Source of the DNA: Halomonas sp.
GTDB lineage: Bacteria; Pseudomonadota; Gammaproteobacteria; Pseudomonadales; Halomonadaceae
Length of the DNA stretch: 64,000 nt
Direction of reading: 5' to 3'
Assembly (NCBI RefSeq): GCF_017983445.1
Contig: NZ_JAGOBJ010000011.1
Location: forward strand, 124,001-188,000
Of the stretch, positions 1 through 64,000 are shown piece by piece (positions within the stretch are counted from its first letter, which is position 1; every line of letters starts with the position of its first letter). The position numbers and the translations under genes are program-made. A model generated the notes under the pieces. It worked only from the letters and a program-made list of their open reading frames with translations. It was not told the DNA's origin and made no database searches.

Positions 1-1
1 G

Positions 2-625
2 AAGCGCATCGAGGCCGTGCCGTTTATTGATACCTACGATTTACGCTATCACCAGTTAAGCGCCCAGCCGCAGCCTTCAAGCCAGGCAGTGATGTTCTGT
101 GTCATGGATGTATCGGGCTCAATGACGCAAAACCATAAAGACATCGCCAAGCGCTTTTTCCTGTTGCTGTATCTGTTTCTGGAAAAACATTATGAAAAAG
201 TGGAGCTGGTGTTTGTGCGCCATCATACCGCCGCAAGAGAGGTCAGCGAGGAGGAGTTTTTCTATTCCCGAGAAACGGGAGGCACGATTGTTTCAAGCGC
301 GCTGACGCTGGTAAACAAAATTATCCAGGCGCGTTACCCAGCCGAAAAGTGGAATCTTTACGTGGCGCAGGCCTCTGATGGAGATAATTGGGACGATGAC
401 TCCAATACTTGCCGCGATTTGCTGATTAAACAATTGATGCCGCAGCTGCAGTACTACGCCTATGTGGAGATCACGCCCCATGACCATCAATCTCTTTGGC
501 ATGAGTATCAGAGCGTAGCGGAACACTTTCCAGAACGCTTTGCGATGCAGCAAATTGTTGGAGCCGGCGATATTTATCCCGTGTTTCGTGAGCTGTTTAA
601 ACGCCGCTTAAATCAAGCGCGTTAA
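2..625 (+). CDS. yeaH: YeaH/DUF444 family protein, 5'-truncated by the window edge
   Basis: The reading frame is open from base 2, so this is the C-terminal ~207 residues of a protein that normally has about 420. A MIDAS-like DVSGSM motif is visible about 40 residues into the fragment, typical of the von Willebrand A-like fold of the DUF444/YeaH family, and the [11 protein letters not shown] stretch is also family-like. In many gammaproteobacteria yeaH lies between the serine kinase gene yeaG/prkA and a SpoVR/ycgB gene; here the SpoVR gene follows after 21 bp, which supports the call. The family is linked to stationary-phase and nitrogen-stress responses, but its molecular role is not settled. 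The first in-frame GTG at 17 is probably internal. Confidence 0.88.
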
Positions 626-646
626 CCGCGTATCGAGGAGTGCGCC

Positions 647-2209
647 ATGAGTGCGTCCCAAAAGCCCATAGCGACAGGTTCTGACTGGAACTTCAATGAT
701 CTGGAGCGCTTTAACGATAAGCTCGCCGCGCTTGCCGATGAGTACCGTCTGAACACCTATCCCAATCAAATCGAAGTGATCACCACTGAGCAAATGATGG
801 ATGCCTACGCCAGTGTAGGGATGCCGGTGGGTTATCACCACTGGTCGTTTGGTAAGCAGTTTCTGGCCGTTGAGCAGGCTTACAAGCGTGGTCAGATGGG
901 CCTGGCCTATGAACTGGTTATCAACTCCAACCCCTGCATCGCCTACTTGATGGAAGAAAATACCCTGATGATGCAGGTGTTAGTGATGGCCCATGCCTGC
1001 TACGGGCATAACTCCTTTTTTAAAGGTAATTACCTGTTTCGCACTTGGACCGATGCCGAATCTATCGTCGACTATCTAGTATTTGCACGCCAATACATCG
1101 CCCAGTGTGAAGAGCGCCATGGCGTACATGCCGTTGAGCAACTGTTGGATGCCTGCCATGCGCTGCAAAACTACGGCGTGGATCGCTACAAGCGTCCTTC
1201 GCCTATCTCTGCAGAAGAGGAAGCCAAGCGTCAGGATGAACGCGAGGCTTATCTGCAGACACAGGTCAATATGCTGTGGCGCACGATTCCTGAGCTGCCC
1301 GGCAATGCAACGCCGCTACCCGGTAGCTTACATAGCGACGACGACCCGCTGGGGCTGCACAGCGGTGGCAAATATCCGCCGGAACCTCAGGAAAACCTGC
1401 TGTATTTTATTGAAAAAAATGCACCGCTGCTGGCTCCCTGGCAGCGTGAGATGGTGCGCATCGTGCGTAAGCTGGCGCAGTATTTTTATCCTCAGCGCCA
1501 AACCCAGGTAATGAATGAAGGCTGGGCGTGCTTCTGGCATTACACGTTGATGAATCGTCTATATGACGAGGGCGATGTTGATGAAGGTTTGATGCTGGAA
1601 TTCTTGCAGTCTCATGCGGCGGTGATCAACCAGCCCGATTTTGATAGCCCCCATTACAATGGGATTAACCCCTATGCGTTGGGGTTTGCCATTTTTATGG
1701 ATATCAAGCGGATCTGCGAAGCGCCGACAGCAGAGGACCTGCAGTGGTTTCCGGATATTGCGGAAACACCCTGGCGAAGCACGCTTGAATTTGCCATGTG
1801 CAATTTCAAAGACGAATCGTTTATCCAGCAGTATTTATCGCCCAAAGTGATGCGCGATCTTAAGCTGTTTTTAATTGTGGATGATGACCAAGCAGAAACG
1901 CTTGTCGTGGGGGCTATTCATAACGAGCAGGGCTATCGCCGGGTACGTGATGCGCTTTCCACTCAGTATGCGCTTTCAGTGAAAGAGCCAAATATTCAAG
2001 TGGTTGAAGCGGCTATTCGGGGTGACCGCTCCTTAACACTGCACCATATACAGGATAGCCGGCGCCCGCTCGGCCGCAGCGTTTACCCGGTGATCCGCCA
2101 TTTGCATGAGCTTTGGGGGTTTCCCGTGCGTTTGGTTTCCATGGATGAGGGGCGCGTTACGCATCGCTATCGCTGGCCGGTAGAAGAGGAGAGCAAAGAC
2201 AAACCTTAA
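647..2209 (+). CDS. SpoVR family protein (YcgB-like)
   Basis: A 520-aa soluble protein of the usual length for the SpoVR/YcgB family. The conserved block running HACYGHNSFFKGNYLF and then TWTDAESIVDYL is visible near residues 125-155, and an NEGWACFWHY motif lies near 290, both characteristic of the family. The ATG is preceded by GAGGAG at a good distance. It sits directly behind yeaH, the standard yeaG-yeaH-ycgB arrangement, so the three are probably co-transcribed and expressed under stress or in stationary phase. SpoVR was named for a Bacillus spore cortex phenotype; in non-sporulating bacteria the function is unknown. Confidence 0.93.
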   Translation: MSASQKPIATGSDWNFNDLERFNDKLAALADEYRLNTYPNQIEVITTEQMMDAYASVGMPVGYHHWSFGKQFLAVEQAYKRGQMGLAYELVINSNPCIAYLMEENTLMMQVLVMAHACYGHNSFFKGNYLFRTWTDAESIVDYLVFARQYIAQCEERHGVHAVEQLLDACHALQNYGVDRYKRPSPISAEEEAKRQDEREAYLQTQVNMLWRTIPELPGNATPLPGSLHSDDDPLGLHSGGKYPPEPQENLLYFIEKNAPLLAPWQREMVRIVRKLAQYFYPQRQTQVMNEGWACFWHYTLMNRLYDEGDVDEGLMLEFLQSHAAVINQPDFDSPHYNGINPYALGFAIFMDIKRICEAPTAEDLQWFPDIAETPWRSTLEFAMCNFKDESFIQQYLSPKVMRDLKLFLIVDDDQAETLVVGAIHNEQGYRRVRDALSTQYALSVKEPNIQVVEAAIRGDRSLTLHHIQDSRRPLGRSVYPVIRHLHELWGFPVRLVSMDEGRVTHRYRWPVEEESKDKP

Positions 2210-2218
2210 GGGGTACCA

Positions 2219-2243
2219 AACCCTGCATTGGGCAGGGCTTTAC
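2219..2243 (+). terminator. Terminator after the SpoVR gene
   Basis: A CCCTGC / GCAGGG stem with a five-base loop (2221-2237) followed by a short T-rich run ends the yeaH-SpoVR unit. It also lies just beyond the stop of the converging HiPIP gene and could serve both directions. Confidence 0.6.
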
Positions 2244-2274
2244 TTAAACTTCCCATGGCTGGGTTCTGGTTACG

Positions 2275-2589
2275 CTAGCCTTGAGCGACCCAGGATTGAC
2301 ACCAGCCAGCTGGGGCAACGCTATGTTCAGGGAAAAGCTGGCAGCCCTGGGTATCGGCGGTATAGAACATGCAGTTATCGCAACGCTCACCGGCTTCGTA
2401 AGCAGGATGGTCGCTGGCATTACTGGCATCTTCGACATAATTCAGTGCTTGGGCGCTGGGCGCGGAAGGGTCAAGACGTGGCAATGACTGAGCAAATGCC
2501 GTTTTCGATAAAATACCGATACCTAAAGGGAGGCTTACCAAACCCAATACACTGCTACGTATAAAACGACGACGGCTCTGGTTGGCCAT
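2275..2589 (-). CDS. High-potential iron-sulfur protein (HiPIP)
   Basis: A 104-aa precursor with an N-terminal twin-arginine signal (SRRRFIRSS followed by a hydrophobic stretch to about residue 33). The mature part has four cysteines at 70, 73, 83 and 97 in the C-x2-C-x9-C-x13-C spacing of HiPIPs, which hold one [4Fe-4S]2+/3+ cluster in the periplasm. HiPIPs are soluble electron carriers, often feeding terminal oxidases or photosynthetic reaction centres; here it stands alone, so its partner is unknown. An AGGAGA ribosome site precedes the ATG. The gene is convergent with the SpoVR gene. Confidence 0.93.
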   Translation of the reverse strand: MANQSRRRFIRSSVLGLVSLPLGIGILSKTAFAQSLPRLDPSAPSAQALNYVEDASNASDHPAYEAGERCDNCMFYTADTQGCQLFPEHSVAPAGWCQSWVAQG

Positions 2590-2833
2590 AATTTCTCCTG
2601 TAGATCACACTCATAAATAGGTCACGGGGAACGGGTGATTAAGCCACCTCTTGTTAGCTCTTTTTATCTTAGCCACTCTATGACAGTGATTACGGCGAGA
2701 TTATCCCTGCCATGCTAGCCAATGGTAACGTCATAAGCGACTTGCCGAACAGCCCGCCCGAGCTGCGGATTACATCAGGCCTGTTATACTCCACTCTCTT
2801 TTTCGTATCACTTACATTCTTAGTGAGGACGCC

Positions 2834-3109
2834 ATGCAAAACGCAGTTATTTTAATTAATACCGAAAAAGGCCAGGTCAAAGCAGTGGCTGAGCGTTTGG
2901 CGGAGGTGGAAGGCATCAGTGAAGTGTACTCGACCTGCGGGCGTTACGATCTCGTGGCGATTGCCCGCACCCGGGATTTTGAAAGCCTCGCTGAGCTTGT
3001 TACCGAGCGCCTTAATGACGTTGAGGGCATTAGCGATACAGAAACGCTCAACGCCATGCAAGTGCACTCACGTCATGATCTGGAAACCATGTTTTCACTG
3101 GGCTGGTAA
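2834..3109 (+). CDS. Stand-alone Lrp/AsnC effector-binding (RAM) domain protein
   Basis: A 91-aa protein that matches only the C-terminal ligand-binding (RAM/ACT-like) half of Lrp/AsnC regulators: the alternating pattern AVILINTEKGQVKAVAERL, then VYSTCGRYDLVAIA, fits this alpha-beta sandwich. No helix-turn-helix is present. Such stand-alone proteins form decamer-like or dimeric assemblies and bind amino acids; some modulate full-length Lrp proteins. The gene is monocistronic, with a clear terminator behind it. It is unlikely to be a truncation because the start has its own upstream region and small homologues of this size are common. Confidence 0.85.
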   Translation: MQNAVILINTEKGQVKAVAERLAEVEGISEVYSTCGRYDLVAIARTRDFESLAELVTERLNDVEGISDTETLNAMQVHSRHDLETMFSLGW

Positions 3110-3137
3110 TCAGGTATCAAGGCTTTATGACTTTAGG

Positions 3138-3179
3138 GTGTGTTGATGCTTTGCTCAAGCGTCAACACACTTTCTTTTT
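3138..3179 (+). terminator. Rho-independent terminator after the RAM-domain gene
   Basis: A 12-bp stem GTGTGTTGATGC / GCGTCAACACAC, with one G-T pair and a 9-base loop, is followed by TTTCTTTTTG. Confidence 0.85.
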
Positions 3180-3306
3180 GTCGGCATCTGCTCTTTTGCA
3201 TGTCGTCGATGTTATTAGAATAACGCCTTTTAGGTACTGGCTGCAGCCATCGTTAAGCTAAATGGCGAGGCAAAGAGAAAAATTAAAAAGAAGGGAGTAG
3301 GGGAGT

Positions 3307-4170
3307 TTGGGAAGATCACTTCTGCGCTTGCGTCGCCAGGGCCGACGTTTGGGCGTTGCCGTACTGTTTGTTGTCGCCGGGGCTGGCTTGTGGGAATTTC
3401 AGGAACGCCAGTACCAGGATGAGTATACCTGGATGGGCGTGCCGACCTGGGATGGCTTTCAATTTACAACGTTTCACCGCGTACTGCGTAATGACGGCTA
3501 CCTGGTAGGGTGGTCCGATGTGCGTGTCAATCCGCTCTGGGTTAGCTATCAGCTAACGGCCGTTGATGACGATACGCGTATTGGCCCGAGGCCCAACTTT
3601 CAGACAGATTGGCGAACGCTTTGGCCAGTTAAAACGGACAGCTATTCAGGCAGCGGCTATGACCGTGGGCATATGGCGCCTAACTATGCGATTGCGGCGG
3701 TGCATGGGCGTGAGGCTCAAACCGATACGTTTTTAATGAGCAACATGACGCCGCAGCGTCCTAATCTTAATCGTCAGCTCTGGCAGCGTCTGGAAGAGTC
3801 GGTGATGGATCACTTCGCACCGCGCTTTGACCGTTTGCAGGTCATTACCGGCCCCATCTTTCCTGAGCACTTTATGGATAACGTGTTCAATCGGGTAGGC
3901 TTTGTGGAAGTGCCTGAGGCGTTCTATAAAATTATCGTGGCCCCGCATAACGAAGCCCCGCTGGCGCTGGCGTTTATTATGCCGCAGGACGTGCGTGGCA
4001 ATGAGCCGCTGGATGATTATCTGGTAACGATTGATGAAGTAGAGGCGCGTACAGGGCTTAACTTTTTTCCCGACCTGACCCCGGAGATAGAAGCCGTACT
4101 GGAAGGTGAACTGCATACCCAAGGGTGGGCGTTAGAAGAGATCGCCCGGCGGCCAGGGCGGTTTCAGTAG
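3307..4170 (+). CDS. DNA/RNA non-specific endonuclease (NUC1/EndoG-like), membrane-anchored
   Basis: A 287-aa protein with a basic N-terminus and one hydrophobic segment at about residues 17-30, giving a signal anchor or signal peptide. The catalytic DRGHMAPN motif of the beta-beta-alpha-metal NUC family is at 119-126 (general-base His122), and the downstream SNMTPQ-x-PNLN segment holds the metal-binding Asn. The family hydrolyses DNA and RNA with Mg2+. The start is a TTG with a strong purine-rich site (AGGGAGTAGGGG) just before it; no ATG lies early enough to keep the signal anchor. Likely role: periplasmic nucleic-acid degradation or nutrient scavenging. The gene is convergent with the LysR gene. 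Confidence 0.88.
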   Translation: MGRSLLRLRRQGRRLGVAVLFVVAGAGLWEFQERQYQDEYTWMGVPTWDGFQFTTFHRVLRNDGYLVGWSDVRVNPLWVSYQLTAVDDDTRIGPRPNFQTDWRTLWPVKTDSYSGSGYDRGHMAPNYAIAAVHGREAQTDTFLMSNMTPQRPNLNRQLWQRLEESVMDHFAPRFDRLQVITGPIFPEHFMDNVFNRVGFVEVPEAFYKIIVAPHNEAPLALAFIMPQDVRGNEPLDDYLVTIDEVEARTGLNFFPDLTPEIEAVLEGELHTQGWALEEIARRPGRFQ

Positions 4171-4198
4171 CGCGTGCAGCAGGGCTGAAAAATCAAGG

Positions 4199-5107
4199 CT
4201 AGCGGGTGGTAGCTAGTACCCATTGGCGGAAAGCGCGCATAGGGTCGGTAAGGTGGCGATGCTGAGGGGTGAATAGCGACAGGCGTCCTCTGCTGGGAAG
4301 GGCAAAGGGGAGCGCTTGCACCAGATTACCCTGTTCAAGCTCGGCGCTTAAAAGGTGCATCCAGCCAAGAATGACGCCTTGGCCTGCAAGCGTTGCATTC
4401 ATTAGCAGTTGGAAGCTATTGGCGCGAAGTGTATGAACCGGCGTTTGCCACTCCAAGCCCAGCTCCCGGTACCAAATTTCCCAAGTTAGCCAATCATGGT
4501 AGTGATCCTCCACGACCATTAGCGTATGGCTGGTGAGCAACTGCTCTGGATCGAGCGTCCCCCCATGACGTTCTAAATAAACAGGGCTGCATACGGCGGA
4601 TACGGTTTCATGTTCAAAAACGGCATCGGCAATAAGTCCAGGTGGATCAACTTCGTTTTGAACATGGTAGTAGATGCCTAAATCGAACTCCGCTAAGTCG
4701 AGACGGTGAGGATCTTCAACCGTCAAAATGCGAATTTCGATATCCGGATAAGCTCGCTGAAATTCGGGAAGCTGACGGGCTAGCCAGATGGAGGCAATCG
4801 TGGGGCTTGAGGCGAGCGTTAACTGGCGATTGTCACCGCGCCGCCTTAGGCGAGCCGTTTCATCACCCAGTTCGCGTAACAGGCGCTGCACCACGCGAAA
4901 GTATTTTTCGCCCGATGGCGTAAGACGCAATCCTTCGTAATGACGCTCGAAAAGAAGACGGCCAAGGTCGCCTTCAAGACGCTTTATTTGGCGACTAACA
5001 GCGCTTTGGGACAGACTTAGCTCGTTACCTGCCTGCGTAAAGCTACAGTATCTTGCGGCAGCCTCGAAAGCACGTAAGCAAGATAGCGGCGGTAAGGCAT
5101 CGCGCAT
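4199..5107 (-). CDS. LysR-family transcriptional regulator (GcvA-like)
   Basis: A 302-aa protein with an N-terminal winged helix-turn-helix (FTQAGNELSLSQSAVSRQI, residues about 23-41) and a periplasmic-binding-protein-like effector domain from about 90. The MRDALPPLSCLRAFEAAARY opening is the form seen in the GcvA/AmpR-like branch of LysR proteins. It lies 100 bp beyond, and on the same strand as, a hydrolase-transporter pair (5207-8784). LysR regulators often control adjacent genes, but here the pair is transcribed toward it rather than divergently, so the regulatory target is only a guess. Confidence 0.9.
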   Translation of the reverse strand: MRDALPPLSCLRAFEAAARYCSFTQAGNELSLSQSAVSRQIKRLEGDLGRLLFERHYEGLRLTPSGEKYFRVVQRLLRELGDETARLRRRGDNRQLTLASSPTIASIWLARQLPEFQRAYPDIEIRILTVEDPHRLDLAEFDLGIYYHVQNEVDPPGLIADAVFEHETVSAVCSPVYLERHGGTLDPEQLLTSHTLMVVEDHYHDWLTWEIWYRELGLEWQTPVHTLRANSFQLLMNATLAGQGVILGWMHLLSAELEQGNLVQALPFALPSRGRLSLFTPQHRHLTDPMRAFRQWVLATTR

Positions 5108-5206
5108 TGATCAGGTCTCAAATGTCTGGATTCGGCGATTGTAGAGCATAGCATCGCTAAACGGTATCTGTACGCCTAACGATGCTACAGCCGCGGCGCT
5201 TGCGTA

Positions 5207-7237
5207 TTACACCGCTGTACGAGGAATATCTCGCTGCCAGGATTTTGTGCTTACCAATGTGTCATCTTCATAGGCTTGCTGCTCGGCATTCAAGTAGAAC
5301 GTATTCTCATCACAATGCAGGTGATAACGGCTAAACACGGATACTGCAAAATGACCCTCACTGCCTTTGTCATCGCGGCTGGCGCGATAAACCCACTCTA
5401 TATCGGCACGAGTGCGGGTGGCATCGTCAGGGTGGCTGGTGTAAATCTCTTTTGCGTATTGCTCAACGCGCAAGCCATGATCAAGAAACGTTATGTCGCC
5501 CATATCATCTTCAATGGTGATGCTGACCTCTCCACTGCCCACATCTTCGCTTATTGTGCGTTTGGGAATGCCTGCGCGGTTGGTTTCAACCGCGCAGGGC
5601 TTAGCGCTTTCTGGGGGCTCGAAAGGCATCGGGATATAGGCAGCCTTGGATATAGGCAGGTCTAATACCGGCTTGCCTGCCTTGAGCACCAGATCTGCGC
5701 GTTTTCGCGGTGACCATACCAGCGGGAAACTCGCGCTGGAGAGTGCAATCCGGAGACGGTGGCCGGCTGGCAGCCGATAGCCGATAAGATCCATCATAAG
5801 CCGCACATCCATTGGCTGGCCAGGCACGGGAGGCGTGATCAAACCTGCGTCGTCACGCAGATTAAGATTCAGCGTGGCATAAGTGATCAATGCACTTTCG
5901 CCTGTTGGCGCAACGTCACACAAGCGCGCGTGCAACTGGCCACACGCTTCTGAGCTTTCCAGCGTTACCGATAGGGTTGGCTGGCCTAGAATATCGAGTC
6001 CTTCTGAGTATGGCTCGGAGTCAAATGTCAGTGAGAGCCCATCATCACGGCGCTGGTCGGGTGGGAAATCGGCCCCAAACCAGAGGGGAATATACTCTCC
6101 CTGCAGGCTGCCAGCGGTTAGCGGCGAGGCAATGATCCGATCCTGGCTGAGGTGTGATTCTTGTGCCAGGCCCTTATCACCCAAGGTAAGCGTGAACACT
6201 TCGACTTCGTCTTTAGGGGCTGGCCAGCCATGCGTTTGTACCCATTGGCCGGGCCGCTCCAGATATTTGGGAGCGGGCGGCAAGCCGTCCTGAAGATAGA
6301 ATGTGCAGGCCGGCTCCTGCATGATTCCTGTTTCAACACCTTTGAGCCAGTAATCCCACCAGCGTAGCGCTTCCTGCAGGAAACCAATGGCGGGGTCAGG
6401 TATGGCGAAGTGCGGGTACTTATGCATCCAAGGGCCTAGCAGTGCCTTCTTCGGGCACTGAAGATGCTCCATCATTCTGGGAATAGAATTGGTGTAAGAA
6501 TCTCCCCAGCCACTTACCATATAGACGGCGGCTTCAATATCGGCATAATTTTCACAGATAGAGCCGTGCTTCCAGTAGCCATTACGATGCTGATGAGTTA
6601 ACCATGTCTCTGCCAATAGCGGCATACGGTTAAGCCGCGACTTCCACATTTCGCGCCACTTTTCGCCCACTAATACAGGGTCTGGCGGCGCAGCGGAAAA
6701 ACTTAACATTGTCGCTGCCCAGCCAAGATTCTCCAGCAGCATGTTGCCGCCTTTATAATGGATATCATCGGCGTAACGGTCATCCGTGGAACATAAAGTG
6801 ATGATCGCCTTGAGCGGTTCAGGACGCAATGCAGCTACTTGCAGGCTGTTGAAGCCACCCCACGATATTCCCATCATGCCGAGCTGGCCGTCACACCAGC
6901 GCTGGTTCGCTATCCAGTCGATCACTTCAAGCGCGTCGGCTTGCTCTTGGGGAGCATATTCATCCTCCATCAGCCCTTCGGACTCGCCGTTACCCCGCAT
7001 ATCAACCCGAACGCAGGCGTAGCCATGGCCAGCAAGGTAGGGGTGGGTCAGCTCATCGCGGACCGCGGTACCATCACGTTTGCGGTAGGGAAGGTATTCC
7101 AGAATAGCGGGGACCGGCTGCGCATCCGCATCGTCTGGTAACCATATGCGGGCAGCGAGTCGGGTCCCGTCTTTAAGAGGGATCCAGATATTTTCGATTT
7201 CGCGAACAGAGTGAGGGAAGTCCTGTTTGATATTCAT
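5207..7237 (-). CDS. CocE/NonD family alpha/beta hydrolase (S15 peptidase-like)
   Basis: A 676-aa cytoplasmic protein of the X-Pro dipeptidyl-peptidase/cocaine esterase superfamily. The nucleophile motif GISWGGF puts Ser at residue 125; the oxyanion-side LEYLPYRKRD and RVDMRGNGESEG blocks precede it, and LGPWMHKYPH supplies the probable catalytic His. The C-terminal third is the jelly-roll galactose-binding-like domain of the family. There is no signal peptide. Its start overlaps the end of the upstream BCCT transporter gene by 4 bp, so the two are translationally coupled and the hydrolase probably cleaves an ester or amide that the transporter imports. The substrate cannot be named from sequence. 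Confidence 0.88.
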   Translation of the reverse strand: MNIKQDFPHSVREIENIWIPLKDGTRLAARIWLPDDADAQPVPAILEYLPYRKRDGTAVRDELTHPYLAGHGYACVRVDMRGNGESEGLMEDEYAPQEQADALEVIDWIANQRWCDGQLGMMGISWGGFNSLQVAALRPEPLKAIITLCSTDDRYADDIHYKGGNMLLENLGWAATMLSFSAAPPDPVLVGEKWREMWKSRLNRMPLLAETWLTHQHRNGYWKHGSICENYADIEAAVYMVSGWGDSYTNSIPRMMEHLQCPKKALLGPWMHKYPHFAIPDPAIGFLQEALRWWDYWLKGVETGIMQEPACTFYLQDGLPPAPKYLERPGQWVQTHGWPAPKDEVEVFTLTLGDKGLAQESHLSQDRIIASPLTAGSLQGEYIPLWFGADFPPDQRRDDGLSLTFDSEPYSEGLDILGQPTLSVTLESSEACGQLHARLCDVAPTGESALITYATLNLNLRDDAGLITPPVPGQPMDVRLMMDLIGYRLPAGHRLRIALSSASFPLVWSPRKRADLVLKAGKPVLDLPISKAAYIPMPFEPPESAKPCAVETNRAGIPKRTISEDVGSGEVSITIEDDMGDITFLDHGLRVEQYAKEIYTSHPDDATRTRADIEWVYRASRDDKGSEGHFAVSVFSRYHLHCDENTFYLNAEQQAYEDDTLVSTKSWQRDIPRTAV

Positions 7238-8784
7238 GAAGCACGCTTATTGCCGGTGGAGTTTGAGGGGCCGTTCAACTGCTCTGGATTTTTAAGCCAA
7301 GCCCATAGTGAGCCGCTGGCGATCAACACGATGAATAGTGCGGGGAGCCCGCCTAAGTTAGAAAGCATCTTGACGCCATCAACCCCCACGAAACTGACCA
7401 TTACCCACGATACGATGCCTACGATGATGCCCCAGGTCACTTTCATGTTAATGCCAGCGTTGAGGTCTGAATCGGCGGTCAGGCCACAGGTGCAGAGATT
7501 GCCAATAGCATCAGTCTGGGAGTCGGCTGCCGTGACATAGGAGATATAAGCAATGAACAGCAGTACGGGGATCCAAAAGCTTGAAAATGGAAGCTGACGG
7601 AATAGTTCATAGAGAACGTTTTCGACGCCCCGTTCGGTTAGTACGGCATAGAGATCGGTACCAGTATGCGCCTGGAAATAGAGTGCTGTGCCCGAAAAGA
7701 CTAAAATCCAGAGGCTGGCGAATAGGGCGGGGTAGAGTAAATTGACGCGGAGAAATGCTCGAACCGTGTAACCCTTGGAGATCTTGCCTAGAAACAGAGC
7801 GGCTACCGGCGCCCACGAGAACCAGACGGCCCAATAAAAGATAGACCACCATTGCGGCCACTGATCTTCTCCGGCTGCGCCGGTAAATAGGCTTTTGGTC
7901 ATAAAGTTGTCGATAAACACGCCGAATGACTCAACGCCTAGTGCCAAGCTAAAAATGGTGGGACCAGCAATAAAGGCGAATACGCCTAGAATCAGCAGTA
8001 ATATTGCATTAAGTGATGAAAATCTAGCGATCCCTTTCTGTAACCCGCTGGCAGCAGAAAGAACAAACGTGGTGACGATAATGGCAATGATGATGCCGAG
8101 TCGTAAAGGGTTGGTTTCACCGCCGATATATTGTCCGACGCCGCCTGCCAATGTCAGTGCACCCGTTCCTAAAGAAGACGCCATGCCTGCAACGAGTGCA
8201 TAGAGTGAAATGGCATCAATGAGACCTGAAAAACGTTTCACTCGCGCTCCAAAGAGTGGTTCCAGCATGCTGGAAATTGAGAAGCGCAGACGTAAGTTAT
8301 AAAACGCCAAGGCAAAAATTAACGCAGGCACCGCATAAATAGCGTAAGGCGTAAATGTCCAGTGGAGAAACATGGTCGACATCGCAAAGACCATGGCATC
8401 ACTGGAGCCCGCTTCAAAACCGCTTGAGCTTGGTGGGCTCATGAAATGATAAAGCGGCTCTGCGGTCGTCCAGAAGAGAACACCTACGGCTAATGTGGTG
8501 CATAGGGTGATTGAGAACCAGCGAAAAGGTGACAAGAGGGGCTTGGCTGAAGCACCTCCAATTCGTATATGACCAATGGGCGAGAAGTAGACAATAACGG
8601 CCATGATCAAAAGATAAAGACTGCCTAAACTGAATAACCATGAAAAGTTGGTAAGAACTGCATTGTTAAGGCTGCTAGCTACGGCTAAAAAAGCTTCTAG
8701 ATTGAGATAGCTGGCAATAACAGCTGCAAGTAAAATCAGAAATGTTGGCCAGAAAACCAACGGTCGAAGCGTTTTCGTCTGCAT
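7234..8784 (-). CDS. BCCT-family transporter (betaine/carnitine/choline type)
   Basis: A 516-aa protein with about 12 hydrophobic segments. The aromatic-rich WWSIFYWAVWFSWAPVAALF block near residues 312-331 corresponds to the substrate-site helix of BCCT carriers, and the VYFSPIGHIRIGG region follows the N-terminal helices as in the family. BCCT proteins move quaternary amines such as glycine betaine, choline or carnitine with Na+ or H+. It is coupled to the CocE-type hydrolase downstream, which hints at uptake of a modified amine for catabolism rather than pure osmoprotection. There are no long cytoplasmic tails of the osmosensor type. Confidence 0.9.
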   Translation of the reverse strand: MQTKTLRPLVFWPTFLILLAAVIASYLNLEAFLAVASSLNNAVLTNFSWLFSLGSLYLLIMAVIVYFSPIGHIRIGGASAKPLLSPFRWFSITLCTTLAVGVLFWTTAEPLYHFMSPPSSSGFEAGSSDAMVFAMSTMFLHWTFTPYAIYAVPALIFALAFYNLRLRFSISSMLEPLFGARVKRFSGLIDAISLYALVAGMASSLGTGALTLAGGVGQYIGGETNPLRLGIIIAIIVTTFVLSAASGLQKGIARFSSLNAILLLILGVFAFIAGPTIFSLALGVESFGVFIDNFMTKSLFTGAAGEDQWPQWWSIFYWAVWFSWAPVAALFLGKISKGYTVRAFLRVNLLYPALFASLWILVFSGTALYFQAHTGTDLYAVLTERGVENVLYELFRQLPFSSFWIPVLLFIAYISYVTAADSQTDAIGNLCTCGLTADSDLNAGINMKVTWGIIVGIVSWVMVSFVGVDGVKMLSNLGGLPALFIVLIASGSLWAWLKNPEQLNGPSNSTGNKRAS

Positions 8785-9106
8785 ACCGTGCTCCCATTAT
8801 CATCGTTATCGTCATGCGTTTATTTCATGACCTAACAACCTAACGCCTTTTATAAGTGCAAATAAAACGTAGACTGGGAATAGGGGTATGCGCCAAACGC
8901 ATAGGGGGCTAATGCGGGGCATTTAACGATATATAGATCGCCATAAAAAACAGTATGGAAGTATAAGTTACAAGTAGGATCAATAGGTATGAGTTGGAAA
9001 TACAGCGCAAAGCTAGAAAGGCATCGCTAGAAGGGCGTTAAAGACTAGAAGGACGTTAAACAATGAAGAAGATTATAGACTGATGATGCGGACGGAAACC
9101 ATTAAG
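8785..9106. other. Intergenic region with a short tandem duplication
   Basis: No gene was found in these 322 bases. Two adjacent 18-base units at 9027-9044 and 9045-9062 (both CTAGAAGG-[G/A]-CGTTAAA-[G/C]-A) differ at two positions, and a weaker third relative starts at 9011. The stretch carries the upstream region of the BCCT gene on the minus strand and the downstream flank of the tRNA cluster. No clear terminator is seen for the tRNAs. Confidence 0.5.
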
Positions 9107-9193
9107 TGGTGCCCAGGAGAGGACTTGAACCTCCACGTCCATACGGACACTAGCACCTGAAGCTAGCGCGTCTACCAATTCCGCCACCTGGGC
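9107..9193 (-). tRNA. tRNA-Leu (CAG), copy nearest the promoter-distal end
   Basis: An 87-nt class II tRNA with an encoded CCA end. Acceptor GCCCAGG pairs with CCTGGGC, the anticodon loop CTTCAGGTG gives CAG, and the long variable arm TGTCCGTATGGACGT is typical of leucine tRNAs. It reads CUG codons. It is the last of three tandem copies on the minus strand. Confidence 0.95.
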
Positions 9194-9233
9194 GCATCAT
9201 CTAATACTTATAGCACATCTATTTGTGTTCGTA

Positions 9234-9320
9234 TGGTGCCCAGGAGAGGACTTGAACCTCCACGTCCATACAGACACTAGCACCTGAAGCTAGCGCGTCT
9301 ACCAATTCCGCCACCTGGGC
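9234..9320 (-). tRNA. tRNA-Leu (CAG), middle copy
   Basis: Nearly identical to the copy at 9107-9193, with a one-base difference in the variable-arm loop (TGTATGGA in place of CGTATGGA). The CCA end is encoded. It is spaced 40 bp from the downstream copy. Confidence 0.95.
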
Positions 9321-9389
9321 GAACACAAATATCTTGCTCAACTACTTACTCGGTTAAGTCGGTTATAAAAAAGCTGACATAACAAAGTA

Positions 9390-9476
9390 TGGTGCCCAGA
9401 AGAGGACTTGAACCTCCACGTCCATACGGACACTAGCACCTGAAGCTAGCGCGTCTACCAATTCCGCCATCTGGGC
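9390..9476 (-). tRNA. tRNA-Leu (CAG), promoter-proximal copy with compensatory acceptor change
   Basis: 87 nt with encoded CCA. Unlike the two sister copies, the seventh acceptor pair is A-T instead of G-C: the 5' arm reads GCCCAGA and the 3' arm TCTGGGC, so pairing is preserved by a double change. The anticodon is CAG. It is first in the transcript. Confidence 0.95.
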
Positions 9477-9487
9477 AATTGGCGCGT

Positions 9488-9515
9488 ATAATACGCGGGT
9501 CGCGATTAAATGCAA
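9488..9515 (-). promoter_or_regulatory. Sigma70-type promoter of the tRNA-Leu cluster
   Basis: Read on the minus strand: TTGCAT, 16 bases, TATTAT, then a GC-rich ACGCGCC just after the -10. A GC-rich discriminator is typical of stable-RNA promoters under stringent control. It lies 12 bases ahead of the first tRNA. Confidence 0.7.
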
Positions 9516-9721
9516 GACCAGCAAGCTAATTTTATAGTGTAAATCGTAGAATTGCTGCTCAATGTGGTTGGGTCATGGATCATGCAGCGCTATACTGCGG
9601 GTATGACCAAACATAACGTTAATTTTTTCAGCCTTACAATCGCTGAAAACCATCAAATGCAGCTAATGTCTGCTGTTTTTTTTGTCCGCCTCCCGCAAAC
9701 GCCATTAAGGATGTCGATCGC

Positions 9722-12112
9722 ATGAAGTATTGGACGTTGAGTGATGATCCGCACGCTGAGCGCGAGGCGCAAAAATATGATAATCCGGCACCTAGCCGTG
9801 AATATTTGTTAGCTGCGCTTGAAACCTACGGCAAGCCGATTACCCATGAAAACATGAGCCGTATGCTGGGCATTGAGGATGAGGATCACCTCGAGGCCGT
9901 TCGACGCCGCATGGCGGCCATGGAGCGTGACGGCCAGGTGCTGCGCGACCGTCGTGGTGCGTATGCGCTGATCGATAAGCTTGATCTGATCAAGGGTAAT
10001 GTCCTGGGGCACCGAGATGGCTTCGGGTTCTTGATTCGTGATGATGGTAAAAAGCCTGATTTATTATTGCCGCCTCGCCAGATGCGCCGGGTTTTCCACG
10101 GTGACCACGTTCTGGCGCGTGTCAGTGGTACCGACCGGCGTGGGCGCGATGAGGCGACAATTGCCGAAGTGATTGCCCGCAATACGCAAACTATCGTCGG
10201 GGTGTACCGGAGCAATACGCCTGAGTTTGGCATTCTGATTCCTGAAAACCCGCGCATCACCCAGGAAATCATCATTCCGCATAGCGCCAGTGCTGGAGCA
10301 AAGGATGGCCAGGTAATTTCGGCTAGGATTGTTCAGCAGCCAGCTACTCGCGTACAGCCTGTAGGTGAGGTAATTGAGGTGCTGGGCGAGCGTATGGATC
10401 CTGGCATGGAAATCGATATTGCGATTCGCAGTTACGATATCCCGGCTGAGTTTCCGCCTGAAGTATTGGATCAAACCAGCGGTATCTCTGCTGAAGTGCT
10501 GGAAGAAGATAAGCAGCACCGCGTTGATCTGCGGGATATCCCACTGGTGACGATCGATGATGAGTCCGCCAAGGATTTCGATGACGCCGTGTGCGCGTGG
10601 AAAACGAAATCGGGTAGCTGGAAGCTGTTGGTTGCGATTGCGGATGTCTCACACTATGTGCGCCCGGGTACGGCGTTGGACAATGAAGCCCGCATACGAG
10701 GCAACTCGGTGTATTTCCCGGGGCAGGTGGTGCCGATGCTGCCGGAGCTTCTGTCCAACGGCCTCTGCTCGTTGAACCCGCACGTAGATCGCCTGGTAAT
10801 GGTATGTGAGATGAATATCTCCAAGACCGGCGCGATCAGCCGCTACTCTTTTTACGAAGCGGTTATGAACTCGCACGCGCGTCTCACCTATAACAAGGTG
10901 GCGGCGATGCTGGATAACGAAAGCGAAGACGGTGCTGCTCTGCGTGAAGAACACAAAGCGCTGGTCAAGCCGCTGAACGACCTTCACGAGCTTTATCACC
11001 TGCTGCGTGAAGCGCGTAACGAGCGTGGTGCGATTGATTTTGATACCACTGAAACGGCGATTATCTTCAACGAAGAGCGCAAGATCGACAAGATCGTGCC
11101 GCGCAGCCGTAACGATGCGCATAAAGTGATTGAAGAGTGCATGCTGGCGGCTAACGTGGCCACAGCGCGCTTTTTGGACAAGCACGATCTTCCTGCCCTT
11201 TACCGGATACACGAGCGTCCGACGCCTGAGCGGCTGGACAAGCTGCGCCTGTTCTTGAACGAGCTGGGGCTTTCTGTGGGGGGTGGAGACCTGCCTACGC
11301 CGCAGGATTATCAGGCGCTACGCGAGGCGATCAAGGATCGCCCTGACGCCGATATTATTCAGACGGTCATGCTGCGCTCCATGAATCAGGCCGTTTACTC
11401 GCCGCAGAACGAAGGTCATTTCGGTCTGGCTTATCAGGCCTATGCACACTTTACTTCGCCGATCCGCCGTTATCCTGACCTGCTGGTTCACCGCGCGATA
11501 CGTTCGGTGATCCGTGGCCCGCGTCAGACCAATACGGTAATACGCGTTGAAGGTGCTCCGGTCGATCCACCGAGCAAATGGTGTCCTTATACGTTTGAGC
11601 AAATGCTTGAGCTTGGCGAGCACTGCTCGATGACCGAGCGTCGTGCCGATGAGGCCACGCGTGATGTCGAGAGTTGGCTCAAGTGTGAGTTCATGTCTGA
11701 CAAGCTGGGTGAAACCTTTGAAGGAACGATCGCATCGGTTACCCAGTTTGGCCTGTTTGTGCGTCTGGATGCGTTTTATGTTGAAGGCCTGGTCCATGTG
11801 ACCTCGCTGCCGTCAGACTACTACCACTACGAGGCCGAAAAGCATCGCCTTAAAGGTGAAAGGACGGGTACCACGTATCGACTGGGCGACGGCTTGACCG
11901 TGCAGGTTGCCCGCGTCGATATGGATGATCGCAAGATTGATTTCAGCTTGACCGACGACAAACCTCGTCCGCGCCGTCAGCCGCGTAAGCGCCGTAATGG
12001 CGATGTTAATGAAACGGCTGCACCCAAGAGCGATGCGGCACCTAAGAAAGATAAGCCATCTACGCGGCGCGGCCCACGGCGCACGCGCCAGTCATCACCG
12101 AAGAGAGGTTGA
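9722..12112 (+). CDS. rnr: Ribonuclease R
   Basis: A 796-aa 3'-5' exoribonuclease, close to the E. coli length of 813. Order of domains: N-terminal winged-helix (residues about 20-85), cold-shock OB domains (about 90-230), the RNB catalytic domain (about 265-590, with acidic DDESAKDFDDAV near 279), an S1 domain (about 645-725, GETFEGTIASVTQFG), and a basic Lys/Arg-rich tail. It degrades structured RNA and takes part in rRNA quality control and trans-translation. The next gene, rlmB, starts 3 bp after the stop; rnr-rlmB is a conserved gammaproteobacterial operon. Confidence 0.97.
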   Translation: MKYWTLSDDPHAEREAQKYDNPAPSREYLLAALETYGKPITHENMSRMLGIEDEDHLEAVRRRMAAMERDGQVLRDRRGAYALIDKLDLIKGNVLGHRDGFGFLIRDDGKKPDLLLPPRQMRRVFHGDHVLARVSGTDRRGRDEATIAEVIARNTQTIVGVYRSNTPEFGILIPENPRITQEIIIPHSASAGAKDGQVISARIVQQPATRVQPVGEVIEVLGERMDPGMEIDIAIRSYDIPAEFPPEVLDQTSGISAEVLEEDKQHRVDLRDIPLVTIDDESAKDFDDAVCAWKTKSGSWKLLVAIADVSHYVRPGTALDNEARIRGNSVYFPGQVVPMLPELLSNGLCSLNPHVDRLVMVCEMNISKTGAISRYSFYEAVMNSHARLTYNKVAAMLDNESEDGAALREEHKALVKPLNDLHELYHLLREARNERGAIDFDTTETAIIFNEERKIDKIVPRSRNDAHKVIEECMLAANVATARFLDKHDLPALYRIHERPTPERLDKLRLFLNELGLSVGGGDLPTPQDYQALREAIKDRPDADIIQTVMLRSMNQAVYSPQNEGHFGLAYQAYAHFTSPIRRYPDLLVHRAIRSVIRGPRQTNTVIRVEGAPVDPPSKWCPYTFEQMLELGEHCSMTERRADEATRDVESWLKCEFMSDKLGETFEGTIASVTQFGLFVRLDAFYVEGLVHVTSLPSDYYHYEAEKHRLKGERTGTTYRLGDGLTVQVARVDMDDRKIDFSLTDDKPRPRRQPRKRRNGDVNETAAPKSDAAPKKDKPSTRRGPRRTRQSSPKRG

Positions 12113-12114
12113 GC

Positions 12115-12924
12115 ATGAAGTCAGCGTCGTCTCGACGTGGCCCGCGCACGATGGCTCGCACTACGGTGCGCACGCCTGACGGGCTGGATCAGGTGTATGG
12201 CGTGCATGCTTTGCAAAGCCTGTTAGAGCGGGGCGAGACCCCGCGTGAGCTTTGGGTGCAGCAGGGTGCGGGCAGCCGCTTGGCTGACGTGGTAGAGCAG
12301 GCGCAGGCGCGCGGTGCACGCATTAAAGAACAGCCCCGCGACTTACTTGACCAGCTAACCCAAGGGGCTGCTCATCAGGGTGTGGTGGCGTTTTGTCCGC
12401 CGCTGACGCCTGAAGGTGAAGAGTCTTTGTGGTTAAAGCTGCGTGCCTGGAAGGCCGAAACGCCGCCGCTGCTGCTTGTGCTCGATGGTGTGACCGATGT
12501 TCATAACTTTGGTGCCTGTTTGCGCAGTGCCGATGCGGCGGGTGCGCACGGCGTGATTGTGGCTAAAGATAAAGCGGCGCCGCTCAACGCCACAGTGCGT
12601 AAAGTAGCCTGCGGCGCGGCTGAAGTCGTGCCGGTTTATCAAGTGACCAATCTTTCGCGCACGCTCGCCAAACTAAAAGACGCTGGCGTATGGATTACCG
12701 GTACGGCAGGAGAGGCCGATGCCAGCATCTATGCTATCGATATGACTGGACCTACTGCGCTCGTGATGGGGGCAGAAGGGAAGGGAATGCGACGCTTAAC
12801 CCGTGAAGCATGCGATAACCTGGCCAAGCTGCCCATGGCAGGCCAGGTTTCGAGCCTGAACGTCTCAGTGGCGACGGGTATATGCTTGTTTGAAGCGGTA
12901 CGCCAACGTCAGCTTGCAAGTTAA
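12115..12924 (+). CDS. rlmB: 23S rRNA (guanosine-2'-O)-methyltransferase RlmB
   Basis: A SpoU-family methyltransferase that acts on G2251 of 23S rRNA using S-adenosylmethionine. An N-terminal L30e-like substrate-binding domain (VYGVHALQSLLERGE) is followed by the knotted SPOUT domain with GAEGKGMRRLT and SSLNVSVATGICLFE. The ATG at 12115 has GAGAGG just upstream; a TTG six bases earlier and an ATG at 12151 are alternatives. The start used here gives an unusual basic N-terminal extension of about 25 residues ahead of the L30e domain, so the 12151 start is a real alternative. Co-operonic with rnr. Confidence 0.93.
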   Translation: MKSASSRRGPRTMARTTVRTPDGLDQVYGVHALQSLLERGETPRELWVQQGAGSRLADVVEQAQARGARIKEQPRDLLDQLTQGAAHQGVVAFCPPLTPEGEESLWLKLRAWKAETPPLLLVLDGVTDVHNFGACLRSADAAGAHGVIVAKDKAAPLNATVRKVACGAAEVVPVYQVTNLSRTLAKLKDAGVWITGTAGEADASIYAIDMTGPTALVMGAEGKGMRRLTREACDNLAKLPMAGQVSSLNVSVATGICLFEAVRQRQLAS

Positions 12925-12943
12925 CCGCTTGCCCACTAGAATA

Positions 12944-12979
12944 CCTGCGCCCGTTTGTCTACAGGCGGGCACAGGTTTT
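12944..12979 (+). terminator. Terminator after rlmB
   Basis: The stem CCTG-C-GCCCG / CGGGC-A-CAGG (12944-12953 with 12966-12975), with an internal mismatch and a 12-base loop, is followed by TTTTC. It separates rnr-rlmB from the rpsF operon. Confidence 0.65.
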
Positions 12980-13059
12980 CAAACAGTAGTTCTGCTTAAT
13001 GCCTTGGCTGCCGCTTAGCGGTAAGTTGGGTGCATTTCAGTTAACTCCTTGCTTCCCTG

Positions 13060-13121
13060 TCGTCGTTCTTCGCTTACTGCGAGTGCACACACCGGAAGCT
13101 GTCAAACCGCAAGGAGATCCT
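13060..13121 (+). promoter_or_regulatory. rpsF leader, possible S6:S18 autoregulatory element
   Basis: The leader just ahead of rpsF contains CACACCGGAAGCTG between short complementary arms. Many bacterial rpsF leaders carry a CCG-bulge hairpin bound by the S6:S18 complex. The CCG is visible, but I could not confirm the full hairpin by eye, so this is a tentative assignment. Confidence 0.3.
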
Positions 13122-13514
13122 ATGCGTCATTATGAAATCGTATTTATGGTCCACCCGGATCAGAGCGAGCAGGTGCCGGCCATGGTCGAGCGCTACACCA
13201 GCATCGTTACTGAAAACGCTGGTACCGTGCATCGCTTGGAAGATTGGGGCCGTCGTCACCTGGCTTACCCGATCAACAAGATTCACAAAGCCCACTACGT
13301 GCTGATGAACGTTGAATGTACTGGCGAGACGCTCGAAGAAATCGAGAACATCTTCCGCTTCAACGATGCCATCATCCGCAGCCTAGTTGTACGCTGCAAG
13401 GAAGCGGTTACCGAAGCTTCCCCGATGATGAAACCGGCAGAAGAGAAGCGTCCGCGTCGCGAAGACAAGCCGCGCGCTGATGCCGACTCTGATTCAGAAA
13501 TCGAAACTGCCTGA
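13122..13514 (+). CDS. rpsF: 30S ribosomal protein S6
   Basis: A 130-aa protein beginning [14 protein letters not shown], a standard S6 opening, with an acidic and basic C-terminal tail after about residue 100. It binds the central domain of 16S rRNA as a dimer with S18. The ATG at 13122 has AAGGAG 7 bases upstream; longer in-frame openings upstream are not conserved in S6. First gene of the rpsF-rpsR-(DUF2232)-rplI cluster. Confidence 0.98.
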
Positions 13515-13547
13515 TTCTATCCACTGCACGTTTTAAGGAGCTAATCC

Positions 13548-13775
13548 ATGGCACGTTTTTTCCGTCGCCGTAAGTTTTGCCGCTTCACTGCTGAAGGCGT
13601 CAAGCAGATCGATTACAAAGATCTCGACACCCTGAAGGCTTACATCACCGAAACTGGCAAGATTGTTCCGAGCCGTATCACCGGCACTAAAGCACGCTAC
13701 CAGCGTCAGCTGGCGACTGCTATCAAGCGTTCGCGCTACCTGGCGCTGCTGCCCTACTCCGATAGCCACCAGTAA
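13548..13775 (+). CDS. rpsR: 30S ribosomal protein S18
   Basis: A 75-aa basic protein ([17 protein letters not shown]) of normal S18 length, binding 16S rRNA together with S6. AAGGAG precedes the ATG. 33 bp behind rpsF and 9 bp ahead of the next gene. Confidence 0.98.
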
Positions 13776-13784
13776 GCGTTTAAC

Positions 13785-14639
13785 GTGATGCTGGCACTGG
13801 CAAGATGGCTAATGCGAGGGCTGCCTTACGCCGCAGGCGGGGCAGCGCTGGCAACGCTGGTGCCTTGGTTGTTCTGGTTAGGTGCAGCCATTGCGGCATT
13901 GGTGACCCTGCGTAAAGGCTTCGCGCCTGCACTGCCGGTCATCATTGCCGCTGCGCTACCGGCAGGTTTTTGGTGGGCGCAGGGCGACGTTATTCCGCTT
14001 ACCAGCGTATTGCTGGTAACGCTGATGGCGACGATTCTGCGTGAAAGGATGCGTTGGAGTGAGGCATTGCTTGCAGGCACGTTAGTGGCGGCAGCAATGG
14101 TACAGTTCGGCATCTTTAGCCCGCCTGGCGGTATGGAGCTAATGCTTGAGCAACTGCGACAAGGTTCCTCGGACGTTGATCGTATGCTCACGGAATTAGC
14201 GAGCCAAGGGTACGATACTCAAATGCTTGCCTCCATTGTGGTAGGTGGTGTTACGGGTCTTGTGGTTTTGGTCGTAGCTATCGCATGTCTGGCCCTGGCA
14301 CGAAGCTGGCAGGCGGGGTTATATAACCCGCACGGCTTTCGTGAAGAGTTTCATGCCTTTAGACTCACACCCAAAGAGCTTGCCGTCCTGGCGGCGCTCG
14401 GTGTAGTTGGCATGATGCTTGGGGCGCATGCGGTGGCGGTGCTTGGCTGGATCCCGCTATTGGTTGCTGGCATCGCGTTAGTGCATGGTTATATTGGATT
14501 AAAGGGGATGAACGGGCTGTGGCTGGTGGCATTTTATGTGCTGCTGATCACGACCTGGCCCACGATTCTCATTGTGCTGCTGTTGGGGCTGATTGATACA
14601 TTCGCGAACATTCGCGCACGCCTTGCCCGCGGCAACTGA
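13785..14639 (+). CDS. DUF2232-type polytopic membrane protein
   Basis: A 284-aa protein with about eight hydrophobic segments, lying between rpsR and rplI. A YybS/DUF2232-like membrane protein at this exact place is common in gammaproteobacteria such as Pseudomonas and Halomonas. Function unknown; the context suggests co-expression with ribosomal proteins. The start may be the GTG at 13785 or the ATG at 13788. Confidence 0.75.
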   Translation: MMLALARWLMRGLPYAAGGAALATLVPWLFWLGAAIAALVTLRKGFAPALPVIIAAALPAGFWWAQGDVIPLTSVLLVTLMATILRERMRWSEALLAGTLVAAAMVQFGIFSPPGGMELMLEQLRQGSSDVDRMLTELASQGYDTQMLASIVVGGVTGLVVLVVAIACLALARSWQAGLYNPHGFREEFHAFRLTPKELAVLAALGVVGMMLGAHAVAVLGWIPLLVAGIALVHGYIGLKGMNGLWLVAFYVLLITTWPTILIVLLLGLIDTFANIRARLARGN

Positions 14640-14654
14640 CAAGAGGTTTACGAG

Positions 14655-15101
14655 ATGGAAGTCATTCTGCTCGACAACATTGGTAAGCTGGGCGGCCTGG
14701 GTGACAAGGTCACTGTTAAGCCTGGTTATGGTCGTAACTACTTGGTGCCTTACGGTTTAGCCGTACCGGCCACCAAGGAAAACGTTGAAGCGTTTGAAGC
14801 ACAGCGTGCTGAGCTTGAAGCTCAAGCCGCTGAGCGTAAGGCAGAAGCCCAGGCGCGCGCTGAACAGCTAAACGACATCGAGCTTTCTCTGGTGTCTAAA
14901 GCTGGCGACGAAGGCAAGCTGTTTGGTTCTATCGGTCCGCGTGACCTGGCCGACGCTATTTCCTCTGCTGGCATCGATGTTGCCAAGAGCGAAGTACGTA
15001 TGCCGCAAGGCCCGATTCGCCAGACTGGTGAATACGACATCGCCCTCCACCTGCATGCAGAAGTGGACGCCGTTGTTCGCGTGGTAGTTGTCGCAGAGTA
15101 A
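14655..15101 (+). CDS. rplI: 50S ribosomal protein L9
   Basis: A 148-aa protein of standard length: N-terminal RNA-binding lobe ([16 protein letters not shown]), a long connecting helix rich in Ala, Glu and Arg (residues about 40-75), and a C-terminal lobe. It binds domain V of 23S rRNA and influences translational fidelity. A strong terminator follows. Confidence 0.98.
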
Positions 15102-15126
15102 TACCTGCTACTGCTATTAACGCCAC

Positions 15127-15161
15127 AAAGGGCGCGGGATTTCCCGCGCCCTTTGTTATTT
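15127..15161 (+). terminator. Terminator of the rpsF-rplI cluster
   Basis: Perfect 12-bp stem AAAGGGCGCGGG / CCCGCGCCCTTT with a four-base loop, then GTTATTT. Confidence 0.93.
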
Positions 15162-15199
15162 ATGTGCGAGTTATTTATGTACCGGTCATTTATGCGCAT

Positions 15200-15253
15200 G
15201 TTATTGCTAAGCAGCCAGGTGATTCCAGGTTACGGTGGCTGCTTAGCAATAAC
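15200..15253. repeat. 18-bp perfect inverted repeat between rplI and dnaB
   Basis: The arms GTTATTGCTAAGCAGCCA (15200-15217) and its exact complement (15236-15253) flank an 18-base loop. No T-run follows on either strand, and a normal terminator already lies 40 bp upstream, so it is not an obvious terminator. It sits about 95 bp ahead of dnaB and may be a regulatory hairpin, a protein-binding palindrome or a dispersed repeat. Confidence 0.85.
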
Positions 15254-15348
15254 GCTTGATGCAACGACCTGACGGTGGTTGTTAACGGTTTGCCCGATTA
15301 AAATAGTGGCCTTTATTGGCTATGCTGCACTGTTGAAAGGAGCTCGCG

Positions 15349-16734
15349 ATGGACCAGCCTTCTGCTGATCAGGAAACGGCAGCGCTAAAGCTGCCGCCGC
15401 ATTCGTTGGAAGCGGAGCAGTCGGTGTTGGGCGGGCTAATGCTGGATAACCAGGCCTGGGACAATGTCTCTGAGCGCTTGGTAACCGATGATTTCTATCG
15501 CTACGAGCATCGCTTGGTGTTTAACGTGATGATTCATCTGGCTGAATCTGGACAGCCGCTTGATGTCATTACGCTGTCTGAAGCGTTGGAAGCGCGTGAT
15601 CATCTGGATACCGTCGGCGGCCTGGCGTTTCTGGCAGAGCTTGCCCGCAATACGCCTTCGGCCAGTAACATTCGCGCCTATGCCGATATCGTGCGCGAGC
15701 GGGCAACGCTTAGAAAGTTGATTCGTGCGGCTAACCAGATCGCCGAAAGTGCTTTTTCGCCTCAAGGGCGGCCTGCCGATGAGCTGCTCAACGAAGCGGA
15801 ACGGTTAGTTTTTCAGATTGCCGAGGAGCGCCCTAAAACGGGCGGGCCTATCGGCATGAGTGAGCTTTTGACCAAAGCGGTTGACCGTATCGATGAGCTG
15901 TTCAATCTTAAAGGCGAAATGACCGGGCTTTCGACCGGCTTTCGCGATCTGGATGAAATGACCTCGGGGTTACAGCCGTCAGACTTGGTGATTATTGCTG
16001 GGCGCCCGTCAATGGGTAAAACCACGTTCGCAATGAATCTGGTAGAGCACGCCGTGATTGCCAGCGACAAGCCGGTCATGGTGTTTTCCATGGAGATGCC
16101 CGCGGAATCTCTGATGCTTAGGATGCTGTCCTCGCTTGGGCGTATTAACCAGACTCGAGTACGTTCCGGCCAGCTGGAGGACGAGGATTGGCCACGCCTG
16201 ACCTCGGCGGTCAATCTGCTTAAAGATAAACAGCTGTTTATTGATGATACGGCTGCGCTCTCACCCAACGAAATGCGCTCGCGGCTGCGACGTGTCGTAC
16301 GCGAGCATGGCAATATGGCGTTGGTCATGATCGATTACCTTCAGCTGATGCAGATACCGGGTTTCTCTGAAAACCGTACCGGTGAGATCTCGGAAATTTC
16401 GCGCTCGCTCAAGGGGTTGGCGAAAGAGTTCAACTGTCCGGTAGTGGCGCTTTCTCAGCTTAACCGCTCATTGGAGCAGCGCCCTAACAAGCGCCCGGTA
16501 ATGTCGGATCTACGGGAATCAGGCGCCATCGAGCAGGATGCGGACGTTATCGCCTTCGTCTATCGTGATGAAGTCTATAACCCGGATAACCCGGATAACC
16601 AAGGTATTGCTGAGCTGATCATCGGTAAACAACGTAACGGCCCTATCGGCGCGGTACATATGGCGTTTATCGGCAAATATACCCGCTTTGAAGACTTGGC
16701 CCCCGATAGCTATGGTGAGGCTTTCGGCGATTAG
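15349..16734 (+). CDS. dnaB: Replicative DNA helicase DnaB
   Basis: A 461-aa hexameric 5'-3' helicase of normal length. N-terminal primase-interaction domain to about residue 165, then the RecA-like motor with Walker A GRPSMGKTTFAMN near 221-233, Walker B region LVMIDYLQLM, and the conserved SDLRESGAIEQDAD block near the C-terminus. No intein is present. AAAGGAG precedes the ATG. The rplI-dnaB neighbourhood is conserved in gammaproteobacteria. Confidence 0.98.
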   Translation: MDQPSADQETAALKLPPHSLEAEQSVLGGLMLDNQAWDNVSERLVTDDFYRYEHRLVFNVMIHLAESGQPLDVITLSEALEARDHLDTVGGLAFLAELARNTPSASNIRAYADIVRERATLRKLIRAANQIAESAFSPQGRPADELLNEAERLVFQIAEERPKTGGPIGMSELLTKAVDRIDELFNLKGEMTGLSTGFRDLDEMTSGLQPSDLVIIAGRPSMGKTTFAMNLVEHAVIASDKPVMVFSMEMPAESLMLRMLSSLGRINQTRVRSGQLEDEDWPRLTSAVNLLKDKQLFIDDTAALSPNEMRSRLRRVVREHGNMALVMIDYLQLMQIPGFSENRTGEISEISRSLKGLAKEFNCPVVALSQLNRSLEQRPNKRPVMSDLRESGAIEQDADVIAFVYRDEVYNPDNPDNQGIAELIIGKQRNGPIGAVHMAFIGKYTRFEDLAPDSYGEAFGD

Positions 16735-16803
16735 TGTAGGACAGGACGGCAGTCTGCCCTTATTAAACACAGAACACGGCAACACACAGAACGGGAGTAA
16801 CAC

Positions 16804-17097
16804 ATGGCAGGTGGTTTTCGGCGTGGTAATCGTCAGCGTCTTCCTAAACTTGAAGGACGTGGCGAGCTTCAGGAGCTGGAGAAAGAGGGACCCTTTAAAG
16901 AGTGGCTGGGGATGCCTGATCTTTATCGCTATTATCTGGTGGTAGAGGGACAAAAGTATAGTTACCAGACAGAAGATGCCGATTTGCCGGTAGCGGTAGG
17001 TGATAAAGTGGTATTCCGTTATAAAGAAACCAAAGCGGGCAACTGGATTGACCGCAATTCGCTAGGCAAGGCGATTGATCCCTCAGAGTACCAGTAA
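16804..17097 (+). CDS. Conserved small hypothetical protein (97 aa)
   Basis: Not recognised. The N-terminal ~25 residues are basic; the rest alternates hydrophobic and charged residues and looks like a small beta-rich domain (YRYYLVVEGQKYSYQT, DKVVFRYKETKAGNWID). GGGAG precedes the ATG and base use matches the surrounding chromosome, so it is probably a real gene. It follows dnaB by 69 bp on the same strand. Confidence 0.7.
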   Translation: MAGGFRRGNRQRLPKLEGRGELQELEKEGPFKEWLGMPDLYRYYLVVEGQKYSYQTEDADLPVAVGDKVVFRYKETKAGNWIDRNSLGKAIDPSEYQ

Positions 17098-17188
17098 CAC
17101 AAGTACTTAATTAAACTAATAGTCTGAAACTCTCCTGAAAAGTTGCCGTCTTAGCCAAGAAGTGCCAAGGTAAAGGTAACAGGAATGT

Positions 17189-17222
17189 AATAGGGCACAG
17201 TCATGCTGTGCCCTATTGTTGT
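17189..17222. terminator. Strong bidirectional hairpin
   Basis: 12-bp perfect stem AATAGGGCACAG / CTGTGCCCTATT with loop TCATG, followed by GTTGT. It probably ends the transcript of the 97-aa gene. It lies only about 25 bp ahead of the next start codon, so attenuation of that gene is possible. Confidence 0.65.
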
Positions 17223-17243
17223 ATCCAATAATAGGAGGGAACC

Positions 17244-17546
17244 ATGGAACTGATCGCACTTAAACATTTCGTTGAAAGCCACGATAACTTTGAAATCCGC
17301 GTCATTACGCATTCAGGTAGTCGTTTTTATCAACTTGAGCTCGAAGATGTAGAAGGTGAACGGCATATGCTCACCCAACGTGGTAAGCCAATGCTGTTTC
17401 GCTCGTTAGACGATGTATATCTGGAACTGAAACGCGCAGGCATTCATCGAGCGTATCTGGTTCAGCATGTGCCGCAAGACGAAATGATCGGCCGGGATGC
17501 GCACTATAGTGAGCCTTTGACGTCACGTATGCCGCTGGTTTTTTAA
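17244..17546 (+). CDS. DUF6482-like small protein (100 aa)
   Basis: A 100-aa soluble protein whose core (HSGSRFYQLELEDVEGERH, then PMLFRSLDDVYLELKRAG) resembles the DUF6482 family found in Halomonas and Pseudomonas relatives; this is recognition from memory and not certain. Function unknown. AGGAGGGA precedes the ATG. Confidence 0.65.
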   Translation: MELIALKHFVESHDNFEIRVITHSGSRFYQLELEDVEGERHMLTQRGKPMLFRSLDDVYLELKRAGIHRAYLVQHVPQDEMIGRDAHYSEPLTSRMPLVF

Positions 17547-17631
17547 AAAACCGCTAAGCCGCAGAGACTCTCTGTTGAATTAGCATTCATTAACGGTTGT
17601 TGAAACATTAGTTGTAATATTAGTTAAAACA

Positions 17632-18036
17632 TTAATTGCAGCGTTTGCTATAACGTTTTTCCCACCACCGCCCAAGCCTTATTCGGCGACGGGCAAAGAA
17701 ACGGTAGCCTGCATCCATTACGCCTCGCAGGCCCGGTAAGCAAGAAAGCTTTACCAGCCGCCGGTAGCCTAGCGTTGCATACAGGGCCCGGCTGGCATCC
17801 ATGCCTACGTACCACTGCCCGTTTCGATCCTTTAGATGCAATTGCCCCATCAGTTCATCGAACGTTCGGCCAGTTTCTTTGGCATCGAAATCGCTACTCT
17901 GTATATCTATTAGCCTTACGTGCTCACGGTATGGATGTTTCTTCAACCAATTGATCTCTACTTGGCAGAAAGGGCAATGGCCATCGTGATATAGCGTCAC
18001 GGGAGAGGTGGCGCTCAAAGCGTAGTAGTTGCTCAT
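17632..18036 (-). CDS. DCC-family (DUF393) thiol-disulfide oxidoreductase-like protein
   Basis: A 134-aa protein with the YHDGHCPFCQVEINWL opening. The D-G-x-C-x2-C pattern at about residues 18-23 is the hallmark of the DCC family, a thioredoxin-fold group predicted to be redox active. Its start overlaps the end of the photolyase-like gene upstream by 4 bp, so the two form one operon; DCC proteins are often found next to photolyase/cryptochrome-type genes, but the biochemical link is unproven. Confidence 0.88.
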   Translation of the reverse strand: MSNYYALSATSPVTLYHDGHCPFCQVEINWLKKHPYREHVRLIDIQSSDFDAKETGRTFDELMGQLHLKDRNGQWYVGMDASRALYATLGYRRLVKLSCLPGLRGVMDAGYRFFARRRIRLGRWWEKRYSKRCN

Positions 18037-19610
18037 TGCGAACTCCTTGAATAACCCTGCGTATGGACTTGCTGTCCATAGCCCGTGCTTGTTTCCAGCC
18101 GAGAAAGAAAGTGCTCTGCCTGGTGTCGGATAGCCTCACGCTTTTCATCTTTCATACGTGATAAAGAGCCATAGATAAGCTTCATGCGCGGGTTACGATT
18201 AAGGCGTTCGGCGTTGTTTTCCAGGAAGTGCCAGTAGAGGCTGTTAAACGGACAGGCGTCGGGCCCGGTAACTTTTTTAGGTGAGTAGCGACAGTGTTGG
18301 CAATGATCTGACATTTTGTCGATATATTTCCCCGAGGCGCAGTAGGGCTTTGAACCCATCAGACCGCCATCGGCGTGTAGCACCATACCCAGTGTATTGG
18401 GCAACTCCACCCATTCACAGGCATCTGCATATACCGCCAAATACCAATCACACAGCGCTTCAGGTTTGATGCCGCATAACAGGGCAAAGTTGCCGGTAAC
18501 CATTAGACGCTGAATATGATGAGCGTAGCTGTTATCAATCGTCATCTGAATAGCGCGCTGCAGGCAGCGCATATCGGTATTGGCATCCCAGTAAAACGTT
18601 GGAAGATTGCGGCGGGCATTTAGCGTGTTTTGTGTTTTATAAGTGGGCATCTGTGTCCAGTAGAGTCCACGTACATATTCACGCCAGCCTAAAATCTGCC
18701 GAATAAAGCCTTCCGCCGCATTAATCGGTACGTCGCCTGAAAAGTAGCGCTGCTCGGCAGCTTCGCATACTTCCTGAGGTGAAAGCAGGCCGATATTAAG
18801 GGCAGCGGAAAGGCGTGAATGGTAGAGCAGGGGGGCGCTATCGCTGATCGCATCCTGATAACGGCCAAAATCAGCTAGGGCATTATCCATAAAATGATTA
18901 AGATCAACCAGCGCCTGACGGCGGGTAACCGGTAGATTGAAGTTATCAATGGTGCCCATATGATGGCTAAAATGGTGTTGGGCGTCGTTTAAAGCTTCCT
19001 GAGTGATTGAGTCTTGGCGATGGATGGGCAGGACGGGGAAATCCAAGCTGGGATCAATCGGCTCACGATTGTCATGATCAAAATTCCACGTTCCCCCGGC
19101 AGGAGCATCCCCTTCCATAAGCAGGCCTGTACGTTTACGCATTTCGCGGTAAAAGTACTCCAGGCGAAGCTGTTTTCGTTGTGCTGCCCACTGAGAGAAG
19201 TCATGTGGAGTAGTATAGAAGCGGTCATCTTCAAGCAGTTGCCAGGTCAACGTTGCCGATTGGCGCTTGTGCATTAAATGCCACAGCCGCCACTCCCCTG
19301 GGCGTGCCACGCGAATATAACCACAGCCATATTGATGGGCAATGCGTTCGGCTTCATCGATTAGTGAGTGAGTATTATCGGCGTCGTCCAGGCGGGTGTA
19401 GTGCACGGTAAAGCCTTGGTTTCGCAGGCACTGGGCAAAATGCCGCATGGAAGCCAAAAAGAGTCCGATTTTGTGTATATGGTGTGGGACATAGCGCGCT
19501 TCCTCGGCGACCTCACATAGTGCCACCACCGCGTTGGGCGGAGCGTCACGCAGCGTGACGAGCGAAAGCGATAGTTGGTCGCCCAGCACCAACAGTAAAG
19601 GTTTGGACAT
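18033..19610 (-). CDS. Fe-S bacterial cryptochrome/photolyase (PhrB/CryB-like)
   Basis: A 525-aa member of the FeS-BCP clade. The N-terminal Rossmann part starts LLLVLGDQLS, as in the deoxyribodipyrimidine-photolyase-related proteins, and the C-terminal FAD-binding helices carry four spaced cysteines: LCDWYL, SKPYCASGKY, DHCQHC and DACPFN. Those in the last three blocks fit the [4Fe-4S] ligand pattern of PhrB-type (6-4) photolyases. It probably repairs UV photoproducts or senses light, with FAD and a lumazine-type antenna. The ATG at 19610 is preferred because MSKPLLLV begins the fold; an ATG 24 bases upstream is possible. Divergent from hemH. Confidence 0.9.
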   Translation of the reverse strand: MSKPLLLVLGDQLSLSLVTLRDAPPNAVVALCEVAEEARYVPHHIHKIGLFLASMRHFAQCLRNQGFTVHYTRLDDADNTHSLIDEAERIAHQYGCGYIRVARPGEWRLWHLMHKRQSATLTWQLLEDDRFYTTPHDFSQWAAQRKQLRLEYFYREMRKRTGLLMEGDAPAGGTWNFDHDNREPIDPSLDFPVLPIHRQDSITQEALNDAQHHFSHHMGTIDNFNLPVTRRQALVDLNHFMDNALADFGRYQDAISDSAPLLYHSRLSAALNIGLLSPQEVCEAAEQRYFSGDVPINAAEGFIRQILGWREYVRGLYWTQMPTYKTQNTLNARRNLPTFYWDANTDMRCLQRAIQMTIDNSYAHHIQRLMVTGNFALLCGIKPEALCDWYLAVYADACEWVELPNTLGMVLHADGGLMGSKPYCASGKYIDKMSDHCQHCRYSPKKVTGPDACPFNSLYWHFLENNAERLNRNPRMKLIYGSLSRMKDEKREAIRHQAEHFLSRLETSTGYGQQVHTQGYSRSSQ

Positions 19611-19722
19611 GAATTGACCTGTGGTTATACGCATGGCGCTGATAGTATAACTTTATGCCGCAACTTTGCCGAAAAATGGTAAGATTTTGGCTATTCAACC
19701 GTATTTTCCGGGAGTAAGCGTA

Positions 19723-20805
19723 ATGACCGAGAGCGTTGTAATCGACCAGCCGGGCGAAGGGCGCTTGGCGCATGCCTCAGGCAATCATCCTGGCGTACCT
19801 CGCGCACAAGTGGGCGTAGTGGTGGCTAATCTGGGAACGCCTGATGCCACTGACTATTGGTCAATACGACGTTATCTGAGTGAGTTTCTCTCGGACAAGC
19901 GTGTTGTGGATTATCCTGATTGGAAATGGCAGCCGCTGCTGCAACTGATCATTTTAACCAAGCGCCCCTTTTCTTCGGGTAAAGCGTATAAAAGCATTTG
20001 GAACAATGAGCAAAACGAAAGCCCATTGCTCACCATTACCCGAGCTCAAACGGTAAAGCTGACTGAACGCTTAAAAATGCTCTATGGCGACAGTGTCGAA
20101 GTCGATTTCTGTATGCGCTACGGCAATCCTTCCACTGAAAGCGTGCTGAACCGCATGAAAGAAAAGGGTTGCGAGCGTATCGTTTTCTTTCCGCTCTACC
20201 CCCAGTATGGCTCGCCGACCACAGCTACCGCCAATGATCAGGCGTTTCGCACCTTGATGAAGATGAAATGGCAGCCGGCGATTCGTACGGTGCCTGCCTA
20301 TTTTGATCGCCCTATCTATATACAGGCTCTGGCCAACTCCGTCATCGATATGTATGCCCAGCTGGAAACGCGGCCTACCAAGCTGGTGGCGAGTTATCAC
20401 GGGGTTCCCGAGCGTTATTTAATGGAAGGTGACCCTTACCACTGCCACTGCCAGAAAACCACACGGCTATTGCGCGAAGCGCTAGGTTTCAGCAAAGAGG
20501 AAGTGGATACCGCGTTTCAGTCGCAGTTTGGAGTGGAAAAGTGGGTAGGACCACCGACCGTCGAACATGTCGCTACGCTGGCTAAGCAGGGCCATAAACA
20601 TATCGCCATTTTATCACCTGCATTTTCTGCTGATTGCGTCGAAACGCTTGAAGAAATTCAGGAAGAAATCCGCGACAGCTTTATCGCGGCCGGTGGAGAA
20701 ACGTTTAGCTATATTCCTTGTTTAAACGATCGGGATGATCATATTGATGCTTTGCTAAGCGTAATTAATAACGAGCTTTCAGGCTGGCTTCCAATGACTC
20801 AATAA
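19723..20805 (+). CDS. hemH: Ferrochelatase
   Basis: A 360-aa enzyme that inserts Fe2+ into protoporphyrin IX to make haem. The opening VGVVVANLGTPDA, the FFPLYPQYGSPTTAT block, the metal-binding His in ASYHGVPERY (near residue 225) and the FSADCVETLEEI block with its conserved acidic residues are all present. The ATG at 19723 has GGGAG upstream; an earlier in-frame ATG lacks one and adds no conserved sequence. Divergently arranged with the light-related operon, a logical pairing as porphyrins are photosensitisers. Confidence 0.95.
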   Translation: MTESVVIDQPGEGRLAHASGNHPGVPRAQVGVVVANLGTPDATDYWSIRRYLSEFLSDKRVVDYPDWKWQPLLQLIILTKRPFSSGKAYKSIWNNEQNESPLLTITRAQTVKLTERLKMLYGDSVEVDFCMRYGNPSTESVLNRMKEKGCERIVFFPLYPQYGSPTTATANDQAFRTLMKMKWQPAIRTVPAYFDRPIYIQALANSVIDMYAQLETRPTKLVASYHGVPERYLMEGDPYHCHCQKTTRLLREALGFSKEEVDTAFQSQFGVEKWVGPPTVEHVATLAKQGHKHIAILSPAFSADCVETLEEIQEEIRDSFIAAGGETFSYIPCLNDRDDHIDALLSVINNELSGWLPMTQ

Positions 20806-21112
20806 GGGCTTGAAGAGGGCGGGAAAATATAACTATAAGCACGCTATCTATTTGATTTTGTTTAAAGGCTGTGTAGCAACTCATTGCCGTCTGTTATAGA
20901 GTCTACGACTTTGTGACCATCTGTATTTGACGTTTAACGCGATCAAGAAAATGCTTCTGGCAAGTAAAAAGGCCAGAGGCCTTCACGTTTTAAGTGCGTC
21001 CGAAGTGGTTACGAGTAGAAGACAGGGATAACGTCATATGCTCGCCGTGAGAGGACCCGTACGCCCATAGTACCCGCCACGTGCGGAGCTAATGCTCAGG
21101 AGATATCGCTAG
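20806..21112. other. Intergenic region before mrpA
   Basis: No gene found. A small AAGGCC-AGA-GGCCTT hairpin at 20969-20983 followed shortly by GTTTT may terminate hemH transcripts. The rest should hold the mrp promoter, but no convincing -35/-10 pair stands out. Confidence 0.4.
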
Positions 21113-23464
21113 ATGCAATTCGCCGTTTTAATGGGGTTTGTATTGGCCGCGCTGGCACCGTTAATGCAGCGCTGGTTTGCAGACCGTACGAGTCTGGTAT
21201 TAGCCATTTTTCCTGCTTTGATCGCCACGTGGTTATTCGCTCAGGCGCCCACGGTAATCAACGACGGCCCGATGCTGATGGAGTGGCAGTGGGTGCCTTC
21301 ACTAGGTATCAGTCTCACCTTTATGCTGGATGGGTTGTCACTACTCTTCGGCCTATTAATCTCTGTTATTGGCACGTTTGTACTGATTTATGCAGGAAGC
21401 TATTTAAAAGGCCACCAGGATATTGCGCGATTCCATATAGCGCTATTGGCTTTTATGGTTTCCATGCTGGGGCTGGTATTGGCCGATGGACTGGTTACCC
21501 TGTTTATTTTTTGGGAGCTGACCAGTGTTACGTCCTATCTGTTGATCGGTTTTAACCACACCGATATGCAGGCACGAAAATCAGCGCGCCAAGGGCTTTT
21601 TGTCACGTTTGCAGGCGGGCTTGCCCTAATGGCCGGGCTCGTATTGCTGGGCGTCTCCAGCGGTGAATGGTCATTGACCGATATCCGCGGGATGGAAGCC
21701 GATTTACGCGAGCATGCCCTTTATACGCCGATGCTCATTTGCCTGCTGTTGGGTGCCTTTACCAAATCCGCCCAGTTTCCGTTTCATTTCTGGCTGCCTA
21801 ACGCGATGGCAGCGCCGACACCAGTATCGGCCTATCTGCACTCCGCTACCATGGTAAAAGCCGGTATTTACCTGATGGCAAGGCTTCAACCCGAGCTTGG
21901 CGGAACGGCGCTATGGGTTGGGGTGCTTTCTGTTGTGGGGGCTACCACACTGCTGGTTGGCGCATTCTTGGCCATTCACCATACCAATATTAAAAAACTG
22001 TTGGCTTACTCAACCATCATGGCCCTGGGGACGCTGACCATGCTGCTGGGTATTGGCACCGAGTATGCCATGACGGCCTTTGTCACCTTTCTGCTGGCGC
22101 ATTCCATGTATAAAGGTGCGTTGTTTATGGTGGCGGGTATTCTCGACCATGAAACCGGCACCAAAGATGTTACCGCCATGGGTGGATTGAGGTCTTTGAT
22201 GCCGGTGACGGCGACCATTGCCCTGGTGGCGGCATTGTCGCTTGCCGGTGTGCCGCCTTTACTTGGCTTTATTGGTAAAGAGTTCAAGTTTGAGAGCGTG
22301 CTTGGCGCCGGAAATTTTCAGGGCCTACTGATTATCTTTGCATTTATCGGCGCGGTCTTGACCATCGCCGTTGCAGCGATTATTGCCCTGCGTCCTTTTT
22401 ATGGGCCGCGTCACCAAACTCCCAAAGCGCCTCATGAAGCACCGTTTGGCATGTTAGTAGGCCCGGCAATCCTTAGTGTAGGGTCGCTGTTGTTTGGCCT
22501 GATGCCCGCGGCCCTGGGAGTTGATGCGCTGTTAACCTCTGCGGCGAGCGCGGTGGAAGGGCAGCCGCGTGAGGTGACGCTTTCACTTTGGTACGGCGTC
22601 AACGCTGCCTTGATCATGTCGGTAGTCAGCCTTGGCTTGGGCTTTTTGCTCTTCAAGTACTGGGACCGCGTACGCGCAAAACTTACGCTATTGGCGCCCA
22701 TCATGCGCCATGGGCCGGAAGCCGGATATGAGGGGTTGCTAAACGGCATAGTGACGTTTTCTGAATGGCAAACCCGTGTGCTGCAAAACGGCTATATGCG
22801 TAACTACATTCTGGTCATGCTGGTGGTTCTGATTATCTTGATTGGTAACTCCATTCTGCTGCGCCACTCTCCGTTGCTGGCTTTTGATCTTGATGTGCGG
22901 TTCCACGAAGTCATTGTAGTAGGCACCATGGTGATGGGAGCTCTGTTTGCCACGGTTACCCGCTCGCGCCTGGGTGCTGTGGTGTCCGTGGGTATTATGG
23001 GGTTCTCGATTGCCCTCATCTTTATTCTTTTCAGCGCGCCTGACCTGGGTATTACGCAGCTTCTGGTTGAAACGCTCACGGTTATTTTGCTGGTCTTGGT
23101 GTTGTTTAGACTGCCGCGCTTTTCTCACCTTTCCACTCCGCTTGAGCGCATTCGTGACGGTTCGGTGGCCGCAATAATGGGTATTTTGATTTTCTTGTTG
23201 ATCATGACCGCCTGGAGCATTGATCAGTTTGAGTCCATTTCTACCTACATGGTCGAAAATAGCGCGCCGCTCGCTTATGGCCGCAATATCGTCAACGTGA
23301 TTCTGGTCGATTACCGCGCCTTGGATACCTTGGGCGAAATGTTTGTACTGGCCCTGGCTGCTATCGGGGTGATCGCCATGCTTAAGCTGCGCCACGAGCC
23401 AGAAAGCCCTAAAGCAGCCGTCGAAGGCAGCAAGTCAGATATCAAGGAGCCGTACGATGGTTAA
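21113..23464 (+). CDS. mrpA: Na+/H+ antiporter subunit MrpA
   Basis: A 783-aa polytopic membrane protein with about 20 hydrophobic segments. The NuoL/M-like proton-translocating domain carries [20 protein letters not shown] and the [20 protein letters not shown] lysine-helix region; the last third matches the MnhB-related DUF4040 part fused to MrpA. It is the largest subunit of the multi-subunit antiporter, used for Na+ extrusion and alkaline pH homeostasis, as expected of a halophile. AGGAG lies 12 bases upstream of the ATG. It overlaps mrpB by 8 bp. Confidence 0.95.
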
Positions 23465-23888
23465 GTCAGGGACGATCATTCTTAATACGGCGGCGCGGTT
23501 TTTAATGCCCCTGCAGCTGATGTTCTCGGTATTTTTGTTGTTCCGGGGACACGATGAGCCTGGCGGTGGGTTTATCGCCGGGCTTGTAGCGGCGGGGGCG
23601 TTCACGCTGTACCTGCTGGCTTTTGGGGTTAGTGCTACCAAGGAAGTGCTGCGCATGGTTGACCCGCGCGATCTGATTGGCGTGGGTTTATTGCTGGGCA
23701 TCGTTTCAGTGGTTCCTGCCTGGTTCATGGGTCAACCGTTCTTGACGGCCCAGTGGTGGACAATTCCCGTCATTGATTTCAAGGCTTCGACGCCGCTGAT
23801 TTTCGATATCGGTGTTTATCTTTCGGTATTGGGATCGGTGATCGGCATGGTCATGGCACTGATGGAGGTGGACAAGGATGAGCCATAA
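23457..23888 (+). CDS. mrpB: Na+/H+ antiporter subunit MrpB
   Basis: A 143-aa membrane protein with four hydrophobic segments. The signature [21 protein letters not shown] near residue 30 is the MnhB/MrpB hallmark. Translationally coupled to mrpA by an 8-bp overlap. It is part of the membrane arm of the Mrp complex. Confidence 0.95.
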
Positions 23889-23906
23889 GTTGACAGGAGG
23901 ATGCGC

Positions 23907-24254
23907 ATGGAACCGTTAATGGCCCTGGCGATTGGTGTGATGTATGCAACCGCCATCTTTATGATGCTGCGACGTTCGATCGTAAAGCTGGTGATTGGGC
24001 TTCTGCTGCTTTCCAATGCCGCCAACCTGCTGATTTTTACCACGGCAGGTATGACGCGGGGCGCGCCTCCGTTGATTCCGGAAGGCATGCTGCAGCCTGT
24101 TGGCGAGGTGGCCGATCCGCTGCCCCAGGCGGTTGTGCTGACCGCCATCGTGATTGCATTTGGGGTGCTGGCGTTTGCCGTCGTATTGATTCGCCGTGCC
24201 TATGAAGTGGTCAAGGCCGATGATCTGGACAAGATGAAGGATACCGATACGTGA
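23907..24254 (+). CDS. mrpC: Na+/H+ antiporter subunit MrpC
   Basis: A 115-aa NuoK-like protein with three transmembrane helices; [20 protein letters not shown] is the conserved helix with an Asn-rich end, and [16 protein letters not shown] is the third helix. The start at 23907 ([10 protein letters not shown]) has GGAGG about 6 bases upstream; the ATG at 23901 is too close to it. It overlaps mrpD by 4 bp. Confidence 0.94.
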
Positions 24255-25852
24255 GGCCTGAAGTTGCTCTTCCCATTCTTTTGCCCCTGCTTTCGGGGGC
24301 TGTTTCTCTGCTGTTCTGGCGCTCGCGTCCGATGCAGCGGTTCCTTGCCGTTGCCGGTAATCTTGCCCTTTTGGTCGCCAGTGTTTGGTTATTTGGAGCC
24401 ACGCTGTCTGAAGGCTACATCACCATGCAGATGGGGAGCTGGCCTGCGCCGTTCGGGATCACGCTGATCGCCGATGTACTGAGCGCCGTCATGATTCTGA
24501 TGACCGGAATCATAGGTCTGGCCATGGGTATCTACTCGCTGGCCACCACCGGCCACGGGCATGAAAAGTTTGGCTATTACCCGCTGATGCACCTGTTGCT
24601 CGCCGGGGTGGCAGGCGCCTTTCTGACCGGTGACCTCTTCAACCTTTATGTATGGTTCGAGGTCATGCTGGTAGCTTCCTTCGCGCTGCTGATTCTGGGC
24701 GGTGAGCGGGCACAGATGGAAGGGGCGATCAAGTACGTCACATTGAACCTGCTGGCCTCGGTGATTTTCCTCTCTGCGGTAGGCTTGCTTTACGGCACGG
24801 TGGGTACGCTGAACATGGCGGATATCGCTTTACGAATCGATATGGTCGAGCACGCGGGCATGGTTGAAGTACTGGCCGTCATGTTCATGGTGGCCTTTGG
24901 TATCAAGGCGGCGGCGTTTCCGCTGTTTTTCTGGCTGCCGGCTTCCTACCACACGCCGCCCGTAGCCGTTTCCGCACTGTTTGCCGGTCTTCTTACCAAG
25001 GTGGGGGTTTATGCACTGTTTCGTATATTCACTCTGATTTTCGATCAGTCCATGGGTTACCTGCAGGGCATCATGCTCTGGGGGGCAGTGCTGACCATGG
25101 TAACCGGCGTGCTGGGGGCCGCGGCACAGTACGAGTTCCGGCGTATTCTCTCGTTTCATATCGTCAGCCAGATTGGCTACATGATTCTGGGGCTCGCGCT
25201 TTATACACCTTTGGCCATTGCCGGTGGCGTGTTTGCCATCATGCACAACATAGTGGTCAAGACGAACCTGTTCTTGATCAGCGGGATCACCCACCGCCTG
25301 CAGGGCACCTATCAGTTGAAGAAAATGGGCGGGCTTTACAAAGAGCGCCCCTGGCTTGCAGTCGCCTTCTTTATCTCAGCCTTTTCACTTGCCGGGGTGC
25401 CACCACTTTCGGGTTTTTTTGCCAAGTTCGTGATCGTACGTGCAGGCATTGAGGCCGAAGCGTATGTGGTAACCGGCATTGCATTGGCGGTAGGTCTGAT
25501 GACGCTTTATTCCATGGTGAAAATTTGGAATGAAGTATTCTGGAAAGGCCTGCCGGAGGAGAATCTGGTGCCGGTATCCGCCGCGCCAAGCGGCGATGAT
25601 GGCCGATTGATCAAGCCAAGCCTGTGGATGATGTATCTACCGGTGGTTGTCCTGGCGCTGTTTTCACTTTTAATTGGTATATTTGCCGAGCCGATCATGC
25701 TGGTGATGAACACCATCGGTGATCAGCTGTTTGAGCCGGACGGCTACATTGAGGCGGTGCTGGGCGTAGCAGCCACTGCTCAGGAGGCGCTGCTCAATGC
25801 AGACGAACTCCAGCCTGAAATGGACACAATTGGCGGGGAGGGTACTCCATGA
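24251..25852 (+). CDS. mrpD: Na+/H+ antiporter subunit MrpD
   Basis: A 533-aa NuoN-like channel subunit with about 14 helices. The conserved Glu in [20 protein letters not shown] and Lys in [15 protein letters not shown] form the proton path. The start is a GTG overlapping the mrpC stop. The charged C-terminus after residue 500 is cytoplasmic or periplasmic. Coupled to mrpE by a 4-bp overlap. Confidence 0.95.
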
Positions 25853-26322
25853 CTGGTGCTATCTGGAACCTGTTGCTGGGATTGGCGTGGGTGCTGCTGA
25901 GCGGGGATTTTACCGGCTTGAATTTGCTGGTAGGCATGGTGTTTGGCTATATCGCCCTGGTGCTTATCGAGCCGCAGGTAAGTGCGCTCAAGGGATATCC
26001 GGCGCGAATACCGCTGATTATCCGCTTTCTGGGATTTTTTCTGAAAGAGCTTGTGCAGGCTAACCTGCGCGTCGCGTTTGATATCATAACGCCGCCTTGG
26101 CACATGCAGCCTGGCGTTATCGCTATGCCGCTTTCGGCACGCACGGAAATGGAAATCACCATGGTCGCCAACTTGATTTCATTAACCCCTGGTACGCTGA
26201 GTCTGGATGTCTCCGATGATCGCAAGGTGCTCTATATACATGCCATGTTCCTGGACGATGAAGAAGAGCTGCGGCGTAACTTGAAAGAAATGGAGCATCG
26301 GGCCCTGGAGTTATTTCGCTAA
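25849..26322 (+). CDS. mrpE: Na+/H+ antiporter subunit MrpE
   Basis: A 157-aa protein with two or three N-terminal helices and a soluble C-terminal half. The block ANLISLTPGTLSLDVSDD is diagnostic of MrpE/MnhE. It shares 1 bp with mrpF. Confidence 0.94.
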   Translation: MTGAIWNLLLGLAWVLLSGDFTGLNLLVGMVFGYIALVLIEPQVSALKGYPARIPLIIRFLGFFLKELVQANLRVAFDIITPPWHMQPGVIAMPLSARTEMEITMVANLISLTPGTLSLDVSDDRKVLYIHAMFLDDEEELRRNLKEMEHRALELFR

Positions 26323-26591
26323 TGGATACGGTTTTGTTAATCAGTCAGGTCATTATGGGGCTGGCGCTTATATTGACCTTTGTGCGCGTAGTGCGCGGCC
26401 CAAGCCTGCCTGACCGTGTGGTAGCGCTTGAGCTGTTTTCTACCACGGTAGTCGGGCTGGTGGGCGTTTATGCAATTCAGTCAGGCGTTGCCAGTTTCCT
26501 GGATGCCGCCATTGTGATCGCTCTAATGGGTTTTCTAGCCGCCATCGGTTTTGCACGCTTTTTGGAACGCGGAGGGCCACGCGATGATTGA
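26322..26591 (+). CDS. mrpF: Na+/H+ antiporter subunit MrpF
   Basis: An 89-aa protein with three hydrophobic helices and the conserved VRVVRGPSLPDRVVALELF loop between the first and second. The C-terminal charged tail overlaps the mrpG start by 8 bp. Confidence 0.94.
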   Translation: MDTVLLISQVIMGLALILTFVRVVRGPSLPDRVVALELFSTTVVGLVGVYAIQSGVASFLDAAIVIALMGFLAAIGFARFLERGGPRDD

Positions 26592-26988
26592 AGCAATTAA
26601 AGGCGCACTTCTGCTGACGGGATCTTTGTTTATGCTATTGGCAGCGGTTGGCTTATTACGTTTACCGGACCTTTTAACGCGCATGCATGCCACCACAAAG
26701 GCGGCGGCATTAGGCGTTATTTTAATTATGTTGGCGGCGGCCATGCATTTTTCAGAGGTTGGCGTAGTGGCCCGCTCGTTCGCAGTGATTGTCTTTATCT
26801 TGATGACTGCACCGGTAGCAGCGCATGTCATTGGTCGGGCAGGCTATTTCGTTGGCTCACGGCTCTGGAGCGGTACGGTTAAAGATGAGCTGCGACCTAA
26901 CTATGACCCGCTGACCCATGAACTGAAAAGCGGTTTGGAAACTTACGAAAATGCCAAGCGCCAGCCACGCGCAACTGATCCAGACTAA
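26584..26988 (+). CDS. mrpG: Na+/H+ antiporter subunit MrpG
   Basis: A 134-aa protein with three helices; GLLRLPDLLTRMHATTKAA is the MrpG/MnhG signature. ATG at 26584 inside the mrpF end, with GGAGG about 10 bases upstream; an earlier in-frame ATG at 26551 lies further inside mrpF and is not needed for the fold. Last gene of a complete mrpABCDEFG operon. Confidence 0.94.
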   Translation: MIEAIKGALLLTGSLFMLLAAVGLLRLPDLLTRMHATTKAAALGVILIMLAAAMHFSEVGVVARSFAVIVFILMTAPVAAHVIGRAGYFVGSRLWSGTVKDELRPNYDPLTHELKSGLETYENAKRQPRATDPD

Positions 26989-27023
26989 CGGCTCCCATCG
27001 CAAGTGATTTGATGAACCCTAAT

Positions 27024-27049
27024 AAGCCACCGCTCAGGTGGCTTTTTTT
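27024..27049 (+). terminator. Terminator of the mrp operon
   Basis: AGCCACC / GGTGGCT stem with a five-base loop followed by TTTTTT. Confidence 0.92.
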
Positions 27050-27073
27050 ATGCAATATTTCGGTTGGATGGCG

Positions 27074-27117
27074 TTGAATTTAAAAAATATGATTATGTAC
27101 AATAATTGTACTGTATA
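27074..27117 (+). promoter_or_regulatory. Candidate promoter with TGTACA...TGTATA operator ahead of the cryptochrome gene
   Basis: A TTGAAT (27074-27079) and TACAAT (27098-27103) pair, 18 bases apart, is overlapped by TGTACA (27096-27101) and followed, 10 bases on, by TGTATA (27112-27117). Similar paired TGTA[C/T]A boxes are bound by light-responsive LitR/CarH-type MerR regulators ahead of photolyase and cryptochrome genes, though the published spacing I recall is about 12. Tentative. Confidence 0.35.
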
Positions 27118-27331
27118 AGTTATGATGTCTACGTTTTTGGTTCGTCAAGCACATTTACACCCTCATACGTACAGGCGCTACCCGTAATATTTAACGCATT
27201 AGCTATGCGTTTAAAGTAATACCCACGCTTAACTTCAGTAGAAGATAAGCGTGCTGCTGGGATCTGTGCGCTATTGCAGTAAGCGCTGCGGCTATGAAAC
27301 CGGCAGTAACGCATGCCGAGGAGGCAAGAGC

Positions 27332-28750
27332 ATGAACAGCACGATCGATATTGTCTGGCTGCAAGACGATTTGCGTGTCGCAGATAACCCCCTGCTCGAA
27401 TTCACCTCAAAACCTGATCAGCTTCTATGTCTATATGTACTCAATGAAAAGTGGTTGGAGCCTGCGGTACGAGGGGAGGCTACAACCCGGATAGGCCCTG
27501 CCCGATTGCGGTTTTTATGGCAAAGCTTAATGGAGTTACGCGGCGAGCTTTTACGGCGGGGAAGTGATCTGCTAGTACGTATTGGTAACCCTGCTGAGGT
27601 TGTCGTACAAATGGCCTCTTCGCTTCAGGCTCGGGAAGTCCGGGTGGCTCAGCACGCAGGATTTGAAGAGGCCCAACATATTCAAGAGGTAGCCAAAACG
27701 CTGCCCAACACATCAAGCCTTTATAGCGTTGAAAGTGGGCGTCTGTTCGATAGCGCCGCGCTTCCATTTAAGCTTGATGAACTGCCGGAAAGTTTTTCTG
27801 CCTTTCGGCGCTGCGTGGAAAAGTACTGCACTATCCCAAAAGCGCTTGCCGCGCCCGTAACGTTACCTGGTTGGCCAGATGCTTCCCGCGGTTTTCCACC
27901 GTTAAAATCAGTCTGTGAGTATTCGGCCAACTGGCAGCCCGATGAGCGCCAGGGCTTTGTATATGTTGGCGGCGAGAATGCTGCTAATGAGCGTCTGCAC
28001 CAGTATATCTGGCGCCAGAATGGCCCGGCCAAATATAAAAAGACTCGTAACGGTTTATTGGGCGCCGACTTTTCGACGCGTTTTTCTCCCTGGCTGGCCC
28101 GTGGCTGCTTATCGGCGCGCCAGGCAAATGATGCGGTTAACCGCTGGGAGACGCTACATGGTAGCGACGAATCGAGCAATTGGATCTCATTTGAGCTTTT
28201 ATGGCGCGAGTACTTTCACCTGGTAGCCCAGTTGGAAGGGGCCAGGCTTTTTGGCGAGCAGACCTTACCAGCACCCAGTCAGGCATTTAATGCCTGGCGT
28301 AAGGCGGCTACGGGCATGCCTTTTATCGATGCATCCATGCTGGAGCTGTGCCAGACGGGGTGGATTTCCAACCGCGCGCGTCAAAACGTAGCAAGCTTCC
28401 TGGTTAAGGATTTAAAGGTTGATTGGCGCCTGGGCGCCTGGTGGTTTGAACACTGTCTGATTGATTATGACGTTGCCAACAACTGGAGCAACTGGCGCTA
28501 TATTGCGGGCATCGGGCGCGACCCACGCCAGAACCGTTATTTTAACGTGCTCAAACAAGCCAGTTATTATGATCCCAAAGGGCTTTACGTGGCTCACTGG
28601 CTACCCAGTCTGAATTCGCTTCCCTATGGGGTCGAGCGCCATCAGCCATGGTGTAGCGCGCCGGCCCGATTTGCCAAGCCTTGCGTAATGCCCGAGGAGT
28701 GGCAGCGCTGGCTCATCGAACGTACCGAACTGGAAGAAGCCGACGAGTAA
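27332..28750 (+). CDS. DASH-family cryptochrome/photolyase
   Basis: A 472-aa FAD protein. The N-terminal photolyase domain begins IDIVWLQDDLRVADNPLL. The C-terminal FAD-binding part has the NRYFNVLKQASYYDPKGLYV ending typical of cryptochrome-DASH, and the NNWSNWRYIAGIGRDPR block contacts FAD. Known DASH proteins repair cyclobutane dimers in single-stranded DNA or signal blue light. The ATG at 27332 follows GAGGAGG. With the Fe-S photolyase at 18033-19610, the window encodes two members of the superfamily from different clades. Confidence 0.93.
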   Translation: MNSTIDIVWLQDDLRVADNPLLEFTSKPDQLLCLYVLNEKWLEPAVRGEATTRIGPARLRFLWQSLMELRGELLRRGSDLLVRIGNPAEVVVQMASSLQAREVRVAQHAGFEEAQHIQEVAKTLPNTSSLYSVESGRLFDSAALPFKLDELPESFSAFRRCVEKYCTIPKALAAPVTLPGWPDASRGFPPLKSVCEYSANWQPDERQGFVYVGGENAANERLHQYIWRQNGPAKYKKTRNGLLGADFSTRFSPWLARGCLSARQANDAVNRWETLHGSDESSNWISFELLWREYFHLVAQLEGARLFGEQTLPAPSQAFNAWRKAATGMPFIDASMLELCQTGWISNRARQNVASFLVKDLKVDWRLGAWWFEHCLIDYDVANNWSNWRYIAGIGRDPRQNRYFNVLKQASYYDPKGLYVAHWLPSLNSLPYGVERHQPWCSAPARFAKPCVMPEEWQRWLIERTELEEADE

Positions 28751-28853
28751 AGCATGGCAATAAGGGCCTGCGTGAATTATGGAGAAAGGCTAGTATCTGC
28801 CTATTTTCTAGGCCATTATCAGGCATGCCAAGGACTGCCCAAGGATAGATGCT

Positions 28854-30122
28854 ATGTCGCTGAAGACCGATTTACCGCTTCGCCGTGTGGTTCGCCATAC
28901 GTCGCTAACGCTTTCCGCAGGACTGTTATTCATGCTGCTGAGCGGTAGCCTGCAAGCCAATCCCCAGCTAATGACGGAAGTGGATGCACGCGGCGCCCAA
29001 GAGCTGCGCTACGCCAATTTTGAGCAATGGCTAACTGAGTTCCGCCGCTTTGCGGCCACACAAGGCATTAGCGAAGCAACATTGGTAAGGGCACTGGATG
29101 GTGTACGTTATCGTGATCGCGTCATTGAACTGGATCGTTATCAGCCGGAATTTGTGCGCCCCATCTGGGAGTATCTGGATTCAGCCACCTCCGATACGCG
29201 CGTCAATACCGGGCGTGAGCGGTTTGAAGAGAACCGCCAAACGGCCTTGCAAATGCAACAGCGCTTTGGCGTCCCCGCAGAAATTATCGTCGCCATTTGG
29301 GGCATCGAAAGTAATTACGGTAGTAACTTTGGCGATTTTTCAACCATTGAAGCGCTGGCTACCCTGGCCTACGATGGGCGCCGACGAGATTTTGCCCGCG
29401 GTGAGCTACTGGCTGCCCTGCGCATTATTGATCAGGGTGATATTTCTGCCGAGCGCATGAAAGGCTCCTGGGCAGGCGCCATGGGGCATACTCAATTTAT
29501 TCCCAGCAGTTTCGAGGCCTATGCCGTTGATGGCGATGGCGATGGGCACCGCGATATCTGGGGCAGCATTCCAGACGTTATGGCCTCGACGGCTAATTAC
29601 CTGGCTCGGGCGGGTTGGCAAACCGGCCAGCCGTGGGGAGTTGAGGTCGTGCTGCCAACGTCGTTTGATTATTCACAAACCGAACGGCTCAGCAGCGCTG
29701 AATGGAGCCAGCAGGGCGTTCGTGCTCTGGAGGGCGAGCTGCCTGCTTTTGAGAGCGCAGCAATTGTCATTCCCGCTGGCGCACAAGGGCCTGCGTTTCT
29801 CACAGGGCCTAATTTCCGTGCAATATTACGCTACAACAATGCCACCAGCTATGCCCTGGCGGTAGCTACGCTTGCCGATAAAATTGCAGGGCGGGATGGT
29901 ATCCAGCAGGCGTGGCCAAGAGGGGAGGCAGCCTTGACTCGCGATGAGGTCAAAGAGCTCCAGCAGCGCTTGAATGAAGCGGGTTACGGAGTCGGCGGGG
30001 CCGATGGCGTCATGGGTCCCAATACCCGTGAAGGATTGCGCGCCTTCCAGCGTCAGCAGGGGCTGACGCCGGATGCTTTTGCTACCCAGTCGCTGCTTGA
30101 ACGACTGCGTCAGGTGCGCTAA
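28854..30122 (+). CDS. Lytic murein transglycosylase, MltB family
   Basis: A 422-aa envelope protein with an N-terminal signal (hydrophobic LTLSAGLLFMLLSGSLQA, residues about 17-34, no lipobox Cys). The catalytic Glu lies in WGIESNYGS near residue 149, and GAMGHTQFIPSSF follows, as in MltB/SLT enzymes. Residues about 360-420 form a peptidoglycan-binding type 1 domain (LQQRLNEAGYGVGG). It cleaves glycan strands to 1,6-anhydromuramyl ends. The next gene starts 37 bp on. Confidence 0.94.
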   Translation: MSLKTDLPLRRVVRHTSLTLSAGLLFMLLSGSLQANPQLMTEVDARGAQELRYANFEQWLTEFRRFAATQGISEATLVRALDGVRYRDRVIELDRYQPEFVRPIWEYLDSATSDTRVNTGRERFEENRQTALQMQQRFGVPAEIIVAIWGIESNYGSNFGDFSTIEALATLAYDGRRRDFARGELLAALRIIDQGDISAERMKGSWAGAMGHTQFIPSSFEAYAVDGDGDGHRDIWGSIPDVMASTANYLARAGWQTGQPWGVEVVLPTSFDYSQTERLSSAEWSQQGVRALEGELPAFESAAIVIPAGAQGPAFLTGPNFRAILRYNNATSYALAVATLADKIAGRDGIQQAWPRGEAALTRDEVKELQQRLNEAGYGVGGADGVMGPNTREGLRAFQRQQGLTPDAFATQSLLERLRQVR

Positions 30123-30159
30123 AAAACGATTAATCTCTTATTTCACCAAGGACGATGCT

Positions 30160-30708
30160 ATGAGGTTTGTGGAAAAAATGCTGGCAGGTGGTTTACTGGT
30201 AAGTGCTTTAACGGCCAGTGCTGTCGCCAGTGATGAACAAGTGTTTGGCTGGGTTGAAAACGCCACCATAGAGCCGTGGGGCATCATGGTGAAAGCCAAG
30301 CTGGATAGCGGCGCTCTCACTTCGTCGCTCGATGCGCGTGATATCGAGATGTTCGAGAAAGACGGCGAAGATTGGGTGCGCTTTCGCTTGAAGCTTGAGG
30401 ATCAGGAAAGCGGAGAAGAGTTTAGCGATCGCCTTGAGCGGCCGCTTTACCGCGAGCTGTCGGTACGCGGCGCAGGCGGCAGCGATGAGCGCCCCGTGGT
30501 TCTGATGAACGTTTGTATGGGTGATACGGTTTACGAAGAGCAATTCAGCCTTCGGGATCGCGAAGAAATGCTTTATCCACTATTGTTAGGTCGCCGCACC
30601 ATCAGTCATTTAGGCCTTCTGGATGTGCGCAACACGTTCCAGCAAGAGCCCGCATGTGGCGAAGATGCGACCGTGGTTAAGCATGACCCAGAAGACGACC
30701 AATCCTAG
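30160..30708 (+). CDS. Exported retropepsin-like putative zinc/aspartic protease (PF05618 type)
   Basis: A 182-aa protein with a signal peptide (hydrophobic to about residue 23, Ala-x-Ala-like end). The KLDSGALTSSL motif at about residues 47-57 is the D-S/T-G active-site-like motif of the family named ATP-dependent zinc protease/RimK-associated (PF05618), and LLGRRTISHLG is the matching second half. Despite the family name no ATP-binding site is present. Probable periplasmic location; substrate unknown. ATG at 30160 chosen because the signal peptide starts there. Confidence 0.82.
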   Translation: MRFVEKMLAGGLLVSALTASAVASDEQVFGWVENATIEPWGIMVKAKLDSGALTSSLDARDIEMFEKDGEDWVRFRLKLEDQESGEEFSDRLERPLYRELSVRGAGGSDERPVVLMNVCMGDTVYEEQFSLRDREEMLYPLLLGRRTISHLGLLDVRNTFQQEPACGEDATVVKHDPEDDQS

Positions 30709-30726
30709 CGGATTAGTTAAACACGT

Positions 30727-31440
30727 TTAAAACAGCCGAGCGAGTAATGCTGTCACGGCTGTTTCCACACGCAGGATGCGGGGGCCTAAATGCATACCCT
30801 CGCAGCCTGCCTCTAGCAGCTTTTCAACTTCCCATGGAATGAACCCACCCTCTGGACCTACTAGCAGCAGGGTCTTTTCGCTAATGCCGCGCGGGCAGGC
30901 CATGGGCATACCAGGGTGAGCCACCAAGCCACGGTGTTCGCGAAGCAGGTCAGGCAATTGCTCTTCAATAAACGGCCGAAACCCTTTGCTCAATATCACA
31001 TTAGGCAGATGGGTGTCGCGTGCTTGCTCTAATCCTAATACCAGATGCTGATGAATTTTTTCAGGCAGAAGCTCAGGTGATTGCCAGTAGCTTTTCTCTA
31101 CCCGTTTGGTATGCAGTAGCGTAATCTCTTTTACCCCGAGCGCCGTGACATGCTCAAGCGTTCGCGCCAGCATACGCGGGCGAGGCAGGGCGAGCACCAG
31201 ATGAACGGGCAGCGCCGGTGGGGCGGCGTCAGTTAAAGGATCCAGCGCAAACACCGCCTGCTCGCGGGTGAGTTCGATAAGCTGAGCCTTGCCCATCAAG
31301 CCGCCTTGAACCCCGACCGTTAACCGGCTGCCGGGCGTTGCACGATGGACATCACGCAAATGCGCCAGCCTGCGTGGGTCACTGATGCGTGCATAGCCTT
31401 GCGGGTCGAGGTCACTGGGATCAAGCAAAATCAAGTTCAT
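30727..31440 (-). CDS. rsmE: 16S rRNA (uracil1498-N3)-methyltransferase
   Basis: A 237-aa SPOUT methyltransferase. N-terminal PUA-like domain, then ALPRPRMLARTLEHVTALGV, the KSYWQSPELL block, and the knot with LLVGPEGGFIPWEVE and LGPRILRVETAVTA, all family hallmarks. The start could be the ATG at 31440 or one at 31449. It acts on the 30S subunit. Convergent with the preceding protease-like gene. Confidence 0.96.
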   Translation of the reverse strand: MNLILLDPSDLDPQGYARISDPRRLAHLRDVHRATPGSRLTVGVQGGLMGKAQLIELTREQAVFALDPLTDAAPPALPVHLVLALPRPRMLARTLEHVTALGVKEITLLHTKRVEKSYWQSPELLPEKIHQHLVLGLEQARDTHLPNVILSKGFRPFIEEQLPDLLREHRGLVAHPGMPMACPRGISEKTLLLVGPEGGFIPWEVEKLLEAGCEGMHLGPRILRVETAVTALLARLF

Positions 31441-31573
31441 AATCGGCATCTAATTGGTCAAGGGATTGGCACGCTGTTCTGCACTAATCTGCTCACATGG
31501 TTTGCATGGGTGCGTGGTGCAGGCACAATAATAGCATTGGGGGCACCCCCTATCGCGTTTAAGGAGATGCGCT

Positions 31574-32038
31574 GTGCGCGTAATTCGTAAGTATGCCAAC
31601 CGCCGGTTGTACGATACTCAACAAAGCCGTTATGTAACGCTTGAGGACCTGCGCTGTTTAATCATTGAAGAAGAACCGTTTCGCGTTGAAGATGCGAAAA
31701 GCGGGGAAGACCTGACGCGTACCATTTTACTCTCGATCATTATTGAGCAGGAACAGTCTGATAATGACGCCGAGGTGTTTTCTAACGATCTGCTGGCGCA
31801 GTTGATCCGTGTTTACGATATGTCATCTCCGCTGCCGCTGGCGCGCTATCTGGAACAGGGCACACAGCTTATGCTTGAGCAGCAAAAGCGCCTGCAAAGC
31901 CAGTGGCAGCAAGCCATGCGTCATACACCGATGGAGTTCATGCGTGAGCTTGCCGAAGAGAATATGCGCTTTTGGCAGAATACGATGAACCAGTCTCCGC
32001 CGCCCAGCGATAGCAACGAAGACGATAAAACCTCCTGA
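31574..32038 (+). CDS. phaR: Polyhydroxyalkanoate synthesis repressor PhaR
   Basis: A 154-aa regulator beginning with a GTG. The N-terminal VIRKYANRRLYDTQQSRY is the DNA-binding PHB accumulation regulatory domain, followed by the second PHB_acc repeat-like region (EVFSNDLLAQLIRVYD) and a Gln-rich helical tail. PhaR binds DNA and PHA granules and represses phasin genes. AAGGAG precedes the start. No pha genes are adjacent. Confidence 0.93.
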   Translation: MRVIRKYANRRLYDTQQSRYVTLEDLRCLIIEEEPFRVEDAKSGEDLTRTILLSIIIEQEQSDNDAEVFSNDLLAQLIRVYDMSSPLPLARYLEQGTQLMLEQQKRLQSQWQQAMRHTPMEFMRELAEENMRFWQNTMNQSPPPSDSNEDDKTS

Positions 32039-32105
32039 CGCCAAGAGAGGCCACGTTGTGGCATAATGCGGCGCATAATCGCTCTCCCGTTCGAGAAGGA
32101 AGAAC

Positions 32106-33395
32106 ATGAAGGTTTTGATGATAGGTGGCGGTGGCCGTGAGCACGCGCTGGCGTGGAAATTGGCGCAATCCCAGGATGTCGAACAGGTATTTGTAGCGCC
32201 AGGCAATGCGGGTACAGCTACCGAAGACAAGCTGACCAACGTTGATATAGCGGCCACCGATTTAGCCGGGCTGGAAGCCTTTGCGCTTAACGAGCGTATT
32301 GGCTTGACCGTGGTAGGCCCAGAGGCGCCCTTGGTTGAGGGTGTGGTTGACCGCTTTCAGGCCGCTGGTCTCACGATCTTTGGCCCCACCCAGGCAGCCG
32401 CGCAGCTTGAGGGCTCCAAGTCATTTACCAAGGACTTTCTGGCGCGCCATGCTATCCCCACTGCTGATTATCAGACGTTTACGGCGGTAGAGCCTGCGCT
32501 GGCTTATTTGCAAAAGGTCGGCGCGCCCATCGTCATCAAGGCTGACGGGCTGGCAGCCGGTAAAGGCGTTATTGTTGCCATGAGCGAAGTGGAAGCCGAA
32601 GCGGCCATTCGCGATATGCTCGAAGCCAATGCGTTTGGTGATGCTGGCGCCCTTGTGGTGATCGAAGAATTTCTGGAAGGTGAAGAGGCAAGCTTCATTG
32701 TCATGGTCGATGGTGAAAACATCGTGCCGATGGCCACCAGCCAGGACCATAAGCGTGCCTACGACGGCGATACTGGCCCCAATACGGGTGGCATGGGCGC
32801 TTATTCCCCAGCCCCTGTTGTTACGCCCGAAATCGATGCCCGCATCATGGAGCAGGTGATTGTTCCCACCGTTAAAGGGATGGCGGCTGAAGGCAACGCC
32901 TATACGGGCTTTTTATATGCTGGGTTAATGATTGATCAGTCAGGCCAGCCGAAAGTTATCGAGTACAACTGCCGCTTTGGTGATCCTGAAACCCAGCCGA
33001 TCATGATGCGGCTGACTTCTGACCTTGCTGAGCTTTGCCTGGCCGGTGCGAAAGGACAGCTGGCGGGTAAGGCTTGTCAATGGGATTCGCGCGCCGCAGT
33101 CGGCGTTGTGATGGCCGCCGGTGGGTATCCGGGAAGCTATCGTAAAGGCGATGTGATTCATGGTTTTGAAAAAGCCGAGCAGCACAGCAAGGTTTTTCAT
33201 GCCGGCACGACACAAAACGCTCAGGGCGAAATTACTACCTCAGGCGGTCGCGTACTGTGTGTAACGGCGCTGGGCGATAGCGTTTCTGAAGCACAACAGC
33301 AGGCTTACCAGGGCGTCAACGAGATTCACTGGGAAGGGGCAGAGTATCGCCGTGATATCGCTTATCGTGCTATTGCGCGAGAAGTGTCGAAGTAA
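32106..33395 (+). CDS. purD: Phosphoribosylamine-glycine ligase
   Basis: A 429-aa ATP-grasp enzyme of normal length that makes glycinamide ribonucleotide, the second step of purine synthesis. MKVLMIGGGGREHALAWKL is the diagnostic N-terminus; the ATP-grasp core includes KADGLAAGKGVIVA and the TSQDHKRAYDGDTGPNTGGM block. AGAAGGAAG precedes the ATG. Stand-alone, without purH beside it. Confidence 0.97.
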   Translation: MKVLMIGGGGREHALAWKLAQSQDVEQVFVAPGNAGTATEDKLTNVDIAATDLAGLEAFALNERIGLTVVGPEAPLVEGVVDRFQAAGLTIFGPTQAAAQLEGSKSFTKDFLARHAIPTADYQTFTAVEPALAYLQKVGAPIVIKADGLAAGKGVIVAMSEVEAEAAIRDMLEANAFGDAGALVVIEEFLEGEEASFIVMVDGENIVPMATSQDHKRAYDGDTGPNTGGMGAYSPAPVVTPEIDARIMEQVIVPTVKGMAAEGNAYTGFLYAGLMIDQSGQPKVIEYNCRFGDPETQPIMMRLTSDLAELCLAGAKGQLAGKACQWDSRAAVGVVMAAGGYPGSYRKGDVIHGFEKAEQHSKVFHAGTTQNAQGEITTSGGRVLCVTALGDSVSEAQQQAYQGVNEIHWEGAEYRRDIAYRAIAREVSK

Positions 33396-33450
33396 TTACT
33401 AAGCAGCAAACATAACAACCGATAACTATCATCACCGGAAGGAAGCAGGC

Positions 33451-33891
33451 ATGGAACGTGTAAAGCTGGATTTTCCCGCTGAAGCGATCATTCATCGTCA
33501 CCCCCTAACGGTGCGGATAACCGACATGAACTACGGAGGACACCTGGGCCATGATGCCTTGGTGTCTCTACTGCACGAAGCCCGGGTTCAGGCGTTTGCT
33601 GCACTTGATCTACCTGAATGGGATATGCATGGCTACCCCAGCATAGTGGCTGATTTGGCCGTCCAGTATCAAAGCGAGGCGCGCTGGCCTGAAGCATTGG
33701 TTATTGAAACCGCAGTACCCGAGCCGCAGGGCAAGGCGTTAACCGTTTATCAGCGCGTTTCAACCAGCGACGAAAAGCGCATTGTAGCGACAGCCCGCGT
33801 TAACCAACTGCTTATCGACTTGCAGGCTGGCCGGCCTGTCGAAGTGCCTGCACGCGTCAAACAGGCTTTGACCCAGGCGAGGGACGCTTAA
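33451..33891 (+). CDS. Hotdog-fold acyl-CoA thioesterase (YbgC/4HBT-like)
   Basis: A 146-aa hotdog protein. RITDMNYGGHLGHDALVSLL holds the Asn/His-rich active-site strand and central helix start, and AVQYQSEARWPEALVIET fits the fold. Probably hydrolyses an acyl-CoA or acyl-carrier thioester; substrate not predictable. Its stop shares a base with the start of the kinase gene behind it, so the two are co-translated. Confidence 0.88.
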   Translation: MERVKLDFPAEAIIHRHPLTVRITDMNYGGHLGHDALVSLLHEARVQAFAALDLPEWDMHGYPSIVADLAVQYQSEARWPEALVIETAVPEPQGKALTVYQRVSTSDEKRIVATARVNQLLIDLQAGRPVEVPARVKQALTQARDA

Positions 33892-34763
33892 TGTCACGCG
33901 AATATCCCATTATCGCCGTGACGGGTTCGTCAGGGGCAGGCACCACGACCGTCAGGCGAAGTTTTGAGCGCATGTTTTTACGCGAAGATGTGCACGCCGC
34001 CGTGGTGGATGGCGATGCCTTTCACCGCTACACGCGTGATGACCTTCATCGCATGTTTCGTGAAGAACCCGAGCGTAAGGATGAGCTTTCCCACTTCGCC
34101 GTAGAGGCCAATCTACTGGATCGCCTTGAAGGGCTTTTTATTGAGTATGGTGAACACGGCTCGGGCACCTTCCGCCACTATATTCATGCAGAAGATAAGC
34201 AAAAAATTGAAGCGGGTTACCGGGTCGGCACGTTTACCGAATGGCAGTCGCTGCCTTGTGGTACAGACCTGTTGTTCTATGAAGGCTTGCACGGCGGTCT
34301 GGTGACGGAAGATTACGATATTGCCCGTCATGTGGACCTCCTGGTTGGGGTTGCGCCGACCATGAATCTTGAATGGATTCAGAAAATCGACCGCGATACC
34401 AAACTACGTGGTTATTCTCAGGAAGCGGTTATCGATACCATTCTGGGGCGAATGAATGATTACGTGCGCTATATCCAGCCGCAGTTCTCACGCACGCATA
34501 TCAACTTTCAGCGTGTGCCTACAGTGGATACCTCGAACCCTTTTGAAGTACAGGATATTCCAACCGATGCTGAATCCTTTGTGGTAATTCGGTTTCGTGA
34601 TCCTTCAACGGTAGATTTTCCCTGGCTGCTGGCAATGATCAAGGACGCCTTTATGACTCGACCTCATACGCTGGTGGTACCTGGAGCGCGAATGTCATTG
34701 GCCATGGAGCTAATCTTGGCACCGTTGGTACGCCATCTGCTGTCACAGCGCCGCTTTCGCTAA
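33891..34763 (+). CDS. PrkB-like phosphoribulokinase family protein
   Basis: A 290-aa P-loop kinase. Walker A-like GSSGAGTTTVRRSF at residues 11-24, DGDAFHRYTRDD and the FTEWQSLPCGTDLLFYEGLH block match the proteobacterial phosphoribulokinase (PrkB) group that occurs in organisms without a Calvin cycle. No RuBisCO genes are seen here, so its role is probably a different sugar-phosphate phosphorylation. Coupled to the thioesterase gene. Confidence 0.9.
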   Translation: MSREYPIIAVTGSSGAGTTTVRRSFERMFLREDVHAAVVDGDAFHRYTRDDLHRMFREEPERKDELSHFAVEANLLDRLEGLFIEYGEHGSGTFRHYIHAEDKQKIEAGYRVGTFTEWQSLPCGTDLLFYEGLHGGLVTEDYDIARHVDLLVGVAPTMNLEWIQKIDRDTKLRGYSQEAVIDTILGRMNDYVRYIQPQFSRTHINFQRVPTVDTSNPFEVQDIPTDAESFVVIRFRDPSTVDFPWLLAMIKDAFMTRPHTLVVPGARMSLAMELILAPLVRHLLSQRRFR

Positions 34764-34816
34764 CCGCTTTGGCAAATATGCCGAGCGACAAGACGTAACG
34801 ATAACAAGGAGTGGGT

Positions 34817-35158
34817 ATGGATTGTCTATTCTGTAAAATTATCAATCGTGAGATTCCAGCTGATATCGTATATGAAGACGATCACGTTCTTGCCTTTAAC
34901 GACATTAGCCCCATGGCGCCCACTCACCAGCTGATTATTCCCAAAAAGCACATTGCGACCTTAAACGATATTCAGGAAGACGACCTTGCGCTAATTGGAC
35001 GCTTGCAGTTCACCGCCGCCCAGCTTGCCAAGCAGCAGCGCTTTGCCGATGACGGCTACCGTGTAGTGATGAATTGCAACGAAAAGGGCGGACAGACGGT
35101 CTACCATATCCATATGCACCTGCTCGGTGGCCGTCAATTCACCTGGCCTGCAGGCTAG
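34817..35158 (+). CDS. HIT-family hydrolase (HinT-like)
   Basis: A 113-aa histidine-triad protein. DCLFCKIINREIPADIVYED is the family start and VYHIHMHLLGGR contains the H-x-H-x-H triad near the C-terminus. HinT enzymes cleave adenosine phosphoramidates. The ATG at 34817 lies 9 bases after AAGGAG and is preferred to the GTG at 34811. Confidence 0.95.
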   Translation: MDCLFCKIINREIPADIVYEDDHVLAFNDISPMAPTHQLIIPKKHIATLNDIQEDDLALIGRLQFTAAQLAKQQRFADDGYRVVMNCNEKGGQTVYHIHMHLLGGRQFTWPAG

Positions 35159-35208
35159 GCCACCCTTGTGTATTTGACTTCCCTTTTTGCCGTTAAGCGG
35201 AGTAAGCC

Positions 35209-35850
35209 ATGAAGCGTCAACTTAGTCGGTCTGATTACGTTATTCATCAGTTCGATACTGCGCTACGCTCGCTGATGCCCAACGCTGCTAGGTCGCAGCG
35301 TAATCACCCGGTTAGCAAAGTAGAGGATGTCGCGTTTGATAGTCATGAGCGCCAGCACACCGCTGGATTGATGCGCACCAACCACTTGATCAGTGTGTTT
35401 AATCAAGGTCTTTACCAAGGGCAGAGCGCTACCGCGGCGCTTCCTCACTCGCGCCATCAAATGGAGCAGTCCGCTGCTGAAGCGTTTGATCATTTGGCGT
35501 GGTGTGAGGAGCGTCTTATGCAGCTAAACAGCCGGACGAGCCACTTCACTCCGCTTTTCTATGCCTCAGCCTATATAGCGGGCGCTGTATCCGGGGTGAC
35601 TAGCGATCGTCTTAGCCTGGGAATGGTGGCGGCGACCCAAGAGGTGGCTGGTAAGCACTTTGAGCAGCAGCAAGCCCGGTTGATCGAGGGCGACCAGCGC
35701 TCCCAGGCGCTACTTCGCCAAATGGCTACCGACGAAGCCCACCATGCGCATCAGGCCCTAGAGGCGGGCGGCTTACGTTTTCCCGCGCCTATTAAATGGG
35801 GTATGCAGCTTATAGCTCAAGGTTTGACCAAAAGCGCCTACTATTTTTAA
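35209..35850 (+). CDS. coq7: 2-polyprenyl-3-methyl-6-methoxy-1,4-benzoquinone monooxygenase
   Basis: A 213-aa di-iron hydroxylase of the penultimate step of ubiquinone synthesis. Ferritin-like helices with the iron ligands in EAFDHLAWCEERL and TDEAHHAHQAL are visible. It is a peripheral membrane enzyme. Length and motifs match the Coq7 type found in Pseudomonas, Acinetobacter and Halomonas in place of UbiF. Confidence 0.95.
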   Translation: MKRQLSRSDYVIHQFDTALRSLMPNAARSQRNHPVSKVEDVAFDSHERQHTAGLMRTNHLISVFNQGLYQGQSATAALPHSRHQMEQSAAEAFDHLAWCEERLMQLNSRTSHFTPLFYASAYIAGAVSGVTSDRLSLGMVAATQEVAGKHFEQQQARLIEGDQRSQALLRQMATDEAHHAHQALEAGGLRFPAPIKWGMQLIAQGLTKSAYYF

Positions 35851-36051
35851 AGGTGTAACTTTTTAATAGCGTGACGTTTCAATAAAGGCTTCAAGGATTA
35901 AAAGAGTAGACAGGGGCCGCAATAAACTTATCGTTAATTTCTTGACGAATAGTGGATTATCGCCAAAGCTTAATTTTGTCAAAGCAGATCGTACGTAGGG
36001 TAACGTACGCTTTTAAGTGGAAAAGCGTCACCAAGGAAAAGGAGAAAGACG

Positions 36052-36210
36052 ATGCTAGGCAATGCGATGCTCTTCTTGATTATTGCGATTATCGCGGGTG
36101 TGCTCGGTTTTTCGGGTATTGCAGGTGTTGCGTCAACGATTGCGCAAATTCTGTTTGTTCTATTCTTGATTCTGTTCGTCGTATCGTTATTTACCGGACG
36201 CCGCCGCTAA
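36052..36210 (+). CDS. DUF1328 (YtjA-type) small membrane protein
   Basis: A 52-aa hydrophobic peptide with two predicted membrane helices separated by [10 protein letters not shown] and ending in TGRRR, exactly the size and layout of the DUF1328/YtjA family. GGAGAAAG precedes the ATG. Function unknown; homologues are often stress-induced. Confidence 0.9.
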
Positions 36211-36229
36211 CGTATTTACTCAGGTAAAC

Positions 36230-36254
36230 AAAAAGCCCCGTGACGGGGCTTTTT
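36230..36254. terminator. Bidirectional terminator between DUF1328 gene and ettA
   Basis: AAAAAGCCCCG-TGA-CGGGGCTTTTT is symmetrical with A-run and T-run and can end both converging transcripts. Confidence 0.95.
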
Positions 36255-36279
36255 GCATACTGGCTAACGTTAAAACATA

Positions 36280-37968
36280 TCAGGCATCGATACGCTTATA
36301 CTTCATGCGCTTGGGCGTATCATTACCTACCCGCTTTTTATAGTCTTCTTCATAGTCGGTGTAATTACCATCGAAGAAGACGACTTCTGAGTCACCTTCA
36401 AAAGCCAGGATATGCGTAGCAATACGATCCAGGAACCAGCGATCATGAGAAATCACCATAGCACAGCCTGGGAACGCCAGTAGGGCTTCTTCCAGCGCAC
36501 GTAGCGTCTCGATATCAAGATCGTTTGAGGGCTCATCCAGCAGTAGTACGTTGGCGCCCTGTTTAAGGGTTTGTGCCAGTTGCAAACGTCCACGCTCACC
36601 GCCTGACAGTTCATCTAGGCGCTTTTGCTGATCGTTGCCCTTAAAGTTGAAACGGCCAACATAGGCGCGCGAGGAGACTTCATAGCCATTGATATTGAGG
36701 ATATCCTGCTCGCCAGACACCGCCTGCCAAACAGTCTGCTTATCATCCAGCGCATCACGAAGCTGCTCGACATAAGCAATATCAACGGTTTCCCCGATGG
36801 CTACGTCACCCGCGTCAGGCTGCTCTTGGCCCGTCACCAGCTTGAAGAGAGTTGATTTACCCGCACCGTTACCCCCGACAATACCCACGATCGCGCCCTG
36901 AGGAATGGTGAACGAAAGATCCTGATAAAGCAGCTTGTCATCGAAGCGTTTGGTAACGTTATGAAATTCGATGACCTTGTCACCCAGGCGTGGGCCAGGT
37001 GGAATATAGATCTCGTTGGTTTCATTACGTTTCTGGAAATCGCCTGACTGCATTTCTTCAAAGCGGTTAAGGCGCGCCTTGCTTTTTGCCTGACGGCCTT
37101 TCGCATTACTGCGAACCCACTCAAGCTCTTGCTTGATAGCTTTTTGACGCGAGGCTTCCTGCTTGGCTTCCTGGGTCAGGCGATGCTCTTTCTGCTCCAG
37201 CCACTGAGAGTAGTTACCCTCAAACGGAATGCCTTGACCACGGTCGAGTTCCAGAATCCAGCCAGCAACGTTGTCCAGGAAATAACGGTCGTGGGTAATC
37301 GCCACAACGGTGCCGTTATAGTCATGGAGGAAACGCTCAAGCCAGGCAACCGATTCGGCGTCCAGGTGGTTGGTTGGCTCATCGAGCAACAGCATATCCG
37401 GGCTTGAAAGCAGCAGGCGGCACAGGGCAACGCGGCGGCGTTCGCCACCTGAAAGGTTGCCGACTTTAGCGTCCCATGGCGGTAAGCGAAGGGCTTCGGC
37501 GGCAACGTCAAGCTTACGCTCAAGGTTGTGTGCGTCGGCTGCTTCGATCATATTTTCAAGGCGTGCCTGTTCGCTTGCCAGAGCATCGAAGTCAGCGTCA
37601 GGTTCGGCGTAGGCTGCGTACACGGCATCTAGCTTCTCTTGCGCTTCTTTAATGGCACCGAGCGCTTCCTCAACCGTGTCGCGGACGTTCTTTTCGTCAT
37701 CGAGCTGCGGCTCCTGAGGAAGGTAACCTACGTTGATACCCGGCATCGGACGAGCTTCACCTTCAAACTCTTTATCGACACCGGCCATAATACGCAGCAG
37801 TGTGGATTTACCGGAGCCGTTAAGGCCCAGTACGCCAATTTTGGCGCCCGGGAAAAACGACAGCGATATATCCTTGAGAATTTGTTTCTTGGGCGGCACG
37901 ACTTTGCCAACCCGATTCATGGTGAATACGTAAGAACCTGTTTGACCTTTTTTGTCACCTTTTGACAT
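36280..37968 (-). CDS. ettA: Energy-dependent translational throttle protein EttA (ABC-F)
   Basis: A 562-aa soluble protein with two ABC domains. The first has GLNGSGKSTLL and LSGGERRRVALCRLL; the second GGNGAGKSTLF and LSGGERGRLQLAQ; a basic linker with KAKARLNRFEEM-like sequence lies between. EttA binds the ribosomal E site and gates the first elongation steps by ATP level. The gene appears intact; the foreign region begins about 70 bp upstream of its start, so its native promoter may have been altered by the insertion. Confidence 0.96.
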   Translation of the reverse strand: MSKGDKKGQTGSYVFTMNRVGKVVPPKKQILKDISLSFFPGAKIGVLGLNGSGKSTLLRIMAGVDKEFEGEARPMPGINVGYLPQEPQLDDEKNVRDTVEEALGAIKEAQEKLDAVYAAYAEPDADFDALASEQARLENMIEAADAHNLERKLDVAAEALRLPPWDAKVGNLSGGERRRVALCRLLLSSPDMLLLDEPTNHLDAESVAWLERFLHDYNGTVVAITHDRYFLDNVAGWILELDRGQGIPFEGNYSQWLEQKEHRLTQEAKQEASRQKAIKQELEWVRSNAKGRQAKSKARLNRFEEMQSGDFQKRNETNEIYIPPGPRLGDKVIEFHNVTKRFDDKLLYQDLSFTIPQGAIVGIVGGNGAGKSTLFKLVTGQEQPDAGDVAIGETVDIAYVEQLRDALDDKQTVWQAVSGEQDILNINGYEVSSRAYVGRFNFKGNDQQKRLDELSGGERGRLQLAQTLKQGANVLLLDEPSNDLDIETLRALEEALLAFPGCAMVISHDRWFLDRIATHILAFEGDSEVVFFDGNYTDYEEDYKKRVGNDTPKRMKYKRIDA

Positions 37969-38040
37969 GGTCTAGTTTTCCTCTAAATCAGTTATCATGG
38001 GGCTTTGAGGAGTGTGATGAACGCTCAAAGCAGAAAATAT

Positions 38041-38104
38041 AAAAGTTAAGTTTTTTTTTCCTGAACTTCTGTTCTTTACTATACTAAAAAAAGTTATCTT
38101 TTGG
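38041..38104. repeat. Left island end: direct repeat copy and inner variant
   Basis: AAAAGTTAAGTTTT at 38041-38054 is matched exactly at 63953-63966, and CCTGAA follows both (9 or 8 bases from the AAGT core end). A related motif, AAAAAGTTATCTTTTGG, at 38088-38104 differs at two positions from 63952-63968. A weak promoter (TTCCTG, 16 bases, TATACT at 38080) sits between the two copies and would drive the recombinase genes, so recombinase binding here could also control transcription. Confidence 0.55.
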
Positions 38105-38114
38105 TGAAGGCAAT

Positions 38115-39386
38115 ATGAGTTATCGAGTTATCGAACAGGTGGTGAATGCTGCGCGAAGAAAGCTGCTTGTGCAAGACCATATTCCCGTCTATTACCCAAA
38201 CCTTTACGTCACCTTCGAGCTCTCAGGCAAGGCTCTGGAAACCACCAAAAAGTATCTTGAGCACTTGGCCGTATTTGAGGGCTTCCTCGCTTTCTCATCC
38301 ATCGATCTCATTTCCCGCCTGGAGCAGCGCCCCAAATCGCAGTACCTGACAGACAGCGAAATCTCTCGGTTTGTGTCAGACGGGGGATTCAACAAGGCAA
38401 CCTTGGCCAAAAAATATGCAGGCATGCGCTTACATCCAAATGCATACGAATCGGTTGGCAAAATCCATGCGAAACAGCGTATTGAAGCAGTACGCGATTA
38501 CCTGGTTTTTTTGTACGACAAGCTCGGTGATCACTCGACGCGAAATGAAGCGGTCGAAGATGTTCAGCGGCGTTTTAATCGAAAGATTAAAGCGGCGAGA
38601 CCAGGTTGGAAAAAGACGCGCATCGATGAGATGAAAGGGCTGACAGTCTCGGAACGGATTCGATTGTTGAAAGTCATGAATCCGGAGAGCGCCGAGAACC
38701 CATTTGCAAATGAATCAATTAAGCTGCGTAACTACATCATTTTGCTGTTAGGTATCGAGTTGGGATTGCGCCGTTCTGAAATGCTTTTGATCAAGACCTG
38801 CGACATTCACTGGCACAATCGCCAGCTCTCGGTGGTCAACCTTGAGGATGAAAGCATAGATCCGCGCACGATGGCACCGCAATTCAAAACGCATGAGCGC
38901 ATACTGGTCATGGGTGATGACCTCTATGAGTCGATTAGTCAGTATGAGTCGAAATATCGTTACAGAAAGACCGGCACAGGCGCATCGCAGGCGAGAAAGC
39001 ATCCTTTTTTGCTCGTAGCTCATAGGCGAAATGAAGGTAAGCCTATGAGCATCAAAGCGCTGGATGGAGTTTTCCCCCGAGTCGGCAAAGTCGCGCCTGA
39101 ACTAGTTCACATCCATCCTCATGTTTTGAGGCATGACGCGGTCTACACCATGCTCGAAAGTATGCACGATGAGCTTGAAAAGCTCACGCCAGAGGATCGC
39201 ACAACTCAAGTGCAAAAGGTCCTCACTTGGATGTTTGGGTGGAGTCCTGAATCGAACATGCCGGGTCTTTATGGTGCGCGGTTTTGGAAGGAAGAAGCAG
39301 ATAAGGCTATGAAAAAGCGCTCGGATAAATTCAAGACAACCAGAGAGCGTGTCGAGACTGAAATTCACAAGGGACGCAAAGAATGA
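38115..39386 (+). CDS. Tyrosine recombinase 1 of the trio
   Basis: A 423-aa site-specific recombinase. The C-terminal catalytic domain shows the first Arg in IELGLRRSEMLLIK (near residue 221), the HxxR box in HPHVLRHD, and a tail GWSPESNMPGLYG that supplies the third basic/aromatic position and nucleophile Tyr. The N-terminal part is a long all-helical core-binding domain. GAAGG precedes the ATG. It overlaps the next recombinase by 4 bp. Three or more different tyrosine recombinases in a row are characteristic of recombinase-in-trio and Tn554-like elements, where all are needed for transposition. Confidence 0.9.
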   Translation: MSYRVIEQVVNAARRKLLVQDHIPVYYPNLYVTFELSGKALETTKKYLEHLAVFEGFLAFSSIDLISRLEQRPKSQYLTDSEISRFVSDGGFNKATLAKKYAGMRLHPNAYESVGKIHAKQRIEAVRDYLVFLYDKLGDHSTRNEAVEDVQRRFNRKIKAARPGWKKTRIDEMKGLTVSERIRLLKVMNPESAENPFANESIKLRNYIILLLGIELGLRRSEMLLIKTCDIHWHNRQLSVVNLEDESIDPRTMAPQFKTHERILVMGDDLYESISQYESKYRYRKTGTGASQARKHPFLLVAHRRNEGKPMSIKALDGVFPRVGKVAPELVHIHPHVLRHDAVYTMLESMHDELEKLTPEDRTTQVQKVLTWMFGWSPESNMPGLYGARFWKEEADKAMKKRSDKFKTTRERVETEIHKGRKE

Positions 39387-40975
39387 GTATCGCCGTTTCA
39401 GCACTTGCAGCTCCGACGCAGGACTCTCTCGATGAGTGGTTGAATACACCTCGACTCGCCAAATGCGGTGAGTTTTTTACTCCTAATGAACCGATGTGGT
39501 GGCCTGATAAGTCAGCTAGCATGTCGGTCAATTGGCAAGTCGCAATTGCTTGCGTTCCGTCCGACTGGCAACGCTGGTTACACGCCGCCTTATCCTATCG
39601 GATGGCGGAGCTTGCACAGAGTACCATTATAGGAACTGCTGCAATTTTTTCGCGCGCGGCGCAGGTAGGACTCAATCCGCTCAATGAGCATCACCTTATC
39701 GATTTGCGTGAGCGTTTTTGTTTAAGCGAATTTTCCACGTTGGCCGGTTTCATGAAATTTTGGCAAAAATGTGAATCGCTTGAAAAGAGACCACCGCAAG
39801 TCCTGATTGACGATTATGACGCATTACCCAGAAAGAAGCAGTCCCAAAACGATGTTGTTTTGAGCTTAGATCCTGAAAAGGGGCCTTTTACGCAGGTTGA
39901 GCAAGATGCCCTGCACCAGTGGGTACATGAGCAGTTCTGTCTCGGAAGTTTAGATCCTGAGCGCTACCTCTATTTGCGTCTGACAATGGTCTACGGGCAG
40001 CGTGGTTACCAACTGCGTAAGATGGTCTTTAATGATTTTATCAAAACCGAGCGGGGCTACCAGATTCGATTCTTCTGGGCGAAGCAGAAAGGTGATGATG
40101 CGGGATGGAGAGCAAAGCCCGAGACCTTCTACTTAGATGAGGATCTTTACAATATCGTGCAGGCCTATCGATCCATTGTTCTCGCTCGACTTGAGCAGGA
40201 ATATCCTGGTCGCGCCGATTGGGATAAAGCGATTGGCCATGTGCCACTCTTTCGTCGCAAGCTGGTTGGAGTTAGAGGGAGTAACAGGAGGCTGCTCCCC
40301 GTAATTGTTGACTTACCTGAGCAAAATGTACTGGAGCAGACACCAAATGCGAAATTTCATGCTCCCTATAGCACTATATGGACTTGGATGCTGGAAATGG
40401 AGAGTATGCCTGACTTTCCCATTTCTTCGCGCACACATCAGCCTTTGAAAATTAGCAATGGCCATCGCTTTAGGCATACGCTCGGTACCGATCTATCGAA
40501 TGCTGGGCTGGATGAGTGGTCAATCGCTAGCGCATTGATGCATGTTGATACACGTACTGTTCGTAAATATCGAGCGGTATCGGCAGAGCTGATGAAGCTG
40601 GTTGATGAGAAGATGACCAATCATCTCGCGCTGGTCGTGAGAGCCTTTACGGGAACGATCGTGACAGATCGTGCTTCAGCCAAAAATGGAGATCAAGTAG
40701 ATCGCCAGATTGAGGATTTGGCTGTCTGTGGTGCCGATACAGTCTGCCATTTAGACGCCCCATTTACCTGCTATGGATGTAGCAAATTCCAGCCGCTTTT
40801 TGACGCGGATCACAGCGCTGCACTGGAGCGCTTGGAACGTCGCCGTTCGCAAACCATCGCCACTGATAAAACCACTGGTGTGCTCTGGGATCGAGCTATC
40901 CTAGCGTGTCGGAAGGTAATTCTCGATTGTATTGAACTGCGTGAATTAGACAAAGCAGGTGGAAGTAGCGCATGA
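39383..40975 (+). CDS. Tyrosine recombinase 2 of the trio, with Cys-rich tail
   Basis: A 530-aa recombinase. Catalytic positions: Arg in MVYGQRGYQLRKM, HRFRHTLGTDL box, then LMHVDTRTVRKYRAV with the nucleophile Tyr. After the catalytic domain comes a tail with clustered cysteines (CHLDAPFTCYGCSKFQPL, residues about 455-472) that looks like a metal-binding knuckle and is followed by a charged helix. Similar Cys tails occur in trio-type recombinases. Coupled by 4-bp overlaps to the genes on both sides. Confidence 0.88.
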   Translation: MSIAVSALAAPTQDSLDEWLNTPRLAKCGEFFTPNEPMWWPDKSASMSVNWQVAIACVPSDWQRWLHAALSYRMAELAQSTIIGTAAIFSRAAQVGLNPLNEHHLIDLRERFCLSEFSTLAGFMKFWQKCESLEKRPPQVLIDDYDALPRKKQSQNDVVLSLDPEKGPFTQVEQDALHQWVHEQFCLGSLDPERYLYLRLTMVYGQRGYQLRKMVFNDFIKTERGYQIRFFWAKQKGDDAGWRAKPETFYLDEDLYNIVQAYRSIVLARLEQEYPGRADWDKAIGHVPLFRRKLVGVRGSNRRLLPVIVDLPEQNVLEQTPNAKFHAPYSTIWTWMLEMESMPDFPISSRTHQPLKISNGHRFRHTLGTDLSNAGLDEWSIASALMHVDTRTVRKYRAVSAELMKLVDEKMTNHLALVVRAFTGTIVTDRASAKNGDQVDRQIEDLAVCGADTVCHLDAPFTCYGCSKFQPLFDADHSAALERLERRRSQTIATDKTTGVLWDRAILACRKVILDCIELRELDKAGGSSA

Positions 40976-43170
40976 GTAGCATTATCGATTTTAAACCACA
41001 TAGCCAGCTTGAAGCCTCCGCGCAACTGGATGCATTTATTGTGTGGGCGAAAGCCACTTTGGCCAAGGGCGTTCCTAATAAGCGGGTTCATGCGGGGATT
41101 CGGTGGGACATGAACTCGTGGCATAATTCAGGAGTTCAAGGTTGTACCTTCACTGTGCATGGGTTAAATAGAAATGCGAAGGCGAAAGACAAAAAGTATA
41201 TGCAGCCGCCTTTCATAGATTTCGCCAAGGCACTAATTGTGCATTATAAAGTATTTCGTGGAAAAAAATTGGCGAAAAACTGGCTCTTAGTTGCCAAGGT
41301 TCTTGAAGTTGCGCTGGTGGATTTGTCCGGGGGAAGGGATGTGACGAGAACATCAGCTGCTATCTGCAACAGAACCTGTGAGTACTTCAAAAACAAGTAT
41401 CCAAACGGTAATACTGCATACACTTTCAGCAAGATTCTCGAACATATTGTCCAGTTGATGAGCGATAAAAAGTTACTCGCGAAGCCTTTTCGATGGACTT
41501 CGCCGCTACGAAGGAAGTACTCAAGTACTCTAAAGGAGCAGAGGGCAAATCGCGACACAAAAATGCCGAGCCGTGAATCCATTCTAGCCTTGGGTGAACT
41601 GTTTAATAATGACTTGGCCAGTTCGCTTGACATTATAACCACCACTGCGTGTGCCCTCCTGCTCAGTCAGCCAAGCCGTATCGGAGAGTTAGTCGATGTT
41701 GAGCATGACTGTGTGGTGTTTAAAGAGGGTGCTGATGGCGGTCGGAGGATGTTTCTGCGATGGTACGCTGAGAAGGGGTTTGGAGCGACGATAAAACCAG
41801 TTATGACAGGCATGGAGTCCGTGGTGGAGCGTGCCATTAACCTGCTGGTACCTGTTACAGAAGAAGCTCGTGCTTATGCAGCATTCCTTGAAAACCACCC
41901 TGACGAGTTTCCGCCACATGAGGGAATGCCCCTCAAAGGCCCAGATGAACCGCTCTCGTATGGAGAGGCCTGTGCAGCGCTAAAAGTGCGATCGTGTCCG
42001 CAGAAATCAGTGCGAAAGATGTTTAAGACAATTCTTATTGATGCCTTAGCAAAACGTAAAGCACTAAGTCCTGAGGCGCAGGTTGAGCTCGACGAGATAA
42101 GGGAGGGGTGGGATACCAGCAGCGGGAAGCGAATCTATGTAAATGGCAGGCTTAATCAATATCATTTTAACGATAGAGCGGTCATTACATTGCGAAAACT
42201 CAATATACTAATGCGCGAAAAGTACCTGTCTAAAGACTTTCCGTACACTTCTCCTGCGGAAGATGGCAAGAAGCGGGTGAAGTACCGTGATGCGTTATTC
42301 ACAGTGCGGACGGGTAGCCTGCACGATGAGACAAAGAAATTTTCCGGAATTCAACTTGATTTTGGAGTAGAGATCGCTGCCAGCCCTACTCGAATAGCAG
42401 CACAGTTAGGAGGAGCTACTCCGCGTAAGCAAAGCATTTTTCAGCGGCATGGGTACGGGAATCTCAAGGTGAACTCGCACGCTTTTCGTCACGAGCTGAA
42501 TACTGAGATGCACAAAGCGGGCCTTTCACAACTGCTTATCGATGCGTTTTCTGGCCGCACTGCCATGGGTTCAGTCTACAACCATGAAACAGTCGAGGAG
42601 CGTACCCAAAGGGTCGCTCACTATCACCCCAAAACTAAGCACCGCAACGTGGCTCAGCGGTTAGAAAAGGTCAAAACAAATCAACCTTTGAGTCTCAGTG
42701 ATGTGACAGACCTGCATGAGGGGGATCAGGATCGGGTCATACATCAGACCCACGTTGGTATCTGTGTACATAACTTTGCCTCCGAACCTTGCCCAAAAAT
42801 GGGGGCCTGCTTGAGCTGTGGTCGGCTCGGTTGTGTGAAGGGTGATGATGTGAAACTCGTAAATCTAAAAGAAGAACGCGAGGACCTTAAACGCCGCTAC
42901 GACAAAGCGCTTGATGCGCAGTCTCGCGATATTTTTGGGGCCTCAGAGTGGGCAAAAAAAGTCGGTATGAACCTCTATAAGTGTGACGCGCTGATCCGAA
43001 CTCTGGAGAACCCTGAACTCGAAAACGGCGACATCGCGTGGAACGTCGATAACGGTTGGACACTATCAAACAACGCAGCAGTCATGGCAGGACTGATCGA
43101 TTCCAAAGACATCGAAACGAAAAATGAGCAACTGCTGCCATTAGATGACTTGTCAGCAATGCTTGACTAA
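40972..43170 (+). CDS. Tyrosine recombinase 3 of the trio, large, with Cys-rich tail
   Basis: A 732-aa protein, far larger than a simple integrase. Catalytic residues fit: Arg in SQPSRIGELVDV, the HAFRHELNTEM box and nucleophile Tyr in SGRTAMGSVYNH. Behind the catalytic domain is a Cys cluster (CVHNFASEPCPKMGACLSCG continuing to a further Cys) that probably binds zinc, then a helical C-terminus. Tn554 TnpB (about 630 aa) is an analogous long recombinase. A 14-bp gap with GAGGT leads to the small fourth gene. Confidence 0.87.
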   Translation: MSSIIDFKPHSQLEASAQLDAFIVWAKATLAKGVPNKRVHAGIRWDMNSWHNSGVQGCTFTVHGLNRNAKAKDKKYMQPPFIDFAKALIVHYKVFRGKKLAKNWLLVAKVLEVALVDLSGGRDVTRTSAAICNRTCEYFKNKYPNGNTAYTFSKILEHIVQLMSDKKLLAKPFRWTSPLRRKYSSTLKEQRANRDTKMPSRESILALGELFNNDLASSLDIITTTACALLLSQPSRIGELVDVEHDCVVFKEGADGGRRMFLRWYAEKGFGATIKPVMTGMESVVERAINLLVPVTEEARAYAAFLENHPDEFPPHEGMPLKGPDEPLSYGEACAALKVRSCPQKSVRKMFKTILIDALAKRKALSPEAQVELDEIREGWDTSSGKRIYVNGRLNQYHFNDRAVITLRKLNILMREKYLSKDFPYTSPAEDGKKRVKYRDALFTVRTGSLHDETKKFSGIQLDFGVEIAASPTRIAAQLGGATPRKQSIFQRHGYGNLKVNSHAFRHELNTEMHKAGLSQLLIDAFSGRTAMGSVYNHETVEERTQRVAHYHPKTKHRNVAQRLEKVKTNQPLSLSDVTDLHEGDQDRVIHQTHVGICVHNFASEPCPKMGACLSCGRLGCVKGDDVKLVNLKEEREDLKRRYDKALDAQSRDIFGASEWAKKVGMNLYKCDALIRTLENPELENGDIAWNVDNGWTLSNNAAVMAGLIDSKDIETKNEQLLPLDDLSAMLD

Positions 43171-43184
43171 ATTGAGGTATAACA

Positions 43185-43586
43185 ATGGGGCATTTAACGA
43201 AGAATGATGAAGCGCGCATCATCAAGCTAATTGAAGAGTGGCCAGATCCAAAGCTGACCTGGCCTCTACTCGTTGAAGCATGCAAACAAAAATTGGGTAT
43301 CAGTCGTGCTCGTCAGTCTTTGATGAAGCTACCTGCCGTTGATATGGCGATGAAGAATCGCAAGGCCGCATTAAAGGCCCCAAAGGAAAAACCAGGCTGG
43401 ATTGGCGATATCCACGAAGCGAACGACCGCATTGAAGCACTGACAGCGACTAATCAAAAGCTTATGTACGCTCTTCGTGATATGCATGCGCGATTCCTTA
43501 TCTGGCAGGCAAACGCTGATATGCGTGGAGTGACGCAATCTATGCTGGATCAGCCAGTTTTGCAGCTTCAGAAAAAACTTAATTGA
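43185..43586 (+). CDS. Small coiled-coil protein of the recombinase module (TnpC-like role)
   Basis: A 133-aa protein with an N-terminal helix-turn-helix-like region (TWPLLVEACKQKLGISRARQ) and a predicted coiled coil (ANDRIEALTATNQKLMYALRD, residues about 85-105) ending in an aromatic-basic stretch. Tn554 encodes a similar-sized TnpC at the same position that stimulates and orients transposition. I infer an accessory DNA-binding role from position, size and architecture, not from proven homology. Confidence 0.75.
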   Translation: MGHLTKNDEARIIKLIEEWPDPKLTWPLLVEACKQKLGISRARQSLMKLPAVDMAMKNRKAALKAPKEKPGWIGDIHEANDRIEALTATNQKLMYALRDMHARFLIWQANADMRGVTQSMLDQPVLQLQKKLN

Positions 43587-43614
43587 GCGTGCAGAAAGCT
43601 ATCATCTAATGAAC

Positions 43615-43748
43615 AAGCCCCGAGTCAACCCCCCTGCAGCGGCTCAACGGCTCAGTCCACGAATACAAAGCACCATTCGACTATGTCAGCGTTGACGACT
43701 GGGAAGCGCTGCAGCAAAGATTGACGTCCAACGCTCCAGGCGATTAAG
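43615..43748 (+). pseudogene. Possible gene remnant after the recombinase module
   Basis: An open frame without a start codon encodes a plausible protein end (LNGSVHEYKAPFDYVSVDDW, then EALQQRL). It lies in the gap between the recombinase module and the next gene and may be the 3' end of a decayed cargo gene. Weak evidence. Confidence 0.3.
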
Positions 43749-43793
43749 AGACGAAGCACACTTAGAGGCGCACAACGCATACCATGTAAGCGA

Positions 43794-44147
43794 GTGGAAA
43801 CGCTTGGCGAGGGAGAGAGAAAAGTAAAAGTTAATGAAAAGGTGGAAGTCGATGCGGTTACCGATGTGGTATGCGATGTATGCCTCACCTCAACGCGTGT
43901 AATGGGTGATGGGCTTGAGTTTGCCACACTGCAAGCCCACTGGGGCTATGGCGCCCAACACGACGGAGAACGTTACGAACTTCACCTGTGTGAAAGTTGC
44001 TTCTTCAGTACGTTGGGTTACTTCAAGCAAGAGCGTCGCGTGCAAAACCTATTCAGCGAAGATGGCTGCCCAGGTGATTTGCATACAAACGACGAACTTG
44101 GGCTAGTAGCCAAAGACGACTATTTTCGCGATAAGGGTGGTCGTTGA
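43794..44147 (+). CDS. Small putative zinc-ribbon protein (117 aa)
   Basis: Starts with GTG. Two CxxC pairs, VVCDVCLTS (near residue 27) and HLCESCFFS (near 67), could bind one zinc ion in a ribbon or treble-clef fold; the middle part LEFATLQAHWGYGAQHDGER is well ordered and family-like. I recognise this as a recurrent small accessory-genome protein but know no function. It lies between the recombinase module and the cassette block. Confidence 0.7.
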   Translation: METLGEGERKVKVNEKVEVDAVTDVVCDVCLTSTRVMGDGLEFATLQAHWGYGAQHDGERYELHLCESCFFSTLGYFKQERRVQNLFSEDGCPGDLHTNDELGLVAKDDYFRDKGGR

Positions 44148-44322
44148 CTGTGCTAGAAATTGTTAATCAACTTTAGGCTGTACTCGACCCAAAGCGGCCC
44201 TTCCAGAGAAAGCGGCATGCTGACTCAGCCGCGTTATGCAGCCAGCATGATAATCTATGTTATGCTGCCTATTTATACTTAATTAATTTAAATTTCAATG
44301 GATAGCTTGTGAATGAGGGGCT

Positions 44323-44367
44323 GTATAACCTGAATGAACGCGCCGCCGGGTTCATTCAGGTTATGTA
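44323..44367 (+). repeat. attC-like palindrome ahead of the first cassette gene
   Basis: A perfect 15-bp inverted repeat ATAACCTGAATGAAC / GTTCATTCAGGTTAT with a 10-base loop, ending in GTTATGT. The outer ends match the R''/R' core boxes of attC (ATAAC...GTTATGT). It lacks the unpaired bases usual in attC, so a terminator or a different hairpin is possible. It lies 44 bp before a cassette-like gene, just where an attC or attI would be expected. Confidence 0.45.
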
Positions 44368-44410
44368 GAGGGGTGTATAATCACTGTTATATTACGAAAT
44401 TGGAGGAAAT

Positions 44411-45649
44411 GTGGAAAAAGTGAATCCTTTTCAGCCAAACGGGCCAGTCGCGCCAGGGATGTTTTCTGGGCGCTTCAATGAAATACTGGCCCTTGAAAAA
44501 GGGCTTTTCCAGACTAAAAACGGAAATCCTCTCAATTTTCTGGTAACTGGTGAGCGTGGGATTGGAAAATCCTCTCTCCTAAACTATCTACGCCCGCTGG
44601 CTGAAGGGAGTATTAAGAGCCCCGACTTTGACCACTTCAACTTCATAACGGTTAATATTGCAATTTCTGAAAAAATGGGCTTGGTCACTCTTATAAAACT
44701 TATCGAAAGAAATATAAAAAGACAAGTTGGTAAAGTTGATAAGGTAAGAAGTTTTCTTGAAGAAACTTGGTCATTTGTCCAACGAATAAAGATAATGGAC
44801 TCTGGAGTAGAGAGAGCGGAAAGTGTTGATGACCCCGACCTATTAATCGATGATCTTGCTTATTCTCTTTCTCAAACTTGTGCGCGTATAACCTCACCGG
44901 AGAAGGGAGAAGAACGAAAAGATGGGATCACTTTCTTTATCGATGAATCTGATAACTCTCCACCAGAGTTACGAATTGGATATTTCTTTAAAGTGCTTAG
45001 CGAAATGCTTCAGCAAAATGAATGTAATAATATAAATTTCATTGTTGCAGGACTTCCTGATATTACTGAGAAGCTCTACTCCAGTCATGAATCTTCATTA
45101 AGAGTTTTCTCGGAACTTAAAATTAGAGAGCTCAAACCAGAAGATCGTTTCTATGTGATCGAAAAGGGTATTGATAGAGGCAATCAAATAAATTCTGAAG
45201 AAACGACAATATCGAAATCAGCAAAATCACATATTTCCACATTGTCGGAGGGCTATCCTCACTTCATTCAGCAGTTTTCCTATTCGGCTTTTGAGTTCAA
45301 TTCCGATGGTGAGATTTCCGAAGACGATGTGCTTTCTGGCGCATTCGGTCAAGGAGGGGCGTTAGATGCCATTGGATCAAGATATTATGCATCGAGATAT
45401 AATGAACAGATAAAGTCAGATGAGTATCGCGAAGTCTTGAGCATTATGGCCGAGAACATGAATGATTGGACGACTAAGAACTATATCAAGAGAAAGTTTT
45501 CGGGATCAGATCAGACTTTGAATAACGCATTGCAAGCTTTAACTAGTCGGAGAATTATTCTAAGAAATCAGTCAAAGCGCGGCGAGTACCGACTTCAGCA
45601 AAAAGGGTTCGCTCTTTGGATTAAACTTTTCGGTGAACGCGGGAAATAA
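44411..45649 (+). CDS. AAA/STAND-like ATPase (412 aa), cassette 1
   Basis: Starts with GTG after GGAGGAAAT. P-loop GERGIGKSSLLNYL at about residues 48-61; Walker B GITFFIDESDN at about 174-184; the C-terminal region (TTKNYIKRKF, then ALQALTSRRIILR) resembles a winged helix. The architecture, an Orc/Cdc6-like ATPase with a wHTH, is common in defence and conflict proteins and in STAND NTPases. There is no effector domain of its own, so it may act with a partner; the next gene is a TIR protein, though it is in a separate cassette. Strongly AT-rich relative to the host. Confidence 0.8.
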   Translation: MEKVNPFQPNGPVAPGMFSGRFNEILALEKGLFQTKNGNPLNFLVTGERGIGKSSLLNYLRPLAEGSIKSPDFDHFNFITVNIAISEKMGLVTLIKLIERNIKRQVGKVDKVRSFLEETWSFVQRIKIMDSGVERAESVDDPDLLIDDLAYSLSQTCARITSPEKGEERKDGITFFIDESDNSPPELRIGYFFKVLSEMLQQNECNNINFIVAGLPDITEKLYSSHESSLRVFSELKIRELKPEDRFYVIEKGIDRGNQINSEETTISKSAKSHISTLSEGYPHFIQQFSYSAFEFNSDGEISEDDVLSGAFGQGGALDAIGSRYYASRYNEQIKSDEYREVLSIMAENMNDWTTKNYIKRKFSGSDQTLNNALQALTSRRIILRNQSKRGEYRLQQKGFALWIKLFGERGK

Positions 45650-45732
45650 TATAACAAATGCAGGCACTGCGACGCCCATTACATTTCGCCTTCGGCTCCA
45701 TTCCGAGGGCGCGCATGCTGCAAGCGTTAACT
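45650..45732 (+). repeat. attC site 1
   Basis: TATAACAAATGCAGGCA at the left pairs with TGCTGCAAGCGTTA at the right. The L'' arm TGCAGGCA has one extra G compared with the complement of L' (TGCAGCA), the extrahelical base that sets strand choice in real attC sites. The central arms GACGCCC and GGGCGCGC extend the stem. It ends in GTTAACT and starts 1 base after the ATPase stop. Confidence 0.85.
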
Positions 45733-45747
45733 CTTAAGAGAGATCGA

Positions 45748-46566
45748 ATGGATAAGCAAAAAATTATTGAAAATCTTAATTTTTTCAAAGAGAGATTGAC
45801 TGGCGAGGTTATAGATGCATACCAGACTCGAGGTCGCGACTTTGGTAGAGACAGGTTTAATACGTGGCGTCGCAAATTTTCACAGTTTCTGGATGACAAT
45901 CTGGCAGGTGAAACTTCAGTTCTGAATGCCAAACTGACACATTATGGCTTCGTGGTTAAACGTGGCGAGAGTGATGTACAGAGGTTCTGGCGTGAGGATG
46001 GTGAGACGATGTTGGCTTACATCGATAGCTTAATCATTGATGTTAGTAATGATGAATATGATTTTAGAGAGACAGAGAGCGAAAAAGAGGCAATTGTTCA
46101 GGTAGCTCAATCTGAAAAACCTAAGAACAAAGTCTTTATTGTTCATGGGCATGATGGGGAAGCAAAAGTACGGACAGCACGTTTTATTGAGAAGCTTGGC
46201 TTTAAGGCAATTATATTGCATGAGCAAGCGAGTCGTAGCATGACAATAATTGAGAAAATTGAGAATTACTCAAATGATGTAGGCTTTGGTATCGTTTTGT
46301 ATACACCTGATGATAAGGGAAATGTTAGAGATAAGGCTGAGAGCGGAGAGCTAAAATACAGAGCTAGGCAAAACGTAGTTTTTGAACATGGTTTTCTTAT
46401 AGGAAAAATAGGGCGAGAAAATGTAACTCCTTTAGTTGAGGGAGCAATTGAATTGCCCAATGATATAAGTGGCATCGTCTATATCAATGATAAAGATTGG
46501 CAGCTTGATATTGCAAAGGAAATGAAGGCTGCTGGTTATGATATTGACTTTAATAAGCTGATTTAA
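45748..46566 (+). CDS. CAP12/Pycsar-type TIR domain protein (PF10137-like), cassette 2
   Basis: A 272-aa protein. The C-terminal half is a TIR-like domain of the predicted nucleotide-binding group: KVFIVHGHDGEAKVRTARF, IILHEQASRSMTIIEKIE, FGIVLYTPDDKG, and RARQNVVFEHGFLIGKIGR with the conserved Glu expected in the NADase site. The N-terminal ~125 residues (RFNTWRRKFSQFLDD) form a separate helical domain, perhaps sensory or oligomerising. PF10137 TIRs act as NAD+-depleting effectors in CBASS and Pycsar; here no cyclase is adjacent. The ATG at 45748 is chosen because earlier in-frame ATGs lie inside the attC site. Confidence 0.87.
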   Translation: MDKQKIIENLNFFKERLTGEVIDAYQTRGRDFGRDRFNTWRRKFSQFLDDNLAGETSVLNAKLTHYGFVVKRGESDVQRFWREDGETMLAYIDSLIIDVSNDEYDFRETESEKEAIVQVAQSEKPKNKVFIVHGHDGEAKVRTARFIEKLGFKAIILHEQASRSMTIIEKIENYSNDVGFGIVLYTPDDKGNVRDKAESGELKYRARQNVVFEHGFLIGKIGRENVTPLVEGAIELPNDISGIVYINDKDWQLDIAKEMKAAGYDIDFNKLI

Positions 46567-46570
46567 AAAT

Positions 46571-46617
46571 AGTTAACAAGGCGTTGCACCGACAAGGCGG
46601 TGAACGCAGCGTTAGTT
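46571..46617 (+). repeat. attC site 2
   Basis: TTAACAAGGCGTTGCACC pairs with GGTGAACGCAGCGTTA. GCGTTGCACC against the complement GCGTTCACC leaves one unpaired G in the left arm, as in attC. It ends in GTTAGTT. Short (47 nt) but well formed; it begins 4 bases after the TIR stop. Confidence 0.85.
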
Positions 46618-46632
46618 TCTCTGGGAAAAAGC

Positions 46633-48321
46633 ATGAATCTACTGAACCCTGAAAAATTGATTGCCCTTTCGCAGGCACCGGCCAATTCGGACGAATTTGA
46701 CGAGTGGTGTGGTCAGAACGATATTCTGCCGTTCCTTTGCGAAGAAGCTGGTGATGAGTATGTTCTGATTTACGCTAGCCTTGATCATGTTTATATCTAC
46801 GCACTTCTAGTACCTGAAAACGTAAATCTTGAAGATCACGGTGACGATCTTCTCAGCTGGAGCTCAAATCCTTTCTCCGGATGGAGTCTGGTCGCAAGTC
46901 AGGAGGATGCTTGGATTGAAAGGCCTTGTCAGTCCGAAGGAAGTGAAATTTTAAAGACTGCAACTCAAATAATTTTTGGCCGATCATTCGAAGGCCATAC
47001 TAATGAACCAATCTATTTTGAAGTAAATCAAGAAATAACGCAGGTTCTGGACCTTCACTACGTTAGTGAAAGAAATGCATGGTGCAGACTGGATCAGCAC
47101 GGCGATATTGAGAATTGCGTCAGCATAATTGGCCTCAAAGGAGGTCGAGCTATCCTAGTGAAGGCCGAGGTCTTGGATAAATATTGTGCAGCCTCTCGAA
47201 CGAAGCTTTTAAGAATGTACGATTTCACTCGGTATCGAAAAAGTGGGTTCTCGGGATGGGGAGAGGGTAGCGATGAACGCCAGCTTCCTAGGTACGACGG
47301 AATAGCTGTGAGGTTAACAGTTCAGCCTGGGGTTGGCAGCTATTCGCGTGGGATACAGCTAATCGAGCCAAGAATGTCAGCTGCTTCAGTTCGCTCCGAA
47401 ATTTTGGGAATTCATGACGATAAAAGAGAATACGCTAGCTTCATTGCTCAAGATTGGAAGAACAAGCGAATAGCAGAAATATCATGCGCGCCCGGTGCGA
47501 CAGCCAACTACTTCACTGACTCAGATCTTCCTTTTGAACTTAGCCCTGCGTACTTTCGGCCAGAGGTGCTTTCCAAGTACAAGGCTGATCGTCAGAAATA
47601 TACTTTGCAAGATCGCTCTATCACTTGCCGCGGGGCTTGGTATTTAAAAACATATGACATTAACGAGGCGGGCCAAGTACATACTTATCTTGTGTACTTG
47701 AGACAGCTGCCCTATGCGGAGCAGTTGCATTGGAAACAGTTTAATGAGGCACCGAAATCTGGGCTGTCAAAAAGAGCTTTTACGACGGACTTTGAAGGTC
47801 AGTGGCACGACGAGTACGACGCTCTGCTGGCTTTGAAAACTAAACTGCGCGAGCTTATAGAAAGGAAATGCCCTTGGTGGGATTTGCCAAATCTTGATCA
47901 GATTGAAGAAGTTCACTATCCGGTGACTGCATCAAGAGATGAATGGGCAAACGAAATCATGGCACTGGACCAACTAGTTGTTGAAGGGTTAAATCAGAAG
48001 TGGTTGAAGGAAAAAGCTACTGAGCTGGGGCAAAAACCATCAGCGACGATGCGACAGTTAAAGTTACTGGAGGCTTGCTTGGTCGGATTGGGGTTTGAGG
48101 AAGAACATGCGCGTAATCTTATGGGCCCATTTCACGAACTGCATAACCTGAGATCTCTGGTTCGAGGTCATCGATGGGGCTCGGATGCTACCAGTGAGAG
48201 CAAAAGGATTTTGAAAGAGTTTGGCGAATATAAAAACCATTTCAAGTCTCTTTGCCAGAGTTGCGATGAATCACTTGAGCTGATTGTTGCTGGTTTCTCA
48301 GAGCATGGAGCTAGTGCTTAG
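46633..48321 (+). CDS. Unknown 562-aa protein, cassette 3
   Basis: Not recognised. Soluble, acidic, with no P-loop or nuclease motif that I can identify. The C-terminal ~120 residues are helical, with LMGPFHELHNLRSLVRGH resembling a HEPN-like four-helix bundle segment, but the R-x4-6-H nuclease motif is not clearly present. Its place in a run of defence-type cassettes suggests a conflict role. The ATG at 46633 follows GGGAAAAAGC; an in-frame ATG at 46600 lies within the attC and is rejected. Confidence 0.75.
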   Translation: MNLLNPEKLIALSQAPANSDEFDEWCGQNDILPFLCEEAGDEYVLIYASLDHVYIYALLVPENVNLEDHGDDLLSWSSNPFSGWSLVASQEDAWIERPCQSEGSEILKTATQIIFGRSFEGHTNEPIYFEVNQEITQVLDLHYVSERNAWCRLDQHGDIENCVSIIGLKGGRAILVKAEVLDKYCAASRTKLLRMYDFTRYRKSGFSGWGEGSDERQLPRYDGIAVRLTVQPGVGSYSRGIQLIEPRMSAASVRSEILGIHDDKREYASFIAQDWKNKRIAEISCAPGATANYFTDSDLPFELSPAYFRPEVLSKYKADRQKYTLQDRSITCRGAWYLKTYDINEAGQVHTYLVYLRQLPYAEQLHWKQFNEAPKSGLSKRAFTTDFEGQWHDEYDALLALKTKLRELIERKCPWWDLPNLDQIEEVHYPVTASRDEWANEIMALDQLVVEGLNQKWLKEKATELGQKPSATMRQLKLLEACLVGLGFEEEHARNLMGPFHELHNLRSLVRGHRWGSDATSESKRILKEFGEYKNHFKSLCQSCDESLELIVAGFSEHGASA

Positions 48322-48323
48322 GG

Positions 48324-48375
48324 CTGAAACTAAAAATGCAATGCACGCGTCAAGCGCGTGATTGAGGCGTTATGT
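48324..48375 (+). repeat. attC site 3, left end diverged
   Basis: The right half ATTGAGGCGTTATGT is canonical; TGCAATGCACGCG on the left pairs with GCGCGTGATTGA, leaving unpaired Gs. The outer left box reads GAAAC instead of the expected TAAC, so this site may be partly decayed. It starts 3 bases after the stop codon. Confidence 0.7.
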
Positions 48376-48399
48376 GTACAAGGAAACTGAAAGCTCCCA

Positions 48400-49278
48400 A
48401 TGATTCTAAATCCTAAATCGCTTGAAAAATTGCGCCTACTGATTAACGAAGAGACTGAGTATCGATCAGGTCCTCAGCTTGTTCGTTTCTTCAATAGCAT
48501 GGGGTTTAATGATTCTTACGGGCAAGGGTTTCCATCGCGATGGATGTTCACTGACGAAAAACTGGAACGAATCAACGGTGCCCCGGAGCTAGATCAATGC
48601 ATCAGAATGGTGCTCAATCCTGCAAATTTTATAGATAGGATCGCAGACCTCGATAATTGTATTTCCGAATTGAATAAATTCCTTGCCTTTGACAAGTGGA
48701 AAGTCGTGCGCGAGGGAGCTGATATTAAGTTTAAGAAACTAGATAAAGTTGAAATCGAGGAGCCATCTGCGCCTGTTCAAACAGATACAGTAGATGAGTT
48801 CTTGAGCAGGGAATTTTCAAAAGTATCAGTGCAAAATATCGGATTGGACGGAATGGTTTCTGCGATCCTTGAGCAGAGAATCAAAGAGATTGAAAAATGC
48901 TATTCTTCTGGCGCTTATCTATCTGTAATTCTGATTGCTGGTAGCACTCTAGAGGGGATCCTTCTCGGCTTAGCGATTAAGCATCCCAAACATTTCAATA
49001 CCGCAGCCTCATCGCCAAAGGATGGTTTGGGAAAAGTTCGTCAATTTCACGAATGGTCACTTAGTGCGTTCATTGATGTTGCGTACGAACTCCGGCTTGT
49101 ACAGCACGATATTCAAAAGTTTAGCCACACTCTGAGAGACTTTCGGAACTATATTCATCCGTTCCAGCAGATGAGCTCTGGATTCAACCCAAGACAACAC
49201 ACCGCAAAAATATGCTTGCAGGTGCTGAAGGCAGCAATACACGAGATTGGCGAAAATGTTGGAAAAATCAACACATAA
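48400..49278 (+). CDS. Abortive infection protein with Abi_C-like C-terminus, cassette 4
   Basis: A 292-aa protein. The C-terminal ~110 residues (ILIAGSTLEGILLGLA, VQHDIQKFSHTLRDFRNYIH) match the Abi_C (PF14355) type: helical, with the R-N-Y-x-H end like HEPN RNases. The N-terminal half (about residues 1-130) is a separate domain with no recognised motif. Such proteins are linked to abortive phage infection. The stop codon TAA falls inside the left box of the following attC. Confidence 0.82.
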   Translation: MILNPKSLEKLRLLINEETEYRSGPQLVRFFNSMGFNDSYGQGFPSRWMFTDEKLERINGAPELDQCIRMVLNPANFIDRIADLDNCISELNKFLAFDKWKVVREGADIKFKKLDKVEIEEPSAPVQTDTVDEFLSREFSKVSVQNIGLDGMVSAILEQRIKEIEKCYSSGAYLSVILIAGSTLEGILLGLAIKHPKHFNTAASSPKDGLGKVRQFHEWSLSAFIDVAYELRLVQHDIQKFSHTLRDFRNYIHPFQQMSSGFNPRQHTAKICLQVLKAAIHEIGENVGKINT

Positions 49279-49345
49279 CCAGGTGCTCCAGCCGACCGAT
49301 TTTCCGCTGGCTCTCCAAACCGGCGGCTGAGCCCAGGCATTAGGC
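49273..49345 (+). repeat. attC site 4
   Basis: ACATAACCAGGTGCTCCAGCC pairs with GGCTGAGCCCAGGCATTAGG. GCTCCAGCC against GCTCAGCC leaves one unpaired C. The right core box is ATTAGGC in place of GTTAGGC, a one-base change at the recombination point that may weaken it. Confidence 0.8.
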
Positions 49346-49363
49346 TTTTAAAGGAAATCAGCA

Positions 49364-49474
49364 TTGAAAATTTTTAAGCAGGTGGTAAAAGAATTCTGGA
49401 TTCCATTGACGTTGTCCATCTTATGGGTTTTTTACAATGTATATGGGGACCGACGTCACCCCCTGATTGAGTAG
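49364..49474 (+). CDS. Small or truncated membrane ORF (36 aa) of a possible fifth cassette
   Basis: A TTG start after AAAGGAAATC begins MKIFKQVVKEFWIPLTLSI followed by a hydrophobic helix, and stops after 36 codons. It sits 18 bases behind attC 4, where a cassette gene should start. No attC follows, so it may be the front of a truncated cassette gene. Low certainty. Confidence 0.4.
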   Translation: MKIFKQVVKEFWIPLTLSILWVFYNVYGDRRHPLIE

Positions 49475-49577
49475 CGCTACACTTTAGAGTCCGATCCTAC
49501 GAAAGGAGATTGGACATTAAGAATCGTTTCAGCGGAAATGTATAATAGGTTAATTAGGCGAAGTAGCCCCTAGATCA

Positions 49578-49811
49578 TTAAAAAGCATTGTAAGTGCGCA
49601 AAAGCTCTTTTCGATGCCCCATGATGACCTTGACCGCTTTTTCATGGGCCTGACGTCGTGCCGCTAGCAAAAACACAGGATCTTGAAATACGGAACCCTT
49701 CGCCTCAGGCTTTCCAATTATAACTGATTGACCTGAAACACCAATCACTCGAATAGGCTCATGTGTTTTACTCCTGGGATTAGCTCTTTTATAGGTCATC
49801 AATGCCTCCAA
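49578..49811 (-). CDS. Hypothetical 77-aa protein
   Basis: A basic soluble protein with no recognised domain (RVIGVSGQSVIIGKPEAKGS in the middle, a helical C-terminus with VMGHRKELLRT-like residues). It is on the same strand as the umuDC operon and about 300 bp downstream of umuC. Moderate coding signal only. Confidence 0.5.
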   Translation of the reverse strand: MEALMTYKRANPRSKTHEPIRVIGVSGQSVIIGKPEAKGSVFQDPVFLLAARRQAHEKAVKVIMGHRKELLRTYNAF

Positions 49812-50114
49812 TTAACAGGTGCGTCATCATTAGAATGTAGCAACTAGCTATTAATGATACATATTTAGGTGACTATCCCTCGCCACGTCGGTACCTGGGT
49901 TTTGGCTTTGATAAGCTGCCCATTAAGCGCATAGAGATAGATGTGTTGGATCTCTGAGATAGTCCTCTTGATTATCGCAGATTTCAGTTTAATTCAATGC
50001 GCGGCTCGGATAACTAATATGATTACCCCTACAAAATATTGAGTTGATGGACTCGGCTCTAAAATAGTGGTTAAAAAACTAAAAGAAGTGTGTTAGGCCC
50101 ACAAAGGATTTGCT
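49812..50114. other. Gap between the 77-aa gene and umuC, possible remnant
   Basis: No complete gene. On the minus strand a frame without ATG (about 50000 to 49871) encodes a plausible C-terminus (ISEIQHIYLYALNGQLIKAK ending PTWRGIVT) and may be a gene remnant. No terminator was recognised. Confidence 0.3.
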
Positions 50115-51389
50115 CTATGTTTTAACAACGGCTAGCTCTTCCCACTTCGTTGTGTACCTTGGGGTTCGATGCTCGCAGCGCAGCTCCCATGCATTGGCCT
50201 TCCTCGGTATTCCCAGCCTGACAGTATTTTTTCCGTGCTCTCGGTTCAGCTTATCCATCATCGCCATTAATTTCTTGTTCCTTTCCCGCTTCTCATCACT
50301 CACTGGCTCAGCCAGCAACCCAAGCTGTTCATTGCCGTAGTCGCAAAGATCCATCAGCATGACGCCGCATTTTTGATACCTGATACCCGGTTTGAATATG
50401 CTCTCTAGCCCAGCCATCGCGGTACGAACCAGCTCACGACTGTCATCCGTCGGGTGGGGCAGTGGTATCACTAACGATTTGCTGTAGCTGGGTAGGTCCT
50501 GCCGAAATCTGTTAGTGCGCACGAACACCATGATCGCTTGAGCTAAGCTACCTTGTTTGCGTAGCTTCTCTCCGGCGCGTGATGTGTGAGTGCGTATCGC
50601 TTCATGTAAGTCGGTCTTGTTGCTAGTGAGCCGCCCAAAACTGCGGCTTACCATTATCTGTTGTTTTGGCTGCGTCATGTCGTCTAGTGAGATGCAGTCT
50701 TGTCCACGTAGCTCATAAACGATGCGCTCCATCACAACCGAAAAGTGTTTCCTTAAGTGCTTAGGCGCGGCTTCACGTAACTGCCAAGCAGTTTCAATAC
50801 CAAGGGTTTGAAGACGAACAGCGCTGCGGCCTGCAACACCCCAAATCTCCGTAACCGGTAACTGCTCAAGGAAAGAGCGCGTGTCGTCGCTGTCTGGATG
50901 CATGATGGCCACACCGTTAAAGTGTGGCTCCTTTTTTGCGCGGTGGTTGGCGATCTTTGCCAGCGTTTTAGATGTGCTCAAGCCAACGCTTACAGGTATG
51001 CCGGTATCACGACGCACCTGGCGCCGCATCACTTGGCATCTCTCATCGAGAGTATGGAGCTCGAATCCTTCAAAACTCAAAAAGGATTCGTCGATCGAGT
51101 AAACGTCAACGTGGGGGGTGTGCTGACTGAGTACATCAGTGACCCTTCGAGACATGTCGCCGTACAGCGCGTAGTTGGAGCTCAGCAAAATACACTGACG
51201 GCGTACGTGCGGGTCGATCTGATGCGCTGGCATGCCCATCGCTACGCCAAGCTGCTTTATTTCAGCGGACCTGGCGACAACGCAGCCATCATTATTCGAC
51301 AGCACCCCAACGGGCTTGCCTTCCAGCTTCGGGTTGAACACGCGCTCACAGCTGACGTAGAAATTATTGCAGTCGACCAGGGCGATCAT
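50115..51389 (-). CDS. umuC: DNA polymerase V catalytic subunit UmuC
   Basis: A 424-aa Y-family polymerase, against 422 in E. coli. Palm motifs FALVDCNNFY-like (MIALVDCNNFYVSCERVF) and VYSIDESFL give the catalytic acids; the steric-gate Tyr is Tyr11. Helix-hairpin-helix and little-finger regions follow. It performs error-prone translesion synthesis with UmuD' and RecA. The ATG at 51389 overlaps the umuD stop (ATGA); an upstream extension read from 51449 lies within umuD and is not part of the protein. Confidence 0.95.
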   Translation of the reverse strand: MIALVDCNNFYVSCERVFNPKLEGKPVGVLSNNDGCVVARSAEIKQLGVAMGMPAHQIDPHVRRQCILLSSNYALYGDMSRRVTDVLSQHTPHVDVYSIDESFLSFEGFELHTLDERCQVMRRQVRRDTGIPVSVGLSTSKTLAKIANHRAKKEPHFNGVAIMHPDSDDTRSFLEQLPVTEIWGVAGRSAVRLQTLGIETAWQLREAAPKHLRKHFSVVMERIVYELRGQDCISLDDMTQPKQQIMVSRSFGRLTSNKTDLHEAIRTHTSRAGEKLRKQGSLAQAIMVFVRTNRFRQDLPSYSKSLVIPLPHPTDDSRELVRTAMAGLESIFKPGIRYQKCGVMLMDLCDYGNEQLGLLAEPVSDEKRERNKKLMAMMDKLNREHGKNTVRLGIPRKANAWELRCEHRTPRYTTKWEELAVVKT

Positions 51390-51835
51390 ATTGAGAAGCC
51401 CGGTGCCAGCGAGTGGATATTGTGTGTGACGACGCCCCACACCTGGCACTCTTTACCCTCAAGAGGGATCGGTCGGAACTCTGGGTTCGAGGCGATCAAG
51501 TAGGGTCGGTTGCCTATCGTGCCTAACTTTTTACAGGTGAGCTCACCGTCAACGCTCATGATAACGATGTGACCGGTCTTAGGCTCAAGAGAGCGATCGA
51601 CTATTAATAGGTCGCCATCATAAATACCGGCGCCGGTCATTGATGAGCCTTTGGAGCGCAGGTAATACGTCGCACTGGGGTGTTGAATGAGGTGAGCAAC
51701 TAGATCCAGCTCGGCTTCCAGATAGTCATCGGCCGGCGAAGGAAACCCGGTGCGCACTTCGCCAGCAGCTAGGGGGAGTTTAAGTGGTGGGGCGGTGGTA
51801 TCGACACGCCCGAGAACGGTGAGGTGGATGCTCAT
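51386..51835 (-). CDS. umuD: DNA polymerase V accessory subunit UmuD
   Basis: A 149-aa LexA-like autoprotease. The cleavage region reads GEVRTGFPSPADDY, with the cut expected between Thr29 and Gly30 (Cys-Gly in E. coli). The Ser-Lys dyad is Ser65 in GSSMTGAGIYDGD and Lys102 or Lys103 in LTCKKLG. RecA-stimulated cleavage yields UmuD'. ATGA overlaps join it to both neighbours. Confidence 0.95.
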   Translation of the reverse strand: MSIHLTVLGRVDTTAPPLKLPLAAGEVRTGFPSPADDYLEAELDLVAHLIQHPSATYYLRSKGSSMTGAGIYDGDLLIVDRSLEPKTGHIVIMSVDGELTCKKLGTIGNRPYLIASNPEFRPIPLEGKECQVWGVVTHNIHSLAPGFSI

Positions 51836-52065
51836 GCCATCGACTCCTCAGGGTTCCATGTAATCTGCACATGCTCGGAATGGTCATCCATGGTGGTGAG
51901 GGTGACGTTCTCGACAGTGCCCAGGTCGGAAAGCATGCGCGCCCAATCATCCGCTTCATCTTCAGGCTGGCGTTTTATCTCAACGTAGTGCTTCGACTGT
52001 GCACCCGGGCTATTGATTGCCCGCTGCACGCGCTGGATCAACTGCTGATACTTTTTCTCTGACAT
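51832..52065 (-). CDS. DUF1654 family protein, first gene of the umuDC operon
   Basis: A 77-aa protein whose body (YQQLIQRVQRAINSPGAQS, then WARMLSDLGTVENVTL) fits the DUF1654 family known mainly from Pseudomonas and its plasmids and phages. It is preceded by a LexA box and AGGAGG-type site, and overlaps umuD by 4 bp, so it is SOS induced. Function unknown; its position suggests a role in polymerase V control or lesion tolerance. Confidence 0.8.
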   Translation of the reverse strand: MSEKKYQQLIQRVQRAINSPGAQSKHYVEIKRQPEDEADDWARMLSDLGTVENVTLTTMDDHSEHVQITWNPEESMA

Positions 52066-52082
52066 AAGTGCCTCCTAAAATG

Positions 52083-52098
52083 CTGGTAATATATACAG
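52083..52098 (-). promoter_or_regulatory. LexA box controlling DUF1654-umuD-umuC
   Basis: On the minus strand CTGTATATATTACCAG matches CTG-N10-CAG, with the outer bases TA...CA extending the symmetry. It lies 18 bases upstream of the operon's first ATG, overlapping the expected promoter. Confidence 0.9.
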
Positions 52099-52194
52099 TA
52101 TTTTAGGCTGACGATAAGCGATGACCAGCGTTGACTGCAAGCACTCATGTGTCAGGGTGGCTGCGAGCCGTAATTTATCGTCTATCATTCAAGG

Positions 52195-52851
52195 ATGTGT
52201 GGACGATTCGCGTTATTTACCCCGCTTGATCAGCTGACCAAAATGGTTGGTGCTACTGTGCCCGAGCAAAAGGTAAGGCCTCGCTACAACGTCGCGCCCG
52301 GCACGTGGATCGCTGCCGTGCACCAGACGTCAGAAACCGAAGCACCGATCATTGGCGAGATGTGGTGGGGGTACAGACCGAGGTGGGCACAAAGCACAGG
52401 TAATCAACCGATCAACGCGAGAGTTGAGACGGTAGCCACCAACGCCTATTTCAAATCGGCGTTTTCAAAGCATAGATGCTTGATACCGGCTGACGGCTGG
52501 TATGAATGGATTAAAGACTCAAAACCCAAGCAACCGCATTACATTTGCCGCAAAAATCGTGAGCCGCTGTTTTTCGCAGGCATATTCGCTGAGCGTAATG
52601 ATGGAAGCCTAGGCTGTGCCATTGTCACTGAGCCCGGACGCGGTAGTGCTGCTGAGGTGCATGATCGAATGCCACTGATATTGGATGACGATAGCCTTAA
52701 GCATTGGTTAGCGCGTGACATTACTGATCGGGAGACGATTAAGCAGATGGTGCGACATATCGATGCCAGTCTGATAGAGCATTGGCCTGTGAGCACCAAG
52801 GTTAACAAGCCAAGCGAAAGGCAGAGCGAAGAGCTGATTAATCCGGCGTGA
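52195..52851 (+). CDS. SRAP/HMCES family abasic-site protein (YedK-like)
   Basis: A 218-aa protein that begins MCGRFALFTPLD. Cys2 becomes N-terminal and crosslinks to abasic sites in single-stranded DNA. NARVET, PADGWYEWI and the HDRMPLIL block carry the other conserved active-site residues (Asn, Glu and His). Divergent from the SOS operon across about 130 bp, so the LexA box might affect it as well. Probably protects abasic sites during replication. Confidence 0.93.
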   Translation: MCGRFALFTPLDQLTKMVGATVPEQKVRPRYNVAPGTWIAAVHQTSETEAPIIGEMWWGYRPRWAQSTGNQPINARVETVATNAYFKSAFSKHRCLIPADGWYEWIKDSKPKQPHYICRKNREPLFFAGIFAERNDGSLGCAIVTEPGRGSAAEVHDRMPLILDDDSLKHWLARDITDRETIKQMVRHIDASLIEHWPVSTKVNKPSERQSEELINPA

Positions 52852-52861
52852 TGTTATCTAA

Positions 52862-53752
52862 TCATCGGCAGATCGACTCGCAGGGCACACCATCACTATC
52901 ACCATCTAAGCGACCGTTTCCGCATTGATTCAAGTGGAACATTGCCTCTTCGCATGACGTCATGGCGCCGCAAGTCTTACGAGCTGAACAGTTAAATGCG
53001 GAACTGCTTTCCGATCGCAGAGAAAGAGAGGACTTTGCTGTCATTAGTGCTGGTGTTTGTTGGATGGCTACCTCACCAACATAAGCGTTGGCCGTTCCTT
53101 GCGCAGTGGCAATCCTTCGATTGCGCTCCCGCTCCCACTCATCGACCGGATCTTGATGTGCCCAGGCTGTAAATAATTGCTGCTGCTGTCGACTGATCTC
53201 GATGCCATAGGTATCCCGCATATACCAATAGGTGCGCGCAATGTCACCGCGGCGGTGGGGCGGTGGTTGGAAGGTCCGTTCTTCAAACGATACAGAGACC
53301 TCGCAAGCACCATATTCATGAACGGGCGTATTGACCATGCCAAATCGCATATTGGACCTATCGCCGTTTACTTCACCAATGGCGGGCACCAAATTATGCA
53401 GGTCTGCCTCAGCCATTCGAAATACTGCGTCGTTTTGGCGGCAATTGTCCCGACCACCATCCTGCCAGCATTGGCGCTGTCGGCCGAAATCATAAGCGGG
53501 CATCACATGCTCCCATTCAATGCGGCTAGCCCTTTGTGGCTGCTTTCTGATGTCATAGCCACATGCTTCCAAGTTGGGGCCAGCCTCAAAGTCGAATTGG
53601 CAGCCACAGTAAAAGGAAGTGTCCTGGTCGTAATAAATTTGCGCTTCAGCAATTCGCTTTGCCGCGTTAAAGGAAGATGGGACAGCAGCTGGGGATTGGC
53701 TCGATAGCAGCAGAGCGGCGGCAAATGCAATGAGGTAAGCAACTTTCATCAT
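52862..53752 (-). CDS. Secreted endonuclease I with excalibur calcium-binding tail
   Basis: A 296-aa exported protein. Signal peptide to about residue 23 (hydrophobic LIAFAAALLLSS, Ala-x-Ala-type end). The endonuclease I core has the beta-beta-alpha-metal motif around RIEWEHVMPAYDFG and DLHNLVPAIGEVNGDRSN. The last ~45 residues form an excalibur domain (SCEEAMFHLNQCGNGRLDGD with D-x-D-x-DG and Cys). Fusion of endonuclease I to excalibur is known in some bacteria; the role may be destruction of extracellular or incoming DNA. Confidence 0.9.
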   Translation of the reverse strand: MMKVAYLIAFAAALLLSSQSPAAVPSSFNAAKRIAEAQIYYDQDTSFYCGCQFDFEAGPNLEACGYDIRKQPQRASRIEWEHVMPAYDFGRQRQCWQDGGRDNCRQNDAVFRMAEADLHNLVPAIGEVNGDRSNMRFGMVNTPVHEYGACEVSVSFEERTFQPPPHRRGDIARTYWYMRDTYGIEISRQQQQLFTAWAHQDPVDEWERERNRRIATAQGTANAYVGEVAIQQTPALMTAKSSLSLRSESSSAFNCSARKTCGAMTSCEEAMFHLNQCGNGRLDGDSDGVPCESICR

Positions 53753-53918
53753 ATTAGTGATCCCTTCATGAGAAGGGGGAGACTAATAAAATTTCATCCC
53801 AGTTGCGAGCTGATTGGTACTATTAAGTAGTCTTTTGACTAAAGTACGCTTCGCTTCGGCGTGATAGATGCTAGTCTCGTAGTGCTGGTGGTAGGCCAGC
53901 TATAATAAGGAGACAATC

Positions 53919-54086
53919 ATGAAGAAGGTATTATTAGCTCTAATGCTGGCTGGTATGTTCTTCGGAGCAGGTAACGTGTCAGCGTCCACAACTATTTATA
54001 GCGGTGATGTGGTCTCGCACAGCGGTGGTACCGATAAGAACGGTTGCCATCGAGATACGAAGGCTGGCACACGTCACTGCCACTAA
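53919..54086 (+). CDS. YHYH-type secreted micro-protein (55 aa)
   Basis: A signal peptide (MKKVLLALMLAGMFFGAG) is followed by a short mature part with HSGGTDKNGCHRDTKAGTRH, the GG-T/L-D-x-x-GCH...HCH motif of YHYH-domain proteins that often accompany or fuse to secreted nucleases. AAGGAG lies 8 bases ahead of the ATG. The His and Cys residues may bind metal. It is divergent from the endonuclease I gene, 166 bp away. Confidence 0.75.
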   Translation: MKKVLLALMLAGMFFGAGNVSASTTIYSGDVVSHSGGTDKNGCHRDTKAGTRHCH

Positions 54087-54599
54087 GTAAGGTTTTGCAA
54101 AGCCTTAAAAGTCGCCTTAGGCATGCCGGACGCGTTGCACTTAACCTTTCTCTTGGGTTGCTTAGTGTATTGTACTCTTAAGGATGTGCGAAATCCTGAT
54201 TGTCCTATAGCGATCCTGAGCGGACATCTCGGCAGAAGCGGATACTATAAGTTCAGCAATTCCGCGTCGGGGCTCGACTGGTCTTGTCCCTATGCCTACA
54301 CGGGTAAAGTCATGTGCAACAGGGGCATTGCGCCACCTAGCAACGTCATCTGGTGGTCGAGCCCGCCACTACGGCTACCGTAGTCATGCCCACCGGCATA
54401 GGGTAAACCGACACAATGCTCGCTCTGATCATTGCCGGGAAAATGTGTCGTACACTGATCCTCGTACCTCGGACGCTCTCAGAATTCAATTGGTGAACAA
54501 ATGCGCTGAGATGAAAACGCTTCGTGTTTCGCGAAGGACTATACGCGGTAGCTCTGTATCAAATAGATCTACCCTTATCTATGGATCAAAAATATAAGT
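54087..54599. other. Gap of 513 bases ahead of the Lamassu-type operon
   Basis: No convincing gene. Composition changes from host-like to AT-rich across the stretch. It should hold the operon promoter but no strong match was recognised. GCCTTA-type short repeats just after 54098 could form a weak terminator for the micro-protein gene. Confidence 0.4.
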
Positions 54600-55880
54600 A
54601 TGTGCAATCAACAAAATACAGCCCCCCACACAGCAATATCAACTTGGAGTGGATTTGTATACCAAGGCAAAATAGCACTCTACTATTGTCTGAAACTCAT
54701 TGCTGATGATTATTCAAGTAATAGAAGTCTTAAACTACAGCTTGAAAGCCAAGACGATTTTGCGGTCTATAATGGACAAACTTGTATTTCAATGCATCAA
54801 GTCAAAGCATATAAGAGTAAAAATTTCTCAAGTTATCAGAGTGGATTCATCGCTCAAAGGGACAAAGCCAACAGTGATGGCGTATCCAGTGCCTTTTTCC
54901 ATGTCGCTCGAGGAATTGTTGACTTGCCGAAAGAATACGAAACCACCTACCATCCAGTAAAGTTATATGATTATGGGACTCAACAAGCTTCGAAAAAAAA
55001 TTGTTCTCTAGAAGAACTGGATACATTAATAGAGACGTTGCTAAGATCAATAATCAATAGCGAAGCCTCTCTACCTAATTGGAAATGTAGTCTAGCTAAG
55101 CGCATACGAGAATATCTGGAGGCAGCGATTAACCAAAAGGTGATCTTAACTCACCACATGATTCATACTACTCAAGATGGTGATAGGGTAATTGCTAAAC
55201 GTGAGTTTATAAACTTTGATAGATTGTATGAAATACTAGAAGCGGATGAATTCGACTTTTTTGAAACAAATGAGTTCTTTCTTAGTCGTCTTCAGTCTGA
55301 CATTGGTTACTATTACCAGCAATTCTGTGAACAACAAGTCAATCTTTCAGCCGAAAAGCAAGATAAGCTAGATCAATACGTATTCCATTTAACAAAGTTA
55401 ACGGTGGCTGAGATGGAGCACTTTGTCAAAAGCGTAATGCCACACCGTAAAGGTTCCTTCAGAACTCTTCAAGATTACAAAGATCAGACGCTTAATGCTG
55501 ACTCTATGAAACAAAGCCTTCTGACCATTTTTAATACACTTATTGCTGCTGGTTTGAACACTCAGCTTACATCGCCATCAATATATTGGTTACATGAAAA
55601 CAATTTTTATTACCCGACAGGAATTCATACTGCTCAGGAAGAGAGCGAAGCGGTGTGCTACGAAATTCTTAGCCAAGCAATTTCTAACGATGTTGAGTTC
55701 TTGTATGAAAACGGTTCACTAGTAACACGTGGCATGAACGTAGCTTCAATTGCAAACGTGCAGTTTGGTCCTGATGCTGTAGAGCAAACAATATGTCCTC
55801 AACAAAATAATATCCTCAATTACACACGCATGAGTTTGGTCGCTCTAGACGATGTTCCTATGGAGTTAAAAGATGATTGA
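54600..55880 (+). CDS. Lamassu/ABC-3C effector with Cap4-like nuclease domain (LmuA-type)
   Basis: A 426-aa protein. The N-terminal ~200 residues match the DUF4297/Cap4 dsDNA-endonuclease type of PD-(D/E)xK fold: GFVYQGKIALYYCL, then LQLESQDDFAVY (Glu49, Asp52/53) and MHQVKAY (Gln67, Lys69). The C-terminal ~200 residues fit the common C-terminal module of ABC-three-component effectors. In Lamassu systems LmuA cuts DNA after activation by the SMC-like LmuB. It overlaps the middle-component gene by 8 bp. No good ribosome site is visible ahead of the ATG at 54600. Confidence 0.82.
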   Translation: MCNQQNTAPHTAISTWSGFVYQGKIALYYCLKLIADDYSSNRSLKLQLESQDDFAVYNGQTCISMHQVKAYKSKNFSSYQSGFIAQRDKANSDGVSSAFFHVARGIVDLPKEYETTYHPVKLYDYGTQQASKKNCSLEELDTLIETLLRSIINSEASLPNWKCSLAKRIREYLEAAINQKVILTHHMIHTTQDGDRVIAKREFINFDRLYEILEADEFDFFETNEFFLSRLQSDIGYYYQQFCEQQVNLSAEKQDKLDQYVFHLTKLTVAEMEHFVKSVMPHRKGSFRTLQDYKDQTLNADSMKQSLLTIFNTLIAAGLNTQLTSPSIYWLHENNFYYPTGIHTAQEESEAVCYEILSQAISNDVEFLYENGSLVTRGMNVASIANVQFGPDAVEQTICPQQNNILNYTRMSLVALDDVPMELKDD

Positions 55881-56565
55881 GTTCGTAAGACAAATACTCG
55901 AATTTCATGGCCTATTCAAGATCGAGTGTGATAATTTTGAGCTTTTTGGCAAAGCTAAAGAAACCAATCAAACTGCATATTGGTTAATAGGAAATCAGGC
56001 TCCTGAGCTCAGTGCTGAAGTACAAAGTAAATGGCTAAATATCTGTATTTCAAGTACTCAAGATCCAGCGCTTTCAAAGAATATTAGTATTCTCTATTTA
56101 TGGGAGGTGTCTGAGTTTTCTAATGATGTATTTGATAAAGTTCGACTTGCGGAAGAAGATAGATATTTCTTTAAAAAGCACGTACTTCCATATACTAGGT
56201 CTGAGTTTGAAGAGCTCAATAAAGTGATAATAAAAGAGGGGGTTAGTAATGTTTTCTCTAAACTAGCGACCGACAGGCATATTTTTTCTCAGTACAAATC
56301 AAACGTACCGCTTGGTGGTTGGCAGAGCTTGATTTATAGGTTGGCTATTAAGTTACCCTTAATATCAATCGGTAACTTATCGACGGCATCTCTTTCAGAC
56401 TTAGAAGAAAAGATAGAAAATCGTATAGCAAACAGTCCTGATTGGCACCTTCTGAAAGCGCTAAATAAAATTGTAGATACAGAAACTGAGCTAAACGACC
56501 TTTCAAATGAAGAAATATTCAGTTCACTAGTTCATAAACTAGACCAAGAGGGGTATGAATTATGA
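55873..56565 (+). CDS. ABC-3C middle component (LmuC-type)
   Basis: A 230-aa protein with no enzymatic motif, in the position and size range of the middle component of Lamassu/ABC-3C operons. The N-terminal half looks alpha/beta (QTAYWLIGNQAPE), the rest helical. Overlaps both neighbours (8 and 4 bp), so strict stoichiometry with the other two is likely. Function is inferred mainly from context. Confidence 0.72.
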   Translation: MIEFVRQILEFHGLFKIECDNFELFGKAKETNQTAYWLIGNQAPELSAEVQSKWLNICISSTQDPALSKNISILYLWEVSEFSNDVFDKVRLAEEDRYFFKKHVLPYTRSEFEELNKVIIKEGVSNVFSKLATDRHIFSQYKSNVPLGGWQSLIYRLAIKLPLISIGNLSTASLSDLEEKIENRIANSPDWHLLKALNKIVDTETELNDLSNEEIFSSLVHKLDQEGYEL

Positions 56566-58913
56566 TCATTGTTGAGCTGATAATTAAAAACTTCAAAGTA
56601 TTTAAGTCACTGCATCTACGCATTGACGGTGCACAGTTAACGGTACTTGATGGGCCTAATGGATTTGGTAAAACGTCTCTTTTCGATGCATTAGAGCTGC
56701 TATTCATGGGAAATGTGCGTAGATACCAAGATATTGAGAACACTATTATTGACCGAAGGAGTCTTAGTCAAGGGTGTTCTTTGCTCAACAATGAAGCTAT
56801 GCCAGGGGATTGGCTATCAGTTCGTGCCAAGATAAAAGTTGGTGACGAGATTCTCTTTTTAGAAAGGGCTGCTGTTAAAGAATATTTAGATCAAATAAGG
56901 GGGTTGTCTAACGCTACATTCAACTTATATTCTTTAGATAGCTTAGACTCTGAGCGAGGTGATCCTATAGAAAATGATACACAATTCATGGCTTCACTCC
57001 TAGGTGAAAATTATCGCCGAAACTTTGAACTATTTCACTACGTTGAACAAGAAGAGAATACTGCACTTCTAAAACAGAAAGGTGCTGAACGACAAAATCA
57101 GATAGCGCATCTTTTTGATATAGGAAATATTCAAGAGAAATTATCTACTTTGAGAGCGTTGGGTGGTAAGGTGGGTAAACTCTGTGATAAAAGACAGGAA
57201 TCCCGGCTAAAGGAACTTCATCATAACTGGGAAGAAGCAAAGAAGTTGCTTCAGCCAGAGGCAACTAGAGTTCCGTATTTCAGATTACTCAGTGTTTCAA
57301 ATAATGCTTGGGATGAAGAGGTTTGTGTTCACCCTCCTGAACAGTACGACCAATGGCTTAGCCATAACGGAATATTAGCTCGTATACTTAGTTTGGTCTC
57401 CAATCGACAAGATTTTGAAAACCACCTGTTCAACAATCAGTTGGAAAAAAATCTTGTTCCCAATCCTAACGTCTTAGAAAATTTTTTAAAGTTTGGTCAT
57501 AGAGTTTCAAGTTACGAAGCTTTCGTACTCGATGTGCAAAAGTACAATGCCGCACATTATTTGCTTTCAGAACTGTTCATAGATTTAATTTCTTCAATCA
57601 AGAATGATAAGCTGAAATTGCCTCACGAGCTCAAAGATGTCTTCCCAAAAGATCTTTCTGTTGCTGCATTTGAAAGTCAGGTAGATCTGATCAAAAGGTT
57701 ATTATTAAATGCTGATCAGTATCAATCTAGCCTTGCTCAGCTATCAGTTAGTAGAGAACTATACTTGCGTGACTTCATAGAGCATCAGTCTCATATAGAG
57801 CCCAGCTCTTATTGCCCGACCTGTGGTCATGATTGGAAATCCAACAAAGAATTACTTGAAAGCATTGAGCAGCAAACTCAAATTTTTGAGCAAATGGCTT
57901 CTCAAACAAATGGTAATATTGCTAGTGGTTTAGCTTCATTCAAGGTAATTTTCGTAGAGCCAATTGAGGAAGTGCTGCGCGGTTTTCTGGCGAGCAACAA
58001 TGAATTGATAATATACAAAAAAGCGATGGTTAATCTATCAGAGGAGCAACTCACAGCTTTTAGTAACCTGAAAGCTAAGCTAGATAATCATGGAGTGGTA
58101 TACCAAGATCTATTCTTAAATGGCTATGACATTAAGTTACCCACTAATACAGCCATGTATGTCGAACGTGTTAAGTTCCTTAAAAAGCCGGTAGATCAAG
58201 AAAATATCGAAAGTGATTTCAACTCAATATTTTCACAAGTATTTGATAACAATCTTCAAGAGCTTCAGAAGTTGACCCCAGGCGAAGTAAAGCAAAAAAT
58301 TCTTTACCTCAGACAACTTAGATCCGAATCGGTGTCAGTTTTAGTTTCTGAAAGGTATGCTAGTTATATCAAAGAGAAGTTGAGGTTTACTCAAGCTCAA
58401 AAGCTTAAACGTCACCTTGATACGTTGAGGGCTAGTTATGAAATTGAGATCAGGGAATACTTGGATAAAGTTGTCAAAGAAATTGAAATTCACTTCCATA
58501 TATACTCTGGCCGATTAATGCAAAATAATCAGCAAGGTCTGGGAGTTTTCATTGAGAATGATGGTAAGTCCATTGCTTTTAGAGAAACACCAGATCAAGT
58601 TCATGATGCTCTCTTTTCGATGAGTTCAGGACAATTAGCTGCTCTTGTTTTGTCGTTCAAGCTTGCTTTGAATAAACGCTATGCCAAACATGGTTTGCTT
58701 CTAATAGACGATCCCGTCCAAACTCTTGATGAAATTAATGTTGCTGGTTTTATTGACTTATTACGTACTGATTTCAAGGAGAACCAAATAATCATTTCAA
58801 CTCATGAAGACCGTATGTCTACGTATTTCAGGTATAAGTTTGAAAAGTTCGGCTTTACGCACTCTCGGGTAAATTTTATGGAAGAAGCAAAGCCAAAGCC
58901 TGAACTAAAATAG
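56562..58913 (+). CDS. SMC/Rad50-like ATPase with zinc hook (LmuB-type)
   Basis: A 783-aa ATPase. Walker A GPNGFGKTSLFDALELLF near residues 32-49, long helical coiled-coil arms, a zinc-hook CPTCGHDW near residue 418, an ABC signature-like MSSGQLAALVLSFKLAL and Walker B GLLLIDDPVQTLDE in the last 100 residues. In Lamassu such proteins sense aberrant or foreign DNA ends and release the nuclease. AT-rich and clearly foreign compared with the host genes. No recognisable gene follows for about 480 bp. Confidence 0.9.
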   Translation: MIIVELIIKNFKVFKSLHLRIDGAQLTVLDGPNGFGKTSLFDALELLFMGNVRRYQDIENTIIDRRSLSQGCSLLNNEAMPGDWLSVRAKIKVGDEILFLERAAVKEYLDQIRGLSNATFNLYSLDSLDSERGDPIENDTQFMASLLGENYRRNFELFHYVEQEENTALLKQKGAERQNQIAHLFDIGNIQEKLSTLRALGGKVGKLCDKRQESRLKELHHNWEEAKKLLQPEATRVPYFRLLSVSNNAWDEEVCVHPPEQYDQWLSHNGILARILSLVSNRQDFENHLFNNQLEKNLVPNPNVLENFLKFGHRVSSYEAFVLDVQKYNAAHYLLSELFIDLISSIKNDKLKLPHELKDVFPKDLSVAAFESQVDLIKRLLLNADQYQSSLAQLSVSRELYLRDFIEHQSHIEPSSYCPTCGHDWKSNKELLESIEQQTQIFEQMASQTNGNIASGLASFKVIFVEPIEEVLRGFLASNNELIIYKKAMVNLSEEQLTAFSNLKAKLDNHGVVYQDLFLNGYDIKLPTNTAMYVERVKFLKKPVDQENIESDFNSIFSQVFDNNLQELQKLTPGEVKQKILYLRQLRSESVSVLVSERYASYIKEKLRFTQAQKLKRHLDTLRASYEIEIREYLDKVVKEIEIHFHIYSGRLMQNNQQGLGVFIENDGKSIAFRETPDQVHDALFSMSSGQLAALVLSFKLALNKRYAKHGLLLIDDPVQTLDEINVAGFIDLLRTDFKENQIIISTHEDRMSTYFRYKFEKFGFTHSRVNFMEEAKPKPELK

Positions 58914-58930
58914 CATTTTTCTGAATAGGC

Positions 58931-59074
58931 TATAAGTTGGAGGTCGCGCTATGCATACATCGAGAGCTCTCTACTGACGAAAAAGAAGGTCTCCGCTTCG
59001 ACATGGCTGAGTCCTCTGCTTGAGCGCGTGCCGAGTTGAAGCGTCGCCATGAAGAAAGGCTAAAAAAGCGCTGA
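58931..59074 (+). pseudogene. Possible gene remnant with in-frame stop
   Basis: The frame reads REL-STDEKEGLRFDMAESSA, a TGA stop, then ARAELKRRHEERLKKR and a second stop. Both halves look like parts of one basic helical C-terminus. Likely a decayed gene; the parent family is not recognised. Confidence 0.35.
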
Positions 59075-59200
59075 ACATGGTACTAATAATGTTACTGCGA
59101 CAGAGCCTAGCCCCAGGTAGCCGTAGTTAAAGGGCTTTCGGCTCATGTTAACGATAGAGTGGGAATGATCTGTATAGCCTGCTAGTAAAGGCACACTCAA

Positions 59201-59237
59201 GAGGCCGCCGCCGCGTAAATGTCGGCGGCCTTTTTGC
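59201..59237 (+). terminator. Terminator downstream of the Lamassu-type operon
   Basis: Stem GGCCGCCG / CGGCGGCC (59203-59210, 59223-59230) followed by TTTTT. In between the operon and this site only the remnant is present. Confidence 0.85.
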
Positions 59238-59391
59238 GTAATATGAAAGAGGGTTGGTCAAGATATCAGGAATCCGTCTGCGGAGAAATTTGTAAGCGGA
59301 TGAAATTTATGGTTTTATTTTGCTCTAGGTTAATCCAAGGAAAGTGATATAACGCCGGCGCTTTCATTTAATATTCGAGTCGGCGTCCTAA

Positions 59392-59684
59392 TACCTGTTA
59401 GGTGCTTATGCAAACTCACTACAGCTTATGTTCGAGTGGGGTGGTGACTGCATATGGTATGGTAATGATGCGGCACTCGAAGAATTTGATGTTGGGGCTA
59501 AAGAAGAAAAGTTATTGTTTTCAGAGGCAACGCTTCAAGACCTCGTCACAATATTCACTTGGCACGACAAAGCATTTAATTGGCAGTACCTGCCCCAGGT
59601 CCTTGGAGTCAGGAGGAGTTTGAGGCGGCCGCACTGTCCATGCGGGTGAAACTGCAAGCAGAGTTCGGGCTAGATTCGAGATGA
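59392..59684 (+). pseudogene. Frameshifted cassette gene (about 95 aa)
   Basis: The frame NSLQLMFEWGGDCIWYGNDA to NWQYLP is open to about 59593; then a -1/+2 change is needed to continue as APGPWSQEEFEAAALSMRVK to a stop at 59684 (LQAEFGLDSR). The second part is too protein-like to be chance. The result is one ~95-residue acidic protein split by a frameshift, or by a sequencing error. It resembles small immunity-like cassette proteins; no ATG earlier than the MFEW position is apparent. An attC-like site follows at 59711. Confidence 0.6.
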
Positions 59685-59710
59685 TTTATGAGACAATTCC
59701 GTGAACCAGT

Positions 59711-59794
59711 TCCTAACAATCGCCGGCACAGCGACGGTTTTTGCGTTGCGGCTTCGCCTTCACTTCAAAACCGCGCGTGCTGCGTGCTTTAGGC
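59711..59794 (+). repeat. attC site 5
   Basis: CTAACAATCGCCGGCAC pairs with GTGCTGCGTGCTTTAGGC: CGCCGGCA against CGCAGCA leaves one unpaired G and one mismatch; GACGGTTTT pairs with AAAACCGCGC further in. The right core box is TTTAGGC instead of GTTAGGC. The central TTGCGTTGCGGCTTCGCCTT is like many chromosomal-integron attC sites. It separates the frameshifted gene from the membrane-protein gene by 14 bases. Confidence 0.8.
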
Positions 59795-59808
59795 TTAGGG
59801 GAAAGGGA

Positions 59809-60699
59809 ATGCTGGAAAGTGGAATTTTGCTTCTGTACGTCGCAACCGCGGCATTGGCCGTGTTGTGTTCGGCAGCCCTCATATATTCGAAGGAGCCGAA
59901 CTATGACGCGGTGTACTGCTATATGGTAGACCGTAGGTGGCGCGATATACCCTCCAATGTTGCGTCTAGATACCTCGTTTTTCTACGGCGGCTCTTCGGC
60001 AGGAATCTGTTCGGCTGGCGTGCAGGAGCTAATGCAGCTTTGCTTTCGTCTGTAGTCACGCTAACGATAATGACTGGTTGGCGGGCAGTCGCAGTTGGCT
60101 CGCTCTGGTCGGCGGTTTATGACACGTTTGGGACGCGGCTTGGGCTTGCCACCTTTGCTTGGGTTATCTCGGCTGCGGCTGTAGCGCCTCTGTCTTTATT
60201 CGCCACGTCCTTCTTCCTCGGTCGTGCAGCGAAGGCCCAACCTCCGGCCAAAGTCCTAGCGTACACTAGCATGGATGCGGCGGTGGCATACGTTCTCGTC
60301 GGGACATCAGTATATCTTTGTATCATCACGACGACCCCTGCTCTCGTATGGTACGAAGAAGGCCTGGATAGAGCTATTGAGACCATGACTCTGTTTATTG
60401 GCTACGCCCACGGCCCTGCTTCGATCTGGCCGAAAACCTCTGGCGTGGCCATTTCAGGGCTGTCTGCCGTCACGGTAGGGGTTGCTACGGTCTTCCCCAC
60501 TGTGTTGTTTATTGTTTTGACCGTACTGTCGTTCATCTCTGTCGTAGTTTTTAAAGCGACAGCTCCGATCATCGTTGGCCACCTCCAATGGGTGAGCGAG
60601 CAGACAACTGCGCGACTCGCTACATGCGCGGCAGTGTCCGCATCTCTCGTTGCGGCAGTAGCCGCAGTAGCAAAAGTCCTTGAGTTGATGGCGAGCTAG
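59809..60699 (+). CDS. Multi-pass membrane protein of unknown function (296 aa), cassette gene
   Basis: The ATG at 59809 follows AGGGGAAAGGG and lies 14 bp behind attC 5, the normal spacing of a cassette gene; the in-frame start at 59701 would read through the attC and is rejected. Five or six hydrophobic segments; the first is ESGILLLYVATAALAVLCSA. No enzymatic motif. Not recognised. Base composition is closer to the host than that of the Lamassu block. Similar membrane proteins in cassette arrays are mostly uncharacterised. Confidence 0.72.
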   Translation: MLESGILLLYVATAALAVLCSAALIYSKEPNYDAVYCYMVDRRWRDIPSNVASRYLVFLRRLFGRNLFGWRAGANAALLSSVVTLTIMTGWRAVAVGSLWSAVYDTFGTRLGLATFAWVISAAAVAPLSLFATSFFLGRAAKAQPPAKVLAYTSMDAAVAYVLVGTSVYLCIITTTPALVWYEEGLDRAIETMTLFIGYAHGPASIWPKTSGVAISGLSAVTVGVATVFPTVLFIVLTVLSFISVVVFKATAPIIVGHLQWVSEQTTARLATCAAVSASLVAAVAAVAKVLELMAS

Positions 60700-61020
60700 C
60701 CCCGCCAACGCGAGATCGAGTGTAGCCGATACATGGTGTAACGACGTAGGCTCAAGAAAAAGGTGCTATCGCTTCGTCAGAGCGGCTCCAGCGTGAGGTG
60801 GGAAATGAGACAAAATAATTAAAGAGACTAACAAATGCGTTAAGCGCTACTGTTGCTTCGAAGCCGCGGCTCATGCCTGGCGTTAAAGGGCTATATCAAT
60901 GGCTCCTAAAGGATCGCATTTGGCCGACAGCTGTATTTTGATACCCGCATAAGAATGGCATTGGCGTTGTTCAAGAAAATAGGTAATTACCGCCTAAATT
61001 GTTTAAAGGGGCTGGCTGCG
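60700..61020. other. Gap with a degenerate attC-like site
   Basis: No full gene. CTAACAAATGCG at 60828 and GCGTTAAAG ending at 60888 look like outer attC boxes, but the inner arms pair poorly (about 7 of 11). If real it ends the membrane-protein cassette 130 bases past the stop. Confidence 0.3.
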
Positions 61021-61248
61021 ATGGGTATAAGAAAAATAAGTGATCTCAAAACTGTCTTTAGTGGTGACAATGTTGTCGAGTGGCAATCACCCGCTGGCAC
61101 AAGATTTCGCTACGAGAGAGATCGATGTGCAGTAGGGCAAGAAATGGTGCCTGGAAGCGAAGCGTATGATTGGCACGTACTTGCTAAGAGTGATCTTAGT
61201 CATGCCAAGCGAATGGTGTTTCGGTTAATTAATCAAGATGAATTTTGA
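61021..61248 (+). CDS. Small hypothetical protein (75 aa)
   Basis: MGIRKISDLKTVFSGDNVVE starts a compact, probably alpha-beta protein; AAAGGGG lies 11 bases ahead of the ATG. An in-frame ATG at 60955 would add a basic N-terminus but has no ribosome site. Not recognised. It may be a cassette gene behind the degenerate site at 60828-60888. Confidence 0.55.
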   Translation: MGIRKISDLKTVFSGDNVVEWQSPAGTRFRYERDRCAVGQEMVPGSEAYDWHVLAKSDLSHAKRMVFRLINQDEF

Positions 61249-61446
61249 ATACCACGATAAAGAAGCACTTCGTAGAATCGGCTTTTCTCTCTGCGCTAAT
61301 AACGGCAATCAATACGAAAATTGCGCCGTACTAGCGGAAGTAGGTAGATTTCTGTCTTCTTGAGTATCGTTACGATCGATTCAGACCCATCGCAAAACGG
61401 CAGCTCATATTGCTATTTAGTCACCTTTTCTCATAGCAGAAGTAGC

Positions 61447-61737
61447 CTATTGTCTCTCGCTAAGTACAGCTTTATTAGACTTACGAGGGGTCGGTAGGCG
61501 AATTGAAGACGTCTTAGGAAGCAGGGTAATCGGCTCGCACTGCAATGCCTCTGCAATCCTGTACAGCTTCTCTAAGGTGATGCTCACCTCACCACGCTCT
61601 ATCCTGCCCATATAGCTACGATCAATGCCTGCTACCAACGCAAAGCGATCCTGGGAGAGGCCATTGGCTTTGCGTTTTTCCCTAATGTTCTTTCCGATAG
61701 CGACTGCCAGCTCTACCATATCTGCCCCATTAGTCAT
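61447..61737 (-). CDS. XRE-family transcriptional regulator (C-protein-like)
   Basis: A 96-aa protein that is nearly all one helix-turn-helix domain (IREKRKANGLSQDRFALVAG, IDRSYMGRIERGEVSITLEK) plus a short basic tail. The size and layout are like controller proteins of restriction-modification systems and regulators of defence operons. It is divergent from the helicase operon with about 70-80 bp between starts, so it probably controls that operon and itself. The start may be 61737 or an ATG at 61719. Confidence 0.88.
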   Translation of the reverse strand: MTNGADMVELAVAIGKNIREKRKANGLSQDRFALVAGIDRSYMGRIERGEVSITLEKLYRIAEALQCEPITLLPKTSSIRLPTPRKSNKAVLSERQ

Positions 61738-61816
61738 GAGGCAGAACTATCGAGCGTTGCGGCCTGTCAAGCCACGGCCTATAATCCGTATTTTCATTCT
61801 ATTGATGCCAATACCC

Positions 61817-62428
61817 ATGTCGCGTAACCTCCCGAGCATAGATAGGCGAATAATTGAGCTCTTACTGAAACCAGAAAATGCAGCATTCTGCGTTCAAAGC
61901 CTTCGGGATCAGTACATTGAGCAATTCGACGTAAATCCAGTGCATAAAGCGCCACTGCGGCGCTTTATTTATGAGCGCGTCAGAAAGTTAATTAAGGCTC
62001 AATTTGTAGAGAAGGACAGTGAGATAAAGAGCCGCGGCCAGAAGTACCATGTAAGCTCTATGTTGATAGAAGCTGATCTTGATACTGATGAAGATGACTT
62101 TGTCTCATGGCTAAAGCGTACTCATCCTCAAGCATTGAATGAGCCAGTCACCAATGATGCGAGCCATTCAAATAGCGAAGAGAATAGGCAAGCAGTAAAG
62201 GCGCCTGCCGATAGCTACACGGTATTGGAAAAAAAGTTAAATGAGGCGCAAAGCCGGTTTTTGGAATCTTTAGGGGAAGTGGAGGCTTTCCAGCAGCTTA
62301 TGAAGGACCATCCGGAGCTTAATAATAGCCTTTCAATTGACTACCGCAGTGCTCACGAGCGTAGCTCACGTCTTTTAGGCCATGTCAGTGCTTTAGAAAA
62401 GGCCATAAGCCGCCTCCGTGGCTCATGA
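61817..62428 (+). CDS. Unknown 203-aa protein paired with the helicase
   Basis: MSRNLPSIDRRIIELLLKPE begins a winged-helix-like N-terminal domain (PLRRFIYERVRKLIKAQFVE follows), then an acidic linker, and a C-terminal coiled coil (VLEKKLNEAQSRFLESLGEV to the end). A start at 61805 is also possible; longer readings run into the XRE gene and are unlikely. It overlaps the helicase start by 4 bp. I infer a DNA-binding or adaptor subunit of the helicase. Confidence 0.7.
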   Translation: MSRNLPSIDRRIIELLLKPENAAFCVQSLRDQYIEQFDVNPVHKAPLRRFIYERVRKLIKAQFVEKDSEIKSRGQKYHVSSMLIEADLDTDEDDFVSWLKRTHPQALNEPVTNDASHSNSEENRQAVKAPADSYTVLEKKLNEAQSRFLESLGEVEAFQQLMKDHPELNNSLSIDYRSAHERSSRLLGHVSALEKAISRLRGS

Positions 62429-63801
62429 TTGTATTGCGGAAGTGGCAAGCGGACTGTTTAGACAAGGCCAAAGCACACTATCAGAGCCACCGTGATTATT
62501 TCGTTCAGGCAACCCCGGGTAGCGGGAAAACGCGTCTTGCTGCCGAATTGGCCAGGTGGTTGCTTGAAGAACAGCTTATCGACTTCGTTATCTGCTTTGC
62601 CCCTACGCGGGAAGTGGTTGCAGGTATGCAGCGCACATTTTCTGCTGTTTTAGATCAGCGTTTTGGTAACGTCATTGCATCCGCAGGAGCCGCTTATACT
62701 TACCAATCCATGGAATACCAACAGGAAGATTTTTGGGATATTTTTAAAAAATTCCGTGTATTAGCTATCTTCGACGAAATTCATCACTGCGCAGGTCATG
62801 ATCCTCTCCTTAGTAACACATGGGGGCAGCAGATTATTCGGAATATCCAGGATCAAGCAACTTATACCCTCGGCTTGTCTGGAACCCCTTGGCGTTCTGA
62901 TGACCTTCCTATCGCGTTGGCACGGTACTCTGATCCAGAAGGGCAGTTGATCTGTGACTATCGTTATGACCTACAAAGTGCTGTGAACGACGGCGTTTGC
63001 AGAGCCCCACGGATTACGCTGATCGATAACCCTTTAATCAGGCTCGTCGAGGAAAAAGAAAACACTGAGTCTGTTCGAGGTTTTTCATGCTTCTCTCAAC
63101 TACTCAGTGAGTCACCCGTTAGCTATGAAGACCTGCTGCGCCATGACGACATCCTCAATGCTGTGCTGGAAATAGGTATTCTGCAGTTGAGTGAAACCCG
63201 ACATAAGATCCCTCAAGCTGGGGGGCTAGTGGTGGCAACGGATATTGAGCATGCCCACCAAATTGCTGGAATACTGAATGCTAAGCATCAAAGCTATGTC
63301 GTGGTCACCAGTAAAACACCTCGTGCTCAGCAACTTATCGACCGGTTTCGGCATGACAACACCTGCTGGATAGTAGCGGTTAGCATGATTTCTGAAGGCA
63401 CAGATATACAGCGTCTTTCAGTTTGCTGTTACCTCAGTCGCATTCGTACCGAGCTTCATTACAGGCAGGTTCTTGGTCGCATCTTAAGAAAGACGGGCAC
63501 TGATGACAGAGAGGCGTGGCTATACGTGATCGCTGAACCTACCCTGCGTAAATACTCGCAAAGAATCGCGAATGACCTTCCCAAGGATCAATCCACGCTG
63601 CAGGCCAAAAAGCTTAATGACCGTCTGGCCCAATCCCACGCTGAGAACGACAATGGCGATACAGGCGCAAAAGAGAGTGAAGATAACCTCCTTTCCGTTA
63701 AAGAGCAAAATCGAAAGAGCGAGCTGCAAGTTACTGATGTTTCGCTACTGACGCTGAGCTTTTCTCAATACTACCGGCAGTACCTCTTGTCGCTGATATA
63801 A
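62425..63801 (+). CDS. DExH-box SF2 helicase (458 aa)
   Basis: A two-domain SF2 helicase. Walker A ATPGSGKTRLAAELA at residues 29-43, DEIHH motif II near 117, GLSGTPWR motif III near 152, and motifs V-VI in ISEGTDIQRLSVCCYLSRIR and YRQVLGRILRKTG. It resembles the helicase halves of type III restriction and of several defence systems, but has no nuclease domain. An acidic, variable tail follows residue 395. With the 203-aa protein and XRE regulator it makes a three-gene module at the island's end. Confidence 0.88.
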   Translation: MIVLRKWQADCLDKAKAHYQSHRDYFVQATPGSGKTRLAAELARWLLEEQLIDFVICFAPTREVVAGMQRTFSAVLDQRFGNVIASAGAAYTYQSMEYQQEDFWDIFKKFRVLAIFDEIHHCAGHDPLLSNTWGQQIIRNIQDQATYTLGLSGTPWRSDDLPIALARYSDPEGQLICDYRYDLQSAVNDGVCRAPRITLIDNPLIRLVEEKENTESVRGFSCFSQLLSESPVSYEDLLRHDDILNAVLEIGILQLSETRHKIPQAGGLVVATDIEHAHQIAGILNAKHQSYVVVTSKTPRAQQLIDRFRHDNTCWIVAVSMISEGTDIQRLSVCCYLSRIRTELHYRQVLGRILRKTGTDDREAWLYVIAEPTLRKYSQRIANDLPKDQSTLQAKKLNDRLAQSHAENDNGDTGAKESEDNLLSVKEQNRKSELQVTDVSLLTLSFSQYYRQYLLSLI

Positions 63802-63952
63802 CCACATCTATCTTTATATGCCAGGTTTACCTTTTGCAACGAGCATGGATAAAGCTACCTCAATCACGCGGAAGAGATATCTATTCCATTCGATTGGAAA
63901 TGCCCTTGAGTGGATTGACGGACCTCCTCACCGGAAATTTATAGCGTGACTA
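63802..63952. other. Non-coding tail of the island
   Basis: No gene or clear terminator recognised between the helicase stop and the right-end repeat. Confidence 0.4.
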
Positions 63953-63979
63953 AAAAGTTAAGTTTTGGAGCCTGAATTC
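63953..63979. repeat. Right island end: direct repeat copy
   Basis: AAAAGTTAAGTTTT (63953-63966) repeats 38041-38054 exactly in the same orientation, and CCTGAA follows in both copies (spacing 4 versus 5 bases). Including flanks it also matches 38088-38104 with two differences. Candidate attR or a recombinase-binding subterminal motif. Confidence 0.5.
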
Positions 63980-64000
63980 ATCTCACGAACAGAAAGCTAA

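Follow-up and report, generated by a model that had tools for sequence, protein, structure and literature searches.

A probable orphan integron on a GInt-type island of Halomonas and the spread of its attI-like platform across the genus

The analyzed 64,000-nt stretch of Halomonas sp. DNA (the window; positions 124,001 to 188,000 of contig NZ_JAGOBJ010000011.1) very probably contains an orphan integron, consisting of an attI site, a likely outward promoter, and four gene cassettes in a genome that encodes no integron integrase (IntI), all carried as the cargo of what is most likely a GInt island. Judging by sequence comparisons, the element at the head of this array, referred to here as the platform, is the attI site of the genus's own integrons, dispersed in many copies that mostly lack intI. 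The initial annotation had described an integrase-less array of defense-like cassettes within an unrelated mobile element. The integrase-less array, the unrelated island, and the separate cassettes have been borne out; the assignment of the fourth gene to Abi_C has not, and neither the attI platform nor its genus-wide spread had been recognized.

The platform occupies approximately positions 44290 to 44386 of the forward strand and comprises a palindrome, a TATAAT box, and a crossover site. The palindrome (44325 to 44364) has a DNA fold z score of −7.0, and its pairing covaries over 28 aligned copies of the platform. The TATAAT sequence (44376 to 44381, forward strand), a putative −10 box of the cassette promoter, is present in 23 of the 28 copies and follows a poor −35 element, TTCAGG, 15 nt away. 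This putative promoter is absent from the list produced by a consensus promoter scan, and the promoter and terminator scans gave little above chance. The crossover G^TTA falls between positions 44386 and 44387 (CACTG^TTATAT). Three further platform copies are found in the same genome, with attC sites after each of them. With such an attI-promoter platform at its head, the array is better described as an orphan integron than as an attC cluster alone.

A covariance model of attC (R1), built for this analysis on 32 attC sites that come from other genomes and distinct from that of IntegronFinder, produced exactly six matches on the two strands of the 64-kb window at E ≤ 10. All six are on the forward strand, between 45.6 and 60.9 kb, within 15.3 kb of each other, and four have E values below 1e-5; by this model, the array exceeds the minimum of at least two attC sites that is used to call a CALIN. 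The R1 matches include all four palindromes that had been proposed as attC sites downstream of the cassette genes, namely, attC1 (45,649 to 45,732; 48.6 bits, E = 2.8e-9), attC2 (46,571 to 46,617; 35.0 bits, E = 4.6e-6), which folds with an extrahelical base, the weak attC3 (48,328 to 48,375; 16.0 bits, E = 0.14), which also folds and has AAA instead of AAC in the R'' core, and attC4 (49,273 to 49,345; 38.2 bits, E = 8e-7), with the crossover G replaced by A. The additional matches are attC5 (59,711 to 59,794; 35.5 bits, E = 3.6e-6), in which the crossover G is replaced by T and which shows an 81% match over 79 nt to an attC site elsewhere in the same genome (L077), and the weak attC6 (60,826 to 60,888; 17.8 bits, E = 0.052). 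These last two sites, as well as the attI that heads the array, were missed in the initial annotation. The unpaired left-arm base that it ascribed to all four palindromes is a single base in the DNA folds of sites 1 to 3, whereas site 4 has several.

Folding of the attC sites showed a modest gain over dinucleotide shuffles (top-strand z scores from −1.7 to −2.8). The attC1 site closely resembles an attC that adjoins intI in another genome (L044:5089-5172), the fold of which is no better than its shuffles (z = 0.3). A strict motif scan that tolerated no more than one core mismatch failed to detect any of the four originally noted sites; it gave 13 hits in the window (7 forward and 6 reverse), none of which coincides with any of the six R1 sites. 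Of the four sites missed, attC3 and attC4 have the core changes described above. The R1 model itself found no match in two 15-kb stretches adjacent to intI (L037 and L038), so it may miss some sites. Within the same genome, attC sites for which no platform was found are present at L079 (two hits below E = 1e-4) and at 59.7 to 60.9 kb of the window. From their sequences, attC1, attC2, and the attI still look competent and attC3 and attC4 look damaged, so that a supply of IntI should allow excision of cassettes 1 and 2, while the weak attC3 and the mutated crossover of attC4 may mean that the array is in part no longer functional.

Gene-capture platforms of the integron type need an integrase. 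In this genome, no protein scores over the IntI cut-off (the best TIGR02249 match reaches 78 bits, where the cut-off is 265), and a tblastn search of the window for IntI at E ≤ 1e-4 returned no hit, in agreement with the original description of the array as integrase-less. With IntI absent from the genome, present activity of the array is hypothetical. An integron integrase that acted in trans, or has since been lost, could have loaded the cassettes by attC × attI recombination, and the platform promoter would be expected to drive expression of the first cassettes.

The platform is found in 67 of the 82 genomes of the genus and is nearly limited to it, being detected in 3 of the 58 genera examined; a plasmid search with the platform sequence gave no match. 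Among the platform-bearing genomes, 48 lack any match to IntI at E ≤ 1e-40. In ten genomes (among the matches listed), the platform lies divergently beside intI or its fragment: 104 to 124 bp from a divergent intI in G194, G226, G369, G331, G215, G310, and G349 (one of these intI genes contains a TAG) and next to intI fragments in G345, G356, and G220. This arrangement points to the platform being an attI. No platform adjoins IntI in 9 of the 19 genomes that have both (among the matches listed, with up to five candidates per genome scored), and a platform search of five further IntI-bearing genomes (G201, G338, G339, G351, and G353) gave no match.

The copies of the platform, which group into families with shared flanks, are conserved as far as the crossover and diverge beyond it, from the first cassette onward. 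In the alignment, which left out L132, L133, and L143, the point of divergence carries GTT[AG] in 27 of the 28 copies (L119 has ATTA), with an exact CACTG in 23. At 30 platform loci with flanks of up to 1.5 kb, all 30 attC sites are downstream of the platform and on the same strand, with at least one attC in 22 loci; at 20 loci with longer flanks, mostly representing the same places, this is true of all 63 attC sites, and 19 loci have at least one. The latter 20 loci comprise 5 with an open divergent intI, 1 with an intI containing a TAG, 5 with a 5' remnant of intI, and 9 with none.

One orphan attI locus is represented in six genomes, where shared left and right flanks enclose largely different inserts of 1.3 to 6.9 kb. 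The left flanks are 84 to 94% similar, and none of these copies has intI beside it; intI may have been lost recently in each lineage. Different locus families share no segments of at least 200 bp other than an IS91-type insertion (as compared over the first 4 kb downstream, or 1.5 kb for short loci), which leaves exchange between the loci unsupported. Still, it is tentatively proposed, at close to an even chance, that the genus maintains a distributed integron, in which several conserved orphan attI-promoter sites, as well as one on a GInt island, exchange cassettes through an integrase acting in trans. Such an integrase could be encoded at a different locus, on a different element, or by a mobile element in transit. 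A serious contender, albeit with the balance somewhat against it, is that the array is a frozen fossil, built while its attI still had intI, that has only decayed since, with no exchange in trans. The core mutations in attC3, attC4, and attC5 and the decayed intI remnants at other loci are what such decay would leave; the six-genome locus, with similar left flanks, largely different inserts, and no adjacent intI, is harder to reconcile with it.

A bare attC cluster, resulting from off-target insertion at attG-like sites, with the palindrome being an ordinary terminator or promoter, appears very unlikely. It would fit the absence of IntI nearby and the poor yield of the promoter and terminator scans, and attG insertion is known, being mentioned in the available text of the Xanthomonas paper. 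However, in the aligned loci, this ∼100-bp element consistently stops where the cassette starts, and its placement next to intI or a fragment of it in ten genomes (among the matches listed) largely refutes this explanation. There is similarly little to be said for the platform being a MITE-like mobile promoter repeat that by chance inserted upstream of cassettes: although it is palindromic, present in several copies per genome, and nearly genus-limited (3 of 58 genera), its copies form families that have flanks in common, its right end is the crossover, and intI remnants adjoin 5 of 20 copies.

All four cassettes are on the forward strand, and their genes begin 22 to 31 nt past the respective crossovers. 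Cassette 1 (44387 to 45726) encodes an AAA ATPase (GTG start, 44411 to 45649; AAA_16, E = 1.1e-6, below the cut-off). Cassette 2 (45727 to 46611) carries a TIR-domain gene (ATG start, 45748 to 46566) with matches to PF10137 (E = 1.9e-38) and to PADLOC PDC-S35 (E = 6.4e-84), the latter over residues 31 to 301 of the 302-residue open reading frame. Cassette 3 (46612 to 48369) contains a gene with no family name (ATG start, 46633 to 48321), the product of which has 562 residues, as originally reported; a 39% identical relative is encoded on a plasmid of Pseudomonas, where SAVED and nucleotidyltransferase genes are found nearby. The start codons of the TIR gene (ATG 45,748) and gene 3 (ATG 46,633) lie inside their own cassettes. 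Cassette 4 (48370 to 49339) encodes a 292-residue protein (48400 to 49278), for which the Abi_C assignment found no support, as no Pfam family was matched at E ≤ 10; PADLOC Stk2 (E = 4.3e-12) covers its N-terminal part only. Of the defense-like cargo originally claimed, only the TIR protein matches a candidate defense family over most of its length; gene 4 has the partial Stk2 match, and for the AAA ATPase and gene 3, PADLOC gave no match at E ≤ 0.01. Homology thus makes at least one cassette defense-like, and any anti-phage role is proposed on that basis. Among nine open reading frames beside the other attC sites of this genome, PADLOC produced one caspase-like hit (L079), so by this test those arrays are not defense-rich.

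Relatives of the cassette genes speak for separate cassettes, as had been suggested. Of 13 loci that encode relatives of the TIR protein, 7 show an attC immediately downstream of the gene, and the other three cassette genes were not found around any of the 13 (flanks of up to 1.5 or 5 kb); the close relatives from Enterobacter mori and Acinetobacter venetianus are without attC. For gene 4, 4 of the 10 loci with a relative contain an attC within 1.5 kb, which in 2 of them follows the gene immediately. Apart from its own genome, gene 3 has one relative among the 293 genomes searched, and no attC was found in the stretch surrounding this relative, the only one found in the order. These observations, along with the attC model scores and the lack of a conserved gene order without attC in the relatives' loci examined, make it hardly credible that the four genes, co-directional and closely spaced as they are, form a single defense operon with the hairpins as transcription terminators.

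The array most likely rides on a GInt island, which is inserted in the 5' end of an ettA-type gene of the ABC-F family. The island starts at position 37933, reads on the forward strand, and extends past the window end (64000) to 64125, for a size of ∼26 kb. In 28 of the 29 relatives' loci examined, the junction of positions 37932 and 64126 is uninterrupted, showing that the island is absent there; the 29th (G202) has the same recombinase trio at the same place. These exact boundaries substantiate the placement of the attC array on an unrelated recombinase island. The two island ends overlap in CGTA, an exact repeat of just 4 bp, as compared to the direct imperfect repeats of 10 to 11 nt in GInt. 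One end carries a four-gene operon that resembles ginABCD in the order and sizes of its genes, in its Pfam hits, and in the presence of HxxR-type motifs. It encodes, on the forward strand, a GinA-like tyrosine recombinase of 423 residues (38115 to 39386; PF00589, E = 9.2e-13; 85% identity in G202), a GinB-like one of 530 residues (39383 to 40975; PF00589, E = 2.5e-6; NF041502, 230 bits, below the cut-off of 350), a GinC-like, recombinase-like protein of 732 residues (40972 to 43170; PF00589 at just E = 0.033; 81% identity in G202) with relatives in other genomes that are mostly 24 to 30% identical, and a small GinD-like protein of 133 residues (43185 to 43586), assigned by position and size (85% identity in G202), for which profile searches gave no family over the cut-off. 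The second protein of the trio carries an HxxR-type motif, which speaks for the GInt order; strand-biased circularizing elements (SE) have the order intA-tfp-intB-srap, with a second protein that has no catalytic motif. Assignment of the trio to the Gamma-mobile-trio was rejected (GmtY model, 22 bits against a cut-off of 340). The GInt recombinases would be expected to move the whole block between strains. Besides the cassettes, the island carries Lamassu-like lmuA-lmuC-lmuB genes (54600 to 58913, forward strand; PADLOC LmuA, E = 2.7e-23; LmuC, E = 1.3e-9; LmuB, E = 2.8e-56). An Rfam search of the 64-kb window at the gathering threshold found three tRNAs and nothing else.

In Xanthomonas, CALINs that are distant from intI have been described at seven loci of the chromosome. 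The array studied here is similar in being an attC array without nearby intI but differs in being headed by an identifiable attI and a likely promoter, as no attI is mentioned in the available text of that paper; the Xanthomonas and CALIN literature, as far as accessible, calls attI sites outside class 1 poorly described. The closest precedent found is the Shewanella prophage M16-3 (PMC9892861), in which, according to the available text, a CALIN with its own attI resides inside a mobile element. That prophage, however, also contains a complete integron, whereas the genome analyzed here has no IntI, and in Halomonas the intI-less attI copies are genus-wide. Compared with the GInt islands described previously (PMC5385486; PMC10214605), the accessible parts of which name integrons just in general statements and a reference, the cargo of this island includes an integron array. 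A Halomonas strain appears in the CALIN table of PMC10295459, the available text of which treats attI in general terms only. The TIR protein, compared with the PADLOC candidate PDC-S35 and PF10137, is here encoded by a gene cassette, and its function is predicted by homology. Within the literature outside subscription papers, no report of an orphan attI spread across a genus was found.

Integrase-less attC clusters are common and are often read as degraded integrons. Here, such clusters have a docking site and a likely promoter and are found at conserved loci across the genus, and one such array travels on a recombinase island with defense-like genes. This makes the exchangeability and expression of integrase-less arrays directly testable, and the platform provides a sequence signature for attI outside class 1 integrons. 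If the proposal of a distributed integron is true, cassette turnover would go on in genomes that have lost intI.

The four attC-like palindromes that the initial annotation placed after four genes at 44.4 to 49.3 kb are present, and all of them were recovered by an attC covariance model, R1, built in this study. R1 was trained on 32 attC sites from eight intI-adjacent stretches of other genomes within the order of the present one; these were hand-picked from the list of a core-motif and stem scan, so the model favors motif-like sites. In a search of the whole window (E ≤ 10), R1 yielded six matches and no others, all on the forward strand. Matches at E < 1e-5 were attC1 (45,649-45,732), attC2 (46,571-46,617), attC4 (49,273-49,345, with A in place of the crossover G), and attC5 (59,711-59,794, with T in that place), and the weak ones were attC3 (48,328-48,375; E value of 0.14) and attC6 (60,826-60,888; E value of 0.052). 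Locus L044, excluded from the training along with some other loci, gave 18 matches at E ≤ 1, and one of its attC sites closely resembles attC1. R1 found no matches in loci L065, L068, L080, L090, and L091 or in the intI-adjacent L037 and L038.

The initial annotation overlooked the head of the array. Sequence comparison revealed that the window has, just 5′ of cassette 1 (∼44,290-44,386), an element of ∼100 bp that recurs in stretches with attC elsewhere in its genome. This platform consists of a palindrome, a TATAAT motif, and a right end reading CACTG^TTA, and it occurs in at least four places in the genome, with attC downstream of each. One stretch of this genome (L077:9088-14517) carries two platforms in the same orientation, ∼5.4 kb apart, each followed by attC. 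No platform was found at a further attC group of this genome, in L079, where a caspase-like gene (L079:6247-7233) lies just upstream of attC. Several platform copies have a LexA-type box, CTGT-N8-ACAG, upstream. Because the platform lies divergently, at 104 to 124 bp, next to intI (seven genomes) or an intI fragment (three genomes), it is identified, by its position, as an attI of this genus.

The polarity of the platform is consistent. A set of 30 platform loci, one from each genome and with at most 1.5 kb of flank, gave 30 attC matches in 22 loci, all of them downstream on the strand of the platform. The same was true of all 63 matches in a set of 20 loci that has longer flanks and covers mostly the same places; there, only L164 had no R1 match. 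Over 28 aligned palindrome copies (L132, L133, and L143 excluded), 88.4% of the cells pair and 6 of the 20 pairs change on both sides; pairing mostly fails at 25-71 and 26-70. None of 500 shuffles reached the observed fraction of paired cells or the observed covariation score, and for three other measures 18, 3, and 1 of 500 did.

Among 146 genomes searched, including that of the window, the platform is present in 69, of which 67 belong to the 82 members of the genus; its copy numbers per genome are lower bounds, with at most five candidates per genome scored, among the matches listed. IntI was detected at E ≤ 1e-40 in 24 of these 82 genomes and over the cut-off for integron integrase in 19, and attC (E ≤ 1e-3, stricter filters) in 78. 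Platform and IntI occur together in 19 genomes, the platform only in 48, some of which keep short intI remnants, and IntI only in 5. In nine of the 19 genomes with both, no platform among the matches listed adjoins IntI.

The 20 longer loci include five with an open divergent intI, one with intI carrying a TAG, five with 5′ remnants, and nine with none. Platform loci fall into families by flank comparison (upstream among the matches listed, downstream over the whole list). In the family of L078 and L162 to L166, the left flank is common (84 to 94% over platform-adjacent blocks, among the matches listed), with a shared block of 0.5 to 3 kb, reduced in L162 to ∼475 nt, platform included. On the right, a 1.6-kb flank of L164 has counterparts in the other five loci, at 83 to 92%. 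The intervening segments of 1.3 to 6.9 kb are mostly unrelated to each other; the exceptions are, near the right flank, 329 nt common to L162 and L165 (∼290 nt of L166 matches each) and 87 nt common to L078 and L163, and the 87 and 83 nt that L163 and L165 have in common, on the L165 side overlapping an attC match. These segments contain two (L078), one (L162), six (L163), zero (L164), four (L165), and four (L166) R1 matches. No intI adjoining the platform was found in the six loci, and IntI at E ≤ 1e-40 is found in only one of the six genomes (G215), at another place and with a TAG. In two genomes, the attI crossover is occupied by an IS91-type element (L173, 6465 to ∼8888, and the corresponding region of L174); it has a Zn_Tnp_IS91 plus Y2_Tnp gene and encodes a 288-aa tyrosine recombinase ∼34% identical to IntI, and its right end appears attC-like by eye.

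Cassette limits derived from the crossover points, that of attC4 being placed after the A that replaces G, are 44,387-45,726 (cassette 1, AAA ATPase), 45,727-46,611 (cassette 2, TIR), 46,612-48,369 (cassette 3, 562-aa product), and 48,370-49,339 (cassette 4, 292-aa product), with gene starts 25, 22, 22, and 31 nt inside, respectively. Anti-phage genes are known from recent work as integron cassette cargo. The TIR gene matches PF10137 in Pfam and the PADLOC candidate PDC-S35; the assignment of gene 4 to Abi_C found no support in Pfam. Among 13 loci with TIR relatives (L082 to L094; not counting the copy in the window or L095, a short fragment), attC lies directly 3′ of the relative in seven (L082, L086, L088, L089, L092, L093, and L094) and ∼0.9 kb downstream in L085; R1 found none at those of L083, L084, L087, L090, and L091. 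In L092, from Microbulbifer, nine R1 matches fall within 10.8 kb, one on each side of the TIR gene. Relatives of the AAA gene, gene 3, and gene 4 were sought in these 13 stretches and not found. For gene 4, 10 loci with relatives (L099 to L108) were compared, and four of them have attC at E < 1e-5 (L099, L105, L106, and L107), directly 3′ of the gene in L106 and L107; at the gene 3 relative of L097, R1 found no attC. These distributions argue that, judged by gene neighborhoods, TIR is an independent cassette and gene 4 probably another.

The carrier was delimited through the ettA-type gene, found in 40 genomes, 30 loci of which were compared, one being the window's own copy. As 28 of the other 29 join positions 37,932 and 64,126 directly, without interruption, the island spans 37,933-64,125, its last 125 bases falling outside the window. 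The single exception, genome G202, has the same recombinase set at the same place with other cargo. An attC match of 28.3 bits (L066:13253-13344) lies ∼12.6 kb past the ginABC-like trio of G202, shortly before the contig end, and is perhaps also island cargo. In the window, attC5 and attC6 (59,711-60,888) form a second attC pair of the same island, without a platform. The island also encodes a UmuC-like polymerase (IMS), with a 149-aa ORF adjoining it, and SRAP, an SOS response peptidase (50,115-52,851), and, near its right end, a ResIII/DEAD helicase and a 267-aa neighbor without a Pfam match (61,625-63,801). Elsewhere in the window, at 9110-9476, are three near-identical tandem tRNA genes.

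The carrier resembles the GInt islands as described in PMC5385486 and PMC10214605, the latter reporting that GInts were detected in Halomonas at a rate of 10.3%. Here, an attI homologue heads an attC array within an island of defined boundaries, in a genome without IntI. The Shewanella prophage M16-3 (PMC9892861) is a precedent for an attI-headed CALIN inside a mobile element. IntI, acting in trans or before the loss of intI, would have loaded the cassettes at the attI of the window; the putative platform promoter would drive the first cassettes, and the GInt-type island would move the whole block.
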